A stretch of 64,000 nt of DNA. It comes from Conexibacter sp. SYSU D00693 (lineage in GTDB: Bacteria; Actinomycetota; Thermoleophilia; Solirubrobacterales; Solirubrobacteraceae). Below, one piece after another: positions 1-64,000 of the stretch. A model generated the notes under the pieces. It made no database searches. It was not told the origin of the DNA and saw nothing but the letters and a program-made list of their open reading frames with translations. Both the position numbers and the translations under genes were made by a program. Numbering within the stretch: position 1 is the first letter of the stretch; each line of letters begins with the position of its first letter. The stretch is taken from positions 1,302,001 to 1,366,000 of the forward strand of contig NZ_CP070950.1 in assembly GCF_017084525.1 (NCBI RefSeq), written 5' to 3'.

Positions 1-1927
1 GCAGGACGAAGTCCCGGTCCAGCGCGGGCCGGCGCGTCATGTGCCAGTACTGCGCGTTGGTCCACGGCATGTTGTAGACGATGCGCCCGCGGCTGTTGCG
101 GTAGTAGGTGCTCATGCCGGGGTGCGTCCAGATCGTGCGCGACAGCGCGTCGTCCAGACGCTCGTTGTAGGCGTCGAACACCTCCTGACGGCACTCCACG
201 GCCGTCGCCTCCCGCTCGGCCATCCCGGCGATGACCTGCATGACGTAGCGCACCTGGATCTCCACGCTGAGCACGTGGCTGCCGCCGTGACCGGCGTTCG
301 TGTTGGGTCCCCAGAGGCAGAAGAGGTTGGGGAAGTCCGGGACCGTCATGCCGAGGTAGGCGCGCGCGTCGTCGGGCCCCCACAGGTCGCGCAGCGTGGT
401 GCCTGACCGGCCGACGACGGTCATCGGCCCGAGCATGTTGAGGGCCTGGAAGCCGGTCGCGAGGACGAGCACGTCCAGCTCGTGCTCGACGTCGTCGGCG
501 GTCACCACGGCGTGGGGCTTGACCGCCGTGACCCGCTCGGTCACCAGGCGGACGTCGTCGCGGCGCACCGTGCGGAACCAGCCGTTGTCCAGCAGCGGGC
601 GCTTGCCGTAGGGCGGGTAGGTCGGCACGCACTGGTCGATGAGGTCGGTGCGGTCGCCGAGCTCGTCGAGGATGTACTCCGTCAGGAACCGGCGGTGGCG
701 GTCGTTGGTCTCGTTGATCGAGCGCTCCAGGTGCGGCCAGTCGGGGTCGATCTGCAGCGACTCGTGGAGCCGGTCGCCGTTGTTCCACACCTGGCGCAGC
801 CGGTACCAGCCCTGGTAGCGCGGCAGCTCGCGCATGAGCCGCTGCACGGCGGGCGTCACCTCGCGCTTGTAGTTGGGGTGCGGGATGCCCCACTGCGGCG
901 AGCGCTGGAAGACGACGAGCTCCGACGGGACGCCGGCGATGGCCGGCACGAGCTGCATGCTGCTCGCGCCGGTGCCGAGGACGCCGACGCGCTTGCCCGC
1001 GAGGTCGACGTCGTCGCGCCAGCGGGCGGTGTGGAAGCACGGACCGGCGAAGTCCTCGAGGCCGGCGATCGCGGGGATCGCCGGACGGTTGAGCAGCCCG
1101 ACGGCGGAGATGACGATCCGCGCGGAGAACTCGGCGCGCCCGCCGGAGCCCTCTGCGACGACGTGCCAGCGGTGCGCTCCCTCGTCCCAGGTGGCGGTGG
1201 TCACCTCCAGCCCGAAGTGCACGTTGCGGGTGATCCCGTGCTCCTCGGCCACGCGTTCGAGGTAGGCGAAGAGCTCGTGGCGCTTGCCGAAGTACCGCGG
1301 CCACCCCGGATCCTGCGCGAAGGAGAAGGAGTAGAGGTGAGACGGGGTGTCCACGCCGCAGCCGGGGTAGGTGTTCTCGAGCCACGTGCCGCCCAGGGAG
1401 TCGTTCTTCTCGACCAGGCGGTAGGGCACGCCGGCGCGTTCGAGGGCGATCGCCGCGGCGATCCCGGAGTAGCCGGAGCCGACGATGAGCACGTCGAGCC
1501 CCTGCTCGGCGGCGGCGGGCGGCACCTCCACCCAGCGGTCCTCCAGGCCGAGCTCCTCCGCCAGCAGCGGGCCCGAGTCCAGGGCGACCTCGACGCCCAG
1601 GGACTTGCTCAGCCACCGCGTGACCGTCTCGGGCGACGGGTCCGGCGCCGGCGCGCGCTCGCCGCGCTGGATCGCGTGGACCACCTCCGCCACGGCATCG
1701 CGCACCTCCTGCTGTCGCTCGGGCGGCAGGCCCGCGGTGTCGTGGTCGCCCGGTCCTCGCTGCGCGGTCGGGCGATAGGGGGCGTCCAGCCACCGCTCCT
1801 CGCCCGTCAGGTGCGCGAGCACGAGCAGGAGCGTGGGGATGTTGGCCTCGGCGAGCGCCTCGTGCAGCTCGCTGGAGAGCGGCGGACCGGCGGACGTCAG
1901 TGATGCGCTGGACTCCATGAGGCTCAT
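1..1927 (-). CDS. Flavin-containing Baeyer-Villiger-type monooxygenase (3' part cut by window edge)
   Basis: The minus-strand frame is open from the start near 1927 to the left edge, so the C-terminus is missing. After about 130 unconserved residues comes an FAD Rossmann motif (VGSGYSGIAAAIALERAG), then GGTWLENTYPGCGVDTPSHLYS, typical of BVMO and flavin monooxygenases. The BVMO fingerprint F-x-G-x3-H-x3-W is present as FAGPCFHTARW, followed by a second nucleotide motif (GVLGTGASSMQ). Such enzymes use NADPH and O2 to insert oxygen next to a ketone, as in steroid or terpenoid ring opening. The long N-terminal extension resembles actinobacterial steroid-type BVMOs. ATGs at 1927 and 1918 are in frame with each other; neither has a strong ribosome site. 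The upstream gap to the divergent crotonase holds a perfect inverted repeat. Substrate unknown. Confidence 0.85.
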   Translation of the reverse strand, partial: MSLMESSASLTSAGPPLSSELHEALAEANIPTLLLVLAHLTGEERWLDAPYRPTAQRGPGDHDTAGLPPERQQEVRDAVAEVVHAIQRGERAPAPDPSPETVTRWLSKSLGVEVALDSGPLLAEELGLEDRWVEVPPAAAEQGLDVLIVGSGYSGIAAAIALERAGVPYRLVEKNDSLGGTWLENTYPGCGVDTPSHLYSFSFAQDPGWPRYFGKRHELFAYLERVAEEHGITRNVHFGLEVTTATWDEGAHRWHVVAEGSGGRAEFSARIVISAVGLLNRPAIPAIAGLEDFAGPCFHTARWRDDVDLAGKRVGVLGTGASSMQLVPAIAGVPSELVVFQRSPQWGIPHPNYKREVTPAVQRLMRELPRYQGWYRLRQVWNNGDRLHESLQIDPDWPHLERSINETNDRHRRFLTEYILDELGDRTDLIDQCVPTYPPYGKRPLLDNGWFRTVRRDDVRLVTERVTAVKPHAVVTADDVEHELDVLVLATGFQALNMLGPMTVVGRSGTTLRDLWGPDDARAYLGMTVPDFPNLFCLWGPNTNAGHGGSHVLSVEIQVRYVMQVIAGMAEREATAVECRQEVFDAYNERLDDALSRTIWTHPGMSTYYRNSRGRIVYNMPWTNAQYWHMTRRPALDRDFVL

Positions 1928-1935
1928 GACGTTAC

Positions 1936-1974
1936 CGATCGTTCACGATGCACGCCAGCGGTCGTGAACGATCG
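1936..1974. promoter_or_regulatory. Inverted-repeat operator between BVMO and crotonase genes
   Basis: Perfect 13-base arms CGATCGTTCACGA (1936-1948) and TCGTGAACGATCG (1962-1974) flank a 13-base spacer. The gap serves two divergent genes. The same TCGTTCAC/GTGAACGA half-sites recur at 2813 and 4685, so one regulator (TetR- or GntR-type by inference) probably controls this block. Confidence 0.7.
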
Positions 1975-2009
1975 TTGACGGCCGCCCGGCGGTCAGCCAT
2001 GCTCGGGGC

Positions 2010-2807
2010 ATGTCCCAGGACGACGCCCCGCTCACCTCCGCCGACCTCGGCGACGGCGTGCGCGAGATCACCCTCGCGCGGCCACAGCTGCTCAACCGCT
2101 TCGATCGCGCCCTCCACCACGCGCTGACCGCGGCGCTGCTGCAGGTCGCCGGCGACGAGACGGTGCGCGCCGTGGCGCTGACCTCCACCGGCAAGGCCTT
2201 CAGCGCCGGCGGGGACTTCGCCGAGATGCGCCGCACGCACCAGGACGCCGTGGCTCGGCGGCAGACGATCGCCGACGCGCGCCGGATGCTCGCCGCCGTC
2301 CTCGACCTGCCTCAGCCGATGGTCGTCGGGGTGCAGGGACCGGCCATCGGCCTGGGCGCGACGGTCGTGCTGCTGGGCGACGCGGTGGTCGCGGCGCGCC
2401 GGGCGACGATCGCCGACACCCACGTCAACGTCGGGCTCGTGGCGGGCGACGGCGGCTGCCTCGTGTGGCCCCAGAGCGCCGGGATGCTGCGCGCCCGGCG
2501 CCACCTGCTCACCGGTGACCCGCTGGACGCCGAGGCCGCCTTCGGCCTGGGCCTGGTGACCGACCTCGTCGACGAGCCCGGCGACGTCCGTCCGGCGGTG
2601 CTGGCGCTGGCGGAGCGCATCGCCGCCCTCCCGCCGTTGGCGGTCCAGGGCACCAAGCGCGCGTTGGACGTCGTGACCCGCCGGCGGTCCTCGGAGGTGG
2701 TCGAGCTCTCCCTCGAGCTGGAGGCCCAGACGATGACGACCGCCGACCACCTCGAGGGCTTCACCGCCTTCCAGGAGCGCCGCCCTCCCGCCTTCCACGG
2801 GCGGTGA
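2010..2807 (+). CDS. Crotonase-superfamily protein (enoyl-CoA hydratase/isomerase family)
   Basis: 265 residues, normal family length. The oxyanion-hole segments are visible (KAFSAGGDFAEM near residue 65 and the GPAIGLGA loop near 105). By hand alignment the two catalytic glutamates of classical enoyl-CoA hydratase are absent: the GGGCEL glutamate falls on Thr (GLGATVV) and the QPE glutamate on His (DTHVNVG). It therefore binds an acyl-CoA but may catalyse isomerisation, hydrolysis or another step rather than standard hydration. It starts after the inverted-repeat operator and is followed 38 bases later by the CoA racemase gene on the same strand, though with a half-operator in that gap. Confidence 0.85.
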   Translation: MSQDDAPLTSADLGDGVREITLARPQLLNRFDRALHHALTAALLQVAGDETVRAVALTSTGKAFSAGGDFAEMRRTHQDAVARRQTIADARRMLAAVLDLPQPMVVGVQGPAIGLGATVVLLGDAVVAARRATIADTHVNVGLVAGDGGCLVWPQSAGMLRARRHLLTGDPLDAEAAFGLGLVTDLVDEPGDVRPAVLALAERIAALPPLAVQGTKRALDVVTRRRSSEVVELSLELEAQTMTTADHLEGFTAFQERRPPAFHGR

Positions 2808-2812
2808 TCGGA

Positions 2813-2824
2813 GAACGGTCGTTC
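2813..2824. promoter_or_regulatory. Short dyad upstream of the racemase gene
   Basis: GAACGGTCGTTC, followed by CAC so that it contains the TCGTTCAC half-site, lies 22 bases before the ATG at 2846. It matches the arms of the larger dyads at 1936 and 4685. Binding by the same regulator is an inference. Confidence 0.5.
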
Positions 2825-2845
2825 ACAGAACGGTAGAGTGGCGGC

Positions 2846-3958
2846 ATGGGACCGCTCTCCGGGCTGAAGGTGCTGGAGCTGGGCTCGATCGGGCCAGGCC
2901 CGTTCGCGGCGATGGTGCTCAGCGACCTGGGCGCCGACGTGCTGCGCGTCGAGCGGCCCGGGGGCACGGCCCTGCTGGCCGACGCCGGCGCCGACCCGGT
3001 GGCTCGTGGCCGGCCGAGCGTCGGGGTCGATCTCAAGACGGATGACGGGCGCGCCGACGTGCTGCGGATGGCCGCGGCAGCCGACGCCTTGATCGAGGGC
3101 AACCGTCCCGGGGTGCTCGAGCGGCTCGGGCTCGGCCCGGAGGTCCTACTCGCCCGCAACCCGCGCCTCGTCGTCGGCCGGATGACCGGCTACGGCCAGG
3201 ACGGCCCACTTGCCCGGGTCCCCGGCCACGACGTCAACTACCTGGCCATCTCCGGCGCTCTGGGCGCCATCGCGCGCGAGGGCGAGCGCCCGCTGTTCCC
3301 GCTCAACCTCGTCGGTGACTACGGCGGCGGCGGGCTGCTCCTGGCGCTCGGGATCGTCTGCGGTGCCTTCGAGGCACGCCGCTCCGGGCGCGGGCAGGTG
3401 GTCGACGCGGCGATGGTCGACGGCGCCGCGCTGCTGACGACGGCCATCCACGGCCTGCGGGCCAGCGGCACGTGGCGCGACACGCCCGGGACCAACGTCC
3501 TGGACTCCGGCGCGCACTTCTACGAGGTCTACGCCACGAACGACGGCGGGCACGTCGCCGTCGGGGCGATCGAGCCGCAGTTCTACGGGGCGCTGCTGGA
3601 GGTCCTCGGGCTGGACCCGGCCGAGACGCCGCAGTGGGACCGCGGGCGCTGGCCGGAGCTCAAGGAGCGCTTCGCTCAGTGCTTCGCCCGGCGCAGCACC
3701 GAGGAGTGGCGGGCGCTGCTCGAGCACGCCGACGCGTGCACGACGCCCGTCCTGGGGCTCGCCGACGCGCCGGGCCACCCGCACAACGCCGCGCGCGGGA
3801 CGTTCTTCGAGCGTGACGGCGTCGTGCAGCCAGCGCCCGCGCCGCGCTTCAGCCGGACGCCGGCTGACCCCCACCGCCCCGTGCCGAGCGCCGAGGACGT
3901 GCTGCGCCGCTGGGGCGTGCAGCGGGCGCCCACCCCGCAGGCCGGCTCGCCGTCCTGA
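2846..3958 (+). CDS. CaiB/BaiF class III CoA-transferase, alpha-methylacyl-CoA racemase type
   Basis: 370 residues. The start MGPLSGLKVLELGSIGPGPF and GDLGADV-like LSDLGADVLRVERPG are the hallmark of the alpha-methylacyl-CoA racemase branch (mycobacterial MCR, human AMACR). The proposed catalytic pair is present: His128 in GHDVNYL and Asp158 in VGDYGGGG, matching His126/Asp156 of MCR. The enzyme would interconvert R and S 2-methylacyl-CoA so that branched side chains of sterols or isoprenoids can enter beta-oxidation. Its 3' end overlaps the convergent membrane-protein gene by 110 bases. Confidence 0.88.
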   Translation: MGPLSGLKVLELGSIGPGPFAAMVLSDLGADVLRVERPGGTALLADAGADPVARGRPSVGVDLKTDDGRADVLRMAAAADALIEGNRPGVLERLGLGPEVLLARNPRLVVGRMTGYGQDGPLARVPGHDVNYLAISGALGAIAREGERPLFPLNLVGDYGGGGLLLALGIVCGAFEARRSGRGQVVDAAMVDGAALLTTAIHGLRASGTWRDTPGTNVLDSGAHFYEVYATNDGGHVAVGAIEPQFYGALLEVLGLDPAETPQWDRGRWPELKERFAQCFARRSTEEWRALLEHADACTTPVLGLADAPGHPHNAARGTFFERDGVVQPAPAPRFSRTPADPHRPVPSAEDVLRRWGVQRAPTPQAGSPS

Positions 3959-4661
3959 GTCCTTCGGCTGCGGTGGCCGGCGCGGGCAGCCGCCCCAGCG
4001 CCCAGAGCACCGCCAGGCAGCCGCCGGTGCAGACCGCCCACAGCGCGGAGGTCGCCGGTCCGCGGACGTCGTCGCCGAAGAACAACGTGGTGGCCGAGAA
4101 CCAGCAGGTCGCCATCGCGAGGTAGGCGCCCCAGATGAACCGCGTCGTGCCCGCCGTCGTCCCGCGGCGCAGGAGGATCGGGACGTAGAAGAACGGCATC
4201 GCGACGTTCGCGACGTGGAAGTACAGGATGTGCAGGTCGTCCTCGAGGCTGGACTGGACCGACCAGAAGACCGCGAGCGTGGCGGCCGCCGCCCCGCCGA
4301 GCAGCAGGCCGAACTGCACGGTGCCGGCCGACGGCAGCAGCTCGTCGCGCCCGTAGCGCACCGTCTGGGCGAGGTAGAGCAGCTCGAAGGCGACGGTGAC
4401 GAGCAGTGCTGCCCAGAAGAGCTTGAGGAACCAGTGGTCGTAGGTCTGGAACGCACGCTCGACGTGGAGCACGACGTAGGAGTCGCCGGCCAGCCACAGC
4501 AGGCTGCACGGGATGGGGATGGCGTACACGCGGTCCCGGCGCGCCTGGCGGAAGGCGGCGAAGAACCACGCGTAGTTGCAGAGCATGGCGGCGCCGCACA
4601 CCAGCAGCACGGCGACCTGGTGGTCGTCGATGGCCTCGAGGGTCCGGATGGGGTCGTACAT
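3849..4661 (-). CDS. Small polytopic membrane protein, possibly a transmembrane terpene cyclase relative
   Basis: 270 residues; the first ~225 hold about seven hydrophobic helices, the last ~40 are Arg/Ala/Gly-rich low complexity. The N-terminal pattern CNYAWFFAAFRQARRDRVYA followed by IPIPCSLLWLAGDSYVV recalls the PaxB/Pyr4 family of fungal membrane terpene cyclases and their bacterial relatives (an NY...R..RDR.Y..P motif then W..xx[ED]), but this is from memory of motifs only. AGGAG nine bases before the ATG at 4661 supports the start. The tail overlaps the racemase gene by 110 bases. It shares a promoter region with the divergent AveC-like gene, which suggests a common membrane pathway. 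Confidence 0.7.
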   Translation of the reverse strand: MYDPIRTLEAIDDHQVAVLLVCGAAMLCNYAWFFAAFRQARRDRVYAIPIPCSLLWLAGDSYVVLHVERAFQTYDHWFLKLFWAALLVTVAFELLYLAQTVRYGRDELLPSAGTVQFGLLLGGAAAATLAVFWSVQSSLEDDLHILYFHVANVAMPFFYVPILLRRGTTAGTTRFIWGAYLAMATCWFSATTLFFGDDVRGPATSALWAVCTGGCLAVLWALGRLPAPATAAEGLRTASRPAGWAPAARPSGAARPRRSARGGGGQPASG

Positions 4662-4684
4662 CGGCGCAGCTCCTGCGTCAGCGG

Positions 4685-4706
4685 TCGTTCACACGTACGT
4701 GAACGA
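4685..4706. promoter_or_regulatory. Palindromic operator in the AveC-like/membrane-protein divergent promoter
   Basis: Perfect arms TCGTTCAC (4685-4692) and GTGAACGA (4699-4706) around ACGTAC. It lies centrally in the 87-base divergent gap and would cover both promoters. Same half-site as at 1936 and 2813, here with a shorter spacer. Confidence 0.7.
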
Positions 4707-4748
4707 ATGCTAACCTCTCGGTCCCCACCAGCGGAGGAGAGGATCGGC

Positions 4749-5933
4749 ATGGCCATCAGCGGACCCATCGCACCTGCGCGGCTGCAGGACCGCCTCGTGC
4801 GGCTCGTCGACCGCGCCGTCGAGGTCGGCGATGCGCGGACGCCACCCATCAAGGTGTTGGCCTTGCTCGGCGCGCTGCTGGTGGCCTTCATGGCCTACGT
4901 GTGGGTCAGCTGGATCGCCGGTCCGTACTTCGAACGGGTGCCGGCAGGCCCGAGCGACGCCCCGGGCTGGATGACCACGACGTTCGCCGCCTGGCAGGCA
5001 GGCGGGCTCGTCGCCGTCGTGGCCTGCTACTGGTTCTTCGTGGTCCGGCCGTGGCGGCGCGACGGGCGACCGACGACCGACGGGCTGCTCGTCATCGCCT
5101 GCTCGACCCTGTGGTTCCAGGACCCGCTCTCGAGCTACTTCGGCCACTGGTTCACCTACAACGCCGAGCTCGTGAACTTCGGCTCGTGGGTCCACGAGGT
5201 CCCGGGCTGGCTGGCGCCCGGTGAGCCTGGCGCCATGGTGCCCGAGCCGATCCTCCTCATCGGCCCCGTCTACGTCTACTTCATCATGGTCGCGACGCTG
5301 CTGGGCTGCGCGATGATGCGGGCCGCCAAGCGCCGCTGGCCGGGCATCCGCCCGTGGGGCCTGATGGCGGTCTGCTTCGTCGGCATGTGCCTCGTGGACC
5401 TCGTCGCCGAGGGCCTGGTGTGGCTGCCGCTGGGCTTCTGGGAGTACCCGGGCGGTCCGGGCCTCCTCTTCCCCAGCACCTACCACAAGTTCCCGATCAA
5501 CGAGATGCTCACGATCGGGTCGCTCTTCACGGCCGTGTGCGCCCTGCGCTACTTCAAGGACGACCGGGGCCACACGCTCGTCGAGCGCGGGCTCGAGCAG
5601 GTGCGCGGCGGCGTCGGGCGCCAGACGGTGCTGCGCATCCTGGCGGTGACCTTCGCGATGCACGCGATCATGTTCGTCACCTACAACCTGCCCAACGCCT
5701 TCGTCGGGGCGCACTCGCGGCCGTGGCCGGAGGACCTGCAGAAGCGCTCCTACCTGACCAACGGCGTCTGCGGCGACGGGACCGACCGGCTCTGCCCGGG
5801 GCCGGGCGTGCCCAACGCCAGAGGCAACAGCGCGGCCTACCTCGACACCCAGGGCCGGCTCGTCCTGCCGCCCGGCACCGAGCTGCCGCGGCTGGTGCCC
5901 TTCGACCGCGGGGCGCCCGGCGGCACCGACTGA
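4749..5933 (+). CDS. AveC-like (spirocyclase AveC family) integral membrane protein
   Basis: 394 residues with about seven to eight hydrophobic helices. The central segment with VDLVAEGLVW and GFWEYPGGPG followed by a TYHKFPINE loop is characteristic of the AveC family, named for the avermectin enzyme acting on spiroketal formation/dehydration. Most bacterial members have no assigned reaction. GGAGGAGA at 4734-4741 sits at good distance from the ATG at 4749. A hydrophilic C-terminal domain (~330-394) contains CGDGTDRLCPGPG. The gene is controlled from the operator at 4685 and ends five bases from the stop of the convergent acyl-CoA synthetase gene. A second, diverged AveC-like protein is encoded at 54528-55454. 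Confidence 0.8.
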   Translation: MAISGPIAPARLQDRLVRLVDRAVEVGDARTPPIKVLALLGALLVAFMAYVWVSWIAGPYFERVPAGPSDAPGWMTTTFAAWQAGGLVAVVACYWFFVVRPWRRDGRPTTDGLLVIACSTLWFQDPLSSYFGHWFTYNAELVNFGSWVHEVPGWLAPGEPGAMVPEPILLIGPVYVYFIMVATLLGCAMMRAAKRRWPGIRPWGLMAVCFVGMCLVDLVAEGLVWLPLGFWEYPGGPGLLFPSTYHKFPINEMLTIGSLFTAVCALRYFKDDRGHTLVERGLEQVRGGVGRQTVLRILAVTFAMHAIMFVTYNLPNAFVGAHSRPWPEDLQKRSYLTNGVCGDGTDRLCPGPGVPNARGNSAAYLDTQGRLVLPPGTELPRLVPFDRGAPGGTD

Positions 5934-5937
5934 CGCG

Positions 5938-7563
5938 CTAGCGCAGCTCGCGCTTGAGGACCTTGCCCGTCGGGTTGCGCGGCAGCTCGTCCAGCAGCAC
6001 GACGTCGCGGGGGACCTTGAAGCGGGCGAGGCGGTCGCGGACGTGCGCCCGCAGCTCGTCGTCGGTGGCGCTCGCACCGGCGGTCAGGACGACGTAGGCC
6101 CGCAGGCGCTGGCCGAACTCCTCGTCCTCGACGCCGACGACCGTCGCCTCGGCCACGTCCGGGTGTGCCACGAGCACCTCCTCGACCTCGCCGGGGAAGA
6201 CGTTCTCGCCGCCCGAGACGATCATGTCGTCGCTGCGGCCGTCGATGAACAGGCGTCCCTGCGCGTCGAAGTGGCCGACGTCGCCCGTGTCGAGCAGGCC
6301 GCGGACGATCGCCTTGCCCCCGCCGCCGGTGTAGCCCTCGAACGGCGAGGTGGTGCCGACGAAGACGCGGCCGGTCCGGCCGGTCGGCACCGGCTCGTCG
6401 TCGTCGCCGAGGACCTCGACGCGCGCGCCCAGCGCCGGCCGGCCGACGGTGGTCGGCGCGGCGCGCAGGTCGGCCGGCGTGGCGAGCGTGGCGACCGCCA
6501 CCTCGGTCGAGCCGTAGAGGTCGTAGACGACGTCGCCGAGGGCGTCCATGGCGCGCTCGGCCACCGCCGTCGGCAGCTTCGAGCCGGCGCAGAAGACGAC
6601 CCGCAGCGCCGCCAGGTCGCGGTCGCGCAGCGCGTCGTCGCCCAGCGCGAGCAGGCGCTGGAGCATGACGGGCACGAGCACGGCGGTCGTGGCGCGGTGG
6701 CGCTCGAGGTCGTCGAGGAGTCGGGCCGCGTCGAACTGGCGGCGCAGCACGACCTTCGACCCGAGGCCGATCGACAGCAGCGCGAGGGCCAGGCCGGTGC
6801 CGTGGTAGAGCGGCGGGCCGACGACCGTCGCCTCCTTCGCGCGCATCGGCAGGCGGTCCAGCAGCGCGCCCGGGATCGTGAAGCCGCGCGGGTCGGGCCG
6901 CGGGGCGCCCTTCGGAGTGCCGGTCGTGCCGCTGGTCAGCAGGACGATCCGCCCTGGCCTGGACGGTGGCGCGCCCCCACCGGCGGTGCCCGTGGCGATG
7001 AGCGCGTCGAGCTCGTCGGCGTCCGGGTCGTCGACGGCGCACGCGACGCGGCCGTGGGACGGGTCGACGCCGGCCGCGACATCGCCGAGCTCGCGGTCGT
7101 GGACGAGCAGCTCGACGCCCTCGCGCCCGGCGACCTCCGCGGCCTGCGGCGCCGAGAACGCCGTGTTGAGCCAGACGACGGTCGCCCCGATGCGCGAGCC
7201 CGCGAACGCGGCGATGAGCGGCTGGCGGTGGTTGCGGCAGAGGATCCCGATGGTCGAGCCCTCCCCCAGACCGCGGGCGCGCAGCGCGTGCGCGAGGCGG
7301 TCGATGCGCGCGTCGAGCTCGCCGAGGGAGAGCTCGCCGCGCTCGTCGGCCACGATGGGCACGTCGCCGTGGCGCAGCAGCGCGATGCGCACGGCACCGC
7401 CGAACGCGCCCAGGTCGCGCACGGTGCGCAACGCCGCGACGACGGTCCACGGCGCCTCGACGCCGATCATGCCCGCCCGCGCGAGGACGGCGAGCGAGCG
7501 GGCCTCGAGCCACGCCCGCCGGGCGGGCGCCGGCACCGGGAGGTCGACCGGCAGCCGCGTCAC
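5938..7563 (-). CDS. AMP-forming acyl-CoA synthetase (FadD family)
   Basis: 541 residues. ANL-superfamily motifs are in order: LLTSGTTGTPKG (phosphate loop), YDLYGSTEVA, LLDTGDVG, DRSDDMI-like GRSDDMIVSGGENVFP, and the C-terminal catalytic lysine in NPTGKVLKREL. It would activate a fatty or side-chain carboxylic acid to acyl-CoA. It starts with GTG at 7563, overlapping the dehydrogenase stop as GTGA, so the two genes are translationally coupled. An N-terminal stretch (~1-50) before the AMP-binding fold is like mycobacterial FadD enzymes with an amphipathic leader. Substrate chain unknown. Confidence 0.92.
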   Translation of the reverse strand: MTRLPVDLPVPAPARRAWLEARSLAVLARAGMIGVEAPWTVVAALRTVRDLGAFGGAVRIALLRHGDVPIVADERGELSLGELDARIDRLAHALRARGLGEGSTIGILCRNHRQPLIAAFAGSRIGATVVWLNTAFSAPQAAEVAGREGVELLVHDRELGDVAAGVDPSHGRVACAVDDPDADELDALIATGTAGGGAPPSRPGRIVLLTSGTTGTPKGAPRPDPRGFTIPGALLDRLPMRAKEATVVGPPLYHGTGLALALLSIGLGSKVVLRRQFDAARLLDDLERHRATTAVLVPVMLQRLLALGDDALRDRDLAALRVVFCAGSKLPTAVAERAMDALGDVVYDLYGSTEVAVATLATPADLRAAPTTVGRPALGARVEVLGDDDEPVPTGRTGRVFVGTTSPFEGYTGGGGKAIVRGLLDTGDVGHFDAQGRLFIDGRSDDMIVSGGENVFPGEVEEVLVAHPDVAEATVVGVEDEEFGQRLRAYVVLTAGASATDDELRAHVRDRLARFKVPRDVVLLDELPRNPTGKVLKRELR

Positions 7564-8735
7564 AGCCCCATCGTCCGGCCGATGAGCTCCTTCATGATCT
7601 CGTTCGTGCCGGCGTAGATCCGGCCGACGCGCGCATCGACCCACGCCTTGCCGATCGCGTACTCGGTCGTGTAGCCGTAGCCGCCGTGGAGCTGGACGCC
7701 GACGTCGGTGACCTCGCTGAGCAGGTCGGTCGTCCACCACTTCGCCATCGCCGCCTCCTCGACCGTGCAGGTGCCGGCGACGTAGCGCTCGATGCAGCGG
7801 TCGACGAAGCAGCGCGTGACCTCGACCTTCGTGCGCATCTCCGCCAGCTGGAAGCGGGTGTTCTGGAACGAGCCGATCGGCTTGCCGAACGCCTTGCGCT
7901 CCTTGACGTAGGCGAGCGTCAGCGCGAGCGCGTGCTCGCAGCCGGCGATCGACGACACCGCGAGCGTGAGGCGCTCGGGCACGAGGCGCGACACGAGCTG
8001 CCCGAAGCCCGAGCCCTCCGGCCCCAGCAGGTTCTCGGCGGGTACCCGGCAGCCGTCGAAGAAGAGCTCGGCGGTGTCGGACGCGTGCTGGCCGAGCTTC
8101 TCGATCTGCTTGCCGCGCTGGAAGCCCGGGGTGTCGCGCTCTACGACGAAGAGCGAGAGCCCGCCGTGCTTGTCGTCCGACGTGCGGGCGGCGACGATGA
8201 CGAGGTCGGCGTTGATGCCGTTGGTGATGAAGGTCTTGGCGCCGTCGATGACCCACGCGTCACCGTCGCGCCGCGCGCGGGTGGCGATGCCCGCGAGGTC
8301 CGAGCCCGTGCCCGGCTCGGTCATCGCGATGGCCAGGACCTGCTCGCCCGCCGCCACCGCCGGCAGCCAGCGCGCGCGCTGGGCCTCGTCGGCCGAGGCC
8401 ATGAGGTAGGGCAGGACGACGTCGGAGTGCAGGAGCGGACCGGCCATGGCGTCCGAGACGCCGGCGTAGACCGCCTCCTCGTTGAGCACGACGTTGAAGC
8501 GCCAGTCGTCGACCCCCGCGCCACCGTGCTCCTCGGGCACCTCGATGGCGAGGAAGCCGTGCTCGGCGCACTTCGTGAACAGCTCGCGGGGCACGAGCTG
8601 GGCCTTCTCCCACGCGGCGTAGTGCGGGACGACCTCCGCCTGCAGGAAGCGGCGGAAGCTCTCCCGGTAGTCGTGGTGCTCGGGCTCGAAGAGCGTCCGG
8701 CTCGTCGCGGGGGGCGGGGTGGTCGTGGCGGCCAT
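7560..8735 (-). CDS. Acyl-CoA dehydrogenase
   Basis: 391 residues, full family length. FAD-binding signature AMTEPGTGSDLAGI and KTFITNG are near residues 137-175; IEKLGQHASDT and the arginine region KERKAFGKPIG follow; the catalytic base is Glu379 in YAGTNEIMKE. It oxidises acyl-CoA at C2-C3, passing electrons to ETF. It is the first gene of a two-gene operon with the acyl-CoA synthetase (GTGA overlap). The 66 bases to the flavoprotein gene upstream show no copy of the GGAC dyad. Confidence 0.93.
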   Translation of the reverse strand: MAATTTPPPATSRTLFEPEHHDYRESFRRFLQAEVVPHYAAWEKAQLVPRELFTKCAEHGFLAIEVPEEHGGAGVDDWRFNVVLNEEAVYAGVSDAMAGPLLHSDVVLPYLMASADEAQRARWLPAVAAGEQVLAIAMTEPGTGSDLAGIATRARRDGDAWVIDGAKTFITNGINADLVIVAARTSDDKHGGLSLFVVERDTPGFQRGKQIEKLGQHASDTAELFFDGCRVPAENLLGPEGSGFGQLVSRLVPERLTLAVSSIAGCEHALALTLAYVKERKAFGKPIGSFQNTRFQLAEMRTKVEVTRCFVDRCIERYVAGTCTVEEAAMAKWWTTDLLSEVTDVGVQLHGGYGYTTEYAIGKAWVDARVGRIYAGTNEIMKELIGRTMGL

Positions 8736-8801
8736 GGCCGCGGGGACGCTACCGGTGACGGGGGCGTCACCGATCCACCCGCGCAGCGACGCTCGTGCGC
8801 C

Positions 8802-10109
8802 TCAGGCCGCGACCGTGGCCGCCGTGCGCCGGCGCAGCAGCGCCGCCGCGGCGTGCTCGCCGCTGAGCAGCGCGCCCTCGATGCCCGAGTGGGTGAGGAA
8901 GTCCCCCGCGAGCTGGATGCGCGACGGCATGCGGTCACGGGCCTCGAGCATGCGCCGGTAGTGCCCTGGGGTCGGCGCGATGAGGGCGACGTCCATCGGG
9001 AAGGCGCGGACGAGGTCGGGCTCGACGTCGCCGAAGGCCTGCGCGAGGGCCTCACGCGCGCGGCGCACCGCCCGGTCCTCGTCGAGCCCCCCGGTCTGGG
9101 CCGCGTCGAGGTAGACGCTCACCGACTGGCCGCCCGGCGGGCAGGAGCCGGGTGCGCGCCGGCTGTTCAGCAGCACGCCGTAGTCGTGGTGCATGCCGCG
9201 GCCGGCGCGGACCACGAGGTCGTAGGGCACACGCGGCCAGGGGTCGCGGCGGAAGCCGAGCAGGACGTGGTGGGCGACGACGGGGACCACGGCGTCGAGC
9301 GCCGCGGGAACCCGCTCGTCGACCGCGCCGTCGAGCAGCCGTGCCGCGGTGCGGACGTCGGTGGCGACGACCGCGGCATCCGCGCCGATCGCGCCCGAGG
9401 GCGTCTGGACCGTCACGCTGCCGATGTCGTGCTCGAGCGCGAGCGCCGGCTCCTCCAGGCGCACGTCGACGCCGTCGAGCAGCCACCGCGCCACGCCGTC
9501 CATGCCGCCCGGGGTGACGGTCAGCTGCGTGCGCGTCACCTGGTGCATGAGCGCGATCGTGAAGGCGGCGGAGATCGCTTCGGGGTCGGCGCCGGTCAGC
9601 GGGTCCATCAGCGGCCGCACGACGTACTCGAAGCCCTGGTCGCCGAAGGCGGCGCGCGCCCATGCCGCGAGGGTGCGGCCGTCGTCGGCCGCGGCGAGGT
9701 CGTCGATGGCGAAGGGCGCCGGCCCGCGGCGGGCCGCGAGCGCGCCGATGCCCCGGGCCAGCCGCAGCCGGTCGGCGACGCTGAGCTGCGGCATCCCCAG
9801 CAGCGTCCACGGGCGGTCGAGCCGGACCGGGTGCCGGCGCCCGCGGTCGTCGAGGACGGCGGTGCGGGCCTCCCAGCGGTGCAGCTCGCCGTCGCGTCCC
9901 AGCTCGCGCAGCACGCTGTGCGTCCGCGCGTAGGAGCCCATGAGGAAGATCGCGCCGGTGTCGATCCGGAAGCCGTCGCGCTCGATCGTCCGGGTGCGCC
10001 CGCCCACGCCGTCGGAGGCCTCGAGGACGACGACGTCCGCCCCCGCGGCGCGCAGCGCGCGGGCGGCCGCGGCGCCGGCGACGCCCGCCCCGATGACCAC
10101 GACCCGCAT
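8802..10109 (-). CDS. FAD-dependent amine oxidase/phytoene-desaturase-like oxidoreductase
   Basis: 435 residues. The N-terminal VVVIGAGVAGAAAARALRAAG dinucleotide motif is followed by GGRTRTIERDGFRIDTGAIF, and the C-terminal FAD contact is QLAGDFLTHSGIEGALLSGE. This is the flavin amine oxidase/protoporphyrinogen oxidase/phytoene desaturase fold. No partner fixes the substrate. ATG 10109 aligns with the family start; an in-frame ATG at 10127 would add six residues. The strong dyad TCGGACAGCATGTCCGA lies just upstream at 10133-10149, so expression should belong to the GGAC-N5-GTCC regulon. Confidence 0.85.
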   Translation of the reverse strand: MRVVVIGAGVAGAAAARALRAAGADVVVLEASDGVGGRTRTIERDGFRIDTGAIFLMGSYARTHSVLRELGRDGELHRWEARTAVLDDRGRRHPVRLDRPWTLLGMPQLSVADRLRLARGIGALAARRGPAPFAIDDLAAADDGRTLAAWARAAFGDQGFEYVVRPLMDPLTGADPEAISAAFTIALMHQVTRTQLTVTPGGMDGVARWLLDGVDVRLEEPALALEHDIGSVTVQTPSGAIGADAAVVATDVRTAARLLDGAVDERVPAALDAVVPVVAHHVLLGFRRDPWPRVPYDLVVRAGRGMHHDYGVLLNSRRAPGSCPPGGQSVSVYLDAAQTGGLDEDRAVRRAREALAQAFGDVEPDLVRAFPMDVALIAPTPGHYRRMLEARDRMPSRIQLAGDFLTHSGIEGALLSGEHAAAALLRRRTAATVAA

Positions 10110-10134
10110 CGCTCCAGGGTGCTCCATCGTGGTC

Positions 10135-10147
10135 GGACAGCATGTCC
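10135..10147. promoter_or_regulatory. GGAC-N5-GTCC operator unit
   Basis: GGACAGCATGTCC, with flanks TC and GA giving perfect 7-base arms. It lies 25 bases upstream of the ATG at 10109. The remainder of the gap (10148-10259) shows no coding sign. Confidence 0.7.
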
Positions 10148-10259
10148 GAACCGTGCCCGCAGTGCAAGACAGCAGTGCACACAGGCTGTCCGACTGTGCT
10201 GTACGATGCGCGGCGCCGCGGCATCGACCCACCGCGGCACTGGGCAGGACGCCCACGCT

Positions 10260-10309
10260 CAGGCACCTGCCGGGGCCTCGCTCTCCACGCGGAGGCCCCG
10301 GCGTGCCTG
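10260..10309 (-). terminator. Strong GC hairpin downstream of the SDR gene
   Basis: CCGGGGCCTC (10270-10279) pairs with GAGGCCCCGG (10292-10301), extended by CAGGCAC (10260-10266) with GTGCCTG (10303-10309). It begins seven bases after the stop of the minus-strand SDR gene. There is no T-run, as is common for high-GC terminators. Confidence 0.7.
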
Positions 10310-10315
10310 ACGGCG

Positions 10316-11056
10316 CTAGGAGGCGCTGACGCCCATGCCGCCGGACACGCCCAGGTGCTCGCCGGTGACGTAGGCCGCCTCCTCGGCGGCCAGGAAGGCC
10401 ACCGCGGCGGCGACCTCCTCCAGCGTTCCCAGCCGTCCGAGCAGCGTGCCCGCCTTCATCGCCTCGACCATCTGGTCGCCCTTGGGCAGCGCCCGCGTCT
10501 TGTCGAGCAGCGGCGTGTCCACCGGCCCGACGGCGACGGTGTTCACGGTGATGCCGAAGCGCGCGTTCTCGCGCGCCAGGGACTTCGTGAAGCCGTGCAG
10601 GGCCGCCTTCGAGGACGCGTAGACCGCGTAGCCCTTGGACCCCAGCCGCCCCGCCTCCGAGCCGATGTTGACGATCCGCCCGTAGCGGGCCTCCTGCATG
10701 GCCGGCAGCGCCGCCTGCGTGCAGGCGAGCACGCCGAAGAAGTTCGTCTGCATGAGGTCCTGCCACTGCTGCGGCGACGTGTCGGTGAAGAAGCCGAACT
10801 CGTCGTAGCCGGCGTTGTTGACGAGCACGTCCAGCGGGCCTGCGTCGCGCACGACGGCCTGCGCCGCCTCGAGGTCGGCGACGTCGACCTGCACCGCGGT
10901 GGCGCCGATCTCCTGCGCGAGCTCCTCGGCGGGAGCGAGCGTGCGGCTGGCGATGACGACCTCCGCGCCCTCCTGCGCGAGGCGACGGCAGACGCCCGCG
11001 CCGATGCCACGCCCGCCGCCGGTCACGAGCGCCCGCCGACCGTCGAAGCGCCGCAT
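10316..11056 (-). CDS. Short-chain dehydrogenase/reductase
   Basis: 246 residues, classical SDR. TGGGRGIG (12-19) binds NAD(P), NNAG is at 80-83, and the catalytic triad is Ser133, Tyr146, Lys150 (YASSK). A C-terminal YVTGEHLGVSGGMGVSAS follows the FabG-like pattern. It would oxidise a 3-hydroxyacyl-CoA or a hydroxysteroid-type alcohol. The ATG at 11056 lies two bases after the crotonase stop, so both are one operon, closed by the hairpin at 10260-10309. Confidence 0.92.
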   Translation of the reverse strand: MRRFDGRRALVTGGGRGIGAGVCRRLAQEGAEVVIASRTLAPAEELAQEIGATAVQVDVADLEAAQAVVRDAGPLDVLVNNAGYDEFGFFTDTSPQQWQDLMQTNFFGVLACTQAALPAMQEARYGRIVNIGSEAGRLGSKGYAVYASSKAALHGFTKSLARENARFGITVNTVAVGPVDTPLLDKTRALPKGDQMVEAMKAGTLLGRLGTLEEVAAAVAFLAAEEAAYVTGEHLGVSGGMGVSAS

Positions 11057-11058
11057 CC

Positions 11059-11868
11059 TCAGCGCCCCCGGAACTGGGGCCGGCGCCGCTGCGCGAAGCT
11101 CGTGACGCCTTCGCGGGCGTCCGCCGTCGCACCGGTGCGCAGCATCGTCCGGTGCTCGTCGGCCAGCTGCTCGGCCCAGGTGGCCTGTGCCCGCAGCAGC
11201 CGGCGCATCTCCCCGTAGGCCGCGGTCGGGCCTGCGGCGTAGTGCTCGGCCCGCGCGCGGGCCCGCTCGGCGAGGTCGTCCGCCGGGACGACGGCCGTGG
11301 CCAGGCCCCAGTCCACCGCCTCCTGCGCGCTGAGCACCCGCCCGCCCATGACGAGCTCCTGCGCACGGCGCAGGCCGACGAGGCGTGGCAGCGCCCACGA
11401 CGAACCGCCGTCCCCGCTCAGCCCCAGCAGCGAGAAGCCGCAGGCGAGCTTCGCGTCGGGCGCCAGCAGGACCTCGTCGGCGCACCAGAGCAGCCCGAGG
11501 CCGCCGCCGGCGACCGGTCCCTGGGCAGCGCAGACCACCGGCAGCGCCAGCGCGCCGAGCCGCGCCAGCGCCTGGTGGAACGGGCCGACCATCGCGTCGA
11601 GCTCCTCGGCCAGGCGCTCGGTCTGGCGCGCGAAGTGCGCGAGGTCGCCACCCACGGTGAAGCGCGGGCCCTCGGCGCTGATGAGGACCGCCCGAGCCTC
11701 GCCGGGCTGCTCGAGCCGCGCCACGGCGTCGACGAACTGCGCCACCCAGGCCGGGTCGATCGCGTTGCCCGTCGCCGGCGCGCAGAGCCGCAGCTCGGCC
11801 ACCGCCCCTCCGAGGTCGAGCGCCACGCGGGCGACGTCCGCCACTGCTCCCACATCACGTCCGGACAC
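11059..11868 (-). CDS. Crotonase-superfamily protein (enoyl-CoA hydratase/isomerase family)
   Basis: 269 residues from the furthest start. Oxyanion loops are visible (PRFTVGGDLAHF; QGPVAGGGLGLL), but both hydratase glutamates are replaced by hand alignment: Gly in GGGLGL and Phe in GFSLLG. The reaction may be isomerisation or hydrolysis. GTG 11868 lies inside the dyad at 11863-11875; GTGs at 11853 and 11844 are alternative starts without a convincing ribosome site, so the true N-terminus is uncertain. First gene of a two-gene operon with the SDR. Confidence 0.85.
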   Translation of the reverse strand: MSGRDVGAVADVARVALDLGGAVAELRLCAPATGNAIDPAWVAQFVDAVARLEQPGEARAVLISAEGPRFTVGGDLAHFARQTERLAEELDAMVGPFHQALARLGALALPVVCAAQGPVAGGGLGLLWCADEVLLAPDAKLACGFSLLGLSGDGGSSWALPRLVGLRRAQELVMGGRVLSAQEAVDWGLATAVVPADDLAERARARAEHYAAGPTAAYGEMRRLLRAQATWAEQLADEHRTMLRTGATADAREGVTSFAQRRRPQFRGR

Positions 11869-11875
11869 AGCGTCC
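11850..11875. promoter_or_regulatory. GGAC-N5-GTCC operator, tandem pair
   Basis: Full unit GGACACAGCGTCC at 11863-11875, directly abutted by a degenerate unit CCACATCACGTCC at 11850-11862. It covers the start region of the crotonase and lies 22 bases before the divergent SDR ATG, so it should affect both. Confidence 0.65.
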
Positions 11876-11897
11876 AGACTATGGCATCATCGCCGCC

Positions 11898-12773
11898 ATG
11901 GCAGCCCACTCGCTCCACGGACGCGTCGCCGTCGTCACGGGCGCCGCGCGCGGCATCGGCCACGCCACCGCGCGCGCGCTGCGCAGCGCCGGCGCACGCG
12001 TCGCGATCGGCGACCTCGACGAGGAGGCGGTCTCGAGCGCCGCTGCCGCGCTGGGCGACGACGTCCTCGGCGCCGCGCTGGACGTCACGAGCCCGGAGTC
12101 GTTCACCCGCTTCCTGGACCTGGTGGAGCGGGAGCTCGGCCCGGTCGACGTCCTGGTCAACAACGCCGGGATCATGCCGTTGGGCCCGTTCGTCGACGAG
12201 ACCGACGCGGCGGCCCGCAAGGTCATGGAGGTCAACGTCCTCGGCACCATGACCGGCATGCGCCTGGCGCTGCGCTCGATGGTCCCGCGCGGGCGCGGCC
12301 ACGTCGTCAACGTCGCCTCCGCGGCCGGCCGCGCCCCGGCGCCGGGCGCCGTCTCCTACTGCGCCTCGAAGGCCGCCGTGGTCATGGCGACCGAGACCGC
12401 CCGCGTCGAGCTGCGCGGCAGCGGCGTGCACTTCACCTGCGTCATGCCGTCGTTCACCCAGACCGAGCTCATCTCGGGCACCCAGGGCACGCGCTTCATC
12501 AAGACCGTCCAGCCCGAGGACGTCGCCGCCGCCATCGTCGAGGCCGTCGTCGAGCGCCGTCAGGACGTCTTCGTCCCCAAGGCCGTCGGCAGCGCGGTGC
12601 GCGCCAACACCCTGCTGGGGCGGCGCTTCCGCGACGGCGTGGCCCGCGCGCTGGGCGCCGACCGCACCTTCCTGGAGATCGACCACGGCCAGCGCGCCGG
12701 CTACGACCAGCGCATCGGCGCCGCGCCGTCCGCGCCCGAGCTGCCGGCGCCCGAGCCCGCCGCGCAGGACTAG
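11898..12773 (+). CDS. Short-chain dehydrogenase/reductase
   Basis: 291 residues. TGAARGIG near 14-21, NNAG at 88-91, catalytic Ser141, Tyr154 and Lys158 (YCASK). The C-terminal ~90 residues extend past the core with a Pro/Ala-rich tail; extended SDRs of this kind are common in mycobacterial lipid clusters. Transcribed divergently from the crotonase across the tandem operator. The TAG stop overlaps the TAG of the convergent aldehyde dehydrogenase within one CTAG. Substrate unknown. Confidence 0.9.
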   Translation: MAAHSLHGRVAVVTGAARGIGHATARALRSAGARVAIGDLDEEAVSSAAAALGDDVLGAALDVTSPESFTRFLDLVERELGPVDVLVNNAGIMPLGPFVDETDAAARKVMEVNVLGTMTGMRLALRSMVPRGRGHVVNVASAAGRAPAPGAVSYCASKAAVVMATETARVELRGSGVHFTCVMPSFTQTELISGTQGTRFIKTVQPEDVAAAIVEAVVERRQDVFVPKAVGSAVRANTLLGRRFRDGVARALGADRTFLEIDHGQRAGYDQRIGAAPSAPELPAPEPAAQD

Positions 12774-14260
12774 CGGCCGTAGATCCGGCGCACGACCGCG
12801 GCCATGAGCCGCGAGCGGCGCGCCGAGAACGGGAAGTGGTGCAGCTCGCGGCTGGGTGCCCGGCCCGTGAGCGTGATCGTCTGGGTCTTGCAGTACTTGC
12901 GGATCCCGGCGGCGCCGTGGCGGGTGCCGATGCCCGAGGACTTCCAGCCGCCCATGGGCACGTCGAAGACCGTGTAGTTGACCTGGGCGTCGTTCACGCA
13001 GACCGCGCCGCACTCCAGCCGCCGGGCGATCGCCTCGCCCTTCGCGAGGTCCCGGGTGAAGACGCTGGCCTGCAGGCCGTAGGCCGAGTCGTTGGCGAGG
13101 CGGACCGCCTCGTCGACGTCCTCGACGCGCATGACCGGCAGCGTCGGGCCGAAGGTCTCCTCGCGCATGCAGCGCATCGTGTGGTCCACGCCGGTGAGGA
13201 CGGTGGGCTCGAAGAAGCGGCCGGGACGGTCGGCCTGCCGGCCGCCGACCTCGACGGTGGCGCCCTTGTCGCGCGCGTCCTGCACGTGCTCGGCGATGAG
13301 CTCGACCTGCGGCGGGTGCGTGACGGCGCCGACCTCGACCTCCCCCGCCCCGGCGGGCGGCCCCTGGCGCAGGCCGCGCACGACGTCGGTGACCTTGGCG
13401 ACGAACTCGTCGTACACCGGGGCCTCGACGTAGACGCGCTCGATGGAGATGCAGACCTGCCCGCCGTTGTTCATGCCCGCGAACGCGGCGGTGTTCGCGG
13501 CGCGGTCCACGTCGGCGTCGGCGCACACGATCATCGGGTCCTTGCCGCCGAGCTCGAGCGAGACGGGGGTCATCGTGTCGGCCGCGCGGCGCATCACCGC
13601 CTGGCCCGTGCGCGTCGAGCCGGTGAACATGACGTAGTCGACCTCGTCGACCACCGCCTCGCCGGTCTCCCGCGCGCCGGTCGCCACGGCGAAGACGTCC
13701 CGGGGCATCCCGCAGTCCTCGAGCATCTCGGCGACGAGCAGCGCGGTCAGCGGCGTCACCTCCGAGGGCTTGAGCAGGACCGCGTTGCCGGCCATGAGCG
13801 CCGGGACGCAGTCGCCGAACGCGTTGACCAGGGGGTAGTTCCACGGCCCGATGACGCCGACGACCCCCACCGGGGCGTGGCGGACGACGACCTGGCGCCC
13901 GAACACCAGCGGCGCGGTGCTGCGCACGCGCTCGTCGGCGAGGTAGCCCTCGGCCCGCTTGGCCCAGAAGGCGAAGCTCTGGGCCTGGACGACGAGCTCG
14001 AGCTGCGCGTCGTCGAAGGTCTTGCCGGTCTCGGCGCTGATCGTCTCGCGCACCCGGTCGGCGTGGTCGAACAGCCAGCGCTGGGCGCGCTTGAAGACGG
14101 CCCCGCGGGCCGCGAACCCCATGGCGGCCCAGCCCGGCTGGGCCACGCGGGCCCGGGCGGCGAGGCGGGCGACCGCATCGGCGTCCAGGACGGGGACCTC
14201 CCGCAGGACGCGGCCGGTGGCCGGCTCCTCGACGGGCAGCGTGGCGGCAGCGTCCAGCAT
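12770..14260 (-). CDS. NAD(P)-dependent aldehyde dehydrogenase
   Basis: 496 residues. Cofactor motif GPWNYPLVN (138-146) and FTGSTRTGQ (212-220), general base Glu236 in LELGGK, nucleophile Cys270 in NNGGQVC, and EETFGPTLPV near the C-terminal third. It would oxidise an aldehyde released by P450 or other oxygenase steps to a carboxylate suitable for CoA activation. ATG 14260 is preferred because the upstream GTG 14284 lies in the dyad at 14279-14291. Stop codon overlaps that of the convergent SDR. Confidence 0.93.
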   Translation of the reverse strand: MLDAAATLPVEEPATGRVLREVPVLDADAVARLAARARVAQPGWAAMGFAARGAVFKRAQRWLFDHADRVRETISAETGKTFDDAQLELVVQAQSFAFWAKRAEGYLADERVRSTAPLVFGRQVVVRHAPVGVVGVIGPWNYPLVNAFGDCVPALMAGNAVLLKPSEVTPLTALLVAEMLEDCGMPRDVFAVATGARETGEAVVDEVDYVMFTGSTRTGQAVMRRAADTMTPVSLELGGKDPMIVCADADVDRAANTAAFAGMNNGGQVCISIERVYVEAPVYDEFVAKVTDVVRGLRQGPPAGAGEVEVGAVTHPPQVELIAEHVQDARDKGATVEVGGRQADRPGRFFEPTVLTGVDHTMRCMREETFGPTLPVMRVEDVDEAVRLANDSAYGLQASVFTRDLAKGEAIARRLECGAVCVNDAQVNYTVFDVPMGGWKSSGIGTRHGAAGIRKYCKTQTITLTGRAPSRELHHFPFSARRSRLMAAVVRRIYGR

Positions 14261-14278
14261 GGGCCGACCATAGCGTAT

Positions 14279-14291
14279 GGACACGATGTCC
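14279..14291. promoter_or_regulatory. GGAC-N5-GTCC operator unit
   Basis: GGACACGATGTCC, 19 bases upstream of the preferred aldehyde dehydrogenase ATG. Confidence 0.7.
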
Positions 14292-14311
14292 GACGACGGC
14301 TCCGGACGCTG

Positions 14312-14328
14312 GCGTAGGATGTCCGGAC

Positions 14329-14337
<9 letters not shown>
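14312..14337. promoter_or_regulatory. GGAC-N5-GTCC operator, tandem pair, overlapping a TetR start codon
   Basis: Full unit GGACATGCCGTCC at 14325-14337 contains the ATG at 14329. A degenerate unit ending GTCC (14312-14324) abuts it, forming the palindrome ATGTCCGGACAT at 14319-14330. Autorepression of the TetR gene by occlusion of its start is a reasonable inference. Confidence 0.65.
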
Positions 14338-17983
<3,646 letters not shown>

Positions 17984-18026
17984 GCCTCGATCCTAGGCGA
18001 CCGCGCGGCCGGCAGACCCGCGCCTC

Positions 18027-18062
18027 GGACATGCCGTCCGAGCAACCTCGGACACGGTGTAC
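18027..18062. promoter_or_regulatory. Two GGAC-N5-GTCC operator units
   Basis: GGACATGCCGTCC (18027-18039) and GGACACGGTGTAC (18050-18062), 23 bases start to start, just upstream of the dehydrogenase ATG at 18073 and of the divergent TetR gene. Confidence 0.7.
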
Positions 18063-18072
18063 GATCTGCGGC

Positions 18073-19236
18073 ATGGCCGCGACCGAGACCCCCGCCCCCC
18101 ACACGATCTTCACGGAGGACCACGACGCGCTGCGCGAGTCGATCCGCGCCTTCGTCGAGCGCGAGGTGGCCCCGCACGTCGAGGCGTGGGAGGAGCAGAC
18201 CTTCCCCGACAGCATCGTGCGGCGGATGGGCGAGCTCGGGCTGCTCGGGCTCGCCATGCCCGAGGAGCTCGGCGGCCAGGGCGGCGACTACTTCACGAAC
18301 ATCGTGCTCGCCGAGGAGATCGCCCGCTCGGGCAGCGGCGGCTTCCTCATGGGCCTGTCGGTCCACACCGACATGGTCATGCCGACGGTGCACAAGTTCG
18401 GCACGCCCGAGCAGCACCGCCGCTGGCTGGTCCCCGGCATCGCCGGCGAGGCGATCTACGCCCTGGGCATCACCGAGCCCGACGCGGGCTCCGACGTCGC
18501 GGCGATCGGGACCCGCGCGGTGCGCGACGGCGACGAGTGGGTCATCAACGGCTCGAAGACCTACATCACCAACGGCCACCGGGCGCAGATGATCGTGCTC
18601 GTCGCCAAGACCGACCCCGACGCGGGCTACGACGGCTTCACGCTGTTCATGGTCCCGATGGACGCTCCCGGCGTGGTGCGCGAGCAGAAGCTCGAGAAGA
18701 TGGGCATGCACGCCTCGGACACCGCGCTGCTGGCCTTCCAGGACGTGCGCGTGGGCGACGACGCCGTGCTCGGCCAGGTCGGCGGCGGCTTCCGGCACAT
18801 CATGTGGGAGCTGCAGGCCGAGCGCGCGATCGCCGCGGCGGGCTGCCTGGCCTACGCCCAGCTGGCGTTCGACACGACGCTGGCCTACGCGCTGGAGCGC
18901 AGGACCTTCGGGCGCCCGCTGGGCAGCCACCAGGCCATCCGCCACAAGTTCGCCCAGATGGCCACGGAGCTCGAGGCCTCGCGCCAGCTCATCTACGCGA
19001 CGGCCCGCGACTACGCGGCCGGGGCCTACAACGTCCGCGAGATCTCGATGGCCAAGCTCAAGGCCACCCAGGTCGCGTGGGACGTCGCCGACCAGTGCGT
19101 GCAGATCCACGGCGGCGCCGGCTACATGCGCGAGTACCCCGTCGAGCGGATCATGCGCGACCTGCGCCTGTACCGGATCGGCGCGGGCGCCGACGAGATC
19201 ATGCTCGACGTCATCGGCAAGAGCCTCGGCCTGTAG
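18073..19236 (+). CDS. Acyl-CoA dehydrogenase
   Basis: 387 residues. GITEPDAGSDVAAIGTRA and GSKTYITNGH carry the FAD contacts, EKMGMHASDT follows, ALERRTFGRPLGSHQ and QIHGGAGYMREYPVER are typical, and Glu375 in GADEIMLD is the likely catalytic base. ATG 18073 is chosen over an upstream in-frame ATG at 18031, because the first 14 codons of that longer frame would run through the operators. Regulated by the dyads at 18027-18062. Probably oxidises a branched or side-chain acyl-CoA, by context. Confidence 0.93.
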   Translation: MAATETPAPHTIFTEDHDALRESIRAFVEREVAPHVEAWEEQTFPDSIVRRMGELGLLGLAMPEELGGQGGDYFTNIVLAEEIARSGSGGFLMGLSVHTDMVMPTVHKFGTPEQHRRWLVPGIAGEAIYALGITEPDAGSDVAAIGTRAVRDGDEWVINGSKTYITNGHRAQMIVLVAKTDPDAGYDGFTLFMVPMDAPGVVREQKLEKMGMHASDTALLAFQDVRVGDDAVLGQVGGGFRHIMWELQAERAIAAAGCLAYAQLAFDTTLAYALERRTFGRPLGSHQAIRHKFAQMATELEASRQLIYATARDYAAGAYNVREISMAKLKATQVAWDVADQCVQIHGGAGYMREYPVERIMRDLRLYRIGAGADEIMLDVIGKSLGL

Positions 19237-19259
19237 CCACGCGTTCGTACCCGAGATCT

Positions 19260-19272
19260 GGACGTTGTGTCC
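19260..19272. promoter_or_regulatory. GGAC-N5-GTCC operator unit
   Basis: GGACGTTGTGTCC with flanks CT/AG, 58 bases upstream of the P450 ATG. Confidence 0.65.
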
Positions 19273-19330
19273 AGACGCTCGTTCGCCTATCGTCGTGGGT
19301 GCTTCCCCCGTCCCAGCAGGAGTGCCGCGC

Positions 19331-20572
19331 ATGACCTCGATCGAAGCCCCCGAGCAGCTCGACCTGGAGCAGGTCGACCTCATGGACCCCAAGTGGTTCG
19401 AGGACGGGCCGCCGCACGACCTCTTCCGCCGCATGCGCGCGGAGGCGCCCGTGCGGTGGAACCCGCTGCCCGACGGGACGGGCTTCTGGTCGCTCACCCG
19501 CCACGCCGAGATCTCGCAGGTCAGCCGCGACACCGCGACGTTCTCGTCCTGGAAGGCGGGCGTCTTCCTCAACCCCGACCAGGTCGTCCCGCTCGACCTG
19601 ACGCGCAACCTCCTGCTCTACAAGGACCCGCCGGAGCACACGAAGTACCGGCTGATCCTCCAGAAGGCGTTCACGCCGCACACGGTCGCCAAGCTCGAGG
19701 ACGCCGTGCGCGCCCGCGTCACGAAGATCCTCGACGCCGTGGTGGAGGAGGGCGCCTGCGACTTCGCGCGCGACGTCGCCGTGCCGGTCCCGCTCGGCGT
19801 GCTCGCCGAGCTCATGGGCCTGCCCGACGAGGACATCCCGCGCCTCTACGACTGGACGGAGCGCATCGAGGAGGCCCAGCGCTCGCCGGAGCCCAACGCG
19901 GCCGCCCCCGCCTTCGTCGAGATGGCCGGCTACCTGCACGAGCAGATCCAGCGCCAGGCCCAGGAGGGCAACGAGGACACGCTGGTCATGCGCCTGCGCC
20001 GCGCCGAGGTCGACGGCGAGCAGCTCGACGACTCGGAGATCCTCGTCTTCTTCGGCCTCCTGGTCTTCGCGGGCAACGACACGACGCGCAACACGCTGGC
20101 CCACGGCATGCAGACGCTCCTCGAGCACCCCGACCAGCTCGAGCTCCTGCGCGAGGATCCCTCGCGGATCCCGGAGGCCATCGAGGAGGTGCTGCGCTTC
20201 AGCTCGGTCGTGCAGTGGTTCGCCCGCACCGCGACCACCGACACCGAGCTCGGCGGGCAGCGCATCGCCGAGGGCGACAAGGTCGTCATGTGGTACCCGT
20301 CGGCCTCGCGCGACGAGGCGGTCTACGACGACCCCGACCGCTTCGACATCGCCCGCGACAAGCAGGACCACAAGGCCTTCGGCGGCGGCGGACGCCACTT
20401 CTGCCTCGGCGCGGGCCTGGCCCGCCTCGAGCTGCGCGTCGTCCTCGAGGAGGTCCTGCGCCGGATGCCGGACCTCGAGCTCGCCGGCCAGCCCGGCCGG
20501 CTGCCGTCCAACTGGGCCAACATGGTCAACGCCCTGCCCGTGCGCTTCGCGCCGGGCACGCGCGAGGGCTAG
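19331..20572 (+). CDS. Cytochrome P450
   Basis: 413 residues, soluble bacterial type. The I-helix FAGNDTTRN carries the acid/Thr pair, the K-helix ExxR is EEVLR, and the heme-ligand loop FGGGGRHFCLGAG places the thiolate at Cys358. DPPEHTKYRLILQKAFTP is similar to the CYP125/CYP124/CYP142 sterol and isoprenoid hydroxylases, but family assignment needs alignment. AGGAG nine bases before ATG 19331. It has its own operator unit at 19260. No ferredoxin or reductase gene lies beside it. Stop shared as CTAG with the SnoaL-like gene. Confidence 0.93.
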   Translation: MTSIEAPEQLDLEQVDLMDPKWFEDGPPHDLFRRMRAEAPVRWNPLPDGTGFWSLTRHAEISQVSRDTATFSSWKAGVFLNPDQVVPLDLTRNLLLYKDPPEHTKYRLILQKAFTPHTVAKLEDAVRARVTKILDAVVEEGACDFARDVAVPVPLGVLAELMGLPDEDIPRLYDWTERIEEAQRSPEPNAAAPAFVEMAGYLHEQIQRQAQEGNEDTLVMRLRRAEVDGEQLDDSEILVFFGLLVFAGNDTTRNTLAHGMQTLLEHPDQLELLREDPSRIPEAIEEVLRFSSVVQWFARTATTDTELGGQRIAEGDKVVMWYPSASRDEAVYDDPDRFDIARDKQDHKAFGGGGRHFCLGAGLARLELRVVLEEVLRRMPDLELAGQPGRLPSNWANMVNALPVRFAPGTREG

Positions 20573-20958
20573 CCCCAGCGCGCGGTGTCGGTCAGCTGCT
20601 CGAGCGCGAGCAGCCGGCCGTCGCGGTCCAGCGTCCACAGGTGGAAGAACGCGGCGTCGACGGTCCGGCCGTCGGCGCGCGCCGTGCCGCGGTAGCGCCC
20701 GCGGACGAGCAGCCGCTCGCCGGCGCAGGCGATCGCCTCCTCGGGGTGGGCCGCGACGGCGAAGGCCCGGCCGATCGCCCACCAGTGCTCGAGCGCCGCC
20801 TCGGGGCCGTCCGCGGGGCCGGCGCCGGCGGGCATCCCGTCGGCGAAGCGCGCGGAGAACGTGGGCGCCAGGGCGGCCAGCACCGTGTCGCGGTCGCCGG
20901 CGGCGAGCGCGGCGTAGAGGCCGTGGACGAGCGCGGCCGGGTCGGTGGTCGGCGGCAT
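20569..20958 (-). CDS. SnoaL-like/NTF2-fold protein
   Basis: 129 residues with the pattern of the SnoaL/NTF2 cone fold: helical N-terminus (ALVHGLYAALAAGDRDTVLA), then alternating strands, WW near residue 58 and FHLWTLDRDGRLLALEQLTD at the C-terminus. Members include ketosteroid isomerase-like and polyketide cyclase enzymes, so a role on a cyclic ketone is possible but unproved. It is divergent from the TetR at 21024; operators at 20973-20998 sit just upstream of its ATG. Confidence 0.8.
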   Translation of the reverse strand: MPPTTDPAALVHGLYAALAAGDRDTVLAALAPTFSARFADGMPAGAGPADGPEAALEHWWAIGRAFAVAAHPEEAIACAGERLLVRGRYRGTARADGRTVDAAFFHLWTLDRDGRLLALEQLTDTARWG

Positions 20959-20972
20959 GGCCGCACCCTATC

Positions 20973-20998
20973 CGACGGTCTGTCCGGACACCACGACC
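20973..20998. promoter_or_regulatory. GGAC-N5-GTCC operator, tandem pair
   Basis: CGACGGTCTGTCC (20973-20985) directly abuts GGACACCACGACC (20986-20998); the junction forms TGTCCGGACA. It lies in the divergent gap between SnoaL-like and TetR genes. Confidence 0.6.
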
Positions 20999-21023
20999 GT
21001 ACGGCGCCGGATACGGTGGCCCG

Positions 21024-21689
21024 ATGGCGCGCGAGGCGGACCGCTACGAGGAGGCGCTGGAGCGCGCCCGCAGCGAGCGGCGGGCGCGCCACAGCCGCGA
21101 CACCGAGGCCGAGACGGCGATCCTCGACGCGGCCGAGGCCCTGCTGGAGCAGGTGGCGCTCCACGAGCTGAAGGTCGCCGAGATCATCGAGCGCGCGGGC
21201 ATCTCGCGGGCGACGTTCTACTTCTACTTCACGAGCAAGTTCGCGGTGATCGCGGCGGTGCTCAGCCGCTCGATCGACGAGATCTTCGAGGCCGTCCAGC
21301 CCTGGGTGGCCGGCGACGAGGACCCGCCCGCCGACCGGCTGCTGCGCTCCATCGAGGCCGCGGGCCGGATCTGGGGCGAGCACCGCGGCGTGCTGACGAG
21401 CATCTCGGAGAGCTGGCCCGCCGACGAGGAGCTGCGCGCGCTGTGGCTGGCGGTGACCGAGCGCTTCATCGACGCGTTCACCGCGGCCGTCGAGGGCGAC
21501 GTCGCCCGCGGCGAGGCGACGGTGCCCGGCGACGTGCGCCGCTTCGTCACCGGCCTGTTCTGGGGCACCGAGCGCGTCTTCTACATCGCCGCCCGGGGCG
21601 TGGAGCCCTCGCTGCCCGACGTCGACGCGGCCGTCGAGGTCATGCAGCGCACCTGGCTGCACGCGATCTACGGCACACCGCCGGCCTAG
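21024..21689 (+). CDS. TetR-family transcriptional regulator
   Basis: 221 residues. A basic N-terminal leader (~35 residues) precedes the helix-turn-helix, whose recognition segment is ERAGISRATFYFYFTSKFAV (~residues 55-75). The C-terminal domain, with the WGEHRGVLTSISESW helix, resembles EthR-like members. It lies divergent to the SnoaL-like gene and convergent to mce operon I, sharing the CTAG stop overlap. Ligand unknown. Confidence 0.92.
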   Translation: MAREADRYEEALERARSERRARHSRDTEAETAILDAAEALLEQVALHELKVAEIIERAGISRATFYFYFTSKFAVIAAVLSRSIDEIFEAVQPWVAGDEDPPADRLLRSIEAAGRIWGEHRGVLTSISESWPADEELRALWLAVTERFIDAFTAAVEGDVARGEATVPGDVRRFVTGLFWGTERVFYIAARGVEPSLPDVDAAVEVMQRTWLHAIYGTPPA

Positions 21690-23017
21690 CGGGCCGGGTC
21701 GGGGCGCAGCCGCGGGTACTCGCCCGTGAACGGCTGGGGCGTGGCGAGCGTGCCGGGCTCGGGCAGGGCGTTCCAGCCCCGGACGTCGACGAGCTTGGCC
21801 AGGCGGGCGCCCAGCACGGCGTCGATGGCCTGGCGCTGGGCCTCGCCCAGCAGCGGCAGCGCCGCGGCGCTGAGCACGGGCTGCAGGCGGGCGACGTGGC
21901 CGGTGGCGTCGCGCGCGCTGACCGACTGGCCCAGGCCGGCGAAGAACCCGCCCGCGTCGCGCGCGTAGGGCGCCAGGAAGTCGACCGTCGGGCGCAGCTC
22001 GCGCAGGGCGCCGTCGAGCGGGTCCATCAGCGCCGCCCCGGGGTCGCCGAGCTCGCGCAGTGCGCGCAGCAGCCGGTCGGCCGTCGGGCTGGCGGCCTGC
22101 AGGCGCCGCAGGGCGCCGAGCGTGGACGTCGCCGCGGTCGGCAGCTCGCGGGTGACCGGGGTGAGGCGGCGCAGCGAGGCCGTCAGGTCGTCGAGGACCG
22201 GCGTGGCCCGTTCGCCGACGCCGGCCAGGCGCGCCGTCGTCGCGCGGGCCTGCTCGAGCGCCGGCGGCAGCTCGCGCAGCCCGGCGCGCAGGGCGGCGTC
22301 CTCGGCGCCGACGTCGCGTGCGGTGTCCGTCGCCGAGCGCACCAGCCGCCCCAGGAGCTCGCGGCGCTCCCCCACCGCCCGCAGCACGACGCCCATGTCG
22401 GCCACGAGGCCGCGCAGCGCCTCGCGCTGGGCGGCGAGCGGCTCGACGAGCCGCTTGCCCGAGACGAGCAGCTCGGAGAGACCGCCGACCGTGTGGCCGA
22501 CGTCCTCGCTGTCGCCCAGCCCGGTCCCGGCACCACGCAGCAGGCGCCCGAGCCGGCGCTGGCGCGCCTCGCTCATCGTGTTGAGGACGTCGTCGAGCTG
22601 CGTGGTGGGCCGGGCACGGGCCAGCGGCAGCTCGCCGCCGTCGGGCAGCTCCGGGCTCCCCGTGCTGCCGGGATGCAGGTCGACGTAGTTCTCCCCCACC
22701 AGCGTCTTGGCCCGCACCTGCACGCGGGCGTCGCGGTGCACGGGGCCGCGGTCCGGGTCCAGCGCGAGTGCCAGGACCGCGGTCGCGCCGCGGTTGGAGA
22801 CCTGCTCGACCTTGCCGACGCGCACGCCGGCCGACAGGACGTCGGCGTTCTCGGAGAGCTGGAGGGCCGTCGGGACGACCGCCGTGATCCGGTGGCGCTT
22901 GCCGACGTCCACCCCGCCGGCGATGTCGAGCAGCACGACGAAGACAGCGGCCGCGGCCACCACGAAGGCGCTGAGCGCGAGCGCCCGCAGCGGCAGGCCG
23001 GTGCGCTCGCCGATCAC
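21686..23017 (-). CDS. Mce-family protein, sixth (MceF-position) subunit, operon I
   Basis: 443 residues. One N-terminal membrane helix (~8-30), then the MCE/MlaD beta-barrel domain (~37-118, with VRVGKVEQV and LVGENYVDLHPG), then a long helical region with repeated short hydrophobic heptads (~130-400). Such subunits form the periplasm-spanning tunnel of the Mce lipid importer. GTG 23017 overlaps the previous stop (GTGA). Collinear with the gene at 32927 in operon II. Confidence 0.9.
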   Translation of the reverse strand: MIGERTGLPLRALALSAFVVAAAAVFVVLLDIAGGVDVGKRHRITAVVPTALQLSENADVLSAGVRVGKVEQVSNRGATAVLALALDPDRGPVHRDARVQVRAKTLVGENYVDLHPGSTGSPELPDGGELPLARARPTTQLDDVLNTMSEARQRRLGRLLRGAGTGLGDSEDVGHTVGGLSELLVSGKRLVEPLAAQREALRGLVADMGVVLRAVGERRELLGRLVRSATDTARDVGAEDAALRAGLRELPPALEQARATTARLAGVGERATPVLDDLTASLRRLTPVTRELPTAATSTLGALRRLQAASPTADRLLRALRELGDPGAALMDPLDGALRELRPTVDFLAPYARDAGGFFAGLGQSVSARDATGHVARLQPVLSAAALPLLGEAQRQAIDAVLGARLAKLVDVRGWNALPEPGTLATPQPFTGEYPRLRPDPAR

Positions 23018-24273
23018 GGCGTCGGGCTCCCGTCCGCGCAGCTGCGGGCCGGCCGCATCGTCGGCCCGTTGCCGTTGGTGAAGTCCTCCGGGCTGAAGAC
23101 CAGCGCGCCACGCGGCGAGGTGCCGCCGGTGCTGCGTGTCCCGAACTTGAAGACCGACATCGACCAGGCGAAGAAGGCCTGGACCTCGCGCTCGCAGCGC
23201 GAGAGCTGCTGGGTGAGGCGGTCGACGCGCGGCAGCTGGGGCTCGAGGCGCGAGAACGCGGTGCGCAGCGACGAGGACGTCGGCGCGAGGTCGCGGGCCA
23301 GCGGCCGCAGCGCCGGGACGGCGGGGCCCAGCGCGCGCAGGGCCGGGTCCAGGTCGCCGGCCAGGCCCTGCAGGGCGCCGAGGCCCGACGGCAGCGCGGC
23401 CGCGACCGGCCGCAGCGCGGTGAGCGCGGGGCGCACGTCGCCGAGCGTGCCGTCGAGCCGCGCGAAGGAGGAGCGGACCTGGTCCAGCGTCTCCGGGAGG
23501 GTGCCGAGGGTCCGGTCGAGGTCGGCGCGCCGGTCGCCCAGGGTGCGGAAGGTCGAGCCCGCGTCGCGCACGAGGCGCGTCACGGCGCCGTCGCGGCGGG
23601 CGAGCTCGTCGGTGATCGCGCGCACGCGCGTGACGAGGCGACGGGTCGCGGCGTCGCGGCGGGCGATCGCGGTGCTGACCCGGTCGGCCGCCCGCACGAA
23701 CGGGACGAGCTCGGCGAAGGCCGAGCGCAGCTGCGCCCCGCCGTCGGGCAGGCCGACGGCCAGCTCGTCGAGGGCCCGCTCGAGGCGGTCGCGCACGTCG
23801 GTCGAGAAGACGTTGAGGACCTCGGCGACGTCGACCGGCGTCTGCGTGCGTCCCGCGTCGAGCACCTGCCCGTCCTCGAGCCGGCCGGCCGCCGGCGTGC
23901 CGCGGCGCACGACGTCGAGGACCATGTCGTTGAGCGCGGTCTGCGGGCGCAGGCGCAGCTGCGCGTCGCGGAACAGCGGCGGGGCCTTGCCGGTCTCGAC
24001 CTCGGCGGTGAGCACCGCGCGCTCGCCCTCGAGGTCGGCCGCGGTGATGCGCCCGACGACGACGCCCACCCACCGGACCTCGTTCTTGCCGGGCGCGACG
24101 CTCTTGGCGTCGTCGACGGCGACCCTGATCGTGGTGCGGCCCGTGAGCGGCGAGCCGCCGCTCAGCGACCCGAGCAGGACCGCGGCGCTCACCACGGCCA
24201 CGGCGATGCCCAGGGCGAGGACGACGACCGAGCGGCGCGAGCGCTGGAGCTGGAGCAGGAGCCGTCCCCTCAC
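23014..24273 (-). CDS. Mce-family protein, fifth (MceE-position) subunit, operon I
   Basis: 419 residues. N-terminal anchor helix (~12-35), MCE domain (~40-120: VDDAKSVAPGKNEV, VGVVVGRITAADL), alpha-helical needle region, then a C-terminal segment with FFAWSMSVFKFG and a two-Cys tail. In mycobacteria this position is usually a lipoprotein (LprK type); here there is no lipobox cysteine near the N-terminus. GTG start at 24273 overlaps the upstream stop. Paralog of 34303-35616. Confidence 0.9.
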   Translation of the reverse strand: MRGRLLLQLQRSRRSVVVLALGIAVAVVSAAVLLGSLSGGSPLTGRTTIRVAVDDAKSVAPGKNEVRWVGVVVGRITAADLEGERAVLTAEVETGKAPPLFRDAQLRLRPQTALNDMVLDVVRRGTPAAGRLEDGQVLDAGRTQTPVDVAEVLNVFSTDVRDRLERALDELAVGLPDGGAQLRSAFAELVPFVRAADRVSTAIARRDAATRRLVTRVRAITDELARRDGAVTRLVRDAGSTFRTLGDRRADLDRTLGTLPETLDQVRSSFARLDGTLGDVRPALTALRPVAAALPSGLGALQGLAGDLDPALRALGPAVPALRPLARDLAPTSSSLRTAFSRLEPQLPRVDRLTQQLSRCEREVQAFFAWSMSVFKFGTRSTGGTSPRGALVFSPEDFTNGNGPTMRPARSCADGSPTP

Positions 24274-25598
24274 GGCCGCGACCTCCTGGCCGGCAGGCCG
24301 AGCAGTGCCTCGAGGCCCTCGCCGAGCCGGTCGCAGCGCAGCTTCTGCGCCGCCGTCGGGTCGGTGAGGAAGGTGGAGCACGGCAGCAGGCCCAGGGCGT
24401 TCTCGCCGGGCTGGACCGGGAAGTTCACGATGTGGCCCTGGTCGTGGAAGAGGCTGCCGGCGGCGCCGAGCGACGAGACCGTCGGCCCGATGAGCTGGAA
24501 GACGGGGAGCCCGATGTCGGGGTCGCGGCGCTCGAGGAACGGCACGAGGTCGTCGTCCAGCCGCGTGACGGTGGGGCTCAGCGCCGCGAGCAGCCGGCGG
24601 CCGGTCGTCGCGGCGCCGGCCAGCTCGCTGACCGCCGGGCGCAGCGCCCGCACGACGGGGCGCGCGTCGCGCAGGACCCGCGAGAGGCGCTGGACCGTCG
24701 GCCGGGTCGCCGCCAGCGCCGGTGCCAGGCGCCGGGCGCCCGGGCGCAGGGCCTGGGCCACCGCGTCGAGCTCGGGCAGCGTGCGGTCGATGATGCCCGC
24801 GGTGCGGACCGTCTGGGCCAGCGCGCCGGGGGCGCGGGCGAAGGTCGCGCGCAGGTCCGCCTCGCGGGCCGCGGTCGTGCGCAGGGTCGCGTCGGCGCCC
24901 CCGACGAAGGCGCCCAGCGCGCCGCGGGCGCGGTCGGCGGCGCGCAGCGTGCGCGCGCTGGACCGCACGAGGCCCGCGAGGTCGCCGTCGCGCGCACCGC
25001 GCAGCGCGCGCATGGCCGGCGCGAGCGGGCGGACGGCCGGCAGGGCGTCGATCGCCGCGCCCGCGGCGCCGCCGCGCAGCGCCTGGGGCAGCTCCTGCAG
25101 CAGCGCGCGGGTGCCCTGGGTCCCGCGGCCGTCTAGGACGCCGGTGACGTCCTCGAACTCGGTCTGCACGCGGGTGCGCGCGAGGGGGATGCGGTCGCCC
25201 TCCATGGCCGGCGCCGAGGGCGAGCCGGGGTCCAGCGCGAGCTCCATCCGTCCGCCGAGCACGGTCCGCCAGCGCAGGGCCGCGCGCGCGTCGCGGTGCA
25301 GGCGGACCCCGTCGTCGTCGAGGCGCAGCTCGACCTCGGTCAGGCGGCGACCGGCGTCGTAGCGGACCTCGCGCACCTCGCCGACGCCGATGCCGCGCAC
25401 CCGCACGGGGGTCTTGTCGTTGACCTGGCGCGCGCCCGGGAACTCGGCCGTGAGGGTCCGGCCGTCGTCCCCCACGAACGGCAGCTGGTGGGTGAGGCTC
25501 AGCACGAACGCGACGGCGAGCAGGCCGAGCGCGGCCAGGCCGACGCCGAGCGGGTCGCGCGGCGCGCGGCGCCGGTGGTGGACGAGGCGCGGCGTCAC
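24270..25598 (-). CDS. Mce-family protein, fourth (MceD-position) subunit, operon I
   Basis: 442 residues. Anchor helix ~18-36, MCE domain ~43-125 (VRVRGIGVGEVREV; RTVLGGRMELALDPG), helical needle domain to ~370, then a conserved tail QGHIVNFPVQPGENALGLLPC that has a counterpart (DANGHFIRFPAT...LNSLPC) in the operon II gene at 35613. Translational coupling on both sides by GTGA overlaps. Surface/inner-membrane component of lipid import. Confidence 0.9.
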   Translation of the reverse strand: MTPRLVHHRRRAPRDPLGVGLAALGLLAVAFVLSLTHQLPFVGDDGRTLTAEFPGARQVNDKTPVRVRGIGVGEVREVRYDAGRRLTEVELRLDDDGVRLHRDARAALRWRTVLGGRMELALDPGSPSAPAMEGDRIPLARTRVQTEFEDVTGVLDGRGTQGTRALLQELPQALRGGAAGAAIDALPAVRPLAPAMRALRGARDGDLAGLVRSSARTLRAADRARGALGAFVGGADATLRTTAAREADLRATFARAPGALAQTVRTAGIIDRTLPELDAVAQALRPGARRLAPALAATRPTVQRLSRVLRDARPVVRALRPAVSELAGAATTGRRLLAALSPTVTRLDDDLVPFLERRDPDIGLPVFQLIGPTVSSLGAAGSLFHDQGHIVNFPVQPGENALGLLPCSTFLTDPTAAQKLRCDRLGEGLEALLGLPARRSRP

Positions 25599-26887
25599 GG
25601 GCGGCGGCGCTCCTCGCAGGGCTCGATCGTCCCGTCGACGCCGTTGCCGACGCCGGGCGTGAGGGCGGGCGCGCCCGGGATCCCGGCGCCCGCGGTGAGC
25701 GACGCGCGCAGGACGGTGAGCGGGCCGAGCGGTCCCTCCTGGCCGGCGGGGGCGAAGCCGAGCATCGACCGCCACGTGCGCCCGAAGAGCTGGACGTCGC
25801 AGCCGAACTCGCCGAGCGTGCGCACGGGCGCGCGCGAGGTCTCCAGGACGGTGTCGAGGCGGGGCAGCACGGGGCCCAGGGCGCCCGTGAGCCGCAGCGC
25901 CGGCGGGATCGCGGCGTCGGCAGTCCGCAGGACGCGCCGGGCCGCCCCGAGCGGCGCGCGGCCGTCGCGCAGCAGCGTCGTGGCCGAGCGCAGCGCGCGC
26001 GGCGCGTCCCGGGTGAACGCCGTCGCGGCCCGCGCGAAGCGCTCGGCGCGCGCGAGCACGGGATCGGTGCGCCCGAGGTCCGCGCGCACGCCCTCCAGCG
26101 CGCCCGGGGCGGTGCGCAGCAGGCGCGCGACGCTCGGGCGCTCCTGCGCGAAGGGGCGCACCGCGCGCTCGATCGCGGCGGGGCTGCGTCCGAGCTCCTC
26201 GCGGACCGGGTCCAGCGCGCCGGCGAAGCCCTCGGCGTCGCGCACGAGCGCCGGCAGCGAGCGGTCGTGCAGCACGGGCCGCAGGGCCAGCGAGAAGCGC
26301 TCGAAGCCGGTGGCCAGGTCGTCGAGGCCCTCGTTGAGGCGCGCTCCGCGGCCCGCCAGCCCGCCGCCGAGGCCCCGGAGCATCTGCGAGAGCGCGGCGC
26401 GGCTCGGCGCGTCGAAGGCCTGGAGCGCCTCCGAGAGCGTCACCGAGACCGACGAGCCGTCGGGGGCGAGCACGCCGCCGCTGTCGACCGTCGCCCGGTC
26501 GCTGCCCGGCACGACGTCGACGTACTTCGCGCCGAGCAGACCCTGGGCGCGGACGTGGACGCGGCTGTCGACCGGCAGCGGCCCGGCGTCCTGGTCGAGC
26601 TGGAGCTCGATCGTGGCGACCCCGCGCTCGAGCCGCGCCTGCTGCGTGCGGCCGACGCGCTTGCCGGCGATGCGCACGTCGGACCCGCGCGGCGGCAGCA
26701 CCGGCGTGCCGGGCCGCTGGGCGACCTGCGCGCGGACCTCGTAGTGGCCCTGGCCGGGCAGCCCCGACGACGAGCGCATGGCGACGACGAGCACGGCGAG
26801 CGCCACGAGGACCGTGAGGGCGCCCGTGGCCAGCACGCGGGGGCTGCGCGCGGGGTCGACGGTGTGGCGGACGCGGCGGACGCTCAC
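25595..26887 (-). CDS. Mce-family protein, third (MceC-position) subunit, operon I
   Basis: 430 residues from GTG 26887. Basic N-terminus, anchor helix ~18-38, MCE domain ~48-130 (DVRIAGKRVGRTQQA; AQGLLGAKYVDVVPG), helical repeats, and a tail with EFGCDVQLFGRTWRSMLGF that matches APYGCDIKNFGAVFRSMTGL of the operon II paralog (36974). The conserved Cys suggests a shared structural feature of this position. Confidence 0.9.
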   Translation of the reverse strand: MSVRRVRHTVDPARSPRVLATGALTVLVALAVLVVAMRSSSGLPGQGHYEVRAQVAQRPGTPVLPPRGSDVRIAGKRVGRTQQARLERGVATIELQLDQDAGPLPVDSRVHVRAQGLLGAKYVDVVPGSDRATVDSGGVLAPDGSSVSVTLSEALQAFDAPSRAALSQMLRGLGGGLAGRGARLNEGLDDLATGFERFSLALRPVLHDRSLPALVRDAEGFAGALDPVREELGRSPAAIERAVRPFAQERPSVARLLRTAPGALEGVRADLGRTDPVLARAERFARAATAFTRDAPRALRSATTLLRDGRAPLGAARRVLRTADAAIPPALRLTGALGPVLPRLDTVLETSRAPVRTLGEFGCDVQLFGRTWRSMLGFAPAGQEGPLGPLTVLRASLTAGAGIPGAPALTPGVGNGVDGTIEPCEERRRP

Positions 26888-28260
26888 GGCCCCAGCAGGA
26901 GGTCGAGGAGCGGCTTGACGGTCTCGACGACCGGCTCGAGCGGCTTGCGCACGTCCTCGAGCACTCGGTCGACGGGGCGCTTGACGCCGTCGGCCACGCG
27001 CTGCACCGGCTCGCGCACCGCGTCCGGCAGCCGCGGGGCCGCAGGCCGCGGACCCGGGCGCGTCGCCGCCGCCGGACGGCGGTCGCCGGCGCGGCGCTTC
27101 GTCGGCTGGGCGAGGTACGCCTGCACGTCGCGCAGGAGGTCCGGCGTGAGCATGAGCGCGACCCGGAAGACGTGGCCGACGCCGTCGCGCGTCTGGATGG
27201 CCAGCGCCCAGTTCTGCATCGTGCTGAGCAGGTCCCGGCCGCCGCCCTCGTCCAGCGCGCGGGTGAGCGGCTCGGCGTCGGCGGCGAGGCCGCTCAGCGA
27301 CGCGGCGCTGTCCCGCAGGCGCCGGACGACCGGCGCGGCCTTGGTCCCCAACCGGGTCAGCGAGGGCGCGACCTCGCGGGTCGTGGCCAGGGCCGGCCGG
27401 GCGGCCGTCGCGAAGCCGGGCAGGGCCCGGAGGGTCGAGACGAGCGCCGGCGCGGTCGTGCGCAGGCCGCGGGCGGCGGGGCGCAGCGGCGTGCCCGTGC
27501 GGTCCAGGCGGCGCAGCGTCGTGCGCAGCTGGGCCAGCGCGCCAGGCGCCCGGCGCAGCGACGCGTCGAGCCCGGCGCGCCCGGCCGCGGGCGCGGCCAG
27601 CGCGTCGGCGCCCGTGCGCACGAGGCGGCCGAGGTCGTCGCGCTGGCGGGCCACCTCGCCGCTGACGCGGTCGGCCTCGACCAGCAGCCGCTCGAGCACG
27701 CCGGTGTCCTGGCCGAGCTGGCGCAGGAGCTCGTGGGCGTCGCCGAGCGTCGGTGGCAGGCGCCGCAGGATCGCCTCGAGGTCGGCGCCACGACGGCCGA
27801 GGGCGACGCCGGTCTCCCCGAGCAGCAGCCCGAGCCGGTCGCGCGTCGCCGGGTCGAGCACGTCGAGGACGTCGTCGAGCTCGACGGGCGTGGAGGTGCT
27901 GCGCAGGGGGATGCGCTCGCCGGGCAGCGGCCGCGCCCGGTCGCCCACCTGGAGGTCGACGAACTTCTCACCGAGGAGGTTGAATGCGCGGACCGCCGCC
28001 CGCGCCCCGGCCCCCGGCACCGCGTCGCGCTCGACCTCGAGCGTCACCTCCGCGGTGTCGCGCGGGGTGATCCGCAGGTCGGTGACGGCACCGACCTTGG
28101 CGCCGCTGACCCGGACGAGCGAGCCCTCGCGCAGGCCGGCGGCGTCGCGCAGCTCGGCCTTGACCGCCACGTGCTCCTCCCCCTCGCCGCGTGCGAGGAG
28201 CACGACCGCCGCGAGCACCGCCACGAGCGCGAAGCCGGTGAGCATCCGCACGCGCCTCAT
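26884..28260 (-). CDS. Mce-family protein, second (MceB-position) subunit with long C-terminal tail, operon I
   Basis: 458 residues. Anchor helix ~6-22, MCE domain ~30-110 (VRVSGAKVGAVTDL; NLLGEKFVDLQVG), helical needle to ~360, then a Pro/Ala/Arg-rich linker and an amphipathic end finishing LLDLLLGP. The operon II counterpart (38305) ends with the identical LLDLLLGP, so this terminal motif is conserved between operons. ATGA overlap with the preceding gene. Confidence 0.9.
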   Translation of the reverse strand: MRRVRMLTGFALVAVLAAVVLLARGEGEEHVAVKAELRDAAGLREGSLVRVSGAKVGAVTDLRITPRDTAEVTLEVERDAVPGAGARAAVRAFNLLGEKFVDLQVGDRARPLPGERIPLRSTSTPVELDDVLDVLDPATRDRLGLLLGETGVALGRRGADLEAILRRLPPTLGDAHELLRQLGQDTGVLERLLVEADRVSGEVARQRDDLGRLVRTGADALAAPAAGRAGLDASLRRAPGALAQLRTTLRRLDRTGTPLRPAARGLRTTAPALVSTLRALPGFATAARPALATTREVAPSLTRLGTKAAPVVRRLRDSAASLSGLAADAEPLTRALDEGGGRDLLSTMQNWALAIQTRDGVGHVFRVALMLTPDLLRDVQAYLAQPTKRRAGDRRPAAATRPGPRPAAPRLPDAVREPVQRVADGVKRPVDRVLEDVRKPLEPVVETVKPLLDLLLGP

Positions 28261-29558
28261 CCGCGCGACTCCGGGTCGTTGGCCGGGTCCTGCAGCGCGT
28301 CGGTCGCCCCGCACGAGGGCAGCGGCTGAGGCTGCAGGACGCTCAGGCCGGGCGGGCGCACGAGGCTGTAGCGCAGCTGCGGGAACAGGCCGGCCACCGC
28401 GCGGCTGGGCAGCGGGGTGGCGTTCGGGAACGGCAGGACCTGGCCGTTGAGCCAGGCGTAGCGGCCGGCCTTGTCGTAGCCGGTGTTGAAGGCCGCCCAG
28501 GACGACAGCAGGCCGGCGGTCTCGGGCGCGTAGGCCCGCACGCAGGCCAGCATCGGCTGCAGGCGGTCGAGCACCGGGCGCAGGCGCCGGACCTGCGGCA
28601 CCGCGTCGGCGAGGAAGCCGGCGACGTCGCCGCCGCGGCGCTGCACCGTCGCGAGCGTCGCCTCGAGGTCCGGCGCGACCTGGCGCAGGGTGCCGACCGC
28701 CTCGTCGAGCGGGGCCGCGGTGCGGCGCAGCTCGCGCGCCCCCGGGGCGACGTCGCGCACGAGGGCGTCCACCCGGCCCAGCGAGCCGTCCACGCGGCCG
28801 AGCGTCGCGCGCGCGGTGCGCAGGGCGCCGGGCAGGCGGGCCAGCGTCGCGCGCAGCTCCGGCCCGCTGCGGGCCGTGGCGCTCAGGGTCCGCGCGGCGC
28901 CGTCGACCAGGCCGCGCAGCTCGCCGTCGCGGCGGGCCAGCTCGCCCGCCACCCCGGCGCCCGAGCGCAGGAGCGCCTCGAGCGCGTAGGGGTCCTTGGA
29001 GAGGCCGTCGAACGTCGCGGCGGCCTCGACGAGCGCGTCGCCCGCCGTCGCCATCCCCTCGGCCAGGCGCGCGCCGCGGGGGCCGAAGGTCGCGGCGCCC
29101 TCGTCGATGAGCCCGCCCAGGCCCGCCCGCGTGCGCGGGTCGAAGGTGTCGAAGACCTGGTCGAACTCGATCGGCGCGGTCGTGTCGCGCACCGGCAGGC
29201 GGTCGCCGTCCTCGAGCGGTGCGCCGGCGGCCGGGCCGGGGACGAGCTCGACGTAGCGGTTGGCGTAGGAGACCGTCCCGCCCAGGCGCAGCGCGGCCTG
29301 GGTGCCCCGGCGCAGCGGCCACAGGGCGTCGTCGTCGATGCGCAGCGCCACGTCGGCGTGGCCGTCGCGCAGCTCGACGTCGCCGACCGTCCCGACCTTG
29401 ACGCCGCCCGCGCGGACCTCCGCCCCCTCCACGAGGTTCACCGCGCTGGAGAACGCCGCGCGCAGCTCCCGTCCGTCGCCGCCCGCGCGCAGGAGCAGCG
29501 CGAGCGCGGCGGCGCCGGCGACGAGCAGGACGGTCGTGGCGAGGCGCCCGCGGGTCAT
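28257..29558 (-). CDS. Mce-family protein, first (MceA-position) subunit, operon I
   Basis: 433 residues. Anchor helix ~5-22, MCE domain ~30-110 (VRAGGVKVGTVGDV; SYANRYVELVPGP), helical region, then a C-terminal domain with a Trp/Tyr-rich stretch (LLSSWAAFNTGYDKAGRYAW) likely to form the periplasmic cap. ATG 29558 overlaps the YrbE stop (ATGA). Counterpart in operon II is 39756-41138. Confidence 0.9.
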   Translation of the reverse strand: MTRGRLATTVLLVAGAAALALLLRAGGDGRELRAAFSSAVNLVEGAEVRAGGVKVGTVGDVELRDGHADVALRIDDDALWPLRRGTQAALRLGGTVSYANRYVELVPGPAAGAPLEDGDRLPVRDTTAPIEFDQVFDTFDPRTRAGLGGLIDEGAATFGPRGARLAEGMATAGDALVEAAATFDGLSKDPYALEALLRSGAGVAGELARRDGELRGLVDGAARTLSATARSGPELRATLARLPGALRTARATLGRVDGSLGRVDALVRDVAPGARELRRTAAPLDEAVGTLRQVAPDLEATLATVQRRGGDVAGFLADAVPQVRRLRPVLDRLQPMLACVRAYAPETAGLLSSWAAFNTGYDKAGRYAWLNGQVLPFPNATPLPSRAVAGLFPQLRYSLVRPPGLSVLQPQPLPSCGATDALQDPANDPESRG

Positions 29559-30337
29559 CCGCCGATCGGGAGGCGGGCGTCGGCGCCCCAGAAGAGGATG
29601 GTCAGGGTGCCGCCGATGACGTGGATCAGCACGAGGTTCACGACCATCGACCGCGCCGTCGCCTCCCCCACCTCCACCGGCCCGCCGCGCGCGGTGTAGC
29701 CGTAGAACAGGCCGGTCAGGACGACGCTGATGCCGACCGCCATCCCCTTGACGAGCGACAGGACGTCGTCGAGGACGTCGTGGGCCGGGCCGAAGTGGCC
29801 GCCGAGCCAGGCGCCCTTGGAGACCTCGCCGACCTGGAGCACGACCACCAGCCCCGAGCCCAGCGTGCCGGCGAGCATCGCGATGACGTAGATCACCGGC
29901 AGCGCGACGAGCGCCGCCAACAGGCGCGTCGCGACGACGAAGCGCATGCTGTCGGTGCCCATGACCTCCATCGCGTCGATCTCCTCGGCGATGCGCATGG
30001 AGCCGATCTCGGCCACCAGGCCGCAGGCGACCTTCGCGGCGAGGATGTAGCCGAACATCAGGGGGAACGCCTCGCGGACGTCGCACAGGACGGTGAAGAT
30101 CCCGACCGCGCCGGTGGCCCCGAAGGCCTTGGTGAAGTAGCTCGTGAACAGCCCGCACTCGGCGCCGATGACGAACGTCATGCCGACGACGACCACCGCG
30201 GAGCCGGCGATGAGGATCGCCGCCTGGCGCAGCGCCTCGCCGAGGTAGAGCCACACGCCGCGCAGCGACAGCACGGCCCGCGCCGCGAAGCGGGTCAGCT
30301 CGCCGAGCTCCCGGACGCCGGCGACGATCGCGCCCAT
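29555..30337 (-). CDS. YrbE/MlaE-family ABC permease, second permease of mce operon I
   Basis: 260 residues, about five membrane helices. The MlaE signature cytoplasmic loop is clear: YILAAKVACGLVAEIGSMRI, AEEIDAMEVMG. It forms, with the other YrbE, the membrane channel under the Mce tunnel and contacts the MceG ATPase. Ends with LPIGG, shared with the operon II homologue. Its ATG overlaps the previous stop by one base (TGATG). Confidence 0.93.
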   Translation of the reverse strand: MGAIVAGVRELGELTRFAARAVLSLRGVWLYLGEALRQAAILIAGSAVVVVGMTFVIGAECGLFTSYFTKAFGATGAVGIFTVLCDVREAFPLMFGYILAAKVACGLVAEIGSMRIAEEIDAMEVMGTDSMRFVVATRLLAALVALPVIYVIAMLAGTLGSGLVVVLQVGEVSKGAWLGGHFGPAHDVLDDVLSLVKGMAVGISVVLTGLFYGYTARGGPVEVGEATARSMVVNLVLIHVIGGTLTILFWGADARLPIGG

Positions 30338-31188
30338 CAGCGCAGACCCGCCAGCTCGGGGAACAGCGCCAGCGTGAGGGAGGTCACGACGTAGTTGACG
30401 ACCCACAGCGCGACGAACGACAGGACGACGGCCTGGTTGACCGCGCGCCCGACGCCCTCGGGCCCGCCCTTGGCGTTGAGGCCCTTGTAGCAGCAGACCG
30501 TCGCGATGATCGCTCCGAACAGCGCGGTCTTGACCATGGCCGCGAAGAGCTCGGGCGGCGCGAAGTTGGCCTTGAACGTCGCGACGAAGCCGCCGACCGT
30601 CGTGTCGTAGAGCAGGAAGACCGCCGCGACGCCCGACAGGACGCACGCGGCGATCGCCACGAGCAGGAGCAGCGGCGTGACGACGGTCAGGGCGATCGCC
30701 CAGGGGACGATGAGGCGCGTCGGCCGCACGCCGAGCACGAGCAGGGCGTCGAGCTCCTCGCGGATCCGGCGCGCGCCGAGGTCGGCGCACACCGCCGTCC
30801 CCGCCACGCCGGCGACCACCATCGCCGTCACCCACGTCGCGATCTCCCGCACGGCGGCCGTGACGTAGACCCCACCGGTGCGGTCGGGCGAGCCGACGGC
30901 GTCGAGCACGACCCCGGCCTCGACGCCCAGCGCGCCGAAGCCCAGCACGAAGACCGACAGGGCCAGGGGGATGGCGCAGCGCCGGGCGACGATCCACGAG
31001 GCCGAGACCGTGTCGGCGGCGTAGGTGAGCGGGGAGCGCAGGAAGTCGCGCAGCGCGAGGAGCGCCAGCGAGACCATCCCGGCGACCTCGGCCAGCGTGT
31101 CGCGCAGGCGCAGCGGCACGACGAGCTCGAGGGCCCGCGGCGGCTCGGCCACCTTGGCGACCTGGGTGGGTGTCTCTCCGACGGCCAT
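30337..31188 (-). CDS. YrbE/MlaE-family ABC permease, first gene of mce operon I
   Basis: 283 residues. About six hydrophobic segments and the MlaE loop VCADLGARRIREELDALLVLG. ATG 31188 (MAVGETPTQVAK) is preferred over longer frames because AGGG precedes it and homology begins after it. It opens an eight-gene operon; the promoter region 31189-31343 is shared divergently with the carboxyltransferase gene and carries operator units at 31242-31267 and 31324-31349. Confidence 0.93.
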   Translation of the reverse strand: MAVGETPTQVAKVAEPPRALELVVPLRLRDTLAEVAGMVSLALLALRDFLRSPLTYAADTVSASWIVARRCAIPLALSVFVLGFGALGVEAGVVLDAVGSPDRTGGVYVTAAVREIATWVTAMVVAGVAGTAVCADLGARRIREELDALLVLGVRPTRLIVPWAIALTVVTPLLLLVAIAACVLSGVAAVFLLYDTTVGGFVATFKANFAPPELFAAMVKTALFGAIIATVCCYKGLNAKGGPEGVGRAVNQAVVLSFVALWVVNYVVTSLTLALFPELAGLR

Positions 31189-31241
31189 CGACCCTGATGC
31201 GCGCAGACCCGGGTGGCCCCGATCGGGCCCACACCACCTCC

Positions 31242-31267
31242 GCACAGGCTGACCGTACTCAGTGTCC
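31242..31267. promoter_or_regulatory. Operator pair overlapping the mce operon I promoter
   Basis: GTACTCAGTGTCC (31255-31267), abutted by degenerate GCACAGGCTGACC (31242-31254). On the minus strand TTGACT (31281-31276) and TACGGT (31257-31252), 18 bases apart, look like -35/-10 elements for yrbE; the operator would lie between and over them. Confidence 0.55.
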
Positions 31268-31323
31268 AGATTGTGAGTCAAGCGGCAACCCACCGCTTCG
31301 TGGTGGCGGCCGCCGCGGGACTA

Positions 31324-31349
31324 GGACACAATGTCCGGACCACATGTCT
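31324..31349. promoter_or_regulatory. GGAC-N5-GTCC operator, tandem pair over the carboxyltransferase start
   Basis: GGACACAATGTCC (31324-31336) directly abuts GGACCACATGTCT (31337-31349), which contains the ATG at 31344. Confidence 0.7.
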
Positions 31350-32930
31350 GAGACGCCCGTCCCCACCACCCCGTCCTCCGACGCCCCGGCGCCGGGCGAG
31401 GTCACCAAGGCCCAGGGCCTCGCCGAGCTCGAGCGCCGCCGCGCCCTCGCGCTGGCCATGGGCGGCCCCGAGCGGGTCGCCGCCCACCACGCGCGCGGCC
31501 GGCTCACCGCCCGCGAGCGGGTCGCCCTGCTGCTCGACGAGGGCTCGTTCGTCGAGCTCGGCATGCTCGCCCACTCCGACCGGCCCGAGGTCGGCGAGCG
31601 CGCGGCGGCCGACGCGTCGGTCACCGGCGTCGGGACCGTCGACGGGCGCAAGGTCTGCGTCATCGCCAACGACGCGACGGTGCTCGCGGGCACGACCGGG
31701 AAGGTCGGTTCGCGCAAGCAGGGCCAGATCATGAGCCTGGCCGGGCGCAAGGGCTACCCGCTCGTGATGCTCGGCGACGCCAACGGCGGGCGCCTGCCCG
31801 ACCTCCTCGGCTCGGACTTCGGCGCCTCGGCCGGCACCGACGAGGGCGAGCACTTCCTCGGGGTGCGCGTGACGGGCGACCGCATCCCGCGCGTGACGGC
31901 CATCCTCGGCAACGCCTACGGCGACCCGGCGTTCTGGGCGGGCTCCTCGGACTACGTGGCGATGGCGGAGGGCTGCTCGGTCGCGCTCTCCGGGCCGTCG
32001 CTCGTCGGGTCCTCCACCGGCGCCGCCACGACGCACGACGACCTCGGCGGACCGGCGATGACCGTGCGCACCACCGGCGTGGTCAGCCGGCTCGAGGCCA
32101 CGGAGGCCGACGCGATCGCCTCGGTGCGCCGCTTCCTGTCCTACCTGCCCTCGAACGCCTCCCGGCCGGCGCCGGTCGCCGCGCCCGTGGCGCCCACGAC
32201 CCCCGGCGAGGCGCTGCTGGAGGTCGTGCCCGACCGCGGGCGGCGCGGCTACGACGTGCGCAAGGTCATCGACGCCGTCGTCGACGGCGGCTCGTTCTTC
32301 GAGCTGCACCCGGAGTTCGCCCGCAGCGTCGTCGTCGGCCTGGCCCGCGTCGAGGGCCAGCCGGTCGGCGTCCTGGCCAACCAGCCGAAGTTCCGCGGCG
32401 GCGTGCTCGACGTCCCCGCGGTCGTGAAGGCCACGCGGCTGCTGGACCTCTGCAACGGCTTCGGCCTGCCGCTCGTCACGCTGCAGGACATGCCCGGCGT
32501 CATGGTCGGCGAGGACGCCGAGCGCCAGAGCGTCGCCCGCCGGCTCATGGAGCTCTTCACCGCCGTGGCCCGCTCGCCCGTGCCGAAGGTCACCGTCATC
32601 CTGCGCAAGGCGTTCGGCTTCGGCTACATCGCGCTGGCCGGCCCGTCGATGGGCACCGACTACGTCGTGGCGTGGCCCAACGCCGAGATCGGGTTCATGG
32701 CCGCCGACAACGCCGTCCAGGTCGTCCACGCCCGGCGGCTGCGCGAGGTCCGCGAGCGCGACGGCGAGGACGCGGCGCGCGCGCTGGCGGCCGAGCTGGA
32801 GGCCGACGTGCACTCCGCCTTCGCCCCGTGGCAGGCGGCGACGCAGTCCTTCATCCACGACGTCATCCGCCCGCAGGACACGCGCCAGGCCGTGGTCGAC
32901 GGCCTCTTCATCGGCAGCGGCTACCGCTAG
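31344..32930 (+). CDS. Acyl-CoA carboxylase carboxyltransferase (beta) subunit-like protein
   Basis: 528 residues. Crotonase-fold carboxyltransferase with N-terminal ARGRLTARERVALLLDEGSF and C-terminal half AFGFGYIALAGPSMGTDYVVAWPNAEIGFM. It lacks the usual GGARTH histidine motif (here GGPAMTV), and no biotin carboxylase or biotin carrier gene occurs in the window, so its acyl-CoA substrate and partners are unclear; geranyl-CoA or side-chain carboxylation, or a decarboxylase role, are possible. It lies between the two mce operons, divergent from operon I across tandem operators and convergent with operon II (CTAG stop overlap). Confidence 0.88.
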   Translation: MSETPVPTTPSSDAPAPGEVTKAQGLAELERRRALALAMGGPERVAAHHARGRLTARERVALLLDEGSFVELGMLAHSDRPEVGERAAADASVTGVGTVDGRKVCVIANDATVLAGTTGKVGSRKQGQIMSLAGRKGYPLVMLGDANGGRLPDLLGSDFGASAGTDEGEHFLGVRVTGDRIPRVTAILGNAYGDPAFWAGSSDYVAMAEGCSVALSGPSLVGSSTGAATTHDDLGGPAMTVRTTGVVSRLEATEADAIASVRRFLSYLPSNASRPAPVAAPVAPTTPGEALLEVVPDRGRRGYDVRKVIDAVVDGGSFFELHPEFARSVVVGLARVEGQPVGVLANQPKFRGGVLDVPAVVKATRLLDLCNGFGLPLVTLQDMPGVMVGEDAERQSVARRLMELFTAVARSPVPKVTVILRKAFGFGYIALAGPSMGTDYVVAWPNAEIGFMAADNAVQVVHARRLREVRERDGEDAARALAAELEADVHSAFAPWQAATQSFIHDVIRPQDTRQAVVDGLFIGSGYR

Positions 32931-34303
32931 CAGTCCGCGTGGATGCGCGGGAAGACGTAGCCCGACTTCGCCAGGGCCTCCGGGCCGCTGATGCGCGGCC
33001 CGTCGGGGGTCGCGCCGTCCTTGCCGACCATCCCGGGCTTGGGGTAGGGGTTCCAGGTGAGCCCCATCTGCCGGCCCAGCAGGCCGCTGCGCAGCAGCGT
33101 GTAGGCCGCCTTGGTCACCGAGTCGGGCAGGCCGGCCAGCGAGTTCTCCCCGACGATCGGCGTGAGGCGGATCAGGTGGCCGATGGCGTCGTAGGAGTTC
33201 GAGGCCGAGCCCAGGCCCGTGACCGCCGCGATGACGTCCTTGGTGTAGGGCTCGGTGTAGCGGACCATCGGGGCGAGCTCGCAGACCGTCCTGCGCAGCT
33301 GCGGCAGCGCGCCGGAGAGCGGTGAGGACAGGCGCTGCACCCGCTCGAGCGTGCCCTGCAGCGGACCGCTCACGCGCCCGAGCTCGCGCACCGCGTTGCG
33401 GCCCTGCTGGGCGGCGGGGCGCAGGGCCTGCACCGCGGGGCGCAGGTCGTCGACCGTGTCGGCGAGCCGGCGCACGACGGGCGTGGCGGTCGTCGCCGCG
33501 GCGCGCAGCGTCCCGCTCGTGCGCTGCACCTGCCCGAGCGTCGCGGGCAGCTCGTCCAGCGTGCGGGCCAGCGCCGCGTCGCGCGCACCGACCGCGCGCA
33601 GCGCCGCGAGCCCGCGGTCGGCCGTGACGCGCACGGCCGCGCCCCGCTCGCCCACGGCGGCGGTCACGCGCCCGAGGCGGTCGACGAGCCGCGCCAGCTG
33701 CCGGCGGTCCTCGCTGAGCAGCCCGAAGACCGAGCCTCCGTGCTGGACCACCTGGGAGGCCTCGCCGAGCGTGCGGTTCAGCCCGTCGCCGCGGCCCTCG
33801 ACCGCCCGGCCCAGGCCCCGCACGAGCTGACGCGCGCCGGTCCGCCCCGGGCCCTGGAGGACCGAGAGCAGCTGGTCGACGTCCACGTACTCGTCGGCCT
33901 GGCCGACCGGGAGGACGTCGTCCTCGCCCAGCGCCCGCGACGAGCTCCCGGGCGTCAGCTCGACGTAGTTCTCGCCGACCGGCGTGCGCTGGCGCAGCGT
34001 CACGCGCGAGTCGGCCGGCACCGGCAGCACGCGCTCGTCGGTGATGTCGAGCTCGAGCAGCGTCGCGTAGCCCTGGCGCGAGACGTCGGCCACCCGGCCG
34101 ACCTTCGCGCCGGCCATCGTCACGCGCGAGCCCTTGCCCAGCGCCGACGAGGTCGGCACGAGCGCGCGGACCTTCGTGACCTCGCCGCCGCCGACGTCCC
34201 CCGACAGCATGAGCGAGCCGACGAACGTCCCGACGGCGACGACGAGCCCGACGACGAAGACGGCGAGGTGGTTGGCGAAGCGCCCGGGGCTGCCCTGCTG
34301 CAT
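32927..34303 (-). CDS. Mce-family protein, sixth (MceF-position) subunit, operon II
   Basis: 458 residues. Anchor helix ~13-35, MCE domain ~42-125 (VTMAGAKVGRVADV; TPVGENYVELTPG), helical needle, then a C-terminal segment with LVRL-like GHLIRLTPIVGENSL and a Trp/Tyr/Pro-rich end. Collinear with 21686-23017 in operon I, but ~15 residues longer. TGATG coupling with the preceding gene. Last gene of operon II; shares CTAG with the convergent carboxyltransferase. Confidence 0.9.
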   Translation of the reverse strand: MQQGSPGRFANHLAVFVVGLVVAVGTFVGSLMLSGDVGGGEVTKVRALVPTSSALGKGSRVTMAGAKVGRVADVSRQGYATLLELDITDERVLPVPADSRVTLRQRTPVGENYVELTPGSSSRALGEDDVLPVGQADEYVDVDQLLSVLQGPGRTGARQLVRGLGRAVEGRGDGLNRTLGEASQVVQHGGSVFGLLSEDRRQLARLVDRLGRVTAAVGERGAAVRVTADRGLAALRAVGARDAALARTLDELPATLGQVQRTSGTLRAAATTATPVVRRLADTVDDLRPAVQALRPAAQQGRNAVRELGRVSGPLQGTLERVQRLSSPLSGALPQLRRTVCELAPMVRYTEPYTKDVIAAVTGLGSASNSYDAIGHLIRLTPIVGENSLAGLPDSVTKAAYTLLRSGLLGRQMGLTWNPYPKPGMVGKDGATPDGPRISGPEALAKSGYVFPRIHADC

Positions 34304-35616
34304 CAGTGCATGTCCTTCGCGGTCGGGACGCGCCCGCCGATGACCTTGCCGGGGGTGCACGCCTGCGGCGCGACCTCGCCCGGGTCGTTGAGCAGGCTGC
34401 TGGACTGCGCGCCGAGCACGACGTTGCCGCGCGGGATGGGTCCGCGCGCGTCGCCGAACTTCGAGATCGACGCGTTCCACTGGAAGAAGCCCTGGACGCC
34501 CTCCTTGCAGCTGGCCAGGTTGCGGGTGACCTTGTCGACGGTGTCGGCCTGCGGCGCGAGCTGGTCGACGGCGCGGTCGAGGTCGGCGGCCAACGGGCGC
34601 AGCTCGCGGGCGAGCGGGACGAGGTCGCCGACCGGCGCGCGCAGCGCGCGGATCGCCGGGCGCAGGTCGCCGGCCAGGCGGCGCAGGCCGGTGAGGCTCT
34701 GCGGCAGCTGCCCGGCGACGGGCGAGAGCGCGCGCAGCGCGCCGTCGACGTCCCCGAGGACGCCGCGGGTGGCCGTGAAGGACGCGTCCACCGCGGCGAG
34801 CGCGGGCGGCAGCTCGCGCAGCGTCGCGTCGAGGTCGCCGCGGCCGTCCTGCAGGGTCCCGAGCGTCGTGGCGCCGTCGCGCACGAGCTTGCGCAGCGCC
34901 TCCTGGCGGCGACCGACCTCCTGCGTGAGGACGGCGGTGTCGTGCACGAGGCGGCGGACCTTCGGCGCGCGGCGCGCGAGCTGCCGGGAGATCTCGCCCG
35001 CGTTGTGGATGAACGGCACGAGCTGGACGACCAGCGCGCGCAGCGAGCGGCCGCGGTCGGCCATCCCGTTGCCGAGGTCGTCGAGCAGCGTGCGCAGCCG
35101 CAGGCGCTGGCTGGGGCCGAAGACGTTGAGGACGTCGGAGACGTTGACCGGCAGCTTCGTCTGCGACGGCGCCAGCGGCTCGTCGGGGTCGGCCACGCCG
35201 GCCGACGGGTGGCCGCGGTCGACGACGTCCAGGTACATGTCCTGCAGCGCGGTCGTCGGGCGCAGCTCGGCACGGGCGTCCTTGAAGATCGGGCCGAACT
35301 CGTCGCGCACCTCGACGCGCAGCACGGGCTGGTCGCCGCGGACCTCGACCTCCTTGACCGTGCCGATCGGGACGCCCTTGAGCTTGACGTCGTTGAGGCC
35401 CTCCTGCACCGCCGTGACGTCGTCGACGGCGAAGCGCACCTGCGAGGTGTCGGTGAGCGCGTTCGGGTTGACGCGCGCCAGGATGAAGAGCAGCAGGCCG
35501 ACGCCCAGGGCGAGGCCGAGCGCCACGGCGACTGCCGGGCGCATCGAGCGGGTGGCCTCGAGGCGCAGGCGCGCCTGGTTGAGGCCCCTCGTGCGACGGG
35601 TCCGCGGGTCGATCAC
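34303..35616 (-). CDS. Mce-family protein, fifth (MceE-position) subunit, operon II
   Basis: 437 residues. Anchor helix ~27-47, MCE domain ~55-135 (VDDVTAVQEGLNDVKLKGVP), needle helices, FFQWNASISKFGD near the C-terminus matching FFAWSMSVFKFG of the operon I paralog, and a terminal Cys-containing loop. No N-terminal lipobox. GTG 35616 overlaps the preceding stop (GTGA). Confidence 0.9.
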   Translation of the reverse strand: MIDPRTRRTRGLNQARLRLEATRSMRPAVAVALGLALGVGLLLFILARVNPNALTDTSQVRFAVDDVTAVQEGLNDVKLKGVPIGTVKEVEVRGDQPVLRVEVRDEFGPIFKDARAELRPTTALQDMYLDVVDRGHPSAGVADPDEPLAPSQTKLPVNVSDVLNVFGPSQRLRLRTLLDDLGNGMADRGRSLRALVVQLVPFIHNAGEISRQLARRAPKVRRLVHDTAVLTQEVGRRQEALRKLVRDGATTLGTLQDGRGDLDATLRELPPALAAVDASFTATRGVLGDVDGALRALSPVAGQLPQSLTGLRRLAGDLRPAIRALRAPVGDLVPLARELRPLAADLDRAVDQLAPQADTVDKVTRNLASCKEGVQGFFQWNASISKFGDARGPIPRGNVVLGAQSSSLLNDPGEVAPQACTPGKVIGGRVPTAKDMH

Positions 35617-36974
35617 GGCTTGCGCGCCCTCCGTGCGCTCGCCGGCTCGGTGCCCGGGGTCGGGCCGAGCGGCTGGTAGCCCATGAACGTGGCCAGCGCC
35701 TCCTGCAGCGAGTTGCACGCCGCGACCTGGGCCGCGTCGGGGTTCATGAGGTAGATCTGGCAGGGCAGCGAGTTCAGCGGCGAGCTGCCGACGGTCGCCG
35801 GGAAGCGGATGAAGTGCCCGTTGGCGTCCATCTGGCCCCCGGCGCCCGAGGCCAGGCCGGTGAACGTGCCGCCGATCATCACCGCGGTCGAGCGCTTGGT
35901 CTGCGGGTCGACCTCGTTGAGGTACGGCAGGATCGTCCGGTCGAGGCGCTCCACGCTCGGCGTGAGGTCCTTGACCAGCGGCAGCCCGCGCCGGGCGGTG
36001 CCCGCCAGCGACGAGGCCGCGGGGCGCAGCGCGCGCAGCAGCGGGACCGCGCGGTCGACGAGGCGGTCGGCCTCGACGACGGCGGGCCGCAGCTCGCGGA
36101 AGGTCGGCGCGACCTGGCCGGCGGGCCCCTCGAGCCTCGCGAGCAGCGGGTCGGCGAGGTCGAGCGTCGCGCCCAGCCGCGTCAGGGTGCTCTGCACCTC
36201 GCGCGCGGTGCCGGGCGCGCGCTGGAGCGTGGCGCGCAGCTCGCCGGCGCGGGCGGCGGTGGTGGCCAGCGTCGCGGCGGCGCCGGCGACGGTGCGGCGC
36301 AGCCCGTCGTCGGGCGCGTCCAGGCTGCGCACGGTGCTCGCGACCCCGCGCACCAGGCCGCGCAGGTCGCGGTCGAGCTGCTGGCCGCGCAGGGCGCCCA
36401 CGCCGCGGCGCACGTCGGGCGCCACGCGGGCGACGGTGTCCAGGAGGCGGCCGGGCGCGTCGGCGTCGGCGAGCGCCTCCGCGGTCTCGCGCGGGAGCGT
36501 CTGCAGCCCCTGGCGCGCCCGCCCCTGCACCGCTGCGGTGACGTCGTCGACCTCGGTCTGGCGCGCGGTGCGGGCGACGGGGATGGTCCCCGAGAGCGGA
36601 CCGCGGGCGCGCGAGCCGCGCTCGAGGTCGACGTAGAACGTGCCACCGAGCACGGACTTGAACCGCAGGACGGCGCCCGCGTCGGCGTAGAGCGGGCCGG
36701 CCTCGTCCTCGACGTCCATGGTCACGGTCGCGTCGCGCCCGCCGGGGTTGAGCTCGACGTCGCGCACCTCGCCCGCCGGGACGCCCTGGATGCGCACCTC
36801 GCTGCCCTGCTTGAGCTGCTGGCCGTCGGCGAACACCGCGCGGACGGTGTGCGTGTCGGCGCCGGAGAGCAGGCCGACGAGCGCTCCGGAGAGCCCGGCC
36901 GCGATGACGAGCACCACGACGCCGAGCATCGTGGCCCCGCGCAGGACGTCGCGGTCGACGGGCAGGCGCGCCAT
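35613..36974 (-). CDS. Mce-family protein, fourth (MceD-position) subunit, operon II
   Basis: 453 residues. Anchor helix ~15-37, MCE domain ~45-128 (VRIQGVPAGEVRDV; SVLGGTFYVDLERG), needle helices, and the tail GHFIRFPATVGSSPLNSLPC shared in pattern with the operon I paralog 24270. ATG 36974 overlaps the previous stop by one base. Confidence 0.9.
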   Translation of the reverse strand: MARLPVDRDVLRGATMLGVVVLVIAAGLSGALVGLLSGADTHTVRAVFADGQQLKQGSEVRIQGVPAGEVRDVELNPGGRDATVTMDVEDEAGPLYADAGAVLRFKSVLGGTFYVDLERGSRARGPLSGTIPVARTARQTEVDDVTAAVQGRARQGLQTLPRETAEALADADAPGRLLDTVARVAPDVRRGVGALRGQQLDRDLRGLVRGVASTVRSLDAPDDGLRRTVAGAAATLATTAARAGELRATLQRAPGTAREVQSTLTRLGATLDLADPLLARLEGPAGQVAPTFRELRPAVVEADRLVDRAVPLLRALRPAASSLAGTARRGLPLVKDLTPSVERLDRTILPYLNEVDPQTKRSTAVMIGGTFTGLASGAGGQMDANGHFIRFPATVGSSPLNSLPCQIYLMNPDAAQVAACNSLQEALATFMGYQPLGPTPGTEPASARRARKP

Positions 36975-38308
36975 CAGCGTCCCCTCCGCGCCAGCGCCTG
37001 CGGCTTGTCGATGATCGGGTACGGCTTGGCCAGGTACTCGCACGGGTCCGGGTAGCCGTCGCGCACGACCAGGCCGGTGGTGTCCTGCATGCTCAGCGCC
37101 TCGGTCGGGACCGGCGCGGCGATCTGGAGGCGGAACTGCATCGGCGCGCCGTTGGGCCCGCCCGGGGCCCGCGCGCCGAGCCCGGTCATGCTGCGGAACA
37201 CCGCCCCGAAGTTCTTGATGTCGCAGCCGTAGGGCGCGAGCTGGTCGGCCATCCGGCGCAGGTCGTCCGCGAGCCCGACGACCGGCTTGAGCAGCGGGTC
37301 GGCGGCCGACGTGACCCGCAGGGCGGCCGGCACCGTGGGCTCGACCTCGGCCAGCAGCGGGCGGGCCTTGCGCAGCGGGTCCTGGGCCTCGGCGAGCAGC
37401 GCGCGGGTGGCCCGCAGCGCGCCCGGCGCGTCGGGCAGCACGCGGCGAGCCGCCCGCGAGAGGCCCTGCGCCGCCACGAGCAGCGGACGCCCCGCGCCGA
37501 GGCCGGCCTGGGCGGCGGCCAGCGCCCCGGGGGCGGCGTCGAGCGTGGCCCGCGTCGCGTCGCGCTCCGTGACGAACGGGGTCAGCGCGTCGCTCGCGGC
37601 GGCGGGCAGCGCGCTCAGGGCGACGCGGCGGTCGTCGAGCGGGACGAGCGCCGCGTGCAGCGACGGCAGCAGCCGCGCGGTGGCGTCGGTGCGCAGCGCG
37701 GCGAACAGCTCGGAGGTCGGACCGATCTCGCGGGCGCCGGCCCGCAGGAGGTCGTTGACGTTGCGCCCCTGGCCGGCCAGGCCGGTGCCCAGCTCGCCGA
37801 CGAGCGGGCGCAGGGCGCCGCGCGTCTCGCGGTCCAGGACGTCCAGGGCGTCCGTGGCGCCGTAGGTCAGCGTGTCGTGCCCACCCACGATGGCCCGGCC
37901 GTCGGCGAGCGGCTCGCGGCTGCGCCCCGGCAGCAGCTCGACGTAGCGCGAGCCCAGCAGGCCGTTGGCGCGGATGCGGATGCCGGTGTCGGCGCGCAGG
38001 TCGGTGCCCGGCTCGATCTGGAGCTCGAGGCGGCCGGTCCCGCCGGGGCCGCTGTCGACCGCCTTGACCTGGCCGACCCGCACGCCGCCCAGGCGCACCG
38101 GGTCGTGGGAGATGAGGTTGCCGACCTGGGGCACCTGGGCGTCGACGAACCGGTAGTCGCGCCCCGGGACGCCGTCGTAGAGCTTCACCGACAGCCAGCC
38201 GAACGCCGCGAGCAGGACGAGCACGGCGACGCCGCGGCCGAGGACCCGGACGGGCGGCTCGTCGTCGTAGCGGCGCACGCGCCGGGTGGTGGCTCGCAGG
38301 CGGCTCAC
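36974..38308 (-). CDS. Mce-family protein, third (MceC-position) subunit, operon II
   Basis: 444 residues from GTG 38308. Basic N-terminus, anchor ~24-43, MCE domain ~50-135 (VRLGGVRVGQVKAV; ANGLLGSRYVELLPG), needle helices, GCDIKNFGAVFRSMTGL and a C-terminal Cys-Tyr region. Position partner of 25595-26887. Coupled by GTGA. Confidence 0.9.
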   Translation of the reverse strand: MSRLRATTRRVRRYDDEPPVRVLGRGVAVLVLLAAFGWLSVKLYDGVPGRDYRFVDAQVPQVGNLISHDPVRLGGVRVGQVKAVDSGPGGTGRLELQIEPGTDLRADTGIRIRANGLLGSRYVELLPGRSREPLADGRAIVGGHDTLTYGATDALDVLDRETRGALRPLVGELGTGLAGQGRNVNDLLRAGAREIGPTSELFAALRTDATARLLPSLHAALVPLDDRRVALSALPAAASDALTPFVTERDATRATLDAAPGALAAAQAGLGAGRPLLVAAQGLSRAARRVLPDAPGALRATRALLAEAQDPLRKARPLLAEVEPTVPAALRVTSAADPLLKPVVGLADDLRRMADQLAPYGCDIKNFGAVFRSMTGLGARAPGGPNGAPMQFRLQIAAPVPTEALSMQDTTGLVVRDGYPDPCEYLAKPYPIIDKPQALARRGR

Positions 38309-39759
38309 GGTCCCAGGAGGAGGTCGAGGAGGCCGCCGTCGAGCGTGCGTCCGTCGTCGTGGCCACGGCCGGTCAGGTCCTTGAGCACGCCGTCGACGGC
38401 GTCGGTGACGCCCTTGAGGACCTCGCCGCCGGGCAGGCGCTGCACCGTCTCGCCGACCTTCGGCAGCAGCGGCTGCTTGACCGACGGCAGCCGCTCGACG
38501 AGGTCCTTGACGACGTCAGGGCGCCGCGCGTCGGGACGGGCCGGGGCGCGACGGTCGGGGGCGGCCGGCGCCTTGGCCTGCTCGCGCCGCTTCTCCTGGC
38601 CCTTGGTGAGCCGGTCGACCATGGTGAGCACGAGGTCGGGGCTCACCGACGCCTCCCCGCGGAAGACGTGGCCGAGGCCGTCGCGGAACTGGATCGCGCG
38701 CGACCAGTTCTCGAGGATGGCGATGATGTTGTCGGCGCTGCCGTCGAGCGTGTCGCTCACCGGCTTGAGGGACTGCGCCATGCCGGCCACCGCCTGGGCC
38801 GTCGGGCGGGCGCGGCGCAGGACGGGCGTCGCCTTGGTGGCCAGGCGCGACAGGTCGGGGCCGGCGTCCGTGGCGACGTCGAGCGTCGGCGCGGCCGCCT
38901 CGCGGAAGCCGTCGACCTCGCGCAGCGTCGCGGCCAGCGGCGGGGCGGCGGCGGCGATCTCCCGCGCGGCCGGCCCGAGGTCCTTCGTCGTGGTCTCGAG
39001 GTCACCGAGGAAGCCGCGCAGGGTGCGCAGCGTCTGCGGCGCCCGGGCGAGCGTGGTGCGCAGCTGGGCGCGACGCGCGGCGACGGTCTGCGCGGTGTCG
39101 CCGACCGTGTCCACCATCCGCGTGAGCGCGCGCCGCTCGCGGGTGACCTCGCGCACGAAGCGGCCGCTGCGGGCGAGCAGGTCGTCCATCGTGCGGTCGT
39201 CGGCGCGCAGCTGGGCGAGCACCGCCGAGGCGTCCTCGAGGCCGACCGGGAACTGCTCGAGCAGCTTGCGGATGTCGACCCGGCGACCGACGACGGCCTC
39301 GCCGGCCTCCGTGAGCAGGACCTGCGCGCGGGTGCGCGTGTCGGCGTCGAAGACCCCGAGGACCTGGTCGAGGTCCGTGGGCGTCGTGACGCGGTCGGCG
39401 GGCACCGTCGTCCCGCTGGGCACCGGGGCGCGCCGGGCGTCGCCCGGGTCCAGCTCCACCCGCTTGAGACCCAGGAAGTTGGCCGAGACGACGGCCACCG
39501 AGGCGTCGCGGCCGACGGGCCCGGCACCGTCCTCGAGCTCGAGCTCGGCGACGACGCGGTCGCCCGGCTCGAGGCGGAGGTCGACGCGACCGCGGTCGAT
39601 CCCGGCGATGCGCACGGCCGAGCCGTCCTGCAGGCCGCCGGCGTTGGTGAGCGGCACGCGCACGACGTAGCGGTCGTCGTCGCCGCCCAGGAGCACCACG
39701 GCGCCCACGGCGACGGCGACGAGGGCCAGGAGCGCGGCGGCCAGCCGCCCGGCGCTCAT
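38305..39759 (-). CDS. Mce-family protein, second (MceB-position) subunit with long C-terminal tail, operon II
   Basis: 484 residues. Anchor ~5-24, MCE domain ~32-112 (VRIAGIDRGRVDLRL; NFLGLKRVELDPG), needle helices to ~370, then a charged Lys/Arg/Ala/Pro-rich linker and the same terminal LLDLLLGP as the operon I partner. FRDGLGHVFRGEASVSPDLV is also conserved between the pair. ATGA coupling. Confidence 0.9.
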   Translation of the reverse strand: MSAGRLAAALLALVAVAVGAVVLLGGDDDRYVVRVPLTNAGGLQDGSAVRIAGIDRGRVDLRLEPGDRVVAELELEDGAGPVGRDASVAVVSANFLGLKRVELDPGDARRAPVPSGTTVPADRVTTPTDLDQVLGVFDADTRTRAQVLLTEAGEAVVGRRVDIRKLLEQFPVGLEDASAVLAQLRADDRTMDDLLARSGRFVREVTRERRALTRMVDTVGDTAQTVAARRAQLRTTLARAPQTLRTLRGFLGDLETTTKDLGPAAREIAAAAPPLAATLREVDGFREAAAPTLDVATDAGPDLSRLATKATPVLRRARPTAQAVAGMAQSLKPVSDTLDGSADNIIAILENWSRAIQFRDGLGHVFRGEASVSPDLVLTMVDRLTKGQEKRREQAKAPAAPDRRAPARPDARRPDVVKDLVERLPSVKQPLLPKVGETVQRLPGGEVLKGVTDAVDGVLKDLTGRGHDDGRTLDGGLLDLLLGP

Positions 39760-41138
39760 CGCCCGCCCTCCCGCGGGACGCGGACGATCGGGAGGAGCTT
39801 CGGGACGCTGAAGACCTGGTCGGCGGGCCGGATCTCGGGGTCCTTGTTGGGGTCCAGCGCGTCGGGGCCGGCGCCGCACTCCGGCAGGAACCAGGGCTGG
39901 CCGGCGTTCGTGCCCGGCGGCCGCGGGAAGCCGTACTCGAGCCCGGAGAACAGCTTGGCCGCCTGCGCGGCGTTGTACGGCGAGGCGTTGCTGAAGGCCG
40001 GCAGGTAGTTCTGGACCTGCGCGCGGATGAGCTTGTCCTTGCCGTCGGTGCCCGAGAAGAAGTCGCCCCAGTTCGAGAAGAAGGTGTTGATCTCCGGGGT
40101 GAACGGCCGGATGCACCGCAGCGCCTCGACGGCCTCCGCGCCGGCCGAGCGCAGCTGTGGCGCGAGGTCGGTGACGTGGTCCAGCAGCGGGTCGACGTCG
40201 GGGACGGCCCGGCGCGCGGTGGCGAGCGTGGCCGTCGCGTCCGGCCCGGCGCGGCGCACCGCGCCCAGCAGCCCGTCCAGCGGCGCGGCGGTGCGCTGGA
40301 CCTCGGCGACGCCGGGGGCGATCCGCGCGGTGACCGCCCGGGCGCGCTCGAGCGTCCCGTCGGCGTCGGCCAGCGTGCCGCGCACGGTGCGGAAGGTCGC
40401 CGGCGCCCGGTCCAGCGCCGCCTGCAGGCCGCGGGTCTCGTCGGCGATCGCGTCGAACGTCCCCGCCGCACCCTCGACGAGGGCCTTCACGCCGGGCTGC
40501 GCGTCGTCGACCGCCAGGAGCACCCGGTCGGCGGAGCGGACCATCGTGCGCAGGGCGACGTGCTCGCCGTCGAGGTCGCGCACCAGCGCGCTGGCCTCCG
40601 CGAGCGCCGGCGGGGCCTTGCGCAGCGTGGCGCGCAGGCCGGGACGGGCCCGCAGGAGCGCGGGACCCGCGCTGGCGAGCATCCGCCGCACGTCGCCGCG
40701 GACGCGCTCGGGGAAGGTCGCGAGGAGCTCGTCGAACTCGACCGGCAGGGCGAAGCGCGCGGCCGGGAACCGTCCGCCCTCCTGCACCATCGAGCCGCCG
40801 CCCCGGCCGGGCGCCAGGGCGATGTAGCGGTTGCCGAAGTTCGCGGTGCCGCCCCAGCGCAGCGTCATCCGCGAGCCGCGCGGGATCGGCCACGCCGCGT
40901 CGTCGACCTCGAGCTCCAGCCGGGCGTCGCGCCCGCCCCGGACCGGGTCGATCGACACCACGCGCCCGACCTCGGCGCCGGCCTGACGGATGAGCTGGCC
41001 CTCGACGACGTTCGTCGCCTCGGCCACGGTCACCGTGAAGCGGTGGCGCTGCTCGTCGCCGCCGCCACGCGCCAGCACCACGACGACCAGCCCGGCCGCC
41101 ACGACGGCCGCGAGGCGCAGCAGGGTCCGCGCGCCCAC
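39756..41138 (-). CDS. Mce-family protein, first (MceA-position) subunit, operon II
   Basis: 460 residues from GTG 41138. Anchor ~6-23, MCE domain ~32-115 (IRQAGAEVGRVVSI; ANFGNRYIALAPG), needle helices, and a longer C-terminal domain than its operon I partner (INTFFSNWGDFFSGTDGKDK, then an Asn/Pro-rich region). Three bases separate it from the YrbE stop. Confidence 0.9.
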   Translation of the reverse strand: MGARTLLRLAAVVAAGLVVVVLARGGGDEQRHRFTVTVAEATNVVEGQLIRQAGAEVGRVVSIDPVRGGRDARLELEVDDAAWPIPRGSRMTLRWGGTANFGNRYIALAPGRGGGSMVQEGGRFPAARFALPVEFDELLATFPERVRGDVRRMLASAGPALLRARPGLRATLRKAPPALAEASALVRDLDGEHVALRTMVRSADRVLLAVDDAQPGVKALVEGAAGTFDAIADETRGLQAALDRAPATFRTVRGTLADADGTLERARAVTARIAPGVAEVQRTAAPLDGLLGAVRRAGPDATATLATARRAVPDVDPLLDHVTDLAPQLRSAGAEAVEALRCIRPFTPEINTFFSNWGDFFSGTDGKDKLIRAQVQNYLPAFSNASPYNAAQAAKLFSGLEYGFPRPPGTNAGQPWFLPECGAGPDALDPNKDPEIRPADQVFSVPKLLPIVRVPREGGR

Positions 41139-41141
41139 CGC

Positions 41142-41984
41142 TCAGCCGCCGATCGGGAGGTTGTTGTCGGTGCCGAACACCATGACCGCGAAGAACGCGG
41201 CGATGACGTGGAGCACCACGAGGTTGACGACCAGCGAGCGTGCCACCGACGCGCCGACGGCGGCCGGGCCGCCCGTGGTGCGCAGTCCGTAGAAGCAGGC
41301 GACCAGCGCGGTCGTCACGGCGATCGTCGTGCAGGTGACGATGACGAAGACCGTGTCGCCGAAGCCCTGCACCGCCCAGTGCAGCGACATGAGCGTGTGG
41401 CCCGAGAGGCCGTCGAGCAGGACGACGACGATGAGGTAGGCCCCGAGGACGTTGGCCATCATCGAGACGACCGCCGCCACCGGCGCGAAGAGCAGCACCC
41501 CGACCAGGCGCGTGCCGACGAGGTAGCGCTGCGGGTCCACGCCCGTGGACTCGAGCGCGTCGACCTCCTGCTGGATCTTCATCGCGCCGAGCTCGGCGGC
41601 GATGCCGCAGCAGACCTTCGCGGCGAAGACGTAGCCGAACATCGTCGCCGCCACCTGGCGCGGCCCGACGATCCCCGTCACCAGCCCGAAGAAGTCACCG
41701 GCGCCGATGCCGCGCAGCAGGAAGAAGCCGAACGTCCCGACGACGAAGCCCTGGAAGAGCTGCATGCTGAACATCAGCGGCAGCGTCCCGCGCATCATCA
41801 GGGACGCCTGGCGCATCCCCTCCGAGACGTAGGTCAGCGATCCCGGGAGCGCCCGCAGCGCCTGGCCGGCGAAGCTCGTCATCTGCCCCGCCTCGGCGAG
41901 CGTCGACGTGCGGGGGCCGACGCGCGCGGGCGGGCGCTCGGCGAGCGGCGCGGCGGCCTGCGGGTCGGGGGCGGTCGCCGCCAT
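41142..41984 (-). CDS. YrbE/MlaE-family ABC permease, second permease of mce operon II
   Basis: 280 residues. Signature AAKVCCGIAAELGAMKIQQE followed by VDALESTGVDP, about five to six helices, C-terminal LPIGG as in operon I. An N-terminal ~35-residue polar extension precedes the family start. Coupled to the first permease by TGATG. Confidence 0.93.
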   Translation of the reverse strand: MAATAPDPQAAAPLAERPPARVGPRTSTLAEAGQMTSFAGQALRALPGSLTYVSEGMRQASLMMRGTLPLMFSMQLFQGFVVGTFGFFLLRGIGAGDFFGLVTGIVGPRQVAATMFGYVFAAKVCCGIAAELGAMKIQQEVDALESTGVDPQRYLVGTRLVGVLLFAPVAAVVSMMANVLGAYLIVVVLLDGLSGHTLMSLHWAVQGFGDTVFVIVTCTTIAVTTALVACFYGLRTTGGPAAVGASVARSLVVNLVVLHVIAAFFAVMVFGTDNNLPIGG

Positions 41985-42850
41985 CAGCCGCGCAGCGCCG
42001 ACACGTCGGGGAAGACCGTGAAGTACGCGAGGTTGAAGACGACGTCGAACAGCCAGATCCCGAAGAAGGTGATGACGACGGTCTCGTTGACCGCGCGTCC
42101 CACGCCCTCGGCGCCCGGCTTGGACGCGAGGCCCTTGTAGCAGGCCACGACGCCGACGAAGAGCCCGATCAGGGCGTTCTTGAGCAGCATCGTCAGCCAG
42201 AGGTCCGACGGCTGGATGATGTTGGCCAGCGAGTCGAGGAAGACGCCGTCGGAGAAGCCGAAGTACCCCGGCGCGATGGCCCAGTTGACGACGTTGACCA
42301 TCAGCAGGCTGATGAACGCCAGCACGGGCATCGCGAGCGTCATCCCGACGACGCGCGGGACGATGAGCGCCCGCAGGCGGTCGACGCCCAGCACGGCCAT
42401 GGCGTCGAGCTCCTCGCGGATCTTGCGCGCGCCGAGGTCGGCGGTGACCGCGCTGCCCACGACGCCGGCGAAGAGCATGCCGGTGATCCAGGTCGCGATC
42501 TCGCGGCTCCAGATGATGAAGACCGTCCCGCCCTCGCGGTCGGAGACGCCGAGGTCGTCGAGGATCCCGCCGAAGAGGATGATCCCGAAGCCGATGAGGT
42601 AGACCGAGTGCGAGAGGGCCAGCGGCACGATGCAGCGCCGGTAGGCCTGGGCGACGTCGGTGACCGCCTCGCGCAGCCACGGGAACGGCGGCGTGACGGC
42701 CAGGCGCAGGACGCGCACGGCGAGCGCGCCCATCTCGCCCATCGTCCTGAGCCGCTGGCCCGGGGACGTCGCGACCGCGCCCGCGGCGAAGCCGTGCCGG
42801 TACGGGTTGCCGCCTCCTGCTGCGGCGCTGGTGGTCCTCCCTGCTCCCAT
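41984..42850 (-). CDS. YrbE/MlaE-family ABC permease, first gene of mce operon II
   Basis: 288 residues. TADLGARKIREELDAMAVLG MlaE loop and several membrane helices. GAGGG lies just before ATG 42850, and the operator unit GGACAGCATGTCC is 22 bases upstream, in the 81-base gap to the MceG-like gene. The operon could be read from its own promoter here or from the upstream ATPase operon. Confidence 0.93.
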   Translation of the reverse strand: MGAGRTTSAAAGGGNPYRHGFAAGAVATSPGQRLRTMGEMGALAVRVLRLAVTPPFPWLREAVTDVAQAYRRCIVPLALSHSVYLIGFGIILFGGILDDLGVSDREGGTVFIIWSREIATWITGMLFAGVVGSAVTADLGARKIREELDAMAVLGVDRLRALIVPRVVGMTLAMPVLAFISLLMVNVVNWAIAPGYFGFSDGVFLDSLANIIQPSDLWLTMLLKNALIGLFVGVVACYKGLASKPGAEGVGRAVNETVVITFFGIWLFDVVFNLAYFTVFPDVSALRG

Positions 42851-42872
42851 GACCCTCGTGGCGACGCTATCC

Positions 42873-42885
42873 GGACAGCATGTCC
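42873..42885. promoter_or_regulatory. GGAC-N5-GTCC operator unit upstream of mce operon II
   Basis: GGACAGCATGTCC followed by GA, identical in its 13-base core to the unit at 10135. Located between the ATPase stop and the YrbE start. Confidence 0.7.
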
Positions 42886-42931
42886 GACTGCTAGACCCGG
42901 TCGGGCCGTTCGGGGGTGGCGATCGGGCCGT

Positions 42932-44146
42932 TCACGCGTCCATCCCCAGCGGCCCGCGCGCGGTGCCCGAGAGGAACTGGCGCACGAACGGCGTCTCGGA
43001 GGCGAAGACCGCGTCGGCGAGGCCGCTCTCGAGCACCTGCCCGCGCCAGACGATCGAGACGTGGTCGGCGATGCGGCGGGCCAGCGCGACGTCGTGGGTG
43101 ACCACGACCATCGTCCCGCCGTACTGCGCGTGCTGGTCGGCGAGCAGGTCGCCCAGCAGCGCGGTGCGCACGGGGTCCAGCCCCGAGTCGGGCTCGTCGC
43201 ACAGCACGATGCCGGGGTCCATGACCAGCGCGCGCGCCAGGCCCGCGCGCTTGCGCATGCCGCCCGAGAGCTGGTTGGGCATCCGGTGCGCGGCGCCGAG
43301 CAGGCCCACGTCGGCGAGGTGGCGCTCGACGACCTGGCGCACCTCGTCCTCGTCGAGGTCGGTGTGCTGACGCAGCGGGAAGGCGACGTTGTCGTAGACG
43401 TCCATCGCGCTGAACAGGGCGCCGTCCTGGAACATGACCCCGATCTCGCTGCGCAGGTCCAGGACCTCGGCGCGGCTCATGCGGCTCAGCGCGCGGCCCC
43501 GGATGAGGACCTCGCCGCCGTCGGGGCGCATGAGGCCGATGACGTGCTGGAGCAGGACGCTCTTGCCCGTCCCGGAGGGACCGAGCACGACGGAGACGAC
43601 GCCCGCGGGCACCTGGAGGTCCAGGCCGCTGAGCACCGTCGTCGGCCCGAACGCCTTGCGCAGGTCGCGCGTCTCGATCGCCAGCAGCGACGGGTCGAGG
43701 GGTCCCGCGGCCGTGGCCGGCGGCGGGGCCGGCCGCGTCTCCTGCGTCACCGGCGCGCCGCGCTCCTCGGCCACCGCGCGCAGGGCGGTGCGCAGCATCG
43801 GCTCCACCTCGAGCAGGCGCAGCGCCGGGCCCTCGGCCCGCACCGCGCCGGAGACCACCGCGGCGGGCAGCGCGAGGCGTCCCTCGGCGAGCCGCTCGGC
43901 CGCCGCGCCGTCGAGCTGCACCGTCACCTCGGCGGGCTCGTCGAGGACGACCGCGGGCTCGTCGCGGTCGAGCAGGAGCGTCACCGCGCGGCCGTCGCCG
44001 GCGAGGCGGAACGCGACGCTCGTCCGCGCGTGGCACAGCCGCGCGCGCAGGCCTTCGTCGGTGCGCAGCGCAGCCTCGAGCGCCCCGGCGAGCCGGTCGG
44101 CGCCCGCGACCTCGCGGCGCATGCGCTCGTCGACGGGCACCGTCAC
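42932..44146 (-). CDS. Mce ATPase (MceG/MlaF-like) with N-terminal SCP2-like domain
   Basis: 404 residues. Residues ~155-400 form an MlaF/Mkl-type ABC ATPase: Walker A GPSGTGKS (189-196), signature QLSGGMRKRAGLARALVMDP, Walker B IVLCDEPDSGLDP, switch His in VVVTHD. It should energise both YrbE permease pairs. Residues ~15-125 resemble a sterol-carrier-protein-2 fold (FRLAGDGRAVTLLLDRDEPAV then AEVTVQLDGAAAERLAEGRL and a basic C-terminal helix), joined by a Pro/Ala linker. SCP2 domains bind acyl-CoA, sterols or phospholipids, so the fusion could sense or accept substrate at the ATPase. The domain call is by eye and needs a profile search. GTG start follows immediately after the TAG of the upstream gene. 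Confidence 0.85.
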   Translation of the reverse strand: MTVPVDERMRREVAGADRLAGALEAALRTDEGLRARLCHARTSVAFRLAGDGRAVTLLLDRDEPAVVLDEPAEVTVQLDGAAAERLAEGRLALPAAVVSGAVRAEGPALRLLEVEPMLRTALRAVAEERGAPVTQETRPAPPPATAAGPLDPSLLAIETRDLRKAFGPTTVLSGLDLQVPAGVVSVVLGPSGTGKSVLLQHVIGLMRPDGGEVLIRGRALSRMSRAEVLDLRSEIGVMFQDGALFSAMDVYDNVAFPLRQHTDLDEDEVRQVVERHLADVGLLGAAHRMPNQLSGGMRKRAGLARALVMDPGIVLCDEPDSGLDPVRTALLGDLLADQHAQYGGTMVVVTHDVALARRIADHVSIVWRGQVLESGLADAVFASETPFVRQFLSGTARGPLGMDA

Positions 44147-46468
44147 CTAGGGCCGCCCTGCACCGGCCATCGCGAGGTACCGGCTCACCGCCTCCACGCG
44201 GTTGGCGGCCCCGAGCTTGCGCAGGATCCGGGCGACGTGGCCCTTCACCGTCTCGGGCGACAGGACGAGCTCCTCCGCGATCTCGCGGTTGGAGCGTCCC
44301 GCGACCATCCCGCGGAGGATGTCCCGCTCGCGGTCGCTGAGCGGTGTCTCGGTCGCCGGCGCGTCGGGCTGGCCGTCCCACGCGAAGAGGGGACGCAGGC
44401 CCGGGCCCGACGGCAGCTCGAGGGCCGCGTGCTCGAGCTCGGAGAACAGCGCCTGGGCCGAGGCCGTGAGGTGGCGCAGCTCGCTGGTGACCTCCCGCAC
44501 GCGCCGGCGCAGGAGCACCTGCTCGAGGGCGACGCCCAGGACGCCGGCGAGGTCGACGACCGACGCGTGCTCGGCGTCGGTGACCTCGGGCCCGTCGCGG
44601 TCGACGACGAGCACCGCCAGCGGCGTGCCCGACGGGCTGACGGCGCCCAGCGCGAAGGCCCGCAGTTCGAGCTCCTCCGCGAGGGTGCTCGCGGTCCACG
44701 CGCCCGTGCCGCCGCGACCCAGCGCCGCGGCTTCGACGGTGCGCGCCTGGAGGGCGACGGGCCGGGCGAGCACCTGGCGGCGCAGGCGGTCGCTCGCCGG
44801 GTCGGCCAGCGCGCCGCTGTCCTCGGCGGTGAGCCGGGTCGGGCCGACGGTCAGCACGAGCGCGCGGTCGAACCCGAGGACCTGGCGGGCGAGGTCGGCG
44901 CCCTGCGCGAAGAGGCCACGGACGTCCTCCGCCGCGCGCAGGCGGTCGAGCAGTGCCAGGAGCGGGGCGCCGGGCCCCTGCGCCGTGGCGTCCTGCTCGG
45001 CCGGCGCCGGCGCCGGCGCCGCGTCGGGCGTCGCGGAGCGCAGCGGCGTCGCCACGTCGGGGTGCTCGTCGGCCCACGCCCGCAGCGTGCGCAGGTCGGG
45101 GTCCTCGTCGACGCTCGTGGCGACCGTCGGCAGCTCGCCGGCGTACACCTCGCCGCGGCCGCCGTCGACGGTCACGACCTTGCCGCGCAGGCGGTCGACG
45201 GTGCCCGCGCCGCAGCCGACGACGCACGGACGGCCGAGCTCGCGGCTGACGACGGCGGCGTGGGAGGTGGACCCGCCCAGCTCCGTCACGATGGCCGTCG
45301 CGGCGATCATGCCGTGCACGTCGTCGGGGTCGGTCGTGGGGCGCACGAGCACGACCTCGCGCTCGTCGGCGAGGTCCTCGGCCTCCTCGGCGTCGACGGC
45401 CACGAGGCCGGACGCGACGCCGGGGCAGGCCGGCTCGCCGGAGGCCAGCAGCTCGGCGCCGGCGCGCGCCTCGGCCGGGACGTGCGGGCGCAGCAGCGCG
45501 TCGACGTCGGCCTTGCCCACCCGACCCAGGGCCTCGGCGGGCGTCAGCAGCCCCTCCTGGGCCAGGGCCACCGCGAGGCGGACGGTCGCCTCGGGCGAGC
45601 GCTTGGCGGCTCGCGTCTGCAGCAGCCACAGCCGGCCCGCCTCGACGGTGAACTCCACGTCCTGGACGTCGCGGCCGTCCTGCTCGAGGCGGCGGGCGGC
45701 GGCGAGCAGCTCCTCGAGCAGCGCGGGCTCGCGCGCGCCGAGCTCGCTGAGCGGCAGGGGGTCGTGGCGGCCCGACACGACGTCCTCGCCCTGGCCGCGC
45801 GGCAGGTACTCGCCGAAGGGCTCGGGGGCGCCGGTCAGGGGGTTGCGGCTGAACAGCACGCCGGTGCCCGACCGGTCGTCGAGGTTGCCGAAGACCATCG
45901 CCTGGACGGTGACGGCGGTGCCGCCGTCGTCCGGGAGCCCGTGGTGGCGGCGGTAGGTCTGCGCGCGCTCGGAGTGCCAGGAGGCGAAGACGGCCGCCGC
46001 GGCGTCGGCGAGCTGCTGCCACGGGTCGTCGGGCGGCGCGTGGCCGACGACCTTCGTGAACTGCTCGACGAAGCGGCGGCGGCTGTCGGCGGCGAACGCG
46101 GCGTCCCCGGTGGCCTGCGCCACGCGCTCCTGCACCGCCGGCGCGAGGCCGAGGTTCAACACGGTGTCCATCATCCCGGGCATGCTGCGCGCGGCGCCCG
46201 AGCGGACGCTCAGCAGCATGGGCACCGCGCCGCCGGCGAAGGTCCGCCCGAGCTCGCCCTCGAGCCAGGCGACGCCCTCGTGCAGCGCCTCGCGCGCGCC
46301 GTCGGGCAGCACGCCGCCGGCCGCGTGGAAGGCCGAGCACGCGGTCGTGGGCAGGCAGAAGGCGGGCGGCACCGGCAGGCCGAGCGCGCGCATGCGGTTG
46401 AGCCCCCAGGCCTTGCCGCCGAGCAGCTCGCGGCCCAGGCCGACCGTCCCGTCGAGGCGGACGAGCAC
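44147..46468 (-). CDS. PPDK-like ATP-grasp + phosphohistidine domain fused to GAF and LuxR-type HTH
   Basis: 773 residues. ~1-310: pyruvate phosphate dikinase/PEP synthase N-terminal ATP-binding domain (GGKAWGLNRM, LLSVRSGAARSMPGMMDTVL, GVLFSRNPLTG, DVEFTVEAGRLWLLQTR). ~345-445: swivelling phosphohistidine domain with His403 in TELGGSTSHAAVVSRE. There is no C-terminal PEP/pyruvate barrel. ~505-655: GAF-like sensor domain. ~708-768: LuxR-type helix-turn-helix (LSDRERDILRGMVAGRSNRE, LSPETVKGHVARILRKLGA). It could autophosphorylate from ATP and couple that state to DNA binding or pass the phosphoryl group to a partner. GTG 46468 lies five bases after the flavoprotein stop; its TAG abuts the ATPase GTG. 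Confidence 0.87.
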   Translation of the reverse strand: MLVRLDGTVGLGRELLGGKAWGLNRMRALGLPVPPAFCLPTTACSAFHAAGGVLPDGAREALHEGVAWLEGELGRTFAGGAVPMLLSVRSGAARSMPGMMDTVLNLGLAPAVQERVAQATGDAAFAADSRRRFVEQFTKVVGHAPPDDPWQQLADAAAAVFASWHSERAQTYRRHHGLPDDGGTAVTVQAMVFGNLDDRSGTGVLFSRNPLTGAPEPFGEYLPRGQGEDVVSGRHDPLPLSELGAREPALLEELLAAARRLEQDGRDVQDVEFTVEAGRLWLLQTRAAKRSPEATVRLAVALAQEGLLTPAEALGRVGKADVDALLRPHVPAEARAGAELLASGEPACPGVASGLVAVDAEEAEDLADEREVVLVRPTTDPDDVHGMIAATAIVTELGGSTSHAAVVSRELGRPCVVGCGAGTVDRLRGKVVTVDGGRGEVYAGELPTVATSVDEDPDLRTLRAWADEHPDVATPLRSATPDAAPAPAPAEQDATAQGPGAPLLALLDRLRAAEDVRGLFAQGADLARQVLGFDRALVLTVGPTRLTAEDSGALADPASDRLRRQVLARPVALQARTVEAAALGRGGTGAWTASTLAEELELRAFALGAVSPSGTPLAVLVVDRDGPEVTDAEHASVVDLAGVLGVALEQVLLRRRVREVTSELRHLTASAQALFSELEHAALELPSGPGLRPLFAWDGQPDAPATETPLSDRERDILRGMVAGRSNREIAEELVLSPETVKGHVARILRKLGAANRVEAVSRYLAMAGAGRP

Positions 46469-46473
46469 GGCCG

Positions 46474-48114
46474 CTACCCCGCCGTCACCAGGCGGCGCAG
46501 GCGACGCGCCGCCCCGCTGCCCTGACCGTCGCCGGTGCGCTGCACGAACGTCCGCGCCGCCACGTAGCCGGGGATGCCGCTGATCCCGCCGGTGGGGTGC
46601 GTGCCCGCGCCGCTGATCCACAGCCCCGGGACCGGGGTCTCGTAGGCGCCGAAGCCCTGGGCCGGGCGCAGCGGGCCGAAGCGGGCCGCCGCGGGCTCCA
46701 CGTGGTAGACGTTGCCGTCAGGCACGTGGAAGCGCTCCTCGAGGTCGGAGACGTGGAAGACGCGACGCCCGACCTCCAGGCTGTCGAGGCCCTCGTAGAC
46801 CTCGGCGCAGTCGGCCAGGACGCGGTCGCCGATCGCGTCGCGCACCGCCTCCCAGGGCTCCTGCGGGTGCATCGGCGTGATGCCCGACCACAGCCAGAAC
46901 GTGTCCTGGCCCTCGGGCGCCTGGGTCGGGTCGATGGCCGAGGGCACGATCCCGATGAAGCAGATCGGATCAGGCCAGCGCCCGCCCACCGTCTCGTCCC
47001 ACGCCTGCACGTGCTCCTCGAAGGTCTGCCAGCTCACGATGGGCTTGCGCAGGTCCAGCCCGTCGTCGCGCCACGTCCGGATCTTCTCGGCGATCTCCAG
47101 CCGGCCCGAGACGGCGACGTCGATCTTCAGCGTCCCGGTCTCCAGCACGGCGGTCGGGATGCTGTCGGCCCGGCGCTGCAGGTGGTCGGGCAGCAGCCCC
47201 TTGGGCAGCATCTGCGCGAGCGTCGCCTTCGGGCTGCAGGTCGCCATGACGTGGCCCGCGCGCAGCTCCTCGCCGTCGTCGAGGACCACGCCGACGACGC
47301 GCTCGCCCTCCACGAGCAGCGTCTCGACCTTCGCCGACGTGCGGACCTGGCCGCCGAGCTCGGTGAGGCACGAGTGCAGCGCGTCGGTCAGCGCGCCCGT
47401 GCCCCCCTGGAAGCGCGTGGACCCCGTCCGGTGGCACATGCCGACGTAGATGAGCCCCCAGGCCGTGCCGTCCTGCTTCATCCAGCAGAACGGCGGCATC
47501 GACGCGAGCGCGCCGCGGACGAGCGGGTGGTCGAAGCGCTCGGTGATGAACTGCTCGTGGGAGGTCGTGAGGAACTGCGTCAGTGGCCAGAGGTCCTTGC
47601 GCCGGCGCACCGCCGTCGGCAGGGCGGCGAGCACCGTGCGCGGATCGGGCCGCGTGGGGTGGCTGAGCATGAACGGGATGGCCAGGTCCATCGCCGCGTC
47701 GAGGCTGCGCGCGAAGTCGAGGTAGGCGGCGGCGTCCTTGCGCGAGAACCGGAGCAGCTCGTCGGCGGTGCGCCGGGGGTCCTCCCAGAACGCCAGGGAG
47801 GCGCCCGTGTCCTTGTCGACGTGGACGTGGAACGGGTCGGCCGGCAGCTGGACCAGGCCGTGGCGGCGCAGCTCGAGGTCGCGCTCGATGGGCGTCGCGC
47901 GGAACAGCGAGGCCTGGATGCCGCCCTCGTTGACGAGGTGCCCGGGGGCGCCCGCGATCACCGGGTTGGTGCTGATCATCCCGCCGACGGTCGGCGAGGC
48001 CTCCAGCACCGTGACCGCCCGTCCGGCCTTGGCCAGGTAGCAGGCGGCCGTCAGCCCGTTGTGGCCGGCGCCCACCACCAGGACGTCCGGTTCGAGGCCG
48101 TTCATCTTGTACAT
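46474..48114 (-). CDS. Phytoene-dehydrogenase-like/carotenoid-oxidoreductase-family FAD enzyme
   Basis: 546 residues. VLVVGAGHNGLTAACYLAKAG FAD motif, then TVGGMISTNPVIAGAPGHLV, and a C-terminal GLWISGAGTHPTGGISGIPG FAD contact. This is the CrtI/CrtO-like branch of the flavin amine oxidase superfamily. First gene of an operon with the PPDK-GAF-LuxR and SCP2-ATPase genes. ATG 48114 (MYKMNG) is chosen; ATG 48105 is an alternative. The long divergent promoter with dyads lies upstream. Substrate is unknown, though an isoprenoid is likely for the family. Confidence 0.85.
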   Translation of the reverse strand: MYKMNGLEPDVLVVGAGHNGLTAACYLAKAGRAVTVLEASPTVGGMISTNPVIAGAPGHLVNEGGIQASLFRATPIERDLELRRHGLVQLPADPFHVHVDKDTGASLAFWEDPRRTADELLRFSRKDAAAYLDFARSLDAAMDLAIPFMLSHPTRPDPRTVLAALPTAVRRRKDLWPLTQFLTTSHEQFITERFDHPLVRGALASMPPFCWMKQDGTAWGLIYVGMCHRTGSTRFQGGTGALTDALHSCLTELGGQVRTSAKVETLLVEGERVVGVVLDDGEELRAGHVMATCSPKATLAQMLPKGLLPDHLQRRADSIPTAVLETGTLKIDVAVSGRLEIAEKIRTWRDDGLDLRKPIVSWQTFEEHVQAWDETVGGRWPDPICFIGIVPSAIDPTQAPEGQDTFWLWSGITPMHPQEPWEAVRDAIGDRVLADCAEVYEGLDSLEVGRRVFHVSDLEERFHVPDGNVYHVEPAAARFGPLRPAQGFGAYETPVPGLWISGAGTHPTGGISGIPGYVAARTFVQRTGDGQGSGAARRLRRLVTAG

Positions 48115-48125
48115 GGCTGCCGACG

Positions 48126-48151
48126 GTACACGGTGTTCGGACAGCGTGTGT
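48126..48151. promoter_or_regulatory. GGAC-N5-GTCC-like operator, tandem pair
   Basis: GTACACGGTGTTC (48126-48138) directly abuts GGACAGCGTGTGT (48139-48151), followed by a TCTTTTTTTCTC tract. It lies just upstream of the flavoprotein start. Confidence 0.6.
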
Positions 48152-48204
48152 CTTTTTTTCTCAGGCGGCGGTCCGGTGCTTGTGCCGCGGCGGTCCGGTG
48201 CGGT

Positions 48205-48230
48205 ACACATGCTGTTCGAACATGCCGTCC
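48205..48230. promoter_or_regulatory. GGAC-N5-GTCC-like operator, tandem pair over a start codon
   Basis: GAACATGCCGTCC (48218-48230) contains the ATG at 48222 and is abutted by degenerate ACACATGCTGTTC (48205-48217). The element GGCGGTCCGGTGC occurs twice just upstream (48167 and 48190 region). Confidence 0.55.
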
Positions 48231-49874
48231 CCGAACGACAGGAACCCGGTGTCCGCCGAGCCGCCCAATCCGGTGCACATGGCCACGTCCGAGCATGTGC
48301 GCTGGACCACCGTGAACTTCGCCGAGGCCATCCAGGGGGTGCAGAAGCCCCTGAGCTGGGGCATGTGGTCGCTCTCCATGGAGACCTCGGTGCGCCGGAC
48401 CTTCGGCGCGCTGGGCGTCCTCCCCGCCCGGGAGGTGCCGGTGCCGGCGAGCGCCGACGAGCGGATGAGCGGCATGTTCTTCGGGCGGGCCGCGGGCAAC
48501 ATCGAGGTCTTCCGCCGGATCGGCGACGGCATGCCGGGCAGCTCGGGCGACGTCATCGAGGAGAAGCTCTTCGGCAAGGCGCCCGTCGGCGAGCCGTCGC
48601 GCAAGCCGCTGTCGGCGCTGCGACGCTACCCCGTCGTCGCGGTCAAGCTGCCGCGCGCCGCCCGGCGGCCGCCGCGCGAGCTGCGCCCGATGCGCGCCCG
48701 GTTTCGCACGTGGTGGCAGGACGCCGTCCTCGACCACCCGCCGCGCGACCTCGCCGAGGCCCAGGCGCTGCTGCGCGCGTCGGCCGACCGCTTCATCGAG
48801 GTCGGGGTGCTGCACGCGACGACGACGCTGCTGGCCAGCGCGCTGCTGGACCAGCTCGGCGCGCTGGCCGAGAAGGCCGTCGGCGACCGGGCGCTGGCGA
48901 TGGACCTCGCGACGGGCTACGGGTCCATGGAGGAGACCGAGCTCATCGAGGACCTGTGGTCGGCCTCGCAGGGGCGCCTGGCCATCGAGGCGCTGCTGCA
49001 CCGCCACGGCTACCACGGGCCCGACGAGGGCGACCTCTCCAGCCGCACCTGGCGCGAGGACCGGGCGCCGCTCGACGCGATCCTCGCCTCCTACGCCAAG
49101 AAGGACATGGCCAACCCGCGCGAGCGCGAGGTCCAGCAGCTCGCACGCCGGCAGGAGGCCGAGGCCCGGCTGCTGGCCGGCCTCGCCGCCGCCCGGCGTC
49201 CGGCGGCCCGGCTGACCATGCGCCTGGCCGGTCGCTACATCCCGCTGCGCGAGATCGGCAAGGCCGCGTTCCTGCACGCCCTCGACGGGGCCCGCTGCGC
49301 GGCCCGCGCAGGCGGCCGCGCGCTCGCCGACGCCGGGCACCTCGACGACCCCGACGACGCGTTCTTCCTCACCTTCGACGAGTTCCTGGGCGAGCCGTCC
49401 GGCGACCTGCGCGAGCGCGTCGCCGAGCGCCGGGAGCGCCACGAGCGCTACACGCAGCTCGTCCTGCCCCCGTCGTGGACCGGCCCGCCCGTGCCCATCG
49501 AGGTCGACCCCGACGAGGGCGCCGCCGCCGACGCGCCCAGCGCGCTGCAGGGCATCGGCGTCGTGGGCCGCCGGGTCACGGGCCGTGCCCGGGTCGTCCA
49601 CGACCCCATGGACGCCGACCTCGACGACGGCGACATCCTCGTGTGCCGCACCACGGACCCGAGCTGGACGCCGCTGTTCATGCTCGCCGACGCGCTCGTG
49701 ATCGACACGGGCGGGCAGATGAGCCACGGGGCGATCGTCGCCCGGGAGCTCGGCGTGACCTGCGTCATCAACACCGTCACGGGCACGCGCGACATCCCCG
49801 ACGGCGCGACGATCACCGTCGACGGCAGCGCCGGGACGGTCGAGATCGGGACGGTCCCCCCGGTGCCCGCCTAG
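48222..49874 (+). CDS. ATP-grasp-less rifampicin-phosphotransferase-like protein with phosphohistidine domain (copy 1)
   Basis: 550 residues from ATG 48222; ATG 48279 (MATSEH) is an alternative. The N-terminal WTTVNFAEAIQGVQKPLSW corresponds to the start of the central (substrate) domain of RPH-type phosphotransferases and PEP synthases; RHGYHGPDEGDLSSRTWRED is conserved among the three paralogs here. The C-terminal ~100 residues are a swivelling domain, CRTTDPSWTPLF then TGGQMSHGAIVARE with His502 as phospho-acceptor. The ~300-residue ATP-grasp domain found in RPH is missing, so phosphate must come in trans or the reaction differs. It forms an operon with two TetR genes 15 bases downstream. 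Confidence 0.82.
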   Translation: MPSPNDRNPVSAEPPNPVHMATSEHVRWTTVNFAEAIQGVQKPLSWGMWSLSMETSVRRTFGALGVLPAREVPVPASADERMSGMFFGRAAGNIEVFRRIGDGMPGSSGDVIEEKLFGKAPVGEPSRKPLSALRRYPVVAVKLPRAARRPPRELRPMRARFRTWWQDAVLDHPPRDLAEAQALLRASADRFIEVGVLHATTTLLASALLDQLGALAEKAVGDRALAMDLATGYGSMEETELIEDLWSASQGRLAIEALLHRHGYHGPDEGDLSSRTWREDRAPLDAILASYAKKDMANPREREVQQLARRQEAEARLLAGLAAARRPAARLTMRLAGRYIPLREIGKAAFLHALDGARCAARAGGRALADAGHLDDPDDAFFLTFDEFLGEPSGDLRERVAERRERHERYTQLVLPPSWTGPPVPIEVDPDEGAAADAPSALQGIGVVGRRVTGRARVVHDPMDADLDDGDILVCRTTDPSWTPLFMLADALVIDTGGQMSHGAIVARELGVTCVINTVTGTRDIPDGATITVDGSAGTVEIGTVPPVPA

Positions 49875-49889
49875 GCTCCCGGGCAGCAC

Positions 49890-50534
49890 GTGCCGTCGGT
49901 CACCCGCAAGCCCCGCCTCAGCCGCGCCGAGCGCCAGGAGCAGCGCCGCGACGCCATCCGCCGGCGCCTGCTGGCCGCGCTCGAGGCGCTGCTCGACGAC
50001 GGCGGCAGCTTCACCGAGCTGCCCGTCGAGGCGCTCATCCGGGAGGCCGGCGTCGCGCGGTCGACGTTCTACGTGTACTTCGAGGACAAGGGCGACCTGC
50101 TGCTCACGCTCGCCCAGGACGTCGTCGACGACCTGCTGGTCGGCGCCGCCGACTGGCTGAGCCTGGAGGCCGGAGCGACCCAGGACGACCTCGAAGCCGC
50201 CCTGCGACGCTTCGCCGCGACCTACGTCCAGCACCGGGTCATCGTCGCCGCCATCGCCGAGACCGCGCCGCACGACGCGCGGCTGGGCGAGCTGCTCGAC
50301 ACGCGGCTCGACCAGCTCGTGCGGGAGCTCGCCGGGCACCTCGCCGCCGGCCAGGAGCGCGGGCTCGTGCGCCGCTCGCTGGACCCCGAGCCGATCGCCG
50401 TGTGGGTCAGCGCCCTGCTCGAGCGCGGCCTGCACCAGCTCGCCGGCCCCGGCACCCCCGCCGAGCCCGACCGCGCCGCCGCCGCCCTGGCGCCGCTGCT
50501 GTGGAACGCCCTCTACCGGGAGCCGGCCGCGTGA
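49890..50534 (+). CDS. TetR-family transcriptional regulator (first of a coupled pair)
   Basis: 214 residues from GTG 49890. Recognition segment REAGVARSTFYVYFEDKGDL (~residues 51-70). Close paralog of the TetR at 14329 (same MPSVTR start, same recognition helix), so both may bind GGAC-N5-GTCC. Overlaps the next TetR gene by GTGA. Co-transcribed with the phosphohistidine protein, whose promoter has that motif. Confidence 0.92.
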   Translation: MPSVTRKPRLSRAERQEQRRDAIRRRLLAALEALLDDGGSFTELPVEALIREAGVARSTFYVYFEDKGDLLLTLAQDVVDDLLVGAADWLSLEAGATQDDLEAALRRFAATYVQHRVIVAAIAETAPHDARLGELLDTRLDQLVRELAGHLAAGQERGLVRRSLDPEPIAVWVSALLERGLHQLAGPGTPAEPDRAAAALAPLLWNALYREPAA

Positions 50535-51172
50535 GCGCGACCGACCGGCGGGCCGCGGCGCGCAGCGGTCGCCGGGCCGAGCTGGGCACGAAGCTCCTGC
50601 CCGCGGTCGAGCGGCTGCTCGCCGACGGCGCGAGCTTCACGGAGCTCAGCGTGGACGAGCTGCTGGCCGAGGCCGGCGTGGCGCGCTCGACCTTCTACAA
50701 GGCCTTCGAGGGCAAGGGCGACCTGCTCGTCGAGTGGCTGGGCCAGATCGTCGACGAGCTCGAGCAGGCCGCCGACGCGTGGTTCACGCTCGGCGGGGAC
50801 GCCCGGCGCGAGGAGCTCGCCGCGGCGCTCGCCGAGACGATGCGCGCCTACGCCCCGCACGCGGTGGTGATGAGCGCCGCGTACGAGGTGGCGCCCTTCG
50901 ACGCCGCCGTCGGGGCGGCCCTGCACGACCTGTCGACGCGCGGGGTCGCCGGGCTGCGCCAGCACCTCAAGCGCGGCCAGCGCGAGGGCTGGGTCGACGC
51001 GGCGCTCCCGGCCGACGAGACCGCGACCTTCCTCACCGCGATGGGCGAGCGCGCCTACCAGCAGCTGCGCCGGCTGGGCGCCGAGCACGACCTCGACCGG
51101 TTGCGCGCCGCGCACACGGACCTGGTCTGGCACGCCCTCTACGCGCACGCGCCGGCCCACGCCCCGGGCTAG
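50531..51172 (+). CDS. TetR-family transcriptional regulator (second of a coupled pair)
   Basis: 213 residues from GTG 50531, overlapping the preceding stop. Recognition segment AEAGVARSTFYKAFEGKGDL differs from its neighbour at the tip (KAF for VYF), so specificity may differ or the two may form heterodimers. Its ligand domain (AYAPHAVVMSAAYEVAPFDA) is similar to that of the 14329 regulator (TYRPHVTLMAATYDTAAYDV). Stop overlaps the convergent gene as CTAG. Confidence 0.92.
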   Translation: MSATDRRAAARSGRRAELGTKLLPAVERLLADGASFTELSVDELLAEAGVARSTFYKAFEGKGDLLVEWLGQIVDELEQAADAWFTLGGDARREELAAALAETMRAYAPHAVVMSAAYEVAPFDAAVGAALHDLSTRGVAGLRQHLKRGQREGWVDAALPADETATFLTAMGERAYQQLRRLGAEHDLDRLRAAHTDLVWHALYAHAPAHAPG

Positions 51173-52764
51173 GCCGGCGCGGGCTGCGCCCCCACGGCCT
51201 CGAGGACGTCGACCGTCCCCTTCGACCCGTCGACGCGGACGAGGTCGCCCGTGCGGATCGCGGCGGTCCCGGTCCGCGTGCCGGTGACGCACGGGATGCC
51301 CAGCTCCCGGGCGACGATCGCGCCGTGGCTGATCGGTCCCCCGATGTCGACGACCAGCGCCGAGGCCATGACCATCACCGAGGCCCAGCTCGGGTCCGTC
51401 GTGCGGCAGACGAGCACCTCCCCCGGCTCGAGCTCCTCGTCGCCGTCCGGGTCGACGATGAGCCGCGCGCGGCCCTCGACGACGCCGGGGCTCACGGCGA
51501 TCCCGGAGACGACCACCTCCTCGCGCGCGCCGCGGCCGTCGCCGCGCGGCCGGGGCTCCGGCTCGCCCTCCCACGACTCGGGGAGGTCGAGCTCGAGGTG
51601 GCGCTCGTGCGCCGCGCGGCGCTCGGCGGCCACCTCGCGCAGGCCCGGCGCCGGCACCGGGGCCAGCAGCTCCTCGAGCGTGAGCATGAAGACGTCCTCG
51701 GGGTCGTCGAGCACGCCGTCGGCGACGAGCTCACGCCCGAGCGCGCGAGCGGCGGTCCGTGCCACGTCCGAGCACTGCAGGAACGTCGCCTTGCCGACGC
51801 CGCGCAGCGGGATGAGGCGCCCGGCCAGGGCGAGGACGAGCCGGGCCGGCGGGCGGCGCACCGGCGCCAGCGCGCCCAGCAGCTCCTGCTCGGCGGCGCG
51901 GCGCTCGAGGGCGCGCCCGGCCTCGACCGCGCGCGGCTCGCGCTCGTCGGGCAGGTCGCGGTAGGAGGCGGCGAGCGCCTCCACCGGGTCCGGCCGCAGG
52001 CGCCACGTGCGCGCCGACAGCTCGCCCTCGTTGGGCCCGTGGAAGCCGTGGCGGCGCAGGAACGCCTCGAGCTCCAGGCGCCCGCGCGAGAGCGCCCACA
52101 TGTCGGCCACCACGTCGGTCTCGGCCATGTCGCCGTAGCCCGTGACCAGGCGGATCTCGAGGCCCGGCCGGCCCGCCCGCTCGGCCAGCGCGCGGACCTG
52201 CTCGTACAGCGACTGGCAGAGCATCGCCGCCAGCGTGTGCGGGCGCATGACCTCCTCGTGGCGCCGCGCGGCCTCGGCGAGGACGGCGCGGGCGGCGGCG
52301 GCGCTCGCGGGCGGCGCGTCGAACGTCGTGCGCTCCCACCACGGACGGATCTCCGCGGAGGCGTCGCGCAGGCGCGCGGCGACCCGGGCGACCGCGAGCG
52401 GCGCCTTGGCCGCCACCGCCGGGTAGCGGCGCCGGCTCGAGCGGTCCTCGAGCCCGGGTCGCACGGTGCCGAAGATCTGCTGCTCGATGGCGTCGGCGCT
52501 CGTGCCGGGCATGAGGTCGCCCAGCCAGCGGAAGGTGTCGAGGTTGGCCGCGGCCCGGCCGAGGAAGAGGTCCCACATCCGCTCCTCGCGCCGCTCGGGC
52601 GCCCGGACCTCGGAGGCCCTGAGCACCCCGAGGTCGCAGAACGCCCCGCGGAACGCCCGCTCGACGTTGTCGCCGAAGAAGCTCCAGGTCAGCGGCGTCA
52701 CGACGCCGGGCAGGGCCTCCCCCGCGTTGATGGTCGACCACGCCACCGGCCTCTCGCCCGTCAT
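51169..52764 (-). CDS. ATP-grasp-less rifampicin-phosphotransferase-like protein with phosphohistidine domain (copy 2)
   Basis: 531 residues. WSTINAGEALPGVVTPLTWS marks the start of the RPH-type central domain; RHGFHGPNEGELSARTWR is the shared internal motif; the C-terminal swivel has TTDPSWASVMVM and IGGPISHGAIVARELG with His480. There is no ATP-grasp region. Divergent from the TetR at 52843 across the TGAAAG-N2-CTTTCA operator, so control differs from copy 1. Confidence 0.82.
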   Translation of the reverse strand: MTGERPVAWSTINAGEALPGVVTPLTWSFFGDNVERAFRGAFCDLGVLRASEVRAPERREERMWDLFLGRAAANLDTFRWLGDLMPGTSADAIEQQIFGTVRPGLEDRSSRRRYPAVAAKAPLAVARVAARLRDASAEIRPWWERTTFDAPPASAAAARAVLAEAARRHEEVMRPHTLAAMLCQSLYEQVRALAERAGRPGLEIRLVTGYGDMAETDVVADMWALSRGRLELEAFLRRHGFHGPNEGELSARTWRLRPDPVEALAASYRDLPDEREPRAVEAGRALERRAAEQELLGALAPVRRPPARLVLALAGRLIPLRGVGKATFLQCSDVARTAARALGRELVADGVLDDPEDVFMLTLEELLAPVPAPGLREVAAERRAAHERHLELDLPESWEGEPEPRPRGDGRGAREEVVVSGIAVSPGVVEGRARLIVDPDGDEELEPGEVLVCRTTDPSWASVMVMASALVVDIGGPISHGAIVARELGIPCVTGTRTGTAAIRTGDLVRVDGSKGTVDVLEAVGAQPAPA

Positions 52765-52781
52765 CGGACGACCCTACCCGC

Positions 52782-52803
52782 AAGCTGAAAGGTCTTTCAA
52801 CTT
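52782..52803. promoter_or_regulatory. TGAAAG-N2-CTTTCA palindromic operator
   Basis: TGAAAGGTCTTTCA (52786-52799), extended by AAG and CTT on the flanks. It lies in the divergent gap between phosphohistidine copy 2 and the TetR gene and matches the two copies at 55500-55535. Confidence 0.72.
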
Positions 52804-52842
52804 CGGGTGGGCAGCGGCCGCCCGGCGTGGCAGGATGGGCCC

Positions 52843-53472
52843 ATGGCGGAGGTCGCAGCCCCGGTCGGACGACGCGAGCGCACGCGGCGCCGGCTCCTCG
52901 ACGCCGCCCGCGAGCTCATCACCGAGAAGGGCGTCGCGGGGCTGCGCATCCAGGAGATCACCGAGGGCGCCGGCGTCGCGCTGGGCTCCTTCTACAACCA
53001 CTTCGCCTCCAAGGAGGAGCTCGTCGAGGCGGTCGTCGGCGAGAGCCTCAGCGCGCTGGCCGAGACGGTCTCGCGGCCGACGGGCGCCGACCAGGACCCC
53101 GCCGAGCTCGTGTCCAACGCGATCCGGCGCTTCGTCGCCCGGGCCTACGAGGACCCCGACTTCGCGCGGCTCGTCGTCCACCTCGAGCACGCCGACGCGC
53201 TGTTCATGTCGGCCGTCTGGCCCGCCGCCCACGCCGCCCTCGAGGAGGGCGTCGCCGCCGGGCGCCTCAAGCCGCTGCAGGTCGACCTCGCCGTCACGAC
53301 GATCCTCGGCGGTGCCCTGTCGCTCATGCGCGCGATCGTCGACGGGCGCATCGGCCCGGGCGCCGAGACCGCCTACGCGGAGATGTGCCTGCGGGCCCTC
53401 GGCCTCCCCGCCCGCCAGGCGGCGGCGGTGGCCAACCGGCCACTGCCCCCGCTGGTCGACGCGACCGGCTAG
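52843..53472 (+). CDS. TetR-family transcriptional regulator, likely owner of the TGAAAG operator
   Basis: 209 residues from ATG 52843. RERTRRRLLDAARELITEKG then recognition segment EGAGVALGSFYNHFASKEEL (~residues 40-59), a FadR/AcrR-like N-terminus unlike the RSTFY group. Its position beside TGAAAGGTCTTTCA, which is repeated twice before the AveC-like operon, suggests it controls both. Ends with the CTAG stop overlap. Confidence 0.92.
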   Translation: MAEVAAPVGRRERTRRRLLDAARELITEKGVAGLRIQEITEGAGVALGSFYNHFASKEELVEAVVGESLSALAETVSRPTGADQDPAELVSNAIRRFVARAYEDPDFARLVVHLEHADALFMSAVWPAAHAALEEGVAAGRLKPLQVDLAVTTILGGALSLMRAIVDGRIGPGAETAYAEMCLRALGLPARQAAAVANRPLPPLVDATG

Positions 53473-54521
53473 GCGGCGCCCTCCACCGCCAGGAACCGGT
53501 CGCGCATCGCGCGCTGGAAGTCGTCGAACCAGATCTCCTGGTAGCTGGCGTGGGTCGTGCGGCCCCGCTCGTCCTGCCAGCGGAAGACGGAGTCGTGGAA
53601 GGAGACGTTGGGCCAGGCCGGCAGCGTCGCGGTGGCGAGCGCCTCGCCGCTGAAGCGGTGCGCGGCGCCGGTCTCGTCGACCAGCTCGAGCTCCTGGCGC
53701 AGGGCCATGTAGGTGAAGGGGTCGCGCTCGAGCACGTCGCGGCGCACCGAGCGCACGTCGCGGGCCTCGCCGTCCACGACGATCCACGCGAAGTGGTGGG
53801 TCGGGCGGTCCGGCGGCACCTGGTAGATCCCCGCCCACGCCGGGTCGGTGTCGGGCGCCTCGAAGGACACCTGGCTGAGCACGAGGTCGTCGCCGAACCA
53901 CATCGGCGACCAGCCGACCGGCGGCACCGGCACGGCGCCCTGGCGCTCGACGCGCACCTGGCGCCACGACCGGTCGCGCGGCGCATGGCAGTCGACGGCG
54001 AAGCGCTCGCCGCGCAGCACGAGCTCGCCGGTGACGTGCATGAACTGCTCCGAGCCGCCCGGGGCCATCGACGCGTCCTGGCGCTCGTCCTCGCCCGGCA
54101 TGACGTGCCCGCGGGCGAAGAGCGGCGTCACCGCGGTCTGCGTGACGTCCAGGGAGGTGCGTCCGTCGTTGCTGGTGTAGCTGATGCGCGCGACGCGGCC
54201 GGGCTCGAGCAGCTCGATGCGCAGCCCGTTGGCGGTGGTGATCGAGTGCCCGTCGATCGCCGGCCAGGGCATCGTCATCTCGTAGTCGACGAAGTCCATG
54301 TCGGTGACCTGGACGTTGCCGCGCCCGCGGAAGAGGCAGACCCCGCCCTGGCAGAGCGGGAAGGCCGGCTGGTAGCGGACGTAGAGGAACGCGCCGATCT
54401 CGGCCTCGGGGATGCTGAAGCCGAAGTAGTGCGTGTGGATCGTGTGCGGCTCCCACGCCGCGCCGTCCTCCGGCAGGGGCAGCCAGAGGTCCGACGCGGC
54501 GGGGTGGGTCTCGAGCGCCAT
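53469..54521 (-). CDS. Lipocalin-like protein of the DUF7064/7065 (AttH/CrtC-like) type
   Basis: 350 residues, soluble, beta-rich, no signal peptide seen. The CHAPRDRSWRQVRVER motif in the middle matches the GHRDRSWG hallmark of proteins related to AttH, carotenoid 1,2-hydratase CrtC and Svf1, which form two lipocalin-like barrels and bind or modify hydrophobic molecules. A second member is at 57137. It follows the AveC-like gene by six bases in the same operon, controlled by the TGAAAG sites. Function not established. Confidence 0.72.
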   Translation of the reverse strand: MALETHPAASDLWLPLPEDGAAWEPHTIHTHYFGFSIPEAEIGAFLYVRYQPAFPLCQGGVCLFRGRGNVQVTDMDFVDYEMTMPWPAIDGHSITTANGLRIELLEPGRVARISYTSNDGRTSLDVTQTAVTPLFARGHVMPGEDERQDASMAPGGSEQFMHVTGELVLRGERFAVDCHAPRDRSWRQVRVERQGAVPVPPVGWSPMWFGDDLVLSQVSFEAPDTDPAWAGIYQVPPDRPTHHFAWIVVDGEARDVRSVRRDVLERDPFTYMALRQELELVDETGAAHRFSGEALATATLPAWPNVSFHDSVFRWQDERGRTTHASYQEIWFDDFQRAMRDRFLAVEGAA

Positions 54522-54527
54522 CGCGGG

Positions 54528-55454
54528 CTAGGAGGCCGCCGCGCCGAGCGCCGGGGCGGGTGCGCCGACGGGGACCCGGCCGGGCGCCGGCGCCCCGGGC
54601 ACCGGCGCGCTGCCGGGGACCGGGGGCGGCGGGTCGCCCGACAGCGCCTCGCGCAGGAGCTCGAGCTTGGTGAGCCTGCGCACCTGCTCGGCGGGACGCC
54701 CGACGAGGAAGCCGAGCATCCACACGACGTAGAGCGCGAGCAGGAACGTGGCGAGGGCCGCGAGGTGCGTCCACACCAGGGAGATGCCCTCGTTGTTCAG
54801 CGTGATCCACATCGGCCAGCCGATGCCGGCGTTCGTGATGCCGTCGACCATCGGGATGATCGGGATCACGCCGAGGATCCGCCAGCCGGTGAGGTGGGGC
54901 CGCAGGCGGTAGATGAGCGCGCCGCCGATCATCGGCATGAGCGGGTTCATGAGCGTCCACCACAGCGGCAGGCCCCAGAAGTCCAGCGGCTGGGAGCCGT
55001 AGTACTCGTAGGCGCCCAGGAGCACGCCCGGGCTCTCGAGCCAGATGTTCACGCCGCAGTCGATGAGGTACAGCGCGAACATCCCGCGGGCGGTGATGCC
55101 GGCCGCGTACAGGCGGTAGGCGATGTACGCCAGGCCGCCGACGTACCACGTGTAGACGAACGGGATGAACAGCGGCATCGTCCGGTCGAGGATCGTGTAC
55201 GTCGAGAGCTCCGCGCCCTCCTTGATGTAGCAGAGCCCCATCGTGTCGACGATGGGCTCCCAGACGCACGCGAGGAGGCCGCCGGCGAGGCAGACGAGCA
55301 GCAGCGGCTCCTTGCCCGCGCGCAGGTGGCGCAGGCCGATGGTGAGCAGGAGCGCCACCGGGATGCCCAGGAAGATCGTGAAGATGATCTCGGGGGTGAG
55401 CGGCATCACGCTGTCGGGATGCACGGGGATCGCTGCGAGCACGTCGAACGGCAC
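54528..55454 (-). CDS. Polytopic membrane protein related to the AveC family
   Basis: 308 residues, about seven to eight hydrophobic helices, with a Pro/Ala-rich cytoplasmic tail (~265-308). NIWLESPGVLLGAYEYYGSQ and a following W..MNPLMPM loop are similar in pattern to the AEGLVWLPLGFWEYPGG region of the AveC-like protein at 4749, so a distant relationship is probable. GTG 55454 is preceded by GGAGGAG. First gene of a two-gene operon whose promoter has two TGAAAG-N2-CTTTCA sites. Confidence 0.75.
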   Translation of the reverse strand: MPFDVLAAIPVHPDSVMPLTPEIIFTIFLGIPVALLLTIGLRHLRAGKEPLLLVCLAGGLLACVWEPIVDTMGLCYIKEGAELSTYTILDRTMPLFIPFVYTWYVGGLAYIAYRLYAAGITARGMFALYLIDCGVNIWLESPGVLLGAYEYYGSQPLDFWGLPLWWTLMNPLMPMIGGALIYRLRPHLTGWRILGVIPIIPMVDGITNAGIGWPMWITLNNEGISLVWTHLAALATFLLALYVVWMLGFLVGRPAEQVRRLTKLELLREALSGDPPPPVPGSAPVPGAPAPGRVPVGAPAPALGAAAS

Positions 55455-55499
55455 GGGTCTCCTCCAGGACTCGGTGTCGCGGCGACGCTACCAGAGAAC

Positions 55500-55535
55500 T
55501 GAAAGGACTTTCAACTTCTCCTGAAAGGGCTTTCA
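55500..55535. promoter_or_regulatory. Two TGAAAG-N2-CTTTCA operators
   Basis: TGAAAGGACTTTCA (55500-55513) and TGAAAGGGCTTTCA (55522-55535), 22 bases apart. They lie upstream of the AveC-like operon; the second overlaps the last codon and stop of phosphohistidine copy 3. Confidence 0.72.
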
Positions 55536-57140
55536 GACCCGGGCGAGGACCTCGACCGTCCCGGCCGTCCCGTCGACGCGCACGCGGTCGCCGGTGGCCA
55601 GGACGCTCGTCCCGTTGCCCGTCCCCACCACGCACGGGACGCCGAGCTCGCGGGCGACGACCGCGGCGTGGCTCAGCGCCCCGCCGAGGTCGACGACGAG
55701 CGCGCTGGAGACGAACATGATCGACGACCAGCTCGGGTCCGTCGTGCGCGCGACGAGCACCTCGTCGGGCTCCACGTCCTCGAAGCTCGGGTCGGTCACC
55801 ACCCGCGCGACGCCCTCGACCACCCCCGCGCTGACCCCGGTGCCCCGCACGACGCCGGACCCGCCGTCCGCCCCGCCCCCGGCCCCGGGCGCCGCCACCG
55901 GCACGAGCTCGGGCAGGCCGGCCCACGACGACGACGCCGGCTCCACGCGCTGGTGGGCCGCGCGCCGCTGGCGGCGGTGCTCGACCACCTCGCGCACGCC
56001 GTCGGGCAGGGCGCCGCAGAGCTCCTCGCCGGTGAGCAGGAAGACGTCGTCCGCCGCGGCCAGCACGCCGTCGGCCTCCAGCAGCGCGCCCGCCCGCCGC
56101 GCCGCCGCGCGGCCGGCGTCGACCGCCTGCAGGAACGAGCGCTTGGCCACCCCGCGCAACGGCAGCCGGGCGGCCGCGAGGCGCAGGAGCAGGGCCGCTG
56201 CCGGGCGCCGGCGGCGCGGCAGCGCGGCGAGCACCTCGGCCTGCGCCGCCGCCAGGCGCTCGCGCGCCCCGGCCTCGCCGGCCAGCGGGCTCTGGGCCTC
56301 GTCCCGGGCGGCGTAGCGCGCGACCATGGTGTGCAGGGGCGCCGGGTCCTCGCGCCAGACGCGGCTGGAGACCTCGCCCTCGTCGGGACCGTGGAAGCCG
56401 TGGCGCGCGACCACGTCGGCGACCTCGAGCTCGCCGCGCGACGCGCGCCAGATGTCGGCGACGACCGCCATCTCCGCGCCCCCGGTGCCGCTCAGCACGG
56501 CGAGGTCGCCCACCCCGGCGTCCTGCACGAGGGCGTCGAGCGCGTCGAACAGCGGCCGGATGCTGGAGAGCGTGCCCACGAGCTGCACGTGCCCGGCGCG
56601 CTCGAAGCGCGCGACGGCCTGCGCGAACAGCGCGCGGGCACCCGCGAGGTCGAGGGCGGGGGCCCGGGCCACCGCGTCGCGCCACCAGCGGTCCTGCTCG
56701 GGCGCCAGCGCGCGCAGGAGCCCCGGGAAGCGCGCGAAGGTCGTGGGCAGGCGGACGGCGATCGCGGGGTAGCGGGCGCGGGTGGGCGCGAAGGCCATGC
56801 CGGGCGGGACGGCCCCGAACATGCTGCGGATCGCCTCGGCCCCCGTCGTCCCGGGCAGGCGGTCGCCGACCAGCGCCATGAACTCGAGCTGCATCGTCAG
56901 GCGACCGTGGAACGGCCGCAGGACCCAGTCGGCGGGGTCGGCCGGCGGCGCCAGCTCGTCCCGGCGCAGCACGCCGATCTCGTGGGCCGCCCGGCGCGCC
57001 GCGCGCTCGCCCGTCGGTCCCCAGAGCGACCAGCACAGCGGTGTCATGACGCCCGGCACGGCCTCGCCGAGGTTCGTGGTCGTCCAGTGGTGGACGGCCC
57101 GCTCCGACGGCATCAGCGGGTCGGGCGGTGCGGAGCTCAC
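55533..57140 (-). CDS. ATP-grasp-less rifampicin-phosphotransferase-like protein with phosphohistidine domain (copy 3)
   Basis: 535 residues from GTG 57140. WTTTNLGEAVPGVMTPLCWS start, internal RHGFHGPDEGEVSSRVWRED, and C-terminal TTDPSWSSIMFV and LGGALSHAAVVARELG with His491. A Gly-rich linker (~430-440) joins the body to the swivel domain. No ATP-grasp domain. Second gene of an operon with the lipocalin-like gene (GTGA overlap), under the dyad at 58101-58138. Confidence 0.82.
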   Translation of the reverse strand: MSSAPPDPLMPSERAVHHWTTTNLGEAVPGVMTPLCWSLWGPTGERAARRAAHEIGVLRRDELAPPADPADWVLRPFHGRLTMQLEFMALVGDRLPGTTGAEAIRSMFGAVPPGMAFAPTRARYPAIAVRLPTTFARFPGLLRALAPEQDRWWRDAVARAPALDLAGARALFAQAVARFERAGHVQLVGTLSSIRPLFDALDALVQDAGVGDLAVLSGTGGAEMAVVADIWRASRGELEVADVVARHGFHGPDEGEVSSRVWREDPAPLHTMVARYAARDEAQSPLAGEAGARERLAAAQAEVLAALPRRRRPAAALLLRLAAARLPLRGVAKRSFLQAVDAGRAAARRAGALLEADGVLAAADDVFLLTGEELCGALPDGVREVVEHRRQRRAAHQRVEPASSSWAGLPELVPVAAPGAGGGADGGSGVVRGTGVSAGVVEGVARVVTDPSFEDVEPDEVLVARTTDPSWSSIMFVSSALVVDLGGALSHAAVVARELGVPCVVGTGNGTSVLATGDRVRVDGTAGTVEVLARV

Positions 57141-58117
57141 GCGCGTGCGGCCTCCGGGACGCCGCTGATCCCGTCGGCCAGGTTCGCGCGCAACGCCGTC
57201 GTCACCGGGCCCCGGCCGGCACGGGGGTTCGTGGAGACCTCGAGGTCGCAGAACCCGCGCCGGCCGTCGACCTCCACCTCGCAGATCGCATCGACGCACG
57301 CCACGCCGTGGTGCTCGGACACGGTGGCGCCGTAGGGCCGCGCACGCACGACGAGCTCCTCGCCTCCCGGCAGCCGCAGCACGCTCGTGCCGCCGCGGTA
57401 GGTCAGCCCGTCGGCCTCGAGCTCCACGACGACGTCCACGGCCTCGGCGTGCACGACCTCGCCCTCGCGCACCACGTAGCCGAACTGGCGCAGGGAACCG
57501 TCGACGCCGTGCCACGAGATGCAGCCGAAGGACAGCTCCGGCCCGACGGTGCCCGGCACCCAGCGGTGGTCGAGCAGCGTGTCCCAGCGCCGCACCCCCC
57601 AGCTGCGGTCCCGGTGGCCCAGGCCGTCGACCTCGTAGGTGCGGCCGCCGAGCACGATCGTCCCCGTCACCCGTCCGGAGGTCTCGAAGTGCGAGCTGGC
57701 GAAGTCGTCGACCAGCGTGCCGGCCGAGGGCGGGAAGAAGTCCGTGCGCGCGTAGAAGTCCGCGAAGCGCAGGCGCATCGAGCACCCCTCGTCGTCCACG
57801 GCGAAGACGACGTCCTCGCCGTCGAGCACGGCCAGGTAGCGCCCGCCGTGGGCGCCGAAGCCGTCGTCGCGCAGGTCCGCGTCGGTGAGCGGGGTCGCGA
57901 CGTTGCGCCGGAACTGCCGGCCGTCGCGGGTGACGAGGCCGAACCACAGCGCCGAGATGCCGCCCGCGTGATGGGGCTCGTGGCCGATGCGCACGTGGCC
58001 CCCGATGCCGGCCTCGGGTGCGTGGAACGTCATGAACGCGCTGTCCTGCCACCACTCCCCGGTCTCCGGGACCTGGCGCAGCTCGCCCTCACGACCATGG
58101 CGTACGGTGTAAGGCAC
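57137..58117 (-). CDS. Lipocalin-like protein of the DUF7064/7065 (AttH/CrtC-like) type
   Basis: 326 residues. DGLGHRDRSWGVRRWDTL is the strong family motif near the centre; WWQDSAFMTFHAPEAGIGGH near the N-terminus parallels HTHYFGFSIPEAEIGAFLY of the 53469 protein. The GTG at 58117 lies within the arms of the operator, so expression is probably blocked directly by repressor binding. First gene of the operon with phosphohistidine copy 3. Probably binds or modifies a hydrophobic molecule; reaction unknown. Confidence 0.75.
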   Translation of the reverse strand: MPYTVRHGREGELRQVPETGEWWQDSAFMTFHAPEAGIGGHVRIGHEPHHAGGISALWFGLVTRDGRQFRRNVATPLTDADLRDDGFGAHGGRYLAVLDGEDVVFAVDDEGCSMRLRFADFYARTDFFPPSAGTLVDDFASSHFETSGRVTGTIVLGGRTYEVDGLGHRDRSWGVRRWDTLLDHRWVPGTVGPELSFGCISWHGVDGSLRQFGYVVREGEVVHAEAVDVVVELEADGLTYRGGTSVLRLPGGEELVVRARPYGATVSEHHGVACVDAICEVEVDGRRGFCDLEVSTNPRAGRGPVTTALRANLADGISGVPEAARA

Positions 58118-58138
58118 GTCGGTACCTTACGCTGTACG
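58101..58138. promoter_or_regulatory. Long inverted-repeat operator between lipocalin-like gene and TetR gene
   Basis: CGTACGGTGTAAGG (58101-58114) and CCTTACGCTGTACG (58125-58138), 12 of 14 positions complementary, around a 10-base spacer. It occupies the whole 23-base divergent gap and both start regions, and occurs only here in the window. Confidence 0.7.
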
Positions 58139-58140
58139 GC

Positions 58141-58674
58141 ATGGCCGGTGCAAGTCGCGGAGGACCGCTGGACGCCGAGCTCGTCACCCGCGCCGGCGCC
58201 GCGCTCGCCGACCGCGAGGGCCTCGCCGCGCTCTCCATGCGCCGCCTGGCCACCGACCTCGGCTGCGCCGCGATGTCCCTCTACAGCCACGTCACGTCCA
58301 AGGACGAGCTGATCGACCGCATCGTCGACGCCGCCCTCGCCGACGTGGCGCCCGTCGACCCCGCGCGGCCCTGGCAGCAGGGCGTCACCGCCTTCTTCAC
58401 CGCCCTGCACGAGCTGCTGCTCGCGCGGCCGGCCATCGCCGAGGCGATGGCGCAGCGCCCCACCGAGGGCCCCGCGGCGGCCCGCCACCGCGACGCCGTG
58501 CTCGACGTGCTGCACGAGGGCGGCCTGGACCGGGACACCGCCCACGAGCTGTTCCTCACGCTGTCGTGGTGCACGCTGGGCGCGGCGCTCTACGCCGCCG
58601 GACGCCACGGCGCGGGCCGCGAGCAGTTCGCCGGCGGTCTCGCGCACCTCGTGGGCGGCTACACCGCGGACTAG
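58141..58674 (+). CDS. TetR-family transcriptional regulator (TetR_C-type ligand domain)
   Basis: 177 residues, short for the family. Helix-turn-helix recognition segment ATDLGCAAMSLYSHVTSKDE (~residues 38-57) is of the TetR(B)/AmtR-like MSLYxHV type, different from all other regulators in the window. The compact C-terminal domain is all-helical. It is divergent to the lipocalin-like operon and almost certainly binds the dyad at 58101-58138. Confidence 0.92.
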   Translation: MAGASRGGPLDAELVTRAGAALADREGLAALSMRRLATDLGCAAMSLYSHVTSKDELIDRIVDAALADVAPVDPARPWQQGVTAFFTALHELLLARPAIAEAMAQRPTEGPAAARHRDAVLDVLHEGGLDRDTAHELFLTLSWCTLGAALYAAGRHGAGREQFAGGLAHLVGGYTAD

Positions 58675-58716
58675 CACGCCGGTGCGCGCGCCGCGTGTGA
58701 CGTCCTCCACACAGCC

Positions 58717-58729
58717 GAACGCGATGTTC
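58717..58729. promoter_or_regulatory. GGAC-N5-GTCC-like operator unit
   Basis: GAACGCGATGTTC, a symmetrical variant, framed by CCACAC and GTGTGG, 15 bases before the small ORF at 58745. Confidence 0.5.
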
Positions 58730-58744
58730 GGTCACCGTGTGGTC

Positions 58745-58948
58745 ATGACCTACGACCTGGACTCCACCACCGTGCGGGGCGCCGTCGTGGGCGGGGGGCT
58801 GGTCATGACCCGCCGCGGCCGCACCACCGTGCTGCACACCGCCACCACCACCGGCCCGGCGCTCCTCGGCGAGTTCGCCGACGTGCGCGAGGCCTGGGCC
58901 GCCGTCGACGCCCTCGACCTCGAGGACGTCGCCGCGCAGGCCGCCTAG
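58745..58948 (+). CDS. Small hypothetical protein
   Basis: 67 residues from ATG 58745 (MTYDLDSTTVRGAVVGGGLV). I do not recognise it. Predicted content is beta-strands in the first half and an acidic helix (REAWAAVDALDLEDVAAQAA) in the second. A dyad lies directly upstream, the reading frame has the high-GC third positions of its neighbours, and it ends in the same CTAG convergent-stop arrangement as seven other pairs here, all of which favour a real gene. Confidence 0.55.
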   Translation: MTYDLDSTTVRGAVVGGGLVMTRRGRTTVLHTATTTGPALLGEFADVREAWAAVDALDLEDVAAQAA

Positions 58949-59808
58949 CGCCGCTCGCCGCGATCGAGCACGACGTTCGCCAGCACGGGCGCGTCGCGCT
59001 CGACGCAGCGCGCCGCGGCGTGCAGCGTCTCGCCCTCGTCCCAGACGGCGAGCTCGAGCTCCTCGCCCGGGAACAGCACCCCGGCGAAGCGCGCCCCGTA
59101 GCGCCGCACGGCCGTCACGTCGCCGCCGAGGACCTGGTCCACCAGCAGCCGGCAGGCGATCCCGAAGCTGCACAGGCCGTGGAGGATCGGCTGCTCGAAG
59201 CCCGCCTTCGTCGCGAACGCGGGATCGGCGTGCAGCGGGTTCTTGTCGCCGGTGAGCCGGTACAGCAGCGCCTGCTGGGGCAGGGTCCGGGCCCGCAGGA
59301 CGTGGTCCGGCGGGCGGTCGGGCGCGAACACGTGGGGCCTCGGTCCCGCGTCGCCGCCGAACCCGCCCTCTCCGCGGAAGAACGCGCTGAAGCGGTTCGT
59401 GCACAGGGGCCGGCCGTCCTGCGCGGCGCGCGTCTCGGTCTCGAGGACGACGAGGGCCGCCTTGCCCTTGTCGAGGACGTCGACCACCCGCCCGGTCGTC
59501 ACGACGTCGCCCTCCACGGGCAGCGGCTCGTGGACGACGAGCTCCTGCTCGCCGTGCAGCAGGGTGCGCAGGTCGACGTCCATGCCGTCCAGGCCGAGCA
59601 TGTGCAGGAGCGTCCCCATCGCGGGCAGCACGCCCCACGACGGCAGGACGACCAGCCCCTGCTCGTAGGCCCACTTGAGCTGGCCCGGGTCGGTGGGCGG
59701 GTCGCCCGCGCCGACGCCGAGGTGGTACAGGACCACGTCGTCGGGGCCCCACCGCGCAGGGGTCTCGGGCAGCGCGGCGCCCACGACCTTCGCGACGTCG
59801 ATCGGCAT
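58945..59808 (-). CDS. MaoC-like (hydratase 2) enoyl-CoA hydratase
   Basis: 287 residues, double hot-dog fold as in the 17-beta-HSD4 hydratase 2 domain. The hydratase 2 motif is LTGDKNPLHADP with Asp188, Asn190 and His193 as catalytic residues, followed by GFEQPILHGLCSFG. It adds water to trans-2-enoyl-CoA giving (R)-3-hydroxyacyl-CoA, as in bile-acid/sterol side-chain or branched fatty acid oxidation. ATG 59808 is four bases after the upstream crotonase stop; part of the operon 61388-58945. CTAG overlap with the small ORF. Confidence 0.92.
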   Translation of the reverse strand: MPIDVAKVVGAALPETPARWGPDDVVLYHLGVGAGDPPTDPGQLKWAYEQGLVVLPSWGVLPAMGTLLHMLGLDGMDVDLRTLLHGEQELVVHEPLPVEGDVVTTGRVVDVLDKGKAALVVLETETRAAQDGRPLCTNRFSAFFRGEGGFGGDAGPRPHVFAPDRPPDHVLRARTLPQQALLYRLTGDKNPLHADPAFATKAGFEQPILHGLCSFGIACRLLVDQVLGGDVTAVRRYGARFAGVLFPGEELELAVWDEGETLHAAARCVERDAPVLANVVLDRGERR

Positions 59809-59812
59809 CGGC

Positions 59813-60619
59813 TCAGGCGCCCCGGAAGGTCGGGGCTCGGCGCTCGATGACCGCGGCGAGGCCCTCGCGCGCGTCGGCGGTCCCCGAGAGCTCGGACACG
59901 ACGCGCGACTCCTCCGGCAGCCGGTCGGCCACCGTCGCCCCGACGCCGTCCCACAGCAGCCGCTTCGTCGCGGCAAGCGCGAGCGTCGGGCCGGCGGCGA
60001 GCGCGGCGGCCAGCGCCCGTCCCTCGTCGAGCAGCGCGTCGTCGGCCACGACGCGCGTGACGATGCCCAGCTCGAGGGCCTCCTGCGCGCTGAGCGTCGG
60101 GTTGGTGAGCGCGATCTCCAGCGCCTTGCGCAGCCCCACCAGCCGCGTGAGCGTGACCGAGCCCCCGGCGTCGGGCGCCATGCCCACGCGCGTGGCCCCG
60201 AGCAGGAACTTCGACGACTGCGCGGCGAGCACCAGGTCACACGCGCACACCAGGCCGAAGCCGCCCCCGCCGGCGGCGAAGCCGTGGACCGCCGCGACCA
60301 CGGGCGCCCGCAGGGCCAGCAGCGCGGTGGTGCAGTTCTGCAGCCAGGTCGTCGCCTCGCGCAGGTAGTCGGGCAGCGCCTCGCCCTTGGCGGCGAAGGT
60401 CTTGACGTCGCCCCCGGCGCAGAAGCTCGGCCCCTCGCCGGTCAGCAGGACGGCGCGCGTGCGCGGGTCGCCGTGCACGAGCAGCAGCGCGTCGTAGAGC
60501 GCCCGCAGCAGCGGCACGTCCAGGCCGTTGAGCGCCTCGGGCCGGTTGAGGCGCACGTGGGCGACGCCCCCGTCCAGGTCGACGAGCACCGGGCCCGCCT
60601 CGAGCAGCGTGTCGGACAC
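59813..60619 (-). CDS. Crotonase-superfamily protein (enoyl-CoA hydratase/isomerase family)
   Basis: 268 residues. Oxyanion-hole loops PSFCAGGDVKTF and HGFAAGGGGFGL are present, but both hydratase glutamates are replaced (Gly in GGGFGLV, Ala in GATRVG); Asp in APDAGGS could play another role. The operon also has a MaoC hydratase, which could supply normal hydration, leaving this protein an isomerase or hydrolase role. GTG 60619 is one base after the upstream stop. Confidence 0.87.
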   Translation of the reverse strand: MSDTLLEAGPVLVDLDGGVAHVRLNRPEALNGLDVPLLRALYDALLLVHGDPRTRAVLLTGEGPSFCAGGDVKTFAAKGEALPDYLREATTWLQNCTTALLALRAPVVAAVHGFAAGGGGFGLVCACDLVLAAQSSKFLLGATRVGMAPDAGGSVTLTRLVGLRKALEIALTNPTLSAQEALELGIVTRVVADDALLDEGRALAAALAAGPTLALAATKRLLWDGVGATVADRLPEESRVVSELSGTADAREGLAAVIERRAPTFRGA

Positions 60620-60620
60620 G

Positions 60621-61388
60621 TCAGCGTCCTCCTCGGTCGGTGAAGGCGGCGATGCCGGCGGCGGCCGACTCGCCCGTCAGGTGGTCCACGACGGTGCGGC
60701 GCTCGAGCTCGAGGCCGTCGGCCAGCGAGAGCTCCAGCCCGTCGCGGATGAGCCGCTTGGTCCGCGCCTGCGCGTCGCGGCTCTTGCCGACGAGCCGCTC
60801 GAGCAGCGCCTCGACGGCGGCGTCGAACTCCGCCGCGGGCGCCGAGCGGTAGGCCAGGCCCCAGGCGACCGCGTCGCGGCCCGAGAGGCGGTCGCCGGTG
60901 AGCACGTGCGCGCTGGCGCGTTGGCGGCCCACGAGCCGCGGGAGCCGCTGGGAGCTCCCGCCGCCAGGGACCTGCCCGAAGTTCGCGTGGTTGTCGGCGA
61001 TCCTGGCCTCGTCGGTGACGATCGCGATGTCGGCCGCCTGCAGCAGCTCGAACCCGCCCGCCATCGCGTAGCCCTCAACGGCGCAGACCACCGGCGCCGA
61101 GACCTGCCCCACGGCGTCGCAGGCCCGCCCGAAGGCCGCGAAGAGCTCGGCGGTCGCCTGCGGGCCCTCCTGGCGCAGGCGCTCGAGCTCGTGGAAGTCG
61201 CCGCCCACGCAGAAGTTCCCGCCCGCCCCGCGGATGAGGACGACCTCCGCCTCCTCCCCGTGCGCCTCGACCGCCTCGCGCAGTCCCTCGGCCAGCGCGA
61301 CGGTGATGGCGTTCAGCGCCTCCGGGCGGTTGAGCGTGATCCGTGCGACGGGACCGTCGCGCTCGGCGAGGACGGGGTCGGCCGACAT
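60621..61388 (-). CDS. Enoyl-CoA hydratase/isomerase family protein
   Basis: 255 residues. NFCVGGDFHELER and EGYAMAGGFELLQAADIAIV form the oxyanion hole and keep the first catalytic glutamate (GGFELL); the second is His (DNHANFG). It is the best hydratase candidate of the four crotonases here but still atypical. First gene of the operon with the second crotonase and MaoC genes; operator units at 61405-61430 lie just upstream. Confidence 0.88.
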   Translation of the reverse strand: MSADPVLAERDGPVARITLNRPEALNAITVALAEGLREAVEAHGEEAEVVLIRGAGGNFCVGGDFHELERLRQEGPQATAELFAAFGRACDAVGQVSAPVVCAVEGYAMAGGFELLQAADIAIVTDEARIADNHANFGQVPGGGSSQRLPRLVGRQRASAHVLTGDRLSGRDAVAWGLAYRSAPAAEFDAAVEALLERLVGKSRDAQARTKRLIRDGLELSLADGLELERRTVVDHLTGESAAAGIAAFTDRGGR

Positions 61389-61404
61389 GGCGTCCGAGCA
61401 TATC

Positions 61405-61430
61405 GGACGCCATGTCCGTACACGTTGACC
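61405..61430. promoter_or_regulatory. GGAC-N5-GTCC operator, tandem pair
   Basis: GGACGCCATGTCC (61405-61417) directly abuts GTACACGTTGACC (61418-61430), upstream of the crotonase ATG at 61388. Confidence 0.65.
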
Positions 61431-61442
61431 GACGCGGCGGTC

Positions 61443-63257
61443 TCAGCCGGCGTAGAGGCCCTCGATCAGCCCCTCGTACTTCTGGTTGATCGGCTTGCGC
61501 TTGAGCTTCATCGTCGGAGTGAGCTCGTCGCCGCCCGGCGCCCACTCCTCGGTGAGCAGCTCGTAGCGCTTGATCTGCTCCACGCGCGAGAGGCGGCCGT
61601 TGGCCTGCTCGACGGCCTGGGCGATGCGCGCGCGCACGCGCTCGTCCGCGGCGACCGCCGCGACCGTGGGCGGGTCGATGCCGAGCTTCGGCGCGGCCGC
61701 CGCCGCGATGTCGGGGTCGAGCACGAGGAGCGCGACGTTGTACGGGCGCTGGTCGCCGATCACCGCGGCCTGGCCGATGAGCGGGTCGGCCGACTTGAGC
61801 TCCTGCTCGATGTTCGCCGGCGACATGTTCTTGCCGGCCGCGTTGATGATGAGCTCCTTCTTGCGGTCGACGATCCGCACGTAGCCCTCGTCGTCGATCG
61901 AGCAGATGTCGCCCGTGCGCAGCCAGCCGTCCTCGGTCATGGCCTCGGCCGTCTTCTCGGGCTCGTTGCGGTAGCCCTTCATGATCGTCGCGCCGCGCAC
62001 GAGCAGCTCCCCGTCCGCGTCGAGCCGCAGCTCGCAGCCCTCGATGACCTGGCCGACCGAGCCGATCTTCGCCGCGGCGGGCGCGGTGACGGTCACGCAG
62101 CAGGAGCACTCCGACATGCCGTAGATCTCCGAGATCGGCAGACCCAGCGCGAGGAGGAACTCCTGGACCGCACGGGCCAGCGGCGCCGCGCCGATGATGA
62201 ACCACTCGACCTGGTCGAGGCCCAGCTTGGCCCGCAGCTTCGAGAGGACCGCCTCGTCCATGGCCGCGACCTTCTGGGCGAGCTCCTCGGGAACCGGCTC
62301 CCCGGCCTGCTCCAGGCGGACCTTCTGCTTGGCCAGCTCGATCGCGCCGAGCACGGCCTCGCGCCGCGCCTCGTCGGGCTCGGCCTGCAGCCCCGCCTCC
62401 AGCGCCGCCTTGAGCTTCTCGGCGACGCGCGGCACGGCGCCCCACACCGTGGGCCGCACCTCGGGCAGGACCTGCGCGATGAGCTTCGGGTCGGGCACCG
62501 TGGTGATCTGGAGCCCGAAGCACATCTGGTTGTAGTGCGAGGACCAGCGGTCGGCGATGTGCGCCGACGGCAGGTAGGAGGTGATGCGGGCGCCCGGGCG
62601 CATCGGCAGCACCTGCGAGACGCCGCGGCACTGGGCGAGCATGTTCGCGTGGGTCAGCTCGACGCCCTTTGGCGGACCGGTGGTGCCCGAGGTGTAGATC
62701 AGGGTCAGCACGTCGTCGGGCTGGACGGCCCGCCACGCGGTCTCGAAGTCGAAGGCCGGGTCGCCGGCGGCCTCGAGCTCCTCCAGCGTGATGGTCCCGT
62801 CACGGCGCCCGTCGAGGCAGACGATCGTGCTCGGGCGGCCGCGGTCGCCGCGCGCCTCGATCAGCTTGTCGACGAAGACCTCCTGCGTGATGACGAGGTC
62901 GGCCTGGGAGTTGTCCAGCAGGTAGGCGACCTGCTCGGGCGACGAGGTCGCGTAGATCGAGAACGGCGTGGCGCCGAGGTGCACGGCGGCGGTGTCGCAG
63001 AGGTGGAACTCCGGCCGGTTGACCAGGAGCAGCGCGACGGTGTCCCCGCGCGCGACGCCCTTGGCGGCCATGCCCGCGGCGATCGAGCGCACGCGGTCGG
63101 CGTAGGCGCCGAAGGTGATCTCGGTCTGGCCGTCGTGGCTGCGAACGGCGACCTCCTCGGCGTAGGCGGCGGCGGTCGCCTGGAAGGCCTCGCACATCGT
63201 GGAGGCGTGGACCTCCGGGGACGCGGAGCCCAGCGACTCGGGGGCGGTGGTCGTCAT
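61443..63257 (-). CDS. Long-chain acyl-CoA synthetase (FadD15/FACL type)
   Basis: 604 residues. LIYTSGTTGPPKGVELTHAN phosphate loop, EIYGMSECSC, WLRTGDICSI, IVDRKKELIINAAGKNMSP, and the C-terminal TPTMKLKRKPI, as in the larger long-chain synthetase branch. It activates long-chain fatty or side-chain acids with ATP and CoA. AGGAG precedes the ATG at 63257. The 78-base gap to the thiolase gene contains one operator unit (63313-63325) and the short dyad TGTAGACGCTACA (63288-63300). Confidence 0.93.
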   Translation of the reverse strand: MTTTAPESLGSASPEVHASTMCEAFQATAAAYAEEVAVRSHDGQTEITFGAYADRVRSIAAGMAAKGVARGDTVALLLVNRPEFHLCDTAAVHLGATPFSIYATSSPEQVAYLLDNSQADLVITQEVFVDKLIEARGDRGRPSTIVCLDGRRDGTITLEELEAAGDPAFDFETAWRAVQPDDVLTLIYTSGTTGPPKGVELTHANMLAQCRGVSQVLPMRPGARITSYLPSAHIADRWSSHYNQMCFGLQITTVPDPKLIAQVLPEVRPTVWGAVPRVAEKLKAALEAGLQAEPDEARREAVLGAIELAKQKVRLEQAGEPVPEELAQKVAAMDEAVLSKLRAKLGLDQVEWFIIGAAPLARAVQEFLLALGLPISEIYGMSECSCCVTVTAPAAAKIGSVGQVIEGCELRLDADGELLVRGATIMKGYRNEPEKTAEAMTEDGWLRTGDICSIDDEGYVRIVDRKKELIINAAGKNMSPANIEQELKSADPLIGQAAVIGDQRPYNVALLVLDPDIAAAAAPKLGIDPPTVAAVAADERVRARIAQAVEQANGRLSRVEQIKRYELLTEEWAPGGDELTPTMKLKRKPINQKYEGLIEGLYAG

Positions 63258-63312
63258 TCCCTCTCCTCTTGGCGGACGGCGGTTCGTTGTAGACGCTACA
63301 GATGGCGGGGTC

Positions 63313-63325
63313 GGACGTCGTGTCC
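63313..63325. promoter_or_regulatory. GGAC-N5-GTCC operator unit
   Basis: GGACGTCGTGTCC between the thiolase stop and the acyl-CoA synthetase start. Confidence 0.65.
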
Positions 63326-63335
63326 AGACGGCGCG

Positions 63336-64000
63336 TCAGGCAGGGTCGCGCTCCGCCCCGACGATCGAGATGAACGACACGCACGCCCCGGGCGAGCCGC
63401 CGAGGTTGTGGGTCAGGCCGAGCTTGGGGTCCTCGAGCTGGCGGTCGCCCGCCTCGCCGCGGAACTGCAGCCAGCACTCGAAGAGCATCCGCAGGCCGCT
63501 GGCGCCGATCGGATGGCCGAAGGACTTCAGCCCCCCGTCCGGGTTGACCGGCAGGTCGCCGTCGAGGTCGAACCGGCCCTCCATGACGTCCTTCCAGCCC
63601 TCGCCCCGGTCCGAGAAGCCGAGGTCCTCCATCAGGACGAGCTCGGTCGGCGTGAAGCAGTCGTGGACCTCGGCCATCGAGATCTCCGCCCGCGGGTCGG
63701 TGACGCCCGCCTGCGCGTAGGCGTCCTCGGCCGAGGCGACGACCTCGCCGAACGACGTGAAGTCGTACTCGGGGTCGACGGGACCCTCGGCCGGTCCCGC
63801 GGCGAAGGCCAGCGCCTTCACGAACATCGGCCGGTCGGTGTAGCGGTGGGCGTCCTCGGCGCGGACGATGATCGCCGCGGCCGCGCCGTCGGCGACGCCG
63901 CTGCAGTCGAAGATCCCGAGCTGCCCCGCCACGATCGGCGAGCTGGCGATCTTCTCCATCGGCACCTCGCTGCGGAACTGCGCCCGCTCGTTGAGCGCGC
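63336..64000 (-). CDS. Thiolase/SCP-x-type acetyl-CoA acyltransferase (5' part beyond window)
   Basis: The minus-strand frame is open to the right edge; about 221 C-terminal residues are present. AEVHDCFTPTELVLMEDLGF, then GGLKSFGHPIGASGLRM with the catalytic His, and THNLGGSPGACVSFI are the C-terminal signature of the SCP-x-like thiolase branch that removes acetyl- or propionyl-CoA from sterol side chains and branched acyls. The nucleophilic Cys lies outside the window. It is transcribed toward the acyl-CoA synthetase gene, same strand, with an operator in between. Confidence 0.9.
   Translation of the reverse strand, partial: ALNERAQFRSEVPMEKIASSPIVAGQLGIFDCSGVADGAAAAIIVRAEDAHRYTDRPMFVKALAFAAGPAEGPVDPEYDFTSFGEVVASAEDAYAQAGVTDPRAEISMAEVHDCFTPTELVLMEDLGFSDRGEGWKDVMEGRFDLDGDLPVNPDGGLKSFGHPIGASGLRMLFECWLQFRGEAGDRQLEDPKLGLTHNLGGSPGACVSFISIVGAERDPA

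Follow-up and report, generated by a model that had tools for sequence, protein, structure and literature searches.

Rv1127c of Mycobacterium tuberculosis is a truncated pyruvate phosphate dikinase (PPDK) that was renamed VadK in a 2026 paper (PMC13400623). According to that paper, VadK is a non-canonical histidine kinase that undergoes ATP- and Mg-dependent autophosphorylation on His422, abolished in a His422Ala mutant, and its downstream route is described as unsettled; in the same text, deletion of vadK left transcription of the methylcitrate cycle unchanged, with 49 other genes moved. To raise the solubility of VadK, its operonic partner Rv1126c was expressed with it, and washing with 2 M NaCl served to separate them, which together suggest that VadK and Rv1126c form a complex. 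A second described arrangement, in PMC12167813, is that of HpeHI, with ATP-grasp and swivel domains residing on separate subunits.

The window analysed here, a stretch of 64,000 nucleotides from Conexibacter sp. SYSU D00693, encodes a VadK-type module in frame with a DNA-binding regulator. Positions 44147..46468 of the minus strand form one uninterrupted open reading frame of 773 codons, with a GTG start at 46468 that lies 5 nt past the stop codon of a FAD oxidoreductase gene, and with its 3′ side abutting an ABC ATPase gene. The encoded protein consists of the ATP-grasp part of the VadK module (residues 1–325, 45494..46468; Pfam PPDK_N and alignment with the PPDK structure 1kbl), a phosphohistidine swivel domain (residues 332–455, 45104..45475; PEP-utilizers match over residues 370–439, and PPDK alignment), an Ala/Pro-rich junction linker visible in the sequence (residues 484–503, 44960..45019), a predicted GAF domain (residues about 515–658, 44495..44926), a long helix that overlaps the end of the GAF domain and continues toward the DNA-binding domain (residues 631–680, 44429..44578; helix 141–190 of the structural model), and a LuxR/GerE helix-turn-helix (HTH; residues 709–762, 44183..44344; Pfam GerE), all on the minus strand. 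We regard this anatomy as secure with high confidence; an earlier note made from the sequence had proposed just such a single protein of ATP-grasp and swivel, GAF and LuxR HTH domains, and the open reading frame, profile searches and structural model agree with it.

Searches with the whole fusion protein match Pfam PPDK_N with 132.5 bits in three stretches and PEP-utilizers with 84.8 bits, with the short PPDK family NF004531 matching residues 2–483 at 709.9 bits (cut-off 456). The full-length PPDK family TIGR01828 scores 459.5 bits, below its cut-off of 843.45, and the match stops at model position 540 of 865; by this profile match, the PEP/pyruvate-binding barrel of full-length PPDK is absent from the fusion. 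Sensing of PEP state, one of the earlier proposals for this protein, is therefore unsupported, and we rule it out. The description of the kinase half as a truncated PPDK is right as to the missing barrel, but its family is the short PPDK of the VadK (Rv1127c) type and not merely a broken PPDK. His403 (codon 45260..45262, minus strand) is the equivalent of PPDK His455 and aligns with the catalytic histidine of Clostridium symbiosum PPDK in the 1kbl alignment. Conservation of His403 and of the ATP-grasp residues, left by the earlier note as a point to check, extends to every position compared with PPDK (K19, R89, E220, E228, D229, D270, E272, Q284, R286, T401, and H403), a list that we take to comprise the functional positions of that enzyme. 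NF004531 also matches two other loci, L193 (913.1 bits) and L194 (886 bits); the His422Ala primer given in PMC13400623 agrees with the motif GGAASHAAVVSREL that these loci carry, from which we infer that Rv1127c is itself of the NF004531 type. By analogy with VadK, the fusion would autophosphorylate in an ATP- and Mg-dependent manner. The window VadK groups with actinobacterial VadKs in our tree, with its nearest relative in Nocardia veterana (support 91/92), a placement that is not decisive for origin.

The C-terminal half gives a Pfam GerE match of 68.1 bits over fusion residues 709–762. Pfam GAF has no match on the whole fusion and reaches E=0.0043, below cut-off, on the C-terminal piece; this model also appears in 7 of the 18 members of the GAF-LuxR family. 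An AlphaFold2 model of residues 491–773, built on 18 sequences (mean pLDDT 87.3, pTM 0.63), suggests that the region before the HTH adopts a GAF fold, with GAF-B of DevS (2vjw) as its best VIA match (Z 14.0, 124 residues, 2.1 Å). Stand-alone homologues of this half usually accompany mce genes. Apart from the fusion, 17 proteins of the 146 family genomes match at 100 bits or more, and among the 16 examined, 12 have MlaE/Mce genes within 3 kb, two have only a related ABC ATPase alongside, one has MlaE at 5.1 kb, and one has none; none of four weaker relatives has mce-type neighbours. In the window, the ABC ATPase gene abuts the fusion and MlaE lies within 1.3 kb. The same genome carries a second GAF-LuxR gene, stand-alone, that heads another mce operon about 8 kb before the window (L164:8460-9371; G000:C1:1293483-1294400). 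In genome G117, GAF-LuxR and an RPH-like gene stand head to tail beside an mce operon (L243:47-2617), with no VadK on the 8.2-kb contig.

The operon that holds the fusion begins with a CrtO/CrtI-like FAD oxidoreductase (FADox; 46474..48210, Pfam/NCBIfam; true start probably near 48114), which is syntenic in genome G113. Downstream of the fusion follow an mce-type ABC ATPase (42932..44146; Pfam and NCBIfam, best NCBIfam match MlaF, with a weak N-terminal SCP2 match), an MlaE permease (41984..42850; Pfam MlaE, 159.3 bits), a second MlaE-type permease of uncertain start (41142..41990; match to the second MlaE-type gene of other mce loci), and the first of the operon's Mce-type genes (39756..41138), presumptively named from a position after two permeases that is kept in other mce loci, with more downstream, all on the minus strand. 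As further ORFs resembling Mce-type proteins of other mce loci occupy 23014-26887 and 32927-37010, the window contains an unusually long run of mce-type genes. Upstream, a putative divergent promoter region (48115..48278) separates the FADox-fusion-mce operon from RPH_A (48180..49874, plus strand; start likely near 48279), and includes the palindrome TGTTCGAACA at 48213-48222, a candidate operator. Scans of this region recovered only short or imperfect repeats, and the promoter scan found no sigma-70-like sites.

The operon of G113 has the same order, FADox, GAF-LuxR, ABC ATPase, MlaE, MlaE, and Mce, at 57–74% identity (FADox 71%, ABC 68%, MlaE 74 and 73%, first Mce 66%), with the regulator standing alone in its slot. 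Further shared genes are X326 (76%), DUF7064 (73%), X308 (69%), and TetR3 (63%). VadK, RPH_A, RPH_B, TetR1, and TetR2 are absent at this syntenic locus; RPH-like genes have no match in the G113 genome at E ≤ 1e-30, and its matches to the VadK half fall within longer frames of 867–1064 residues. Genomes G119 and G118 carry VadK beside p204, a small protein considered below, and a relative of RPH_B (64 and 61% identical). Set beside the mce operon of G113, which is without VadK, RPH_A, and RPH_B, and these VadK neighbourhoods, the window appears to unite an mce locus and a VadK/RPH cluster, with the difference from G113 reflecting either gain in the window or loss in G113.

No second copy of the fusion was found in overlapping sets of 146 genomes from the family, 399 from the class, and 396 from the phylum (the latter two searched at E ≤ 1e-86), or in the 13 matching records of 72,556 plasmid records. 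The ORFs of the 80 best among 586 related loci gave none either, the sole long extension on a VadK there being p204 in L015. A fusion conserved across these sets is thereby ruled out. The titles and abstracts listed by searches of openly licensed PMC papers describe no comparable fusion. The earlier note had held that homologues always encoded as two proteins would count against the fusion; the halves are indeed separate and non-adjacent in every other genome examined, whilst in the window genome they are fused, and the fusion thus rests on one genome. Its occurrence in no second genome is what a sequencing or assembly error joining two genes would produce, but we think such an error very improbable, with the host genome being a single contig and the gene placed within an otherwise syntenic operon. 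The frameshift or assembly split that the note had named as a risk was looked for, and the frame is open, with GC3 of 0.95–1.00 in all full 40-codon blocks and coding composition continuous over the junction. Moreover, residues 472–538 contain no ATG, GTG, or TTG codon, so the GAF-LuxR half has no start of its own at its natural N-terminus. We judge the fusion to be genuine, rare, and lineage-specific.

A genuine fusion could still be incidental, arising from loss of a stop codon between adjacent genes and leaving two independent halves with no signal between them. Its singleton status in the family, class, and phylum genomes, the flexible Ala/Pro linker, and the divergence of the GAF-LuxR half, which is 46% identical to its syntenic G113 counterpart compared with 57–76% for the neighbouring genes, are all compatible with this explanation; that divergence fits either adaptation or relaxed constraint. 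Functional residues are nevertheless kept in both halves, which counts against decay, although not against independence, and we consider an incidental fusion unlikely.

VadK elsewhere has a usual partner, though not one known to be essential. In all 24 of the other VadK loci, the 200-residue protein p204 is encoded on the same strand within 400 bases of VadK, and its gene is absent from the window; the window genome retains one copy (G000:C1:1378020-1378598, 237.4 bits) at a distance of about 30 kb. Strong p204 matches (at least 230 bits) among the 146 family genomes are confined to the five VadK genomes and G058, an occurrence of 5/5 against 1/141 of the others (Fisher p=1.2e-8, relatedness ignored). 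Pfam matches to p204 are weak; its predicted structure comprises a MarR-type winged helix and a helical part (mean pLDDT 95.3), with Z of about 12.4 and 1.0–1.3 Å over 71–72 residues, and its operon position suggests that it is Rv1126c-like. On the strength of the model, VadK–p204 pairs may be DNA-binding systems. Examples of p204 with the predicted winged helix are L149:4627-5238 and L263:1489-2091 (alignment A2). A second and different fusion of VadK to a predicted DNA-binding protein occurs in Nocardia uniformis, where a single open frame spans VadK and p204 (L015:8001-10103). We also considered the fused LuxR domain as a substitute for the winged-helix partner and ruled this out, p204 still being encoded in the window genome; as p204 is kept there, the VadK module probably retains a VadK role.

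These counts exclude four short PPDK-like proteins (L159, L160, L163, and L273) that score higher against TIGR01828 than against NF004531, one of which (L159) has p204, with none in the segments covered of the other three. The L163 protein (L163:553-2475, genome G119) has 641 residues and fits the full-length PPDK model better than the VadK one, with no p204 on its contig. Assignment to VadK is by similarity alone for L150, L151, L011, L013, L017, L018, L031, L176, and L267-L269; L014 and L156, apparently the same contig, were counted once. Genes at the loci were called with a crude caller, which serves the lower-GC locus L013 poorly.

The reading we prefer is that the fusion is a VadK-type histidine autokinase placed in frame with the GAF-LuxR regulator of its mce operon, such that phospho-charge controls the regulator, and we give it a probability of roughly 0.4. 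In favour of the kinase half controlling the regulator half are the fusion itself, its operon position, and the intact residues. Like VadK with its His422, the ATP-grasp domain would use ATP to charge His403. As this histidine was charged, or passed its phosphate on to partner proteins, the swivel domain would change position and so alter how the GAF-LuxR half dimerises or binds DNA; the GAF domain would supply a second input, probably a small molecule. The output would be transcription of the FADox-fusion-mce operon, and perhaps also of the divergent RPH_A unit, giving a one-protein phospho-switch through which uptake of a lipid-like substrate would follow the state of ATP or of the pathway. 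In support, both halves are complete and each comes from a separately conserved family, with the regulator alone occupying the corresponding slot in G113. Against it, the fusion is known from one genome, which lowers the weight of this reading. LuxR HTH proteins of the response-regulator type take phosphate on a receiver Asp, and Pfam finds no receiver domain in the fusion. The unchanged methylcitrate-cycle transcription in the M. tuberculosis vadK deletion (PMC13400623) also counts against it.

A different role for the kinase module is suggested by the RPH-like proteins, which account for three of the five PEP-utilizer domains of the genome, all within the window and all lacking an ATP-grasp domain. 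RPH_A has a swivel His (Pfam/NCBIfam and residue mapping); RPH_B (51169..52764, minus strand; Pfam and comparison) is 64% identical to the RPH-like protein beside VadK in L149; RPH_C (55533..57131, minus strand; domain and locus comparison) adjoins X326, a position taken by an APH-family kinase in L249 and L166. That the fusion donates phosphate to these three enzymes is plausible. In its full form, this explanation makes the VadK module their ATP-grasp component, the three RPH-like proteins phosphorylating an imported alcohol and the LuxR fusion only coupling supply to the operon. The genome has just two PPDK_N loci, the fusion and a PEP-synthase-like frame of 808 residues, and the earlier statement that the fusion is the only ATP-grasp protein in the window holds for the PPDK_N type, to which its scope is limited. 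The association of the window's VadK clade with RPH-like genes is real: with RPH_A and RPH_B as the informative queries, such a gene lies in the locus of five of the six clade members (the window counted) compared with one of 19 other VadK loci, 13 of which are in the tree. Across the 146 family genomes, RPH-like genes are found in 4/5 VadK genomes compared with 2/141 others (Fisher p=4.1e-6, relatedness ignored). The window adds VadK, RPH_A, RPH_B, and two TetR genes relative to G113, and where the window has RPH_C, G113 has an APH-family kinase between X326 and DUF7064 (L249:13637-14749), possibly a non-orthologous swap of the phosphorylating enzyme. Relatives of this kinase are found near GAF-LuxR in L166, L244, L246, and L248, with none in the window; this would fit a pathway whose imported molecule receives its phosphate from APH-type kinases in some genomes and from RPH-like dikinases in the window. 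Two-component dikinases such as HpeHI, CreHI, and PpsAB offer a precedent for the donor role (PMC12167813).

The same source sets the fusion apart from those enzymes: the HpeHI-type ATP-grasp subunit, HpeI, has no swivel and the phenolic dikinases are PEP-synthase-like, whereas the fusion has its own His403 swivel and a PPDK-type ATP site. Furthermore, L011 and most VadK loci have no RPH-like neighbours, and obligate pairing of VadK with RPH-like proteins is argued against by genome G130 (95% complete), which has RPH-like genes and no PPDK_N match. The RPH-like genes of G130 lie at L258 (G130:C86). On balance, a purely donor role is somewhat doubtful. A variant combining phosphotransfer with regulation, by analogy with the logic of the sugar PTS, would have phosphate pass from ATP to His403 and on to the RPH-like enzymes when their imported substrate is available. 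How far His403 is charged at steady state would then report substrate supply, and the attached GAF-LuxR half would convert that charge directly into transcription of the import operon. This we think quite improbable, although if true the sensor would be a transcription factor whose input is a histidine kinase derived from PPDK.

That nature has joined a VadK module to a DNA-binding regulator suggests that this class of kinase can be wired to transcription, and the predicted MarR-like winged helix of p204 points in the same direction for ordinary VadK systems. Through the fusion, energy or metabolic state may feed directly into gene control. RPH-like dikinases and mce lipid import also come together at this locus, where other genomes have an APH-family kinase.

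Compared with known systems, the fusion shares with VadK/Rv1127c the ATP-grasp domain and swivel His, the lack of a PEP barrel, all mapped ATP-site residues, and the catalytic motif GG-x-x-SHAAVVSREL, but VadK is a separate protein adjoining Rv1126c, whereas the window protein is fused to GAF-LuxR and its p204 partner is encoded some 30 kb away. With HpeHI, CreHI, and PpsAB, the window cluster has in common RPH-like substrate/swivel proteins without ATP-grasp in the same gene cluster, the candidate ATP-grasp protein here differing in being PPDK-type, with its own swivel and a DNA-binding half. The GAF-LuxR regulators of mce operons (an unnamed family, alignment A4) share its predicted GAF fold, long helix, GerE HTH, and position, and are elsewhere stand-alone proteins without a kinase module. 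Finally, the fusion resembles canonical two-component systems in tying histidine autokinase logic to a LuxR-type output domain; unlike them, it has no HisKA, HATPase, or receiver match in Pfam, and its phosphohistidine would be of the PPDK type.

Follow-up and report, generated by a model that had tools for sequence, protein, structure and literature searches.

How three proteins that carry a phosphorylatable swivel histidine without an ATP-grasp domain could acquire their phosphate is the question raised by the 64,000-nucleotide stretch of DNA analysed here (the window). The initial annotation left two options, i.e. an ATP-grasp partner acting in trans or chemistry of another kind. The former is now strongly favoured and the latter is not, as a gene of the type found at 44147-46468 both clusters and co-occurs with the family. 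We consider it probable that the three proteins are the acceptor modules of a split small-molecule dikinase, which is charged by the VadK-type protein encoded at 44147-46468.

All three reading frames (531-550 residues) are present at 48222, 51169 and 55533 and contain the motifs and histidines ascribed to them. The putative acceptor kinase 1 (48222..49874, forward strand) has 550 residues and His502, kinase 2 (51169..52764, reverse strand) has 531 residues and His480, and kinase 3 (55533..57140, reverse strand) carries His491 and comprises 535 residues if translation starts at a GTG codon overlapping the stop codon of the preceding gene (57137..58117), or 526 residues if it starts at the ATG at 57113. 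Kinases 2 and 3 are 48% and 41% identical to kinase 1, respectively. The only domain that Pfam detects in each of them is the swivel domain PF00391 (E 1.9e-21 to 2.9e-23), PPDK_N, i.e. the ATP-grasp domain, being absent from all three, and a phmmer search against the PDB aligned residues 246-542 with residues 563-865 of rifampin phosphotransferase (RPH; E 1.7e-28). The AlphaFold (AF2) model of kinase 1 (550 residues, pLDDT 92.4) resembles residues 285-867 of RPH-Lm (Z 33.6 over 474 aligned residues, 21% identity in the structural alignment). Thus, the window proteins share the rifampin-binding-like domain and the C-terminal swivel domain with RPH, but lack its N-terminal ATP-grasp domain (PMC4844700), which bears out the earlier reading of substrate and swivelling-His parts. 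A cryptic nucleotide-binding domain within the N-terminal 430 residues can be ruled out, as this region matches the rifampin-binding domain of RPH and no ATP-grasp is seen when the kinase 1 model is compared with RPH-Lm. Loss of the swivel His among relatives is ruled out by the alignment, in which all 32 members retain it. The position of the RPH active-site residue Glu667 is more variable (Glu in 16, Gly in 14 and Gln in 2 of these 32 members), and two of the window's three proteins have a Gly there. In the tree, kinase 1 is closest to the proteins of loci L010-L012, and kinase 2 is 64% identical to the protein of locus L016, which has a truncated pyruvate phosphate dikinase (PPDK) at a distance of 1.8 kb.

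Split dikinases as such are already known, and the statement in the initial annotation that no function had been described for this arrangement is wrong: HpeHI, CreHI and PpsAB, each consisting of a grasp-less RPH-like subunit and a separate ATP-grasp subunit, have been characterised (PMC12167813). Like their acceptor subunits, the window proteins are substrate-plus-swivel subunits with an RPH fold and no ATP-grasp domain; the known subunits are charged in trans by the separate ATP-grasp protein and their swivel His is essential (PMC12167813, PMC9618137). The partners differ, however, as HpeHI, CreHI and PpsAB rely on a grasp-only protein of the PEP-synthase type, whereas the candidate in the window combines a PPDK-type grasp with a swivel His of its own, and one donor faces three acceptors. 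Putative HpeHI-like pairs (L114-L119, L124, L127) reach 112-204 bits against the profile of the stand-alone family and fall outside its clade, compared with about 500-770 bits for full-length family members. What appears to be new is a PPDK-type donor with its own phosphohistidine, apparently common to several acceptors, together with a candidate family of VadK acceptors.

The proposed phosphoryl donor (44147..46468, reverse strand) is recognised by Pfam as PPDK_N, PF00391 and GerE with a weak GAF match, i.e. it is a truncated PPDK that combines a PPDK-type ATP-grasp domain with its own swivel domain (His403), lacks the PEP domain and is fused to GAF-like and LuxR-type HTH regions. It scores 710-712 bits against PRK05878 (cut-off 456) and shares 52% identity with a VadK-type protein from mycobacteria and 64% with the truncated PPDK of L016. 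The ATP-site motifs are conserved in 31 aligned truncated PPDKs; the conservation of the His in this set is a selection effect, as its members were chosen by the motif GG[AS]TSHAA. An inventory of PPDK_N genes in the 4.43-Mb single-contig genome yielded only two, a complete PEP synthase (808 residues) and the 44147-46468 gene, and no stand-alone PEP-synthase-type grasp gene. The donor gene and kinase 1 are transcribed away from each other and are separated by a single gene, coding for an FAD oxidoreductase of the phytoene desaturase/CrtO type (46474..48120, reverse strand; homologues in 13 related loci). Hence, the earlier claim that no ATP-grasp is fused to the three proteins holds, but the claim that none is adjacent is true of the immediate neighbours only. 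Directly downstream of the donor gene lies a gene for an MCE-type (Mkl-like) ABC ATPase (42932..44146, reverse strand; homologues in 9 related loci; family assigned by visual inspection).

VadK (Rv1127c) autophosphorylates on His422 in an ATP- and Mg-dependent manner, and the variants His422Ala, His422Asp and Arg106Lys do not support growth on propionate (PMC13400623). The window protein shares with it the PPDK-type ATP-grasp and swivel domains, the ATP-site and His motifs and the lack of a PEP domain, but has the GAF-like and LuxR regions in addition. VadK has been described as a regulatory histidine kinase, and its authors, who observed flux effects and found that it binds enzymes of the methylcitrate cycle, proposed regulation of this cycle; no phospho-acceptor protein was shown (PMC13400623). 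The propionate phenotype of VadK is not accounted for by an RPH-like acceptor.

The genomic neighbourhood points to a functional link between truncated PPDKs and the stand-alone RPH-like proteins. A truncated PPDK, the type of partner that had been suggested for co-folding, is found within 10 kb in 19 of 57 related stand-alone loci, where about 0.2 (0.18) would be expected assuming one such gene per 5 Mb. In several loci it immediately precedes the RPH-like gene on the same strand (L023, L026, L028, L030, L033, L077-L080), and it is likewise upstream on the same strand in L106, which belongs to the window's own taxonomic family. Viewed from the other side, 15 of 17 truncated PPDKs have a grasp-less swivel protein within about 12 kb. 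Along the starred branches of the tree, loci switch at least 13 times between having and lacking a truncated PPDK nearby, so that a single inherited gene neighbourhood is insufficient to explain this linkage.

Co-occurrence at the genome level agrees with this pattern. A sample of the phylum (197 genomes) contained five genomes with stand-alone copies and five with a truncated PPDK, three of them shared, which is too few for a strong test, so that a sample of the family (121 genomes) was used. There, a truncated PPDK is present in 5/5 genomes with full-length stand-alone copies as compared to 15/121 overall (p 1.5e-5), and in 8/8 if epimerase-fused orphans are included (p 7e-9), the relatedness of the sampled genomes making both p-values too optimistic. 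Against this pattern, four genomes with stand-alone copies (G209, G218, G222 and G236) lack a truncated PPDK; in three of these cases the loci come from MAG contigs, and in G222 a grasp-fused copy is adjacent. The tree places grasp fusions within the stand-alone RPH-like family, and Mycolicibacter genomes without a truncated PPDK contain grasp-fused copies only.

These data also bear on other possible sources of phosphate. The complete PEP synthase (at 3.90 Mb) or another housekeeping dikinase might lend its ATP-grasp domain, leaving the truncated PPDK a regulatory task of its own. In favour of this, the genome has no PPDK_N gene besides those for PEP synthase and the 44147-46468 protein, the split enzymes that have been characterised employ a grasp of the PEP-synthase type (PMC12167813), and in L061-L063 a separate grasp of this type lies 6 kb away in place of a truncated PPDK. 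Yet PPDK_N genes occur in 183 of the 197 sampled phylum genomes, in which full-length stand-alone copies are rare, whereas it is the truncated PPDK that tracks and adjoins these copies; moreover, the grasp site of a complete PEP synthase is already served by its own swivel domain. We thus regard this source as unlikely. Even less probable, in our estimate, is an ATP-free reaction in which the RPH-like proteins shuttle phosphate from a phosphoester to an alcohol, i.e. between small molecules. HpeH alone is indeed able to phosphorylate acetovanillone with 4-phosphoacetophenone as the phosphate source (PMC12167813, section 7), and the phosphoryl transfer potential of tertiary steroid 25-phosphoesters is comparable to that of ATP (PMC8449060), but in HpeHI this is a side activity, ATP-dependent phosphorylation of a phenolic substrate requiring both subunits (PMC12167813), and a shuttle would explain neither the co-occurrence with truncated PPDKs nor the grasp fusions within the family.

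It is equally improbable that the truncated PPDK is a VadK-like regulator linked to the RPH-like genes by shared regulation without any phosphoryl relay. The LuxR-type HTH fused to the window protein and the interaction of VadK with methylcitrate-cycle enzymes and its flux effects (PMC13400623) would fit such a role, but many homologues beside RPH-like genes are too short to contain the extra regions (e.g. 490 residues in L016), and orphan swivel domains with a fully conserved His would be left without a donor. That genomes without a truncated PPDK have grasp-fused copies instead points to catalysis.

Thus, we favour charging of the acceptors by the 44147-46468 protein. VadK autophosphorylates on a His (PMC13400623) and split dikinases act in trans (PMC12167813), and by analogy the donor would bind ATP in its PPDK-type ATP-grasp domain, form a phosphohistidine and pass the phosphate on to each stand-alone RPH-like protein at its swivel His, either from His to His via the donor swivel or by direct docking of the acceptor swivel on the donor grasp domain. 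The acceptor His would then phosphorylate a hydroxyl group of a hydrophobic substrate bound in the protein's own rifampin-binding-like domain. We infer from the combined evidence that the 44147-46468 protein charges the three acceptors and that one donor serves all of them, and the same holds for the alcohol-to-alkene chemistry and the substrate class.

The chemistry is suggested by the operon that contains kinase 3 (58117-53469), in which a DUF7065/DUF7064 lyase would probably remove the phosphoester to yield an alkene, as in the 25-hydroxysteroid kinase/25-phosphosteroid lyase pair. The putative phospho-lyase whose gene overlaps the kinase 3 start (57137..58117, reverse strand; PF23213 1.6e-35, PF23212 5e-36) has 25-phosphosteroid lyase as its sole, weak match when compared with the PDB by sequence (E 0.05). 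A second putative phospho-lyase, a DUF7064-like protein (53469..54521, reverse strand; AF2 pLDDT 88.8), has a predicted AttH/25-phosphosteroid-lyase fold (Foldseek E 1e-11 and Z 24.5 for 25-phosphosteroid lyase, a tie with Z 25.0 for AttH, 2ich), and the A3 profile for it matches 25-phosphosteroid lyase alone in the PDB (E 3e-5); hydratases and pericyclases share this fold, so that the fold alone does not fix the activity. A DUF7065/7064-type neighbour is found in 34 of 66 loci (Pfam-checked); in nearly every case it shares the strand of the kinase and abuts or overlaps it when both are measured from stop to stop. The proposed logic, i.e. phosphorylation of an alcohol followed by elimination of the phosphate, is that of the Sterolibacterium pair (PMC8449060; PDB 9fzn, 9g4c), with which the window shares the lyase fold of one neighbour (53469-54521), although the Sterolibacterium kinase is a one-chain enzyme with a ternary-complex mechanism and not a phosphohistidine dikinase. 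Conversion of an alcohol via a phosphoester to an alkene is thus the likely chemistry, and it ties the stand-alone kinases to DUF7064/7065 proteins through probable kinase-lyase reactions on hydrophobic alcohols. The operon also codes for a hydrophobic protein of 308 residues, probably integral to the membrane as judged by eye (54528..55454, reverse strand; homologues in 14 related loci), which has no Pfam or NCBIfam match.

A similar relay may exist in M. tuberculosis. Rv2047c-type fusions (NCBIfam PRK05865) have, like the window proteins, an RPH-like C-terminal part with a swivel domain and no ATP-grasp, and also occur in genomes with a truncated PPDK, but they carry an N-terminal NAD-dependent epimerase/reductase domain and form a separate clade. 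Rv2047c is encoded with pks12, and rv1127c (VadK), rv2047c and pks12 have a mycobactin-dependent TnSeq requirement in common (PMC7058343, Table 1), a pattern also shown by mmpL5, mmpS5, mmpL11 and rv0455c. Rv2047c does not appear in the VadK co-immunoprecipitation table (PMC13400623), and a limited literature search found no published VadK-Rv2047c link. We tentatively suggest, as a possibility with almost even chances, that VadK-type truncated PPDKs relay phosphate from His to His, similar to the PTS, to many separately encoded acceptor kinases, one donor powering several with different substrates, that several of these are coupled to DUF7065/7064 lyases for ATP-dependent dehydration, and that Rv2047c is a physiological acceptor of VadK in M. 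tuberculosis. This proposal offers a testable answer to the missing phospho-acceptor of VadK, which is needed for tuberculosis in mice. It would also supply a donor for stand-alone swivel-domain proteins, whose database entries read "hypothetical" or PEP synthase, and a modular ATP-driven donor for several kinases would be useful in enzyme engineering.

The three kinase genes do have different neighbours, as stated earlier, including several TetR-like genes. Two forward-strand genes between kinases 1 and 2 code for TetR-type regulators (49890..50534, PF00440 1.4e-6; 50531..51172, weak NCBIfam TetR matches), and two further forward-strand gene calls, assigned to the TetR-like family by eye, are divergent from kinase 2 (52843..53472) and from the operon of the DUF7065 protein and kinase 3 (58141..58674). 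The separate operators proposed for each copy fared less well, since two of the three promoter gaps searched are without a good inverted repeat. The only one found, AAGCTGAAAG-nn-CTTTCAACTT (52782..52803), lies between kinase 2 and the regulator gene that diverges from it and is a possible operator.

The three stand-alone RPH-like proteins of the initial annotation, at 48222-49874 (+), 51169-52764 (-) and 55533-57140 (-), are encoded by genuine ORFs at these positions and, as claimed, lack an ATP-grasp domain, i.e. the PEP-utiliser swivel is the sole Pfam domain in each. The copies at 51169 and 55533 are 48% and 41% identical to that at 48222, respectively. In structure comparison, the 48222 protein, modelled by AlphaFold at pLDDT 92.4, matches residues 285-867 of the rifampin phosphotransferase RPH-Lm (Z 33.6, 474 residues), and, judged from this model, the protein corresponds to the rifampin-binding and swivel domains of RPH and to no part of its ATP-grasp domain. 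The phosphorylatable His is identical in 32 of 32 aligned relatives. Thus, neither a cryptic nucleotide-binding domain nor loss of this His in most homologues, the two objections the annotation had raised against itself, is found.

The Conexibacter genome, a single contig of 4.43 Mb, contains two genes with a PPDK_N ATP-grasp: one, at 3.90 Mb, encodes a complete PEP synthase, and the other is the window gene at 44147-46468 (-). The latter is assigned to the truncated PPDK subfamily PRK05878 and its product shares 52% identity with a VadK-type homologue from mycobacteria (VadK being Rv1127c of M. tuberculosis). In the domain search a PPDK-type ATP-grasp and a swivel are found, and a PEP-binding domain is absent. 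These domains of the VadK-type kinase are followed by a GAF region, matched only weakly, and an HTH of the LuxR type, so that the chain may combine ATP-dependent phosphorylation with transcription control.

A scan of ~85,000 species genomes yielded 67 related loci. A truncated PPDK lies in the surrounding DNA of 19 of the 57 stand-alone loci (0.18 expected at one per 5 Mb), immediately upstream on the same strand in L023, L026, L028, L030, L033 and L077-L080. The gene order is the same in L106, whose genome belongs to the taxonomic family of the window. On a Solirubrobacterales contig (L019) putative acceptor, donor and acceptor follow each other inside 4.5 kb. Among 121 genomes sampled within the taxonomic family to which Mycobacterium triplex belongs, 15 contain a truncated PPDK and five full-length stand-alone RPH-like proteins, all five being among the 15 (hypergeometric p 1.5e-5, uncorrected for kinship). 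Conversely, a grasp-less swivel protein is located within about 12 kb of 15/17 truncated PPDKs, and the other two genomes carry an epimerase-fused orphan at another site. Of the genomes behind stand-alone loci, 27 of the 34 have a truncated PPDK outscoring every full-length PPDK of the phylum sample. Five Mycolicibacter genomes without truncated PPDK have grasp-fused copies only, as judged from match position and ORF length, and the sixth has a truncated PPDK together with an epimerase-fused orphan. The co-occurrence is not free of exceptions. M. triplex itself (G211; L092 and other loci) harbors nine stand-alone copies, the majority of them in a 220-kb region that surrounds a single truncated PPDK.

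In HpeHI, CreHI and PpsAB a separate ATP-grasp protein charges a grasp-less subunit (PMC12167813), and VadK autophosphorylates at His422, this residue and the ATP site being required for growth on propionate in vivo (PMC13400623). Based on these split enzymes, VadK autophosphorylation and the genomic linkage, the best explanation is probably a donor-acceptor pair, in which the truncated PPDK would be the phosphoryl donor and the stand-alone RPH-like protein the acceptor charged in trans. As the donors retain their own swivel His, a His-to-His relay through this swivel is suggested; alternatively, the acceptor may be charged directly, and we give both routes about equal weight. The window system would then be a two-component small-molecule dikinase, its novelty being a PPDK-type donor that retains its own phospho-His. 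In two relatives (L107, L108) of Rv2047c, the epimerase-fused M. tuberculosis protein, the RPH-like part is likewise present and the ATP-grasp absent. The requirements for rv1127c, rv2047c and pks12 match in TnSeq (in mycobactin, not hemin; PMC7058343), which is only suggestive, because this pattern is shared by other genes and the partners reported in the VadK study are instead methylcitrate-cycle proteins (PMC13400623).

The RPH-like family forms a 92-row group (support 100%) that includes grasp fusions and is separate from putative HpeHI-like pairs, which have a PEP-synthase-type grasp as partner. A nearby truncated PPDK, mapped as a label, needs at least 13 changes on the starred branches. 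The window copies fall one each into three distinct supported subgroups and are therefore old paralogues, whose substrates may differ. A second truncated PPDK group (L101-L105) lies near a swivel-only protein of 121-174 aa (motif GSRESHLAIL) paired with a larger protein (544-590 aa) in which a swivel is matched at the N-terminus. In three genomes (L095-L100) two ~590-aa RPH-like orphans flank a PPDK-like protein of 849-935 aa, possibly a PEP-driven donor, which comprises a divergent grasp, a swivel and a PEP-binding domain.

DUF7065/7064-type proteins occur in 34 of 66 loci, nearly always encoded on the strand of the kinase, whose ORF they abut or overlap (counted from stop to stop); in the window, that at 57137-58117 overlaps the start of the 55533-57140 kinase. 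Nine of ten weaker examples checked match DUF7065, some slightly below the Pfam cut-off, and the tenth belongs to the related Rv3169 family. The model of the 53469-54521 protein has the AttH / 25-phosphosteroid lyase fold, and this lyase is the sole PDB sequence match of its family profile (E 3e-5). Sterolibacterium uses a kinase together with a lyase to dehydrate a tertiary steroid alcohol via a phosphoester (PMC8449060, PMC11061730). By analogy, we infer that window kinase and DUF7065/7064 protein may share this logic, i.e. alcohol phosphorylation followed by phosphate loss, resulting in dehydration. The surroundings, by eye, comprise acyl-CoA enzymes, two long, adjacent MCE-type transporter loci (21686-31188 and 32927-42742) and an Mkl-like ATPase (42932-44146), the transporter genes probably serving the import of a hydrophobic substrate, with which the acyl-CoA enzymes also agree. 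At 54528-55454 a 308-aa probable membrane protein is encoded, which matches neither Pfam nor NCBIfam and has homologues in 14 related loci.
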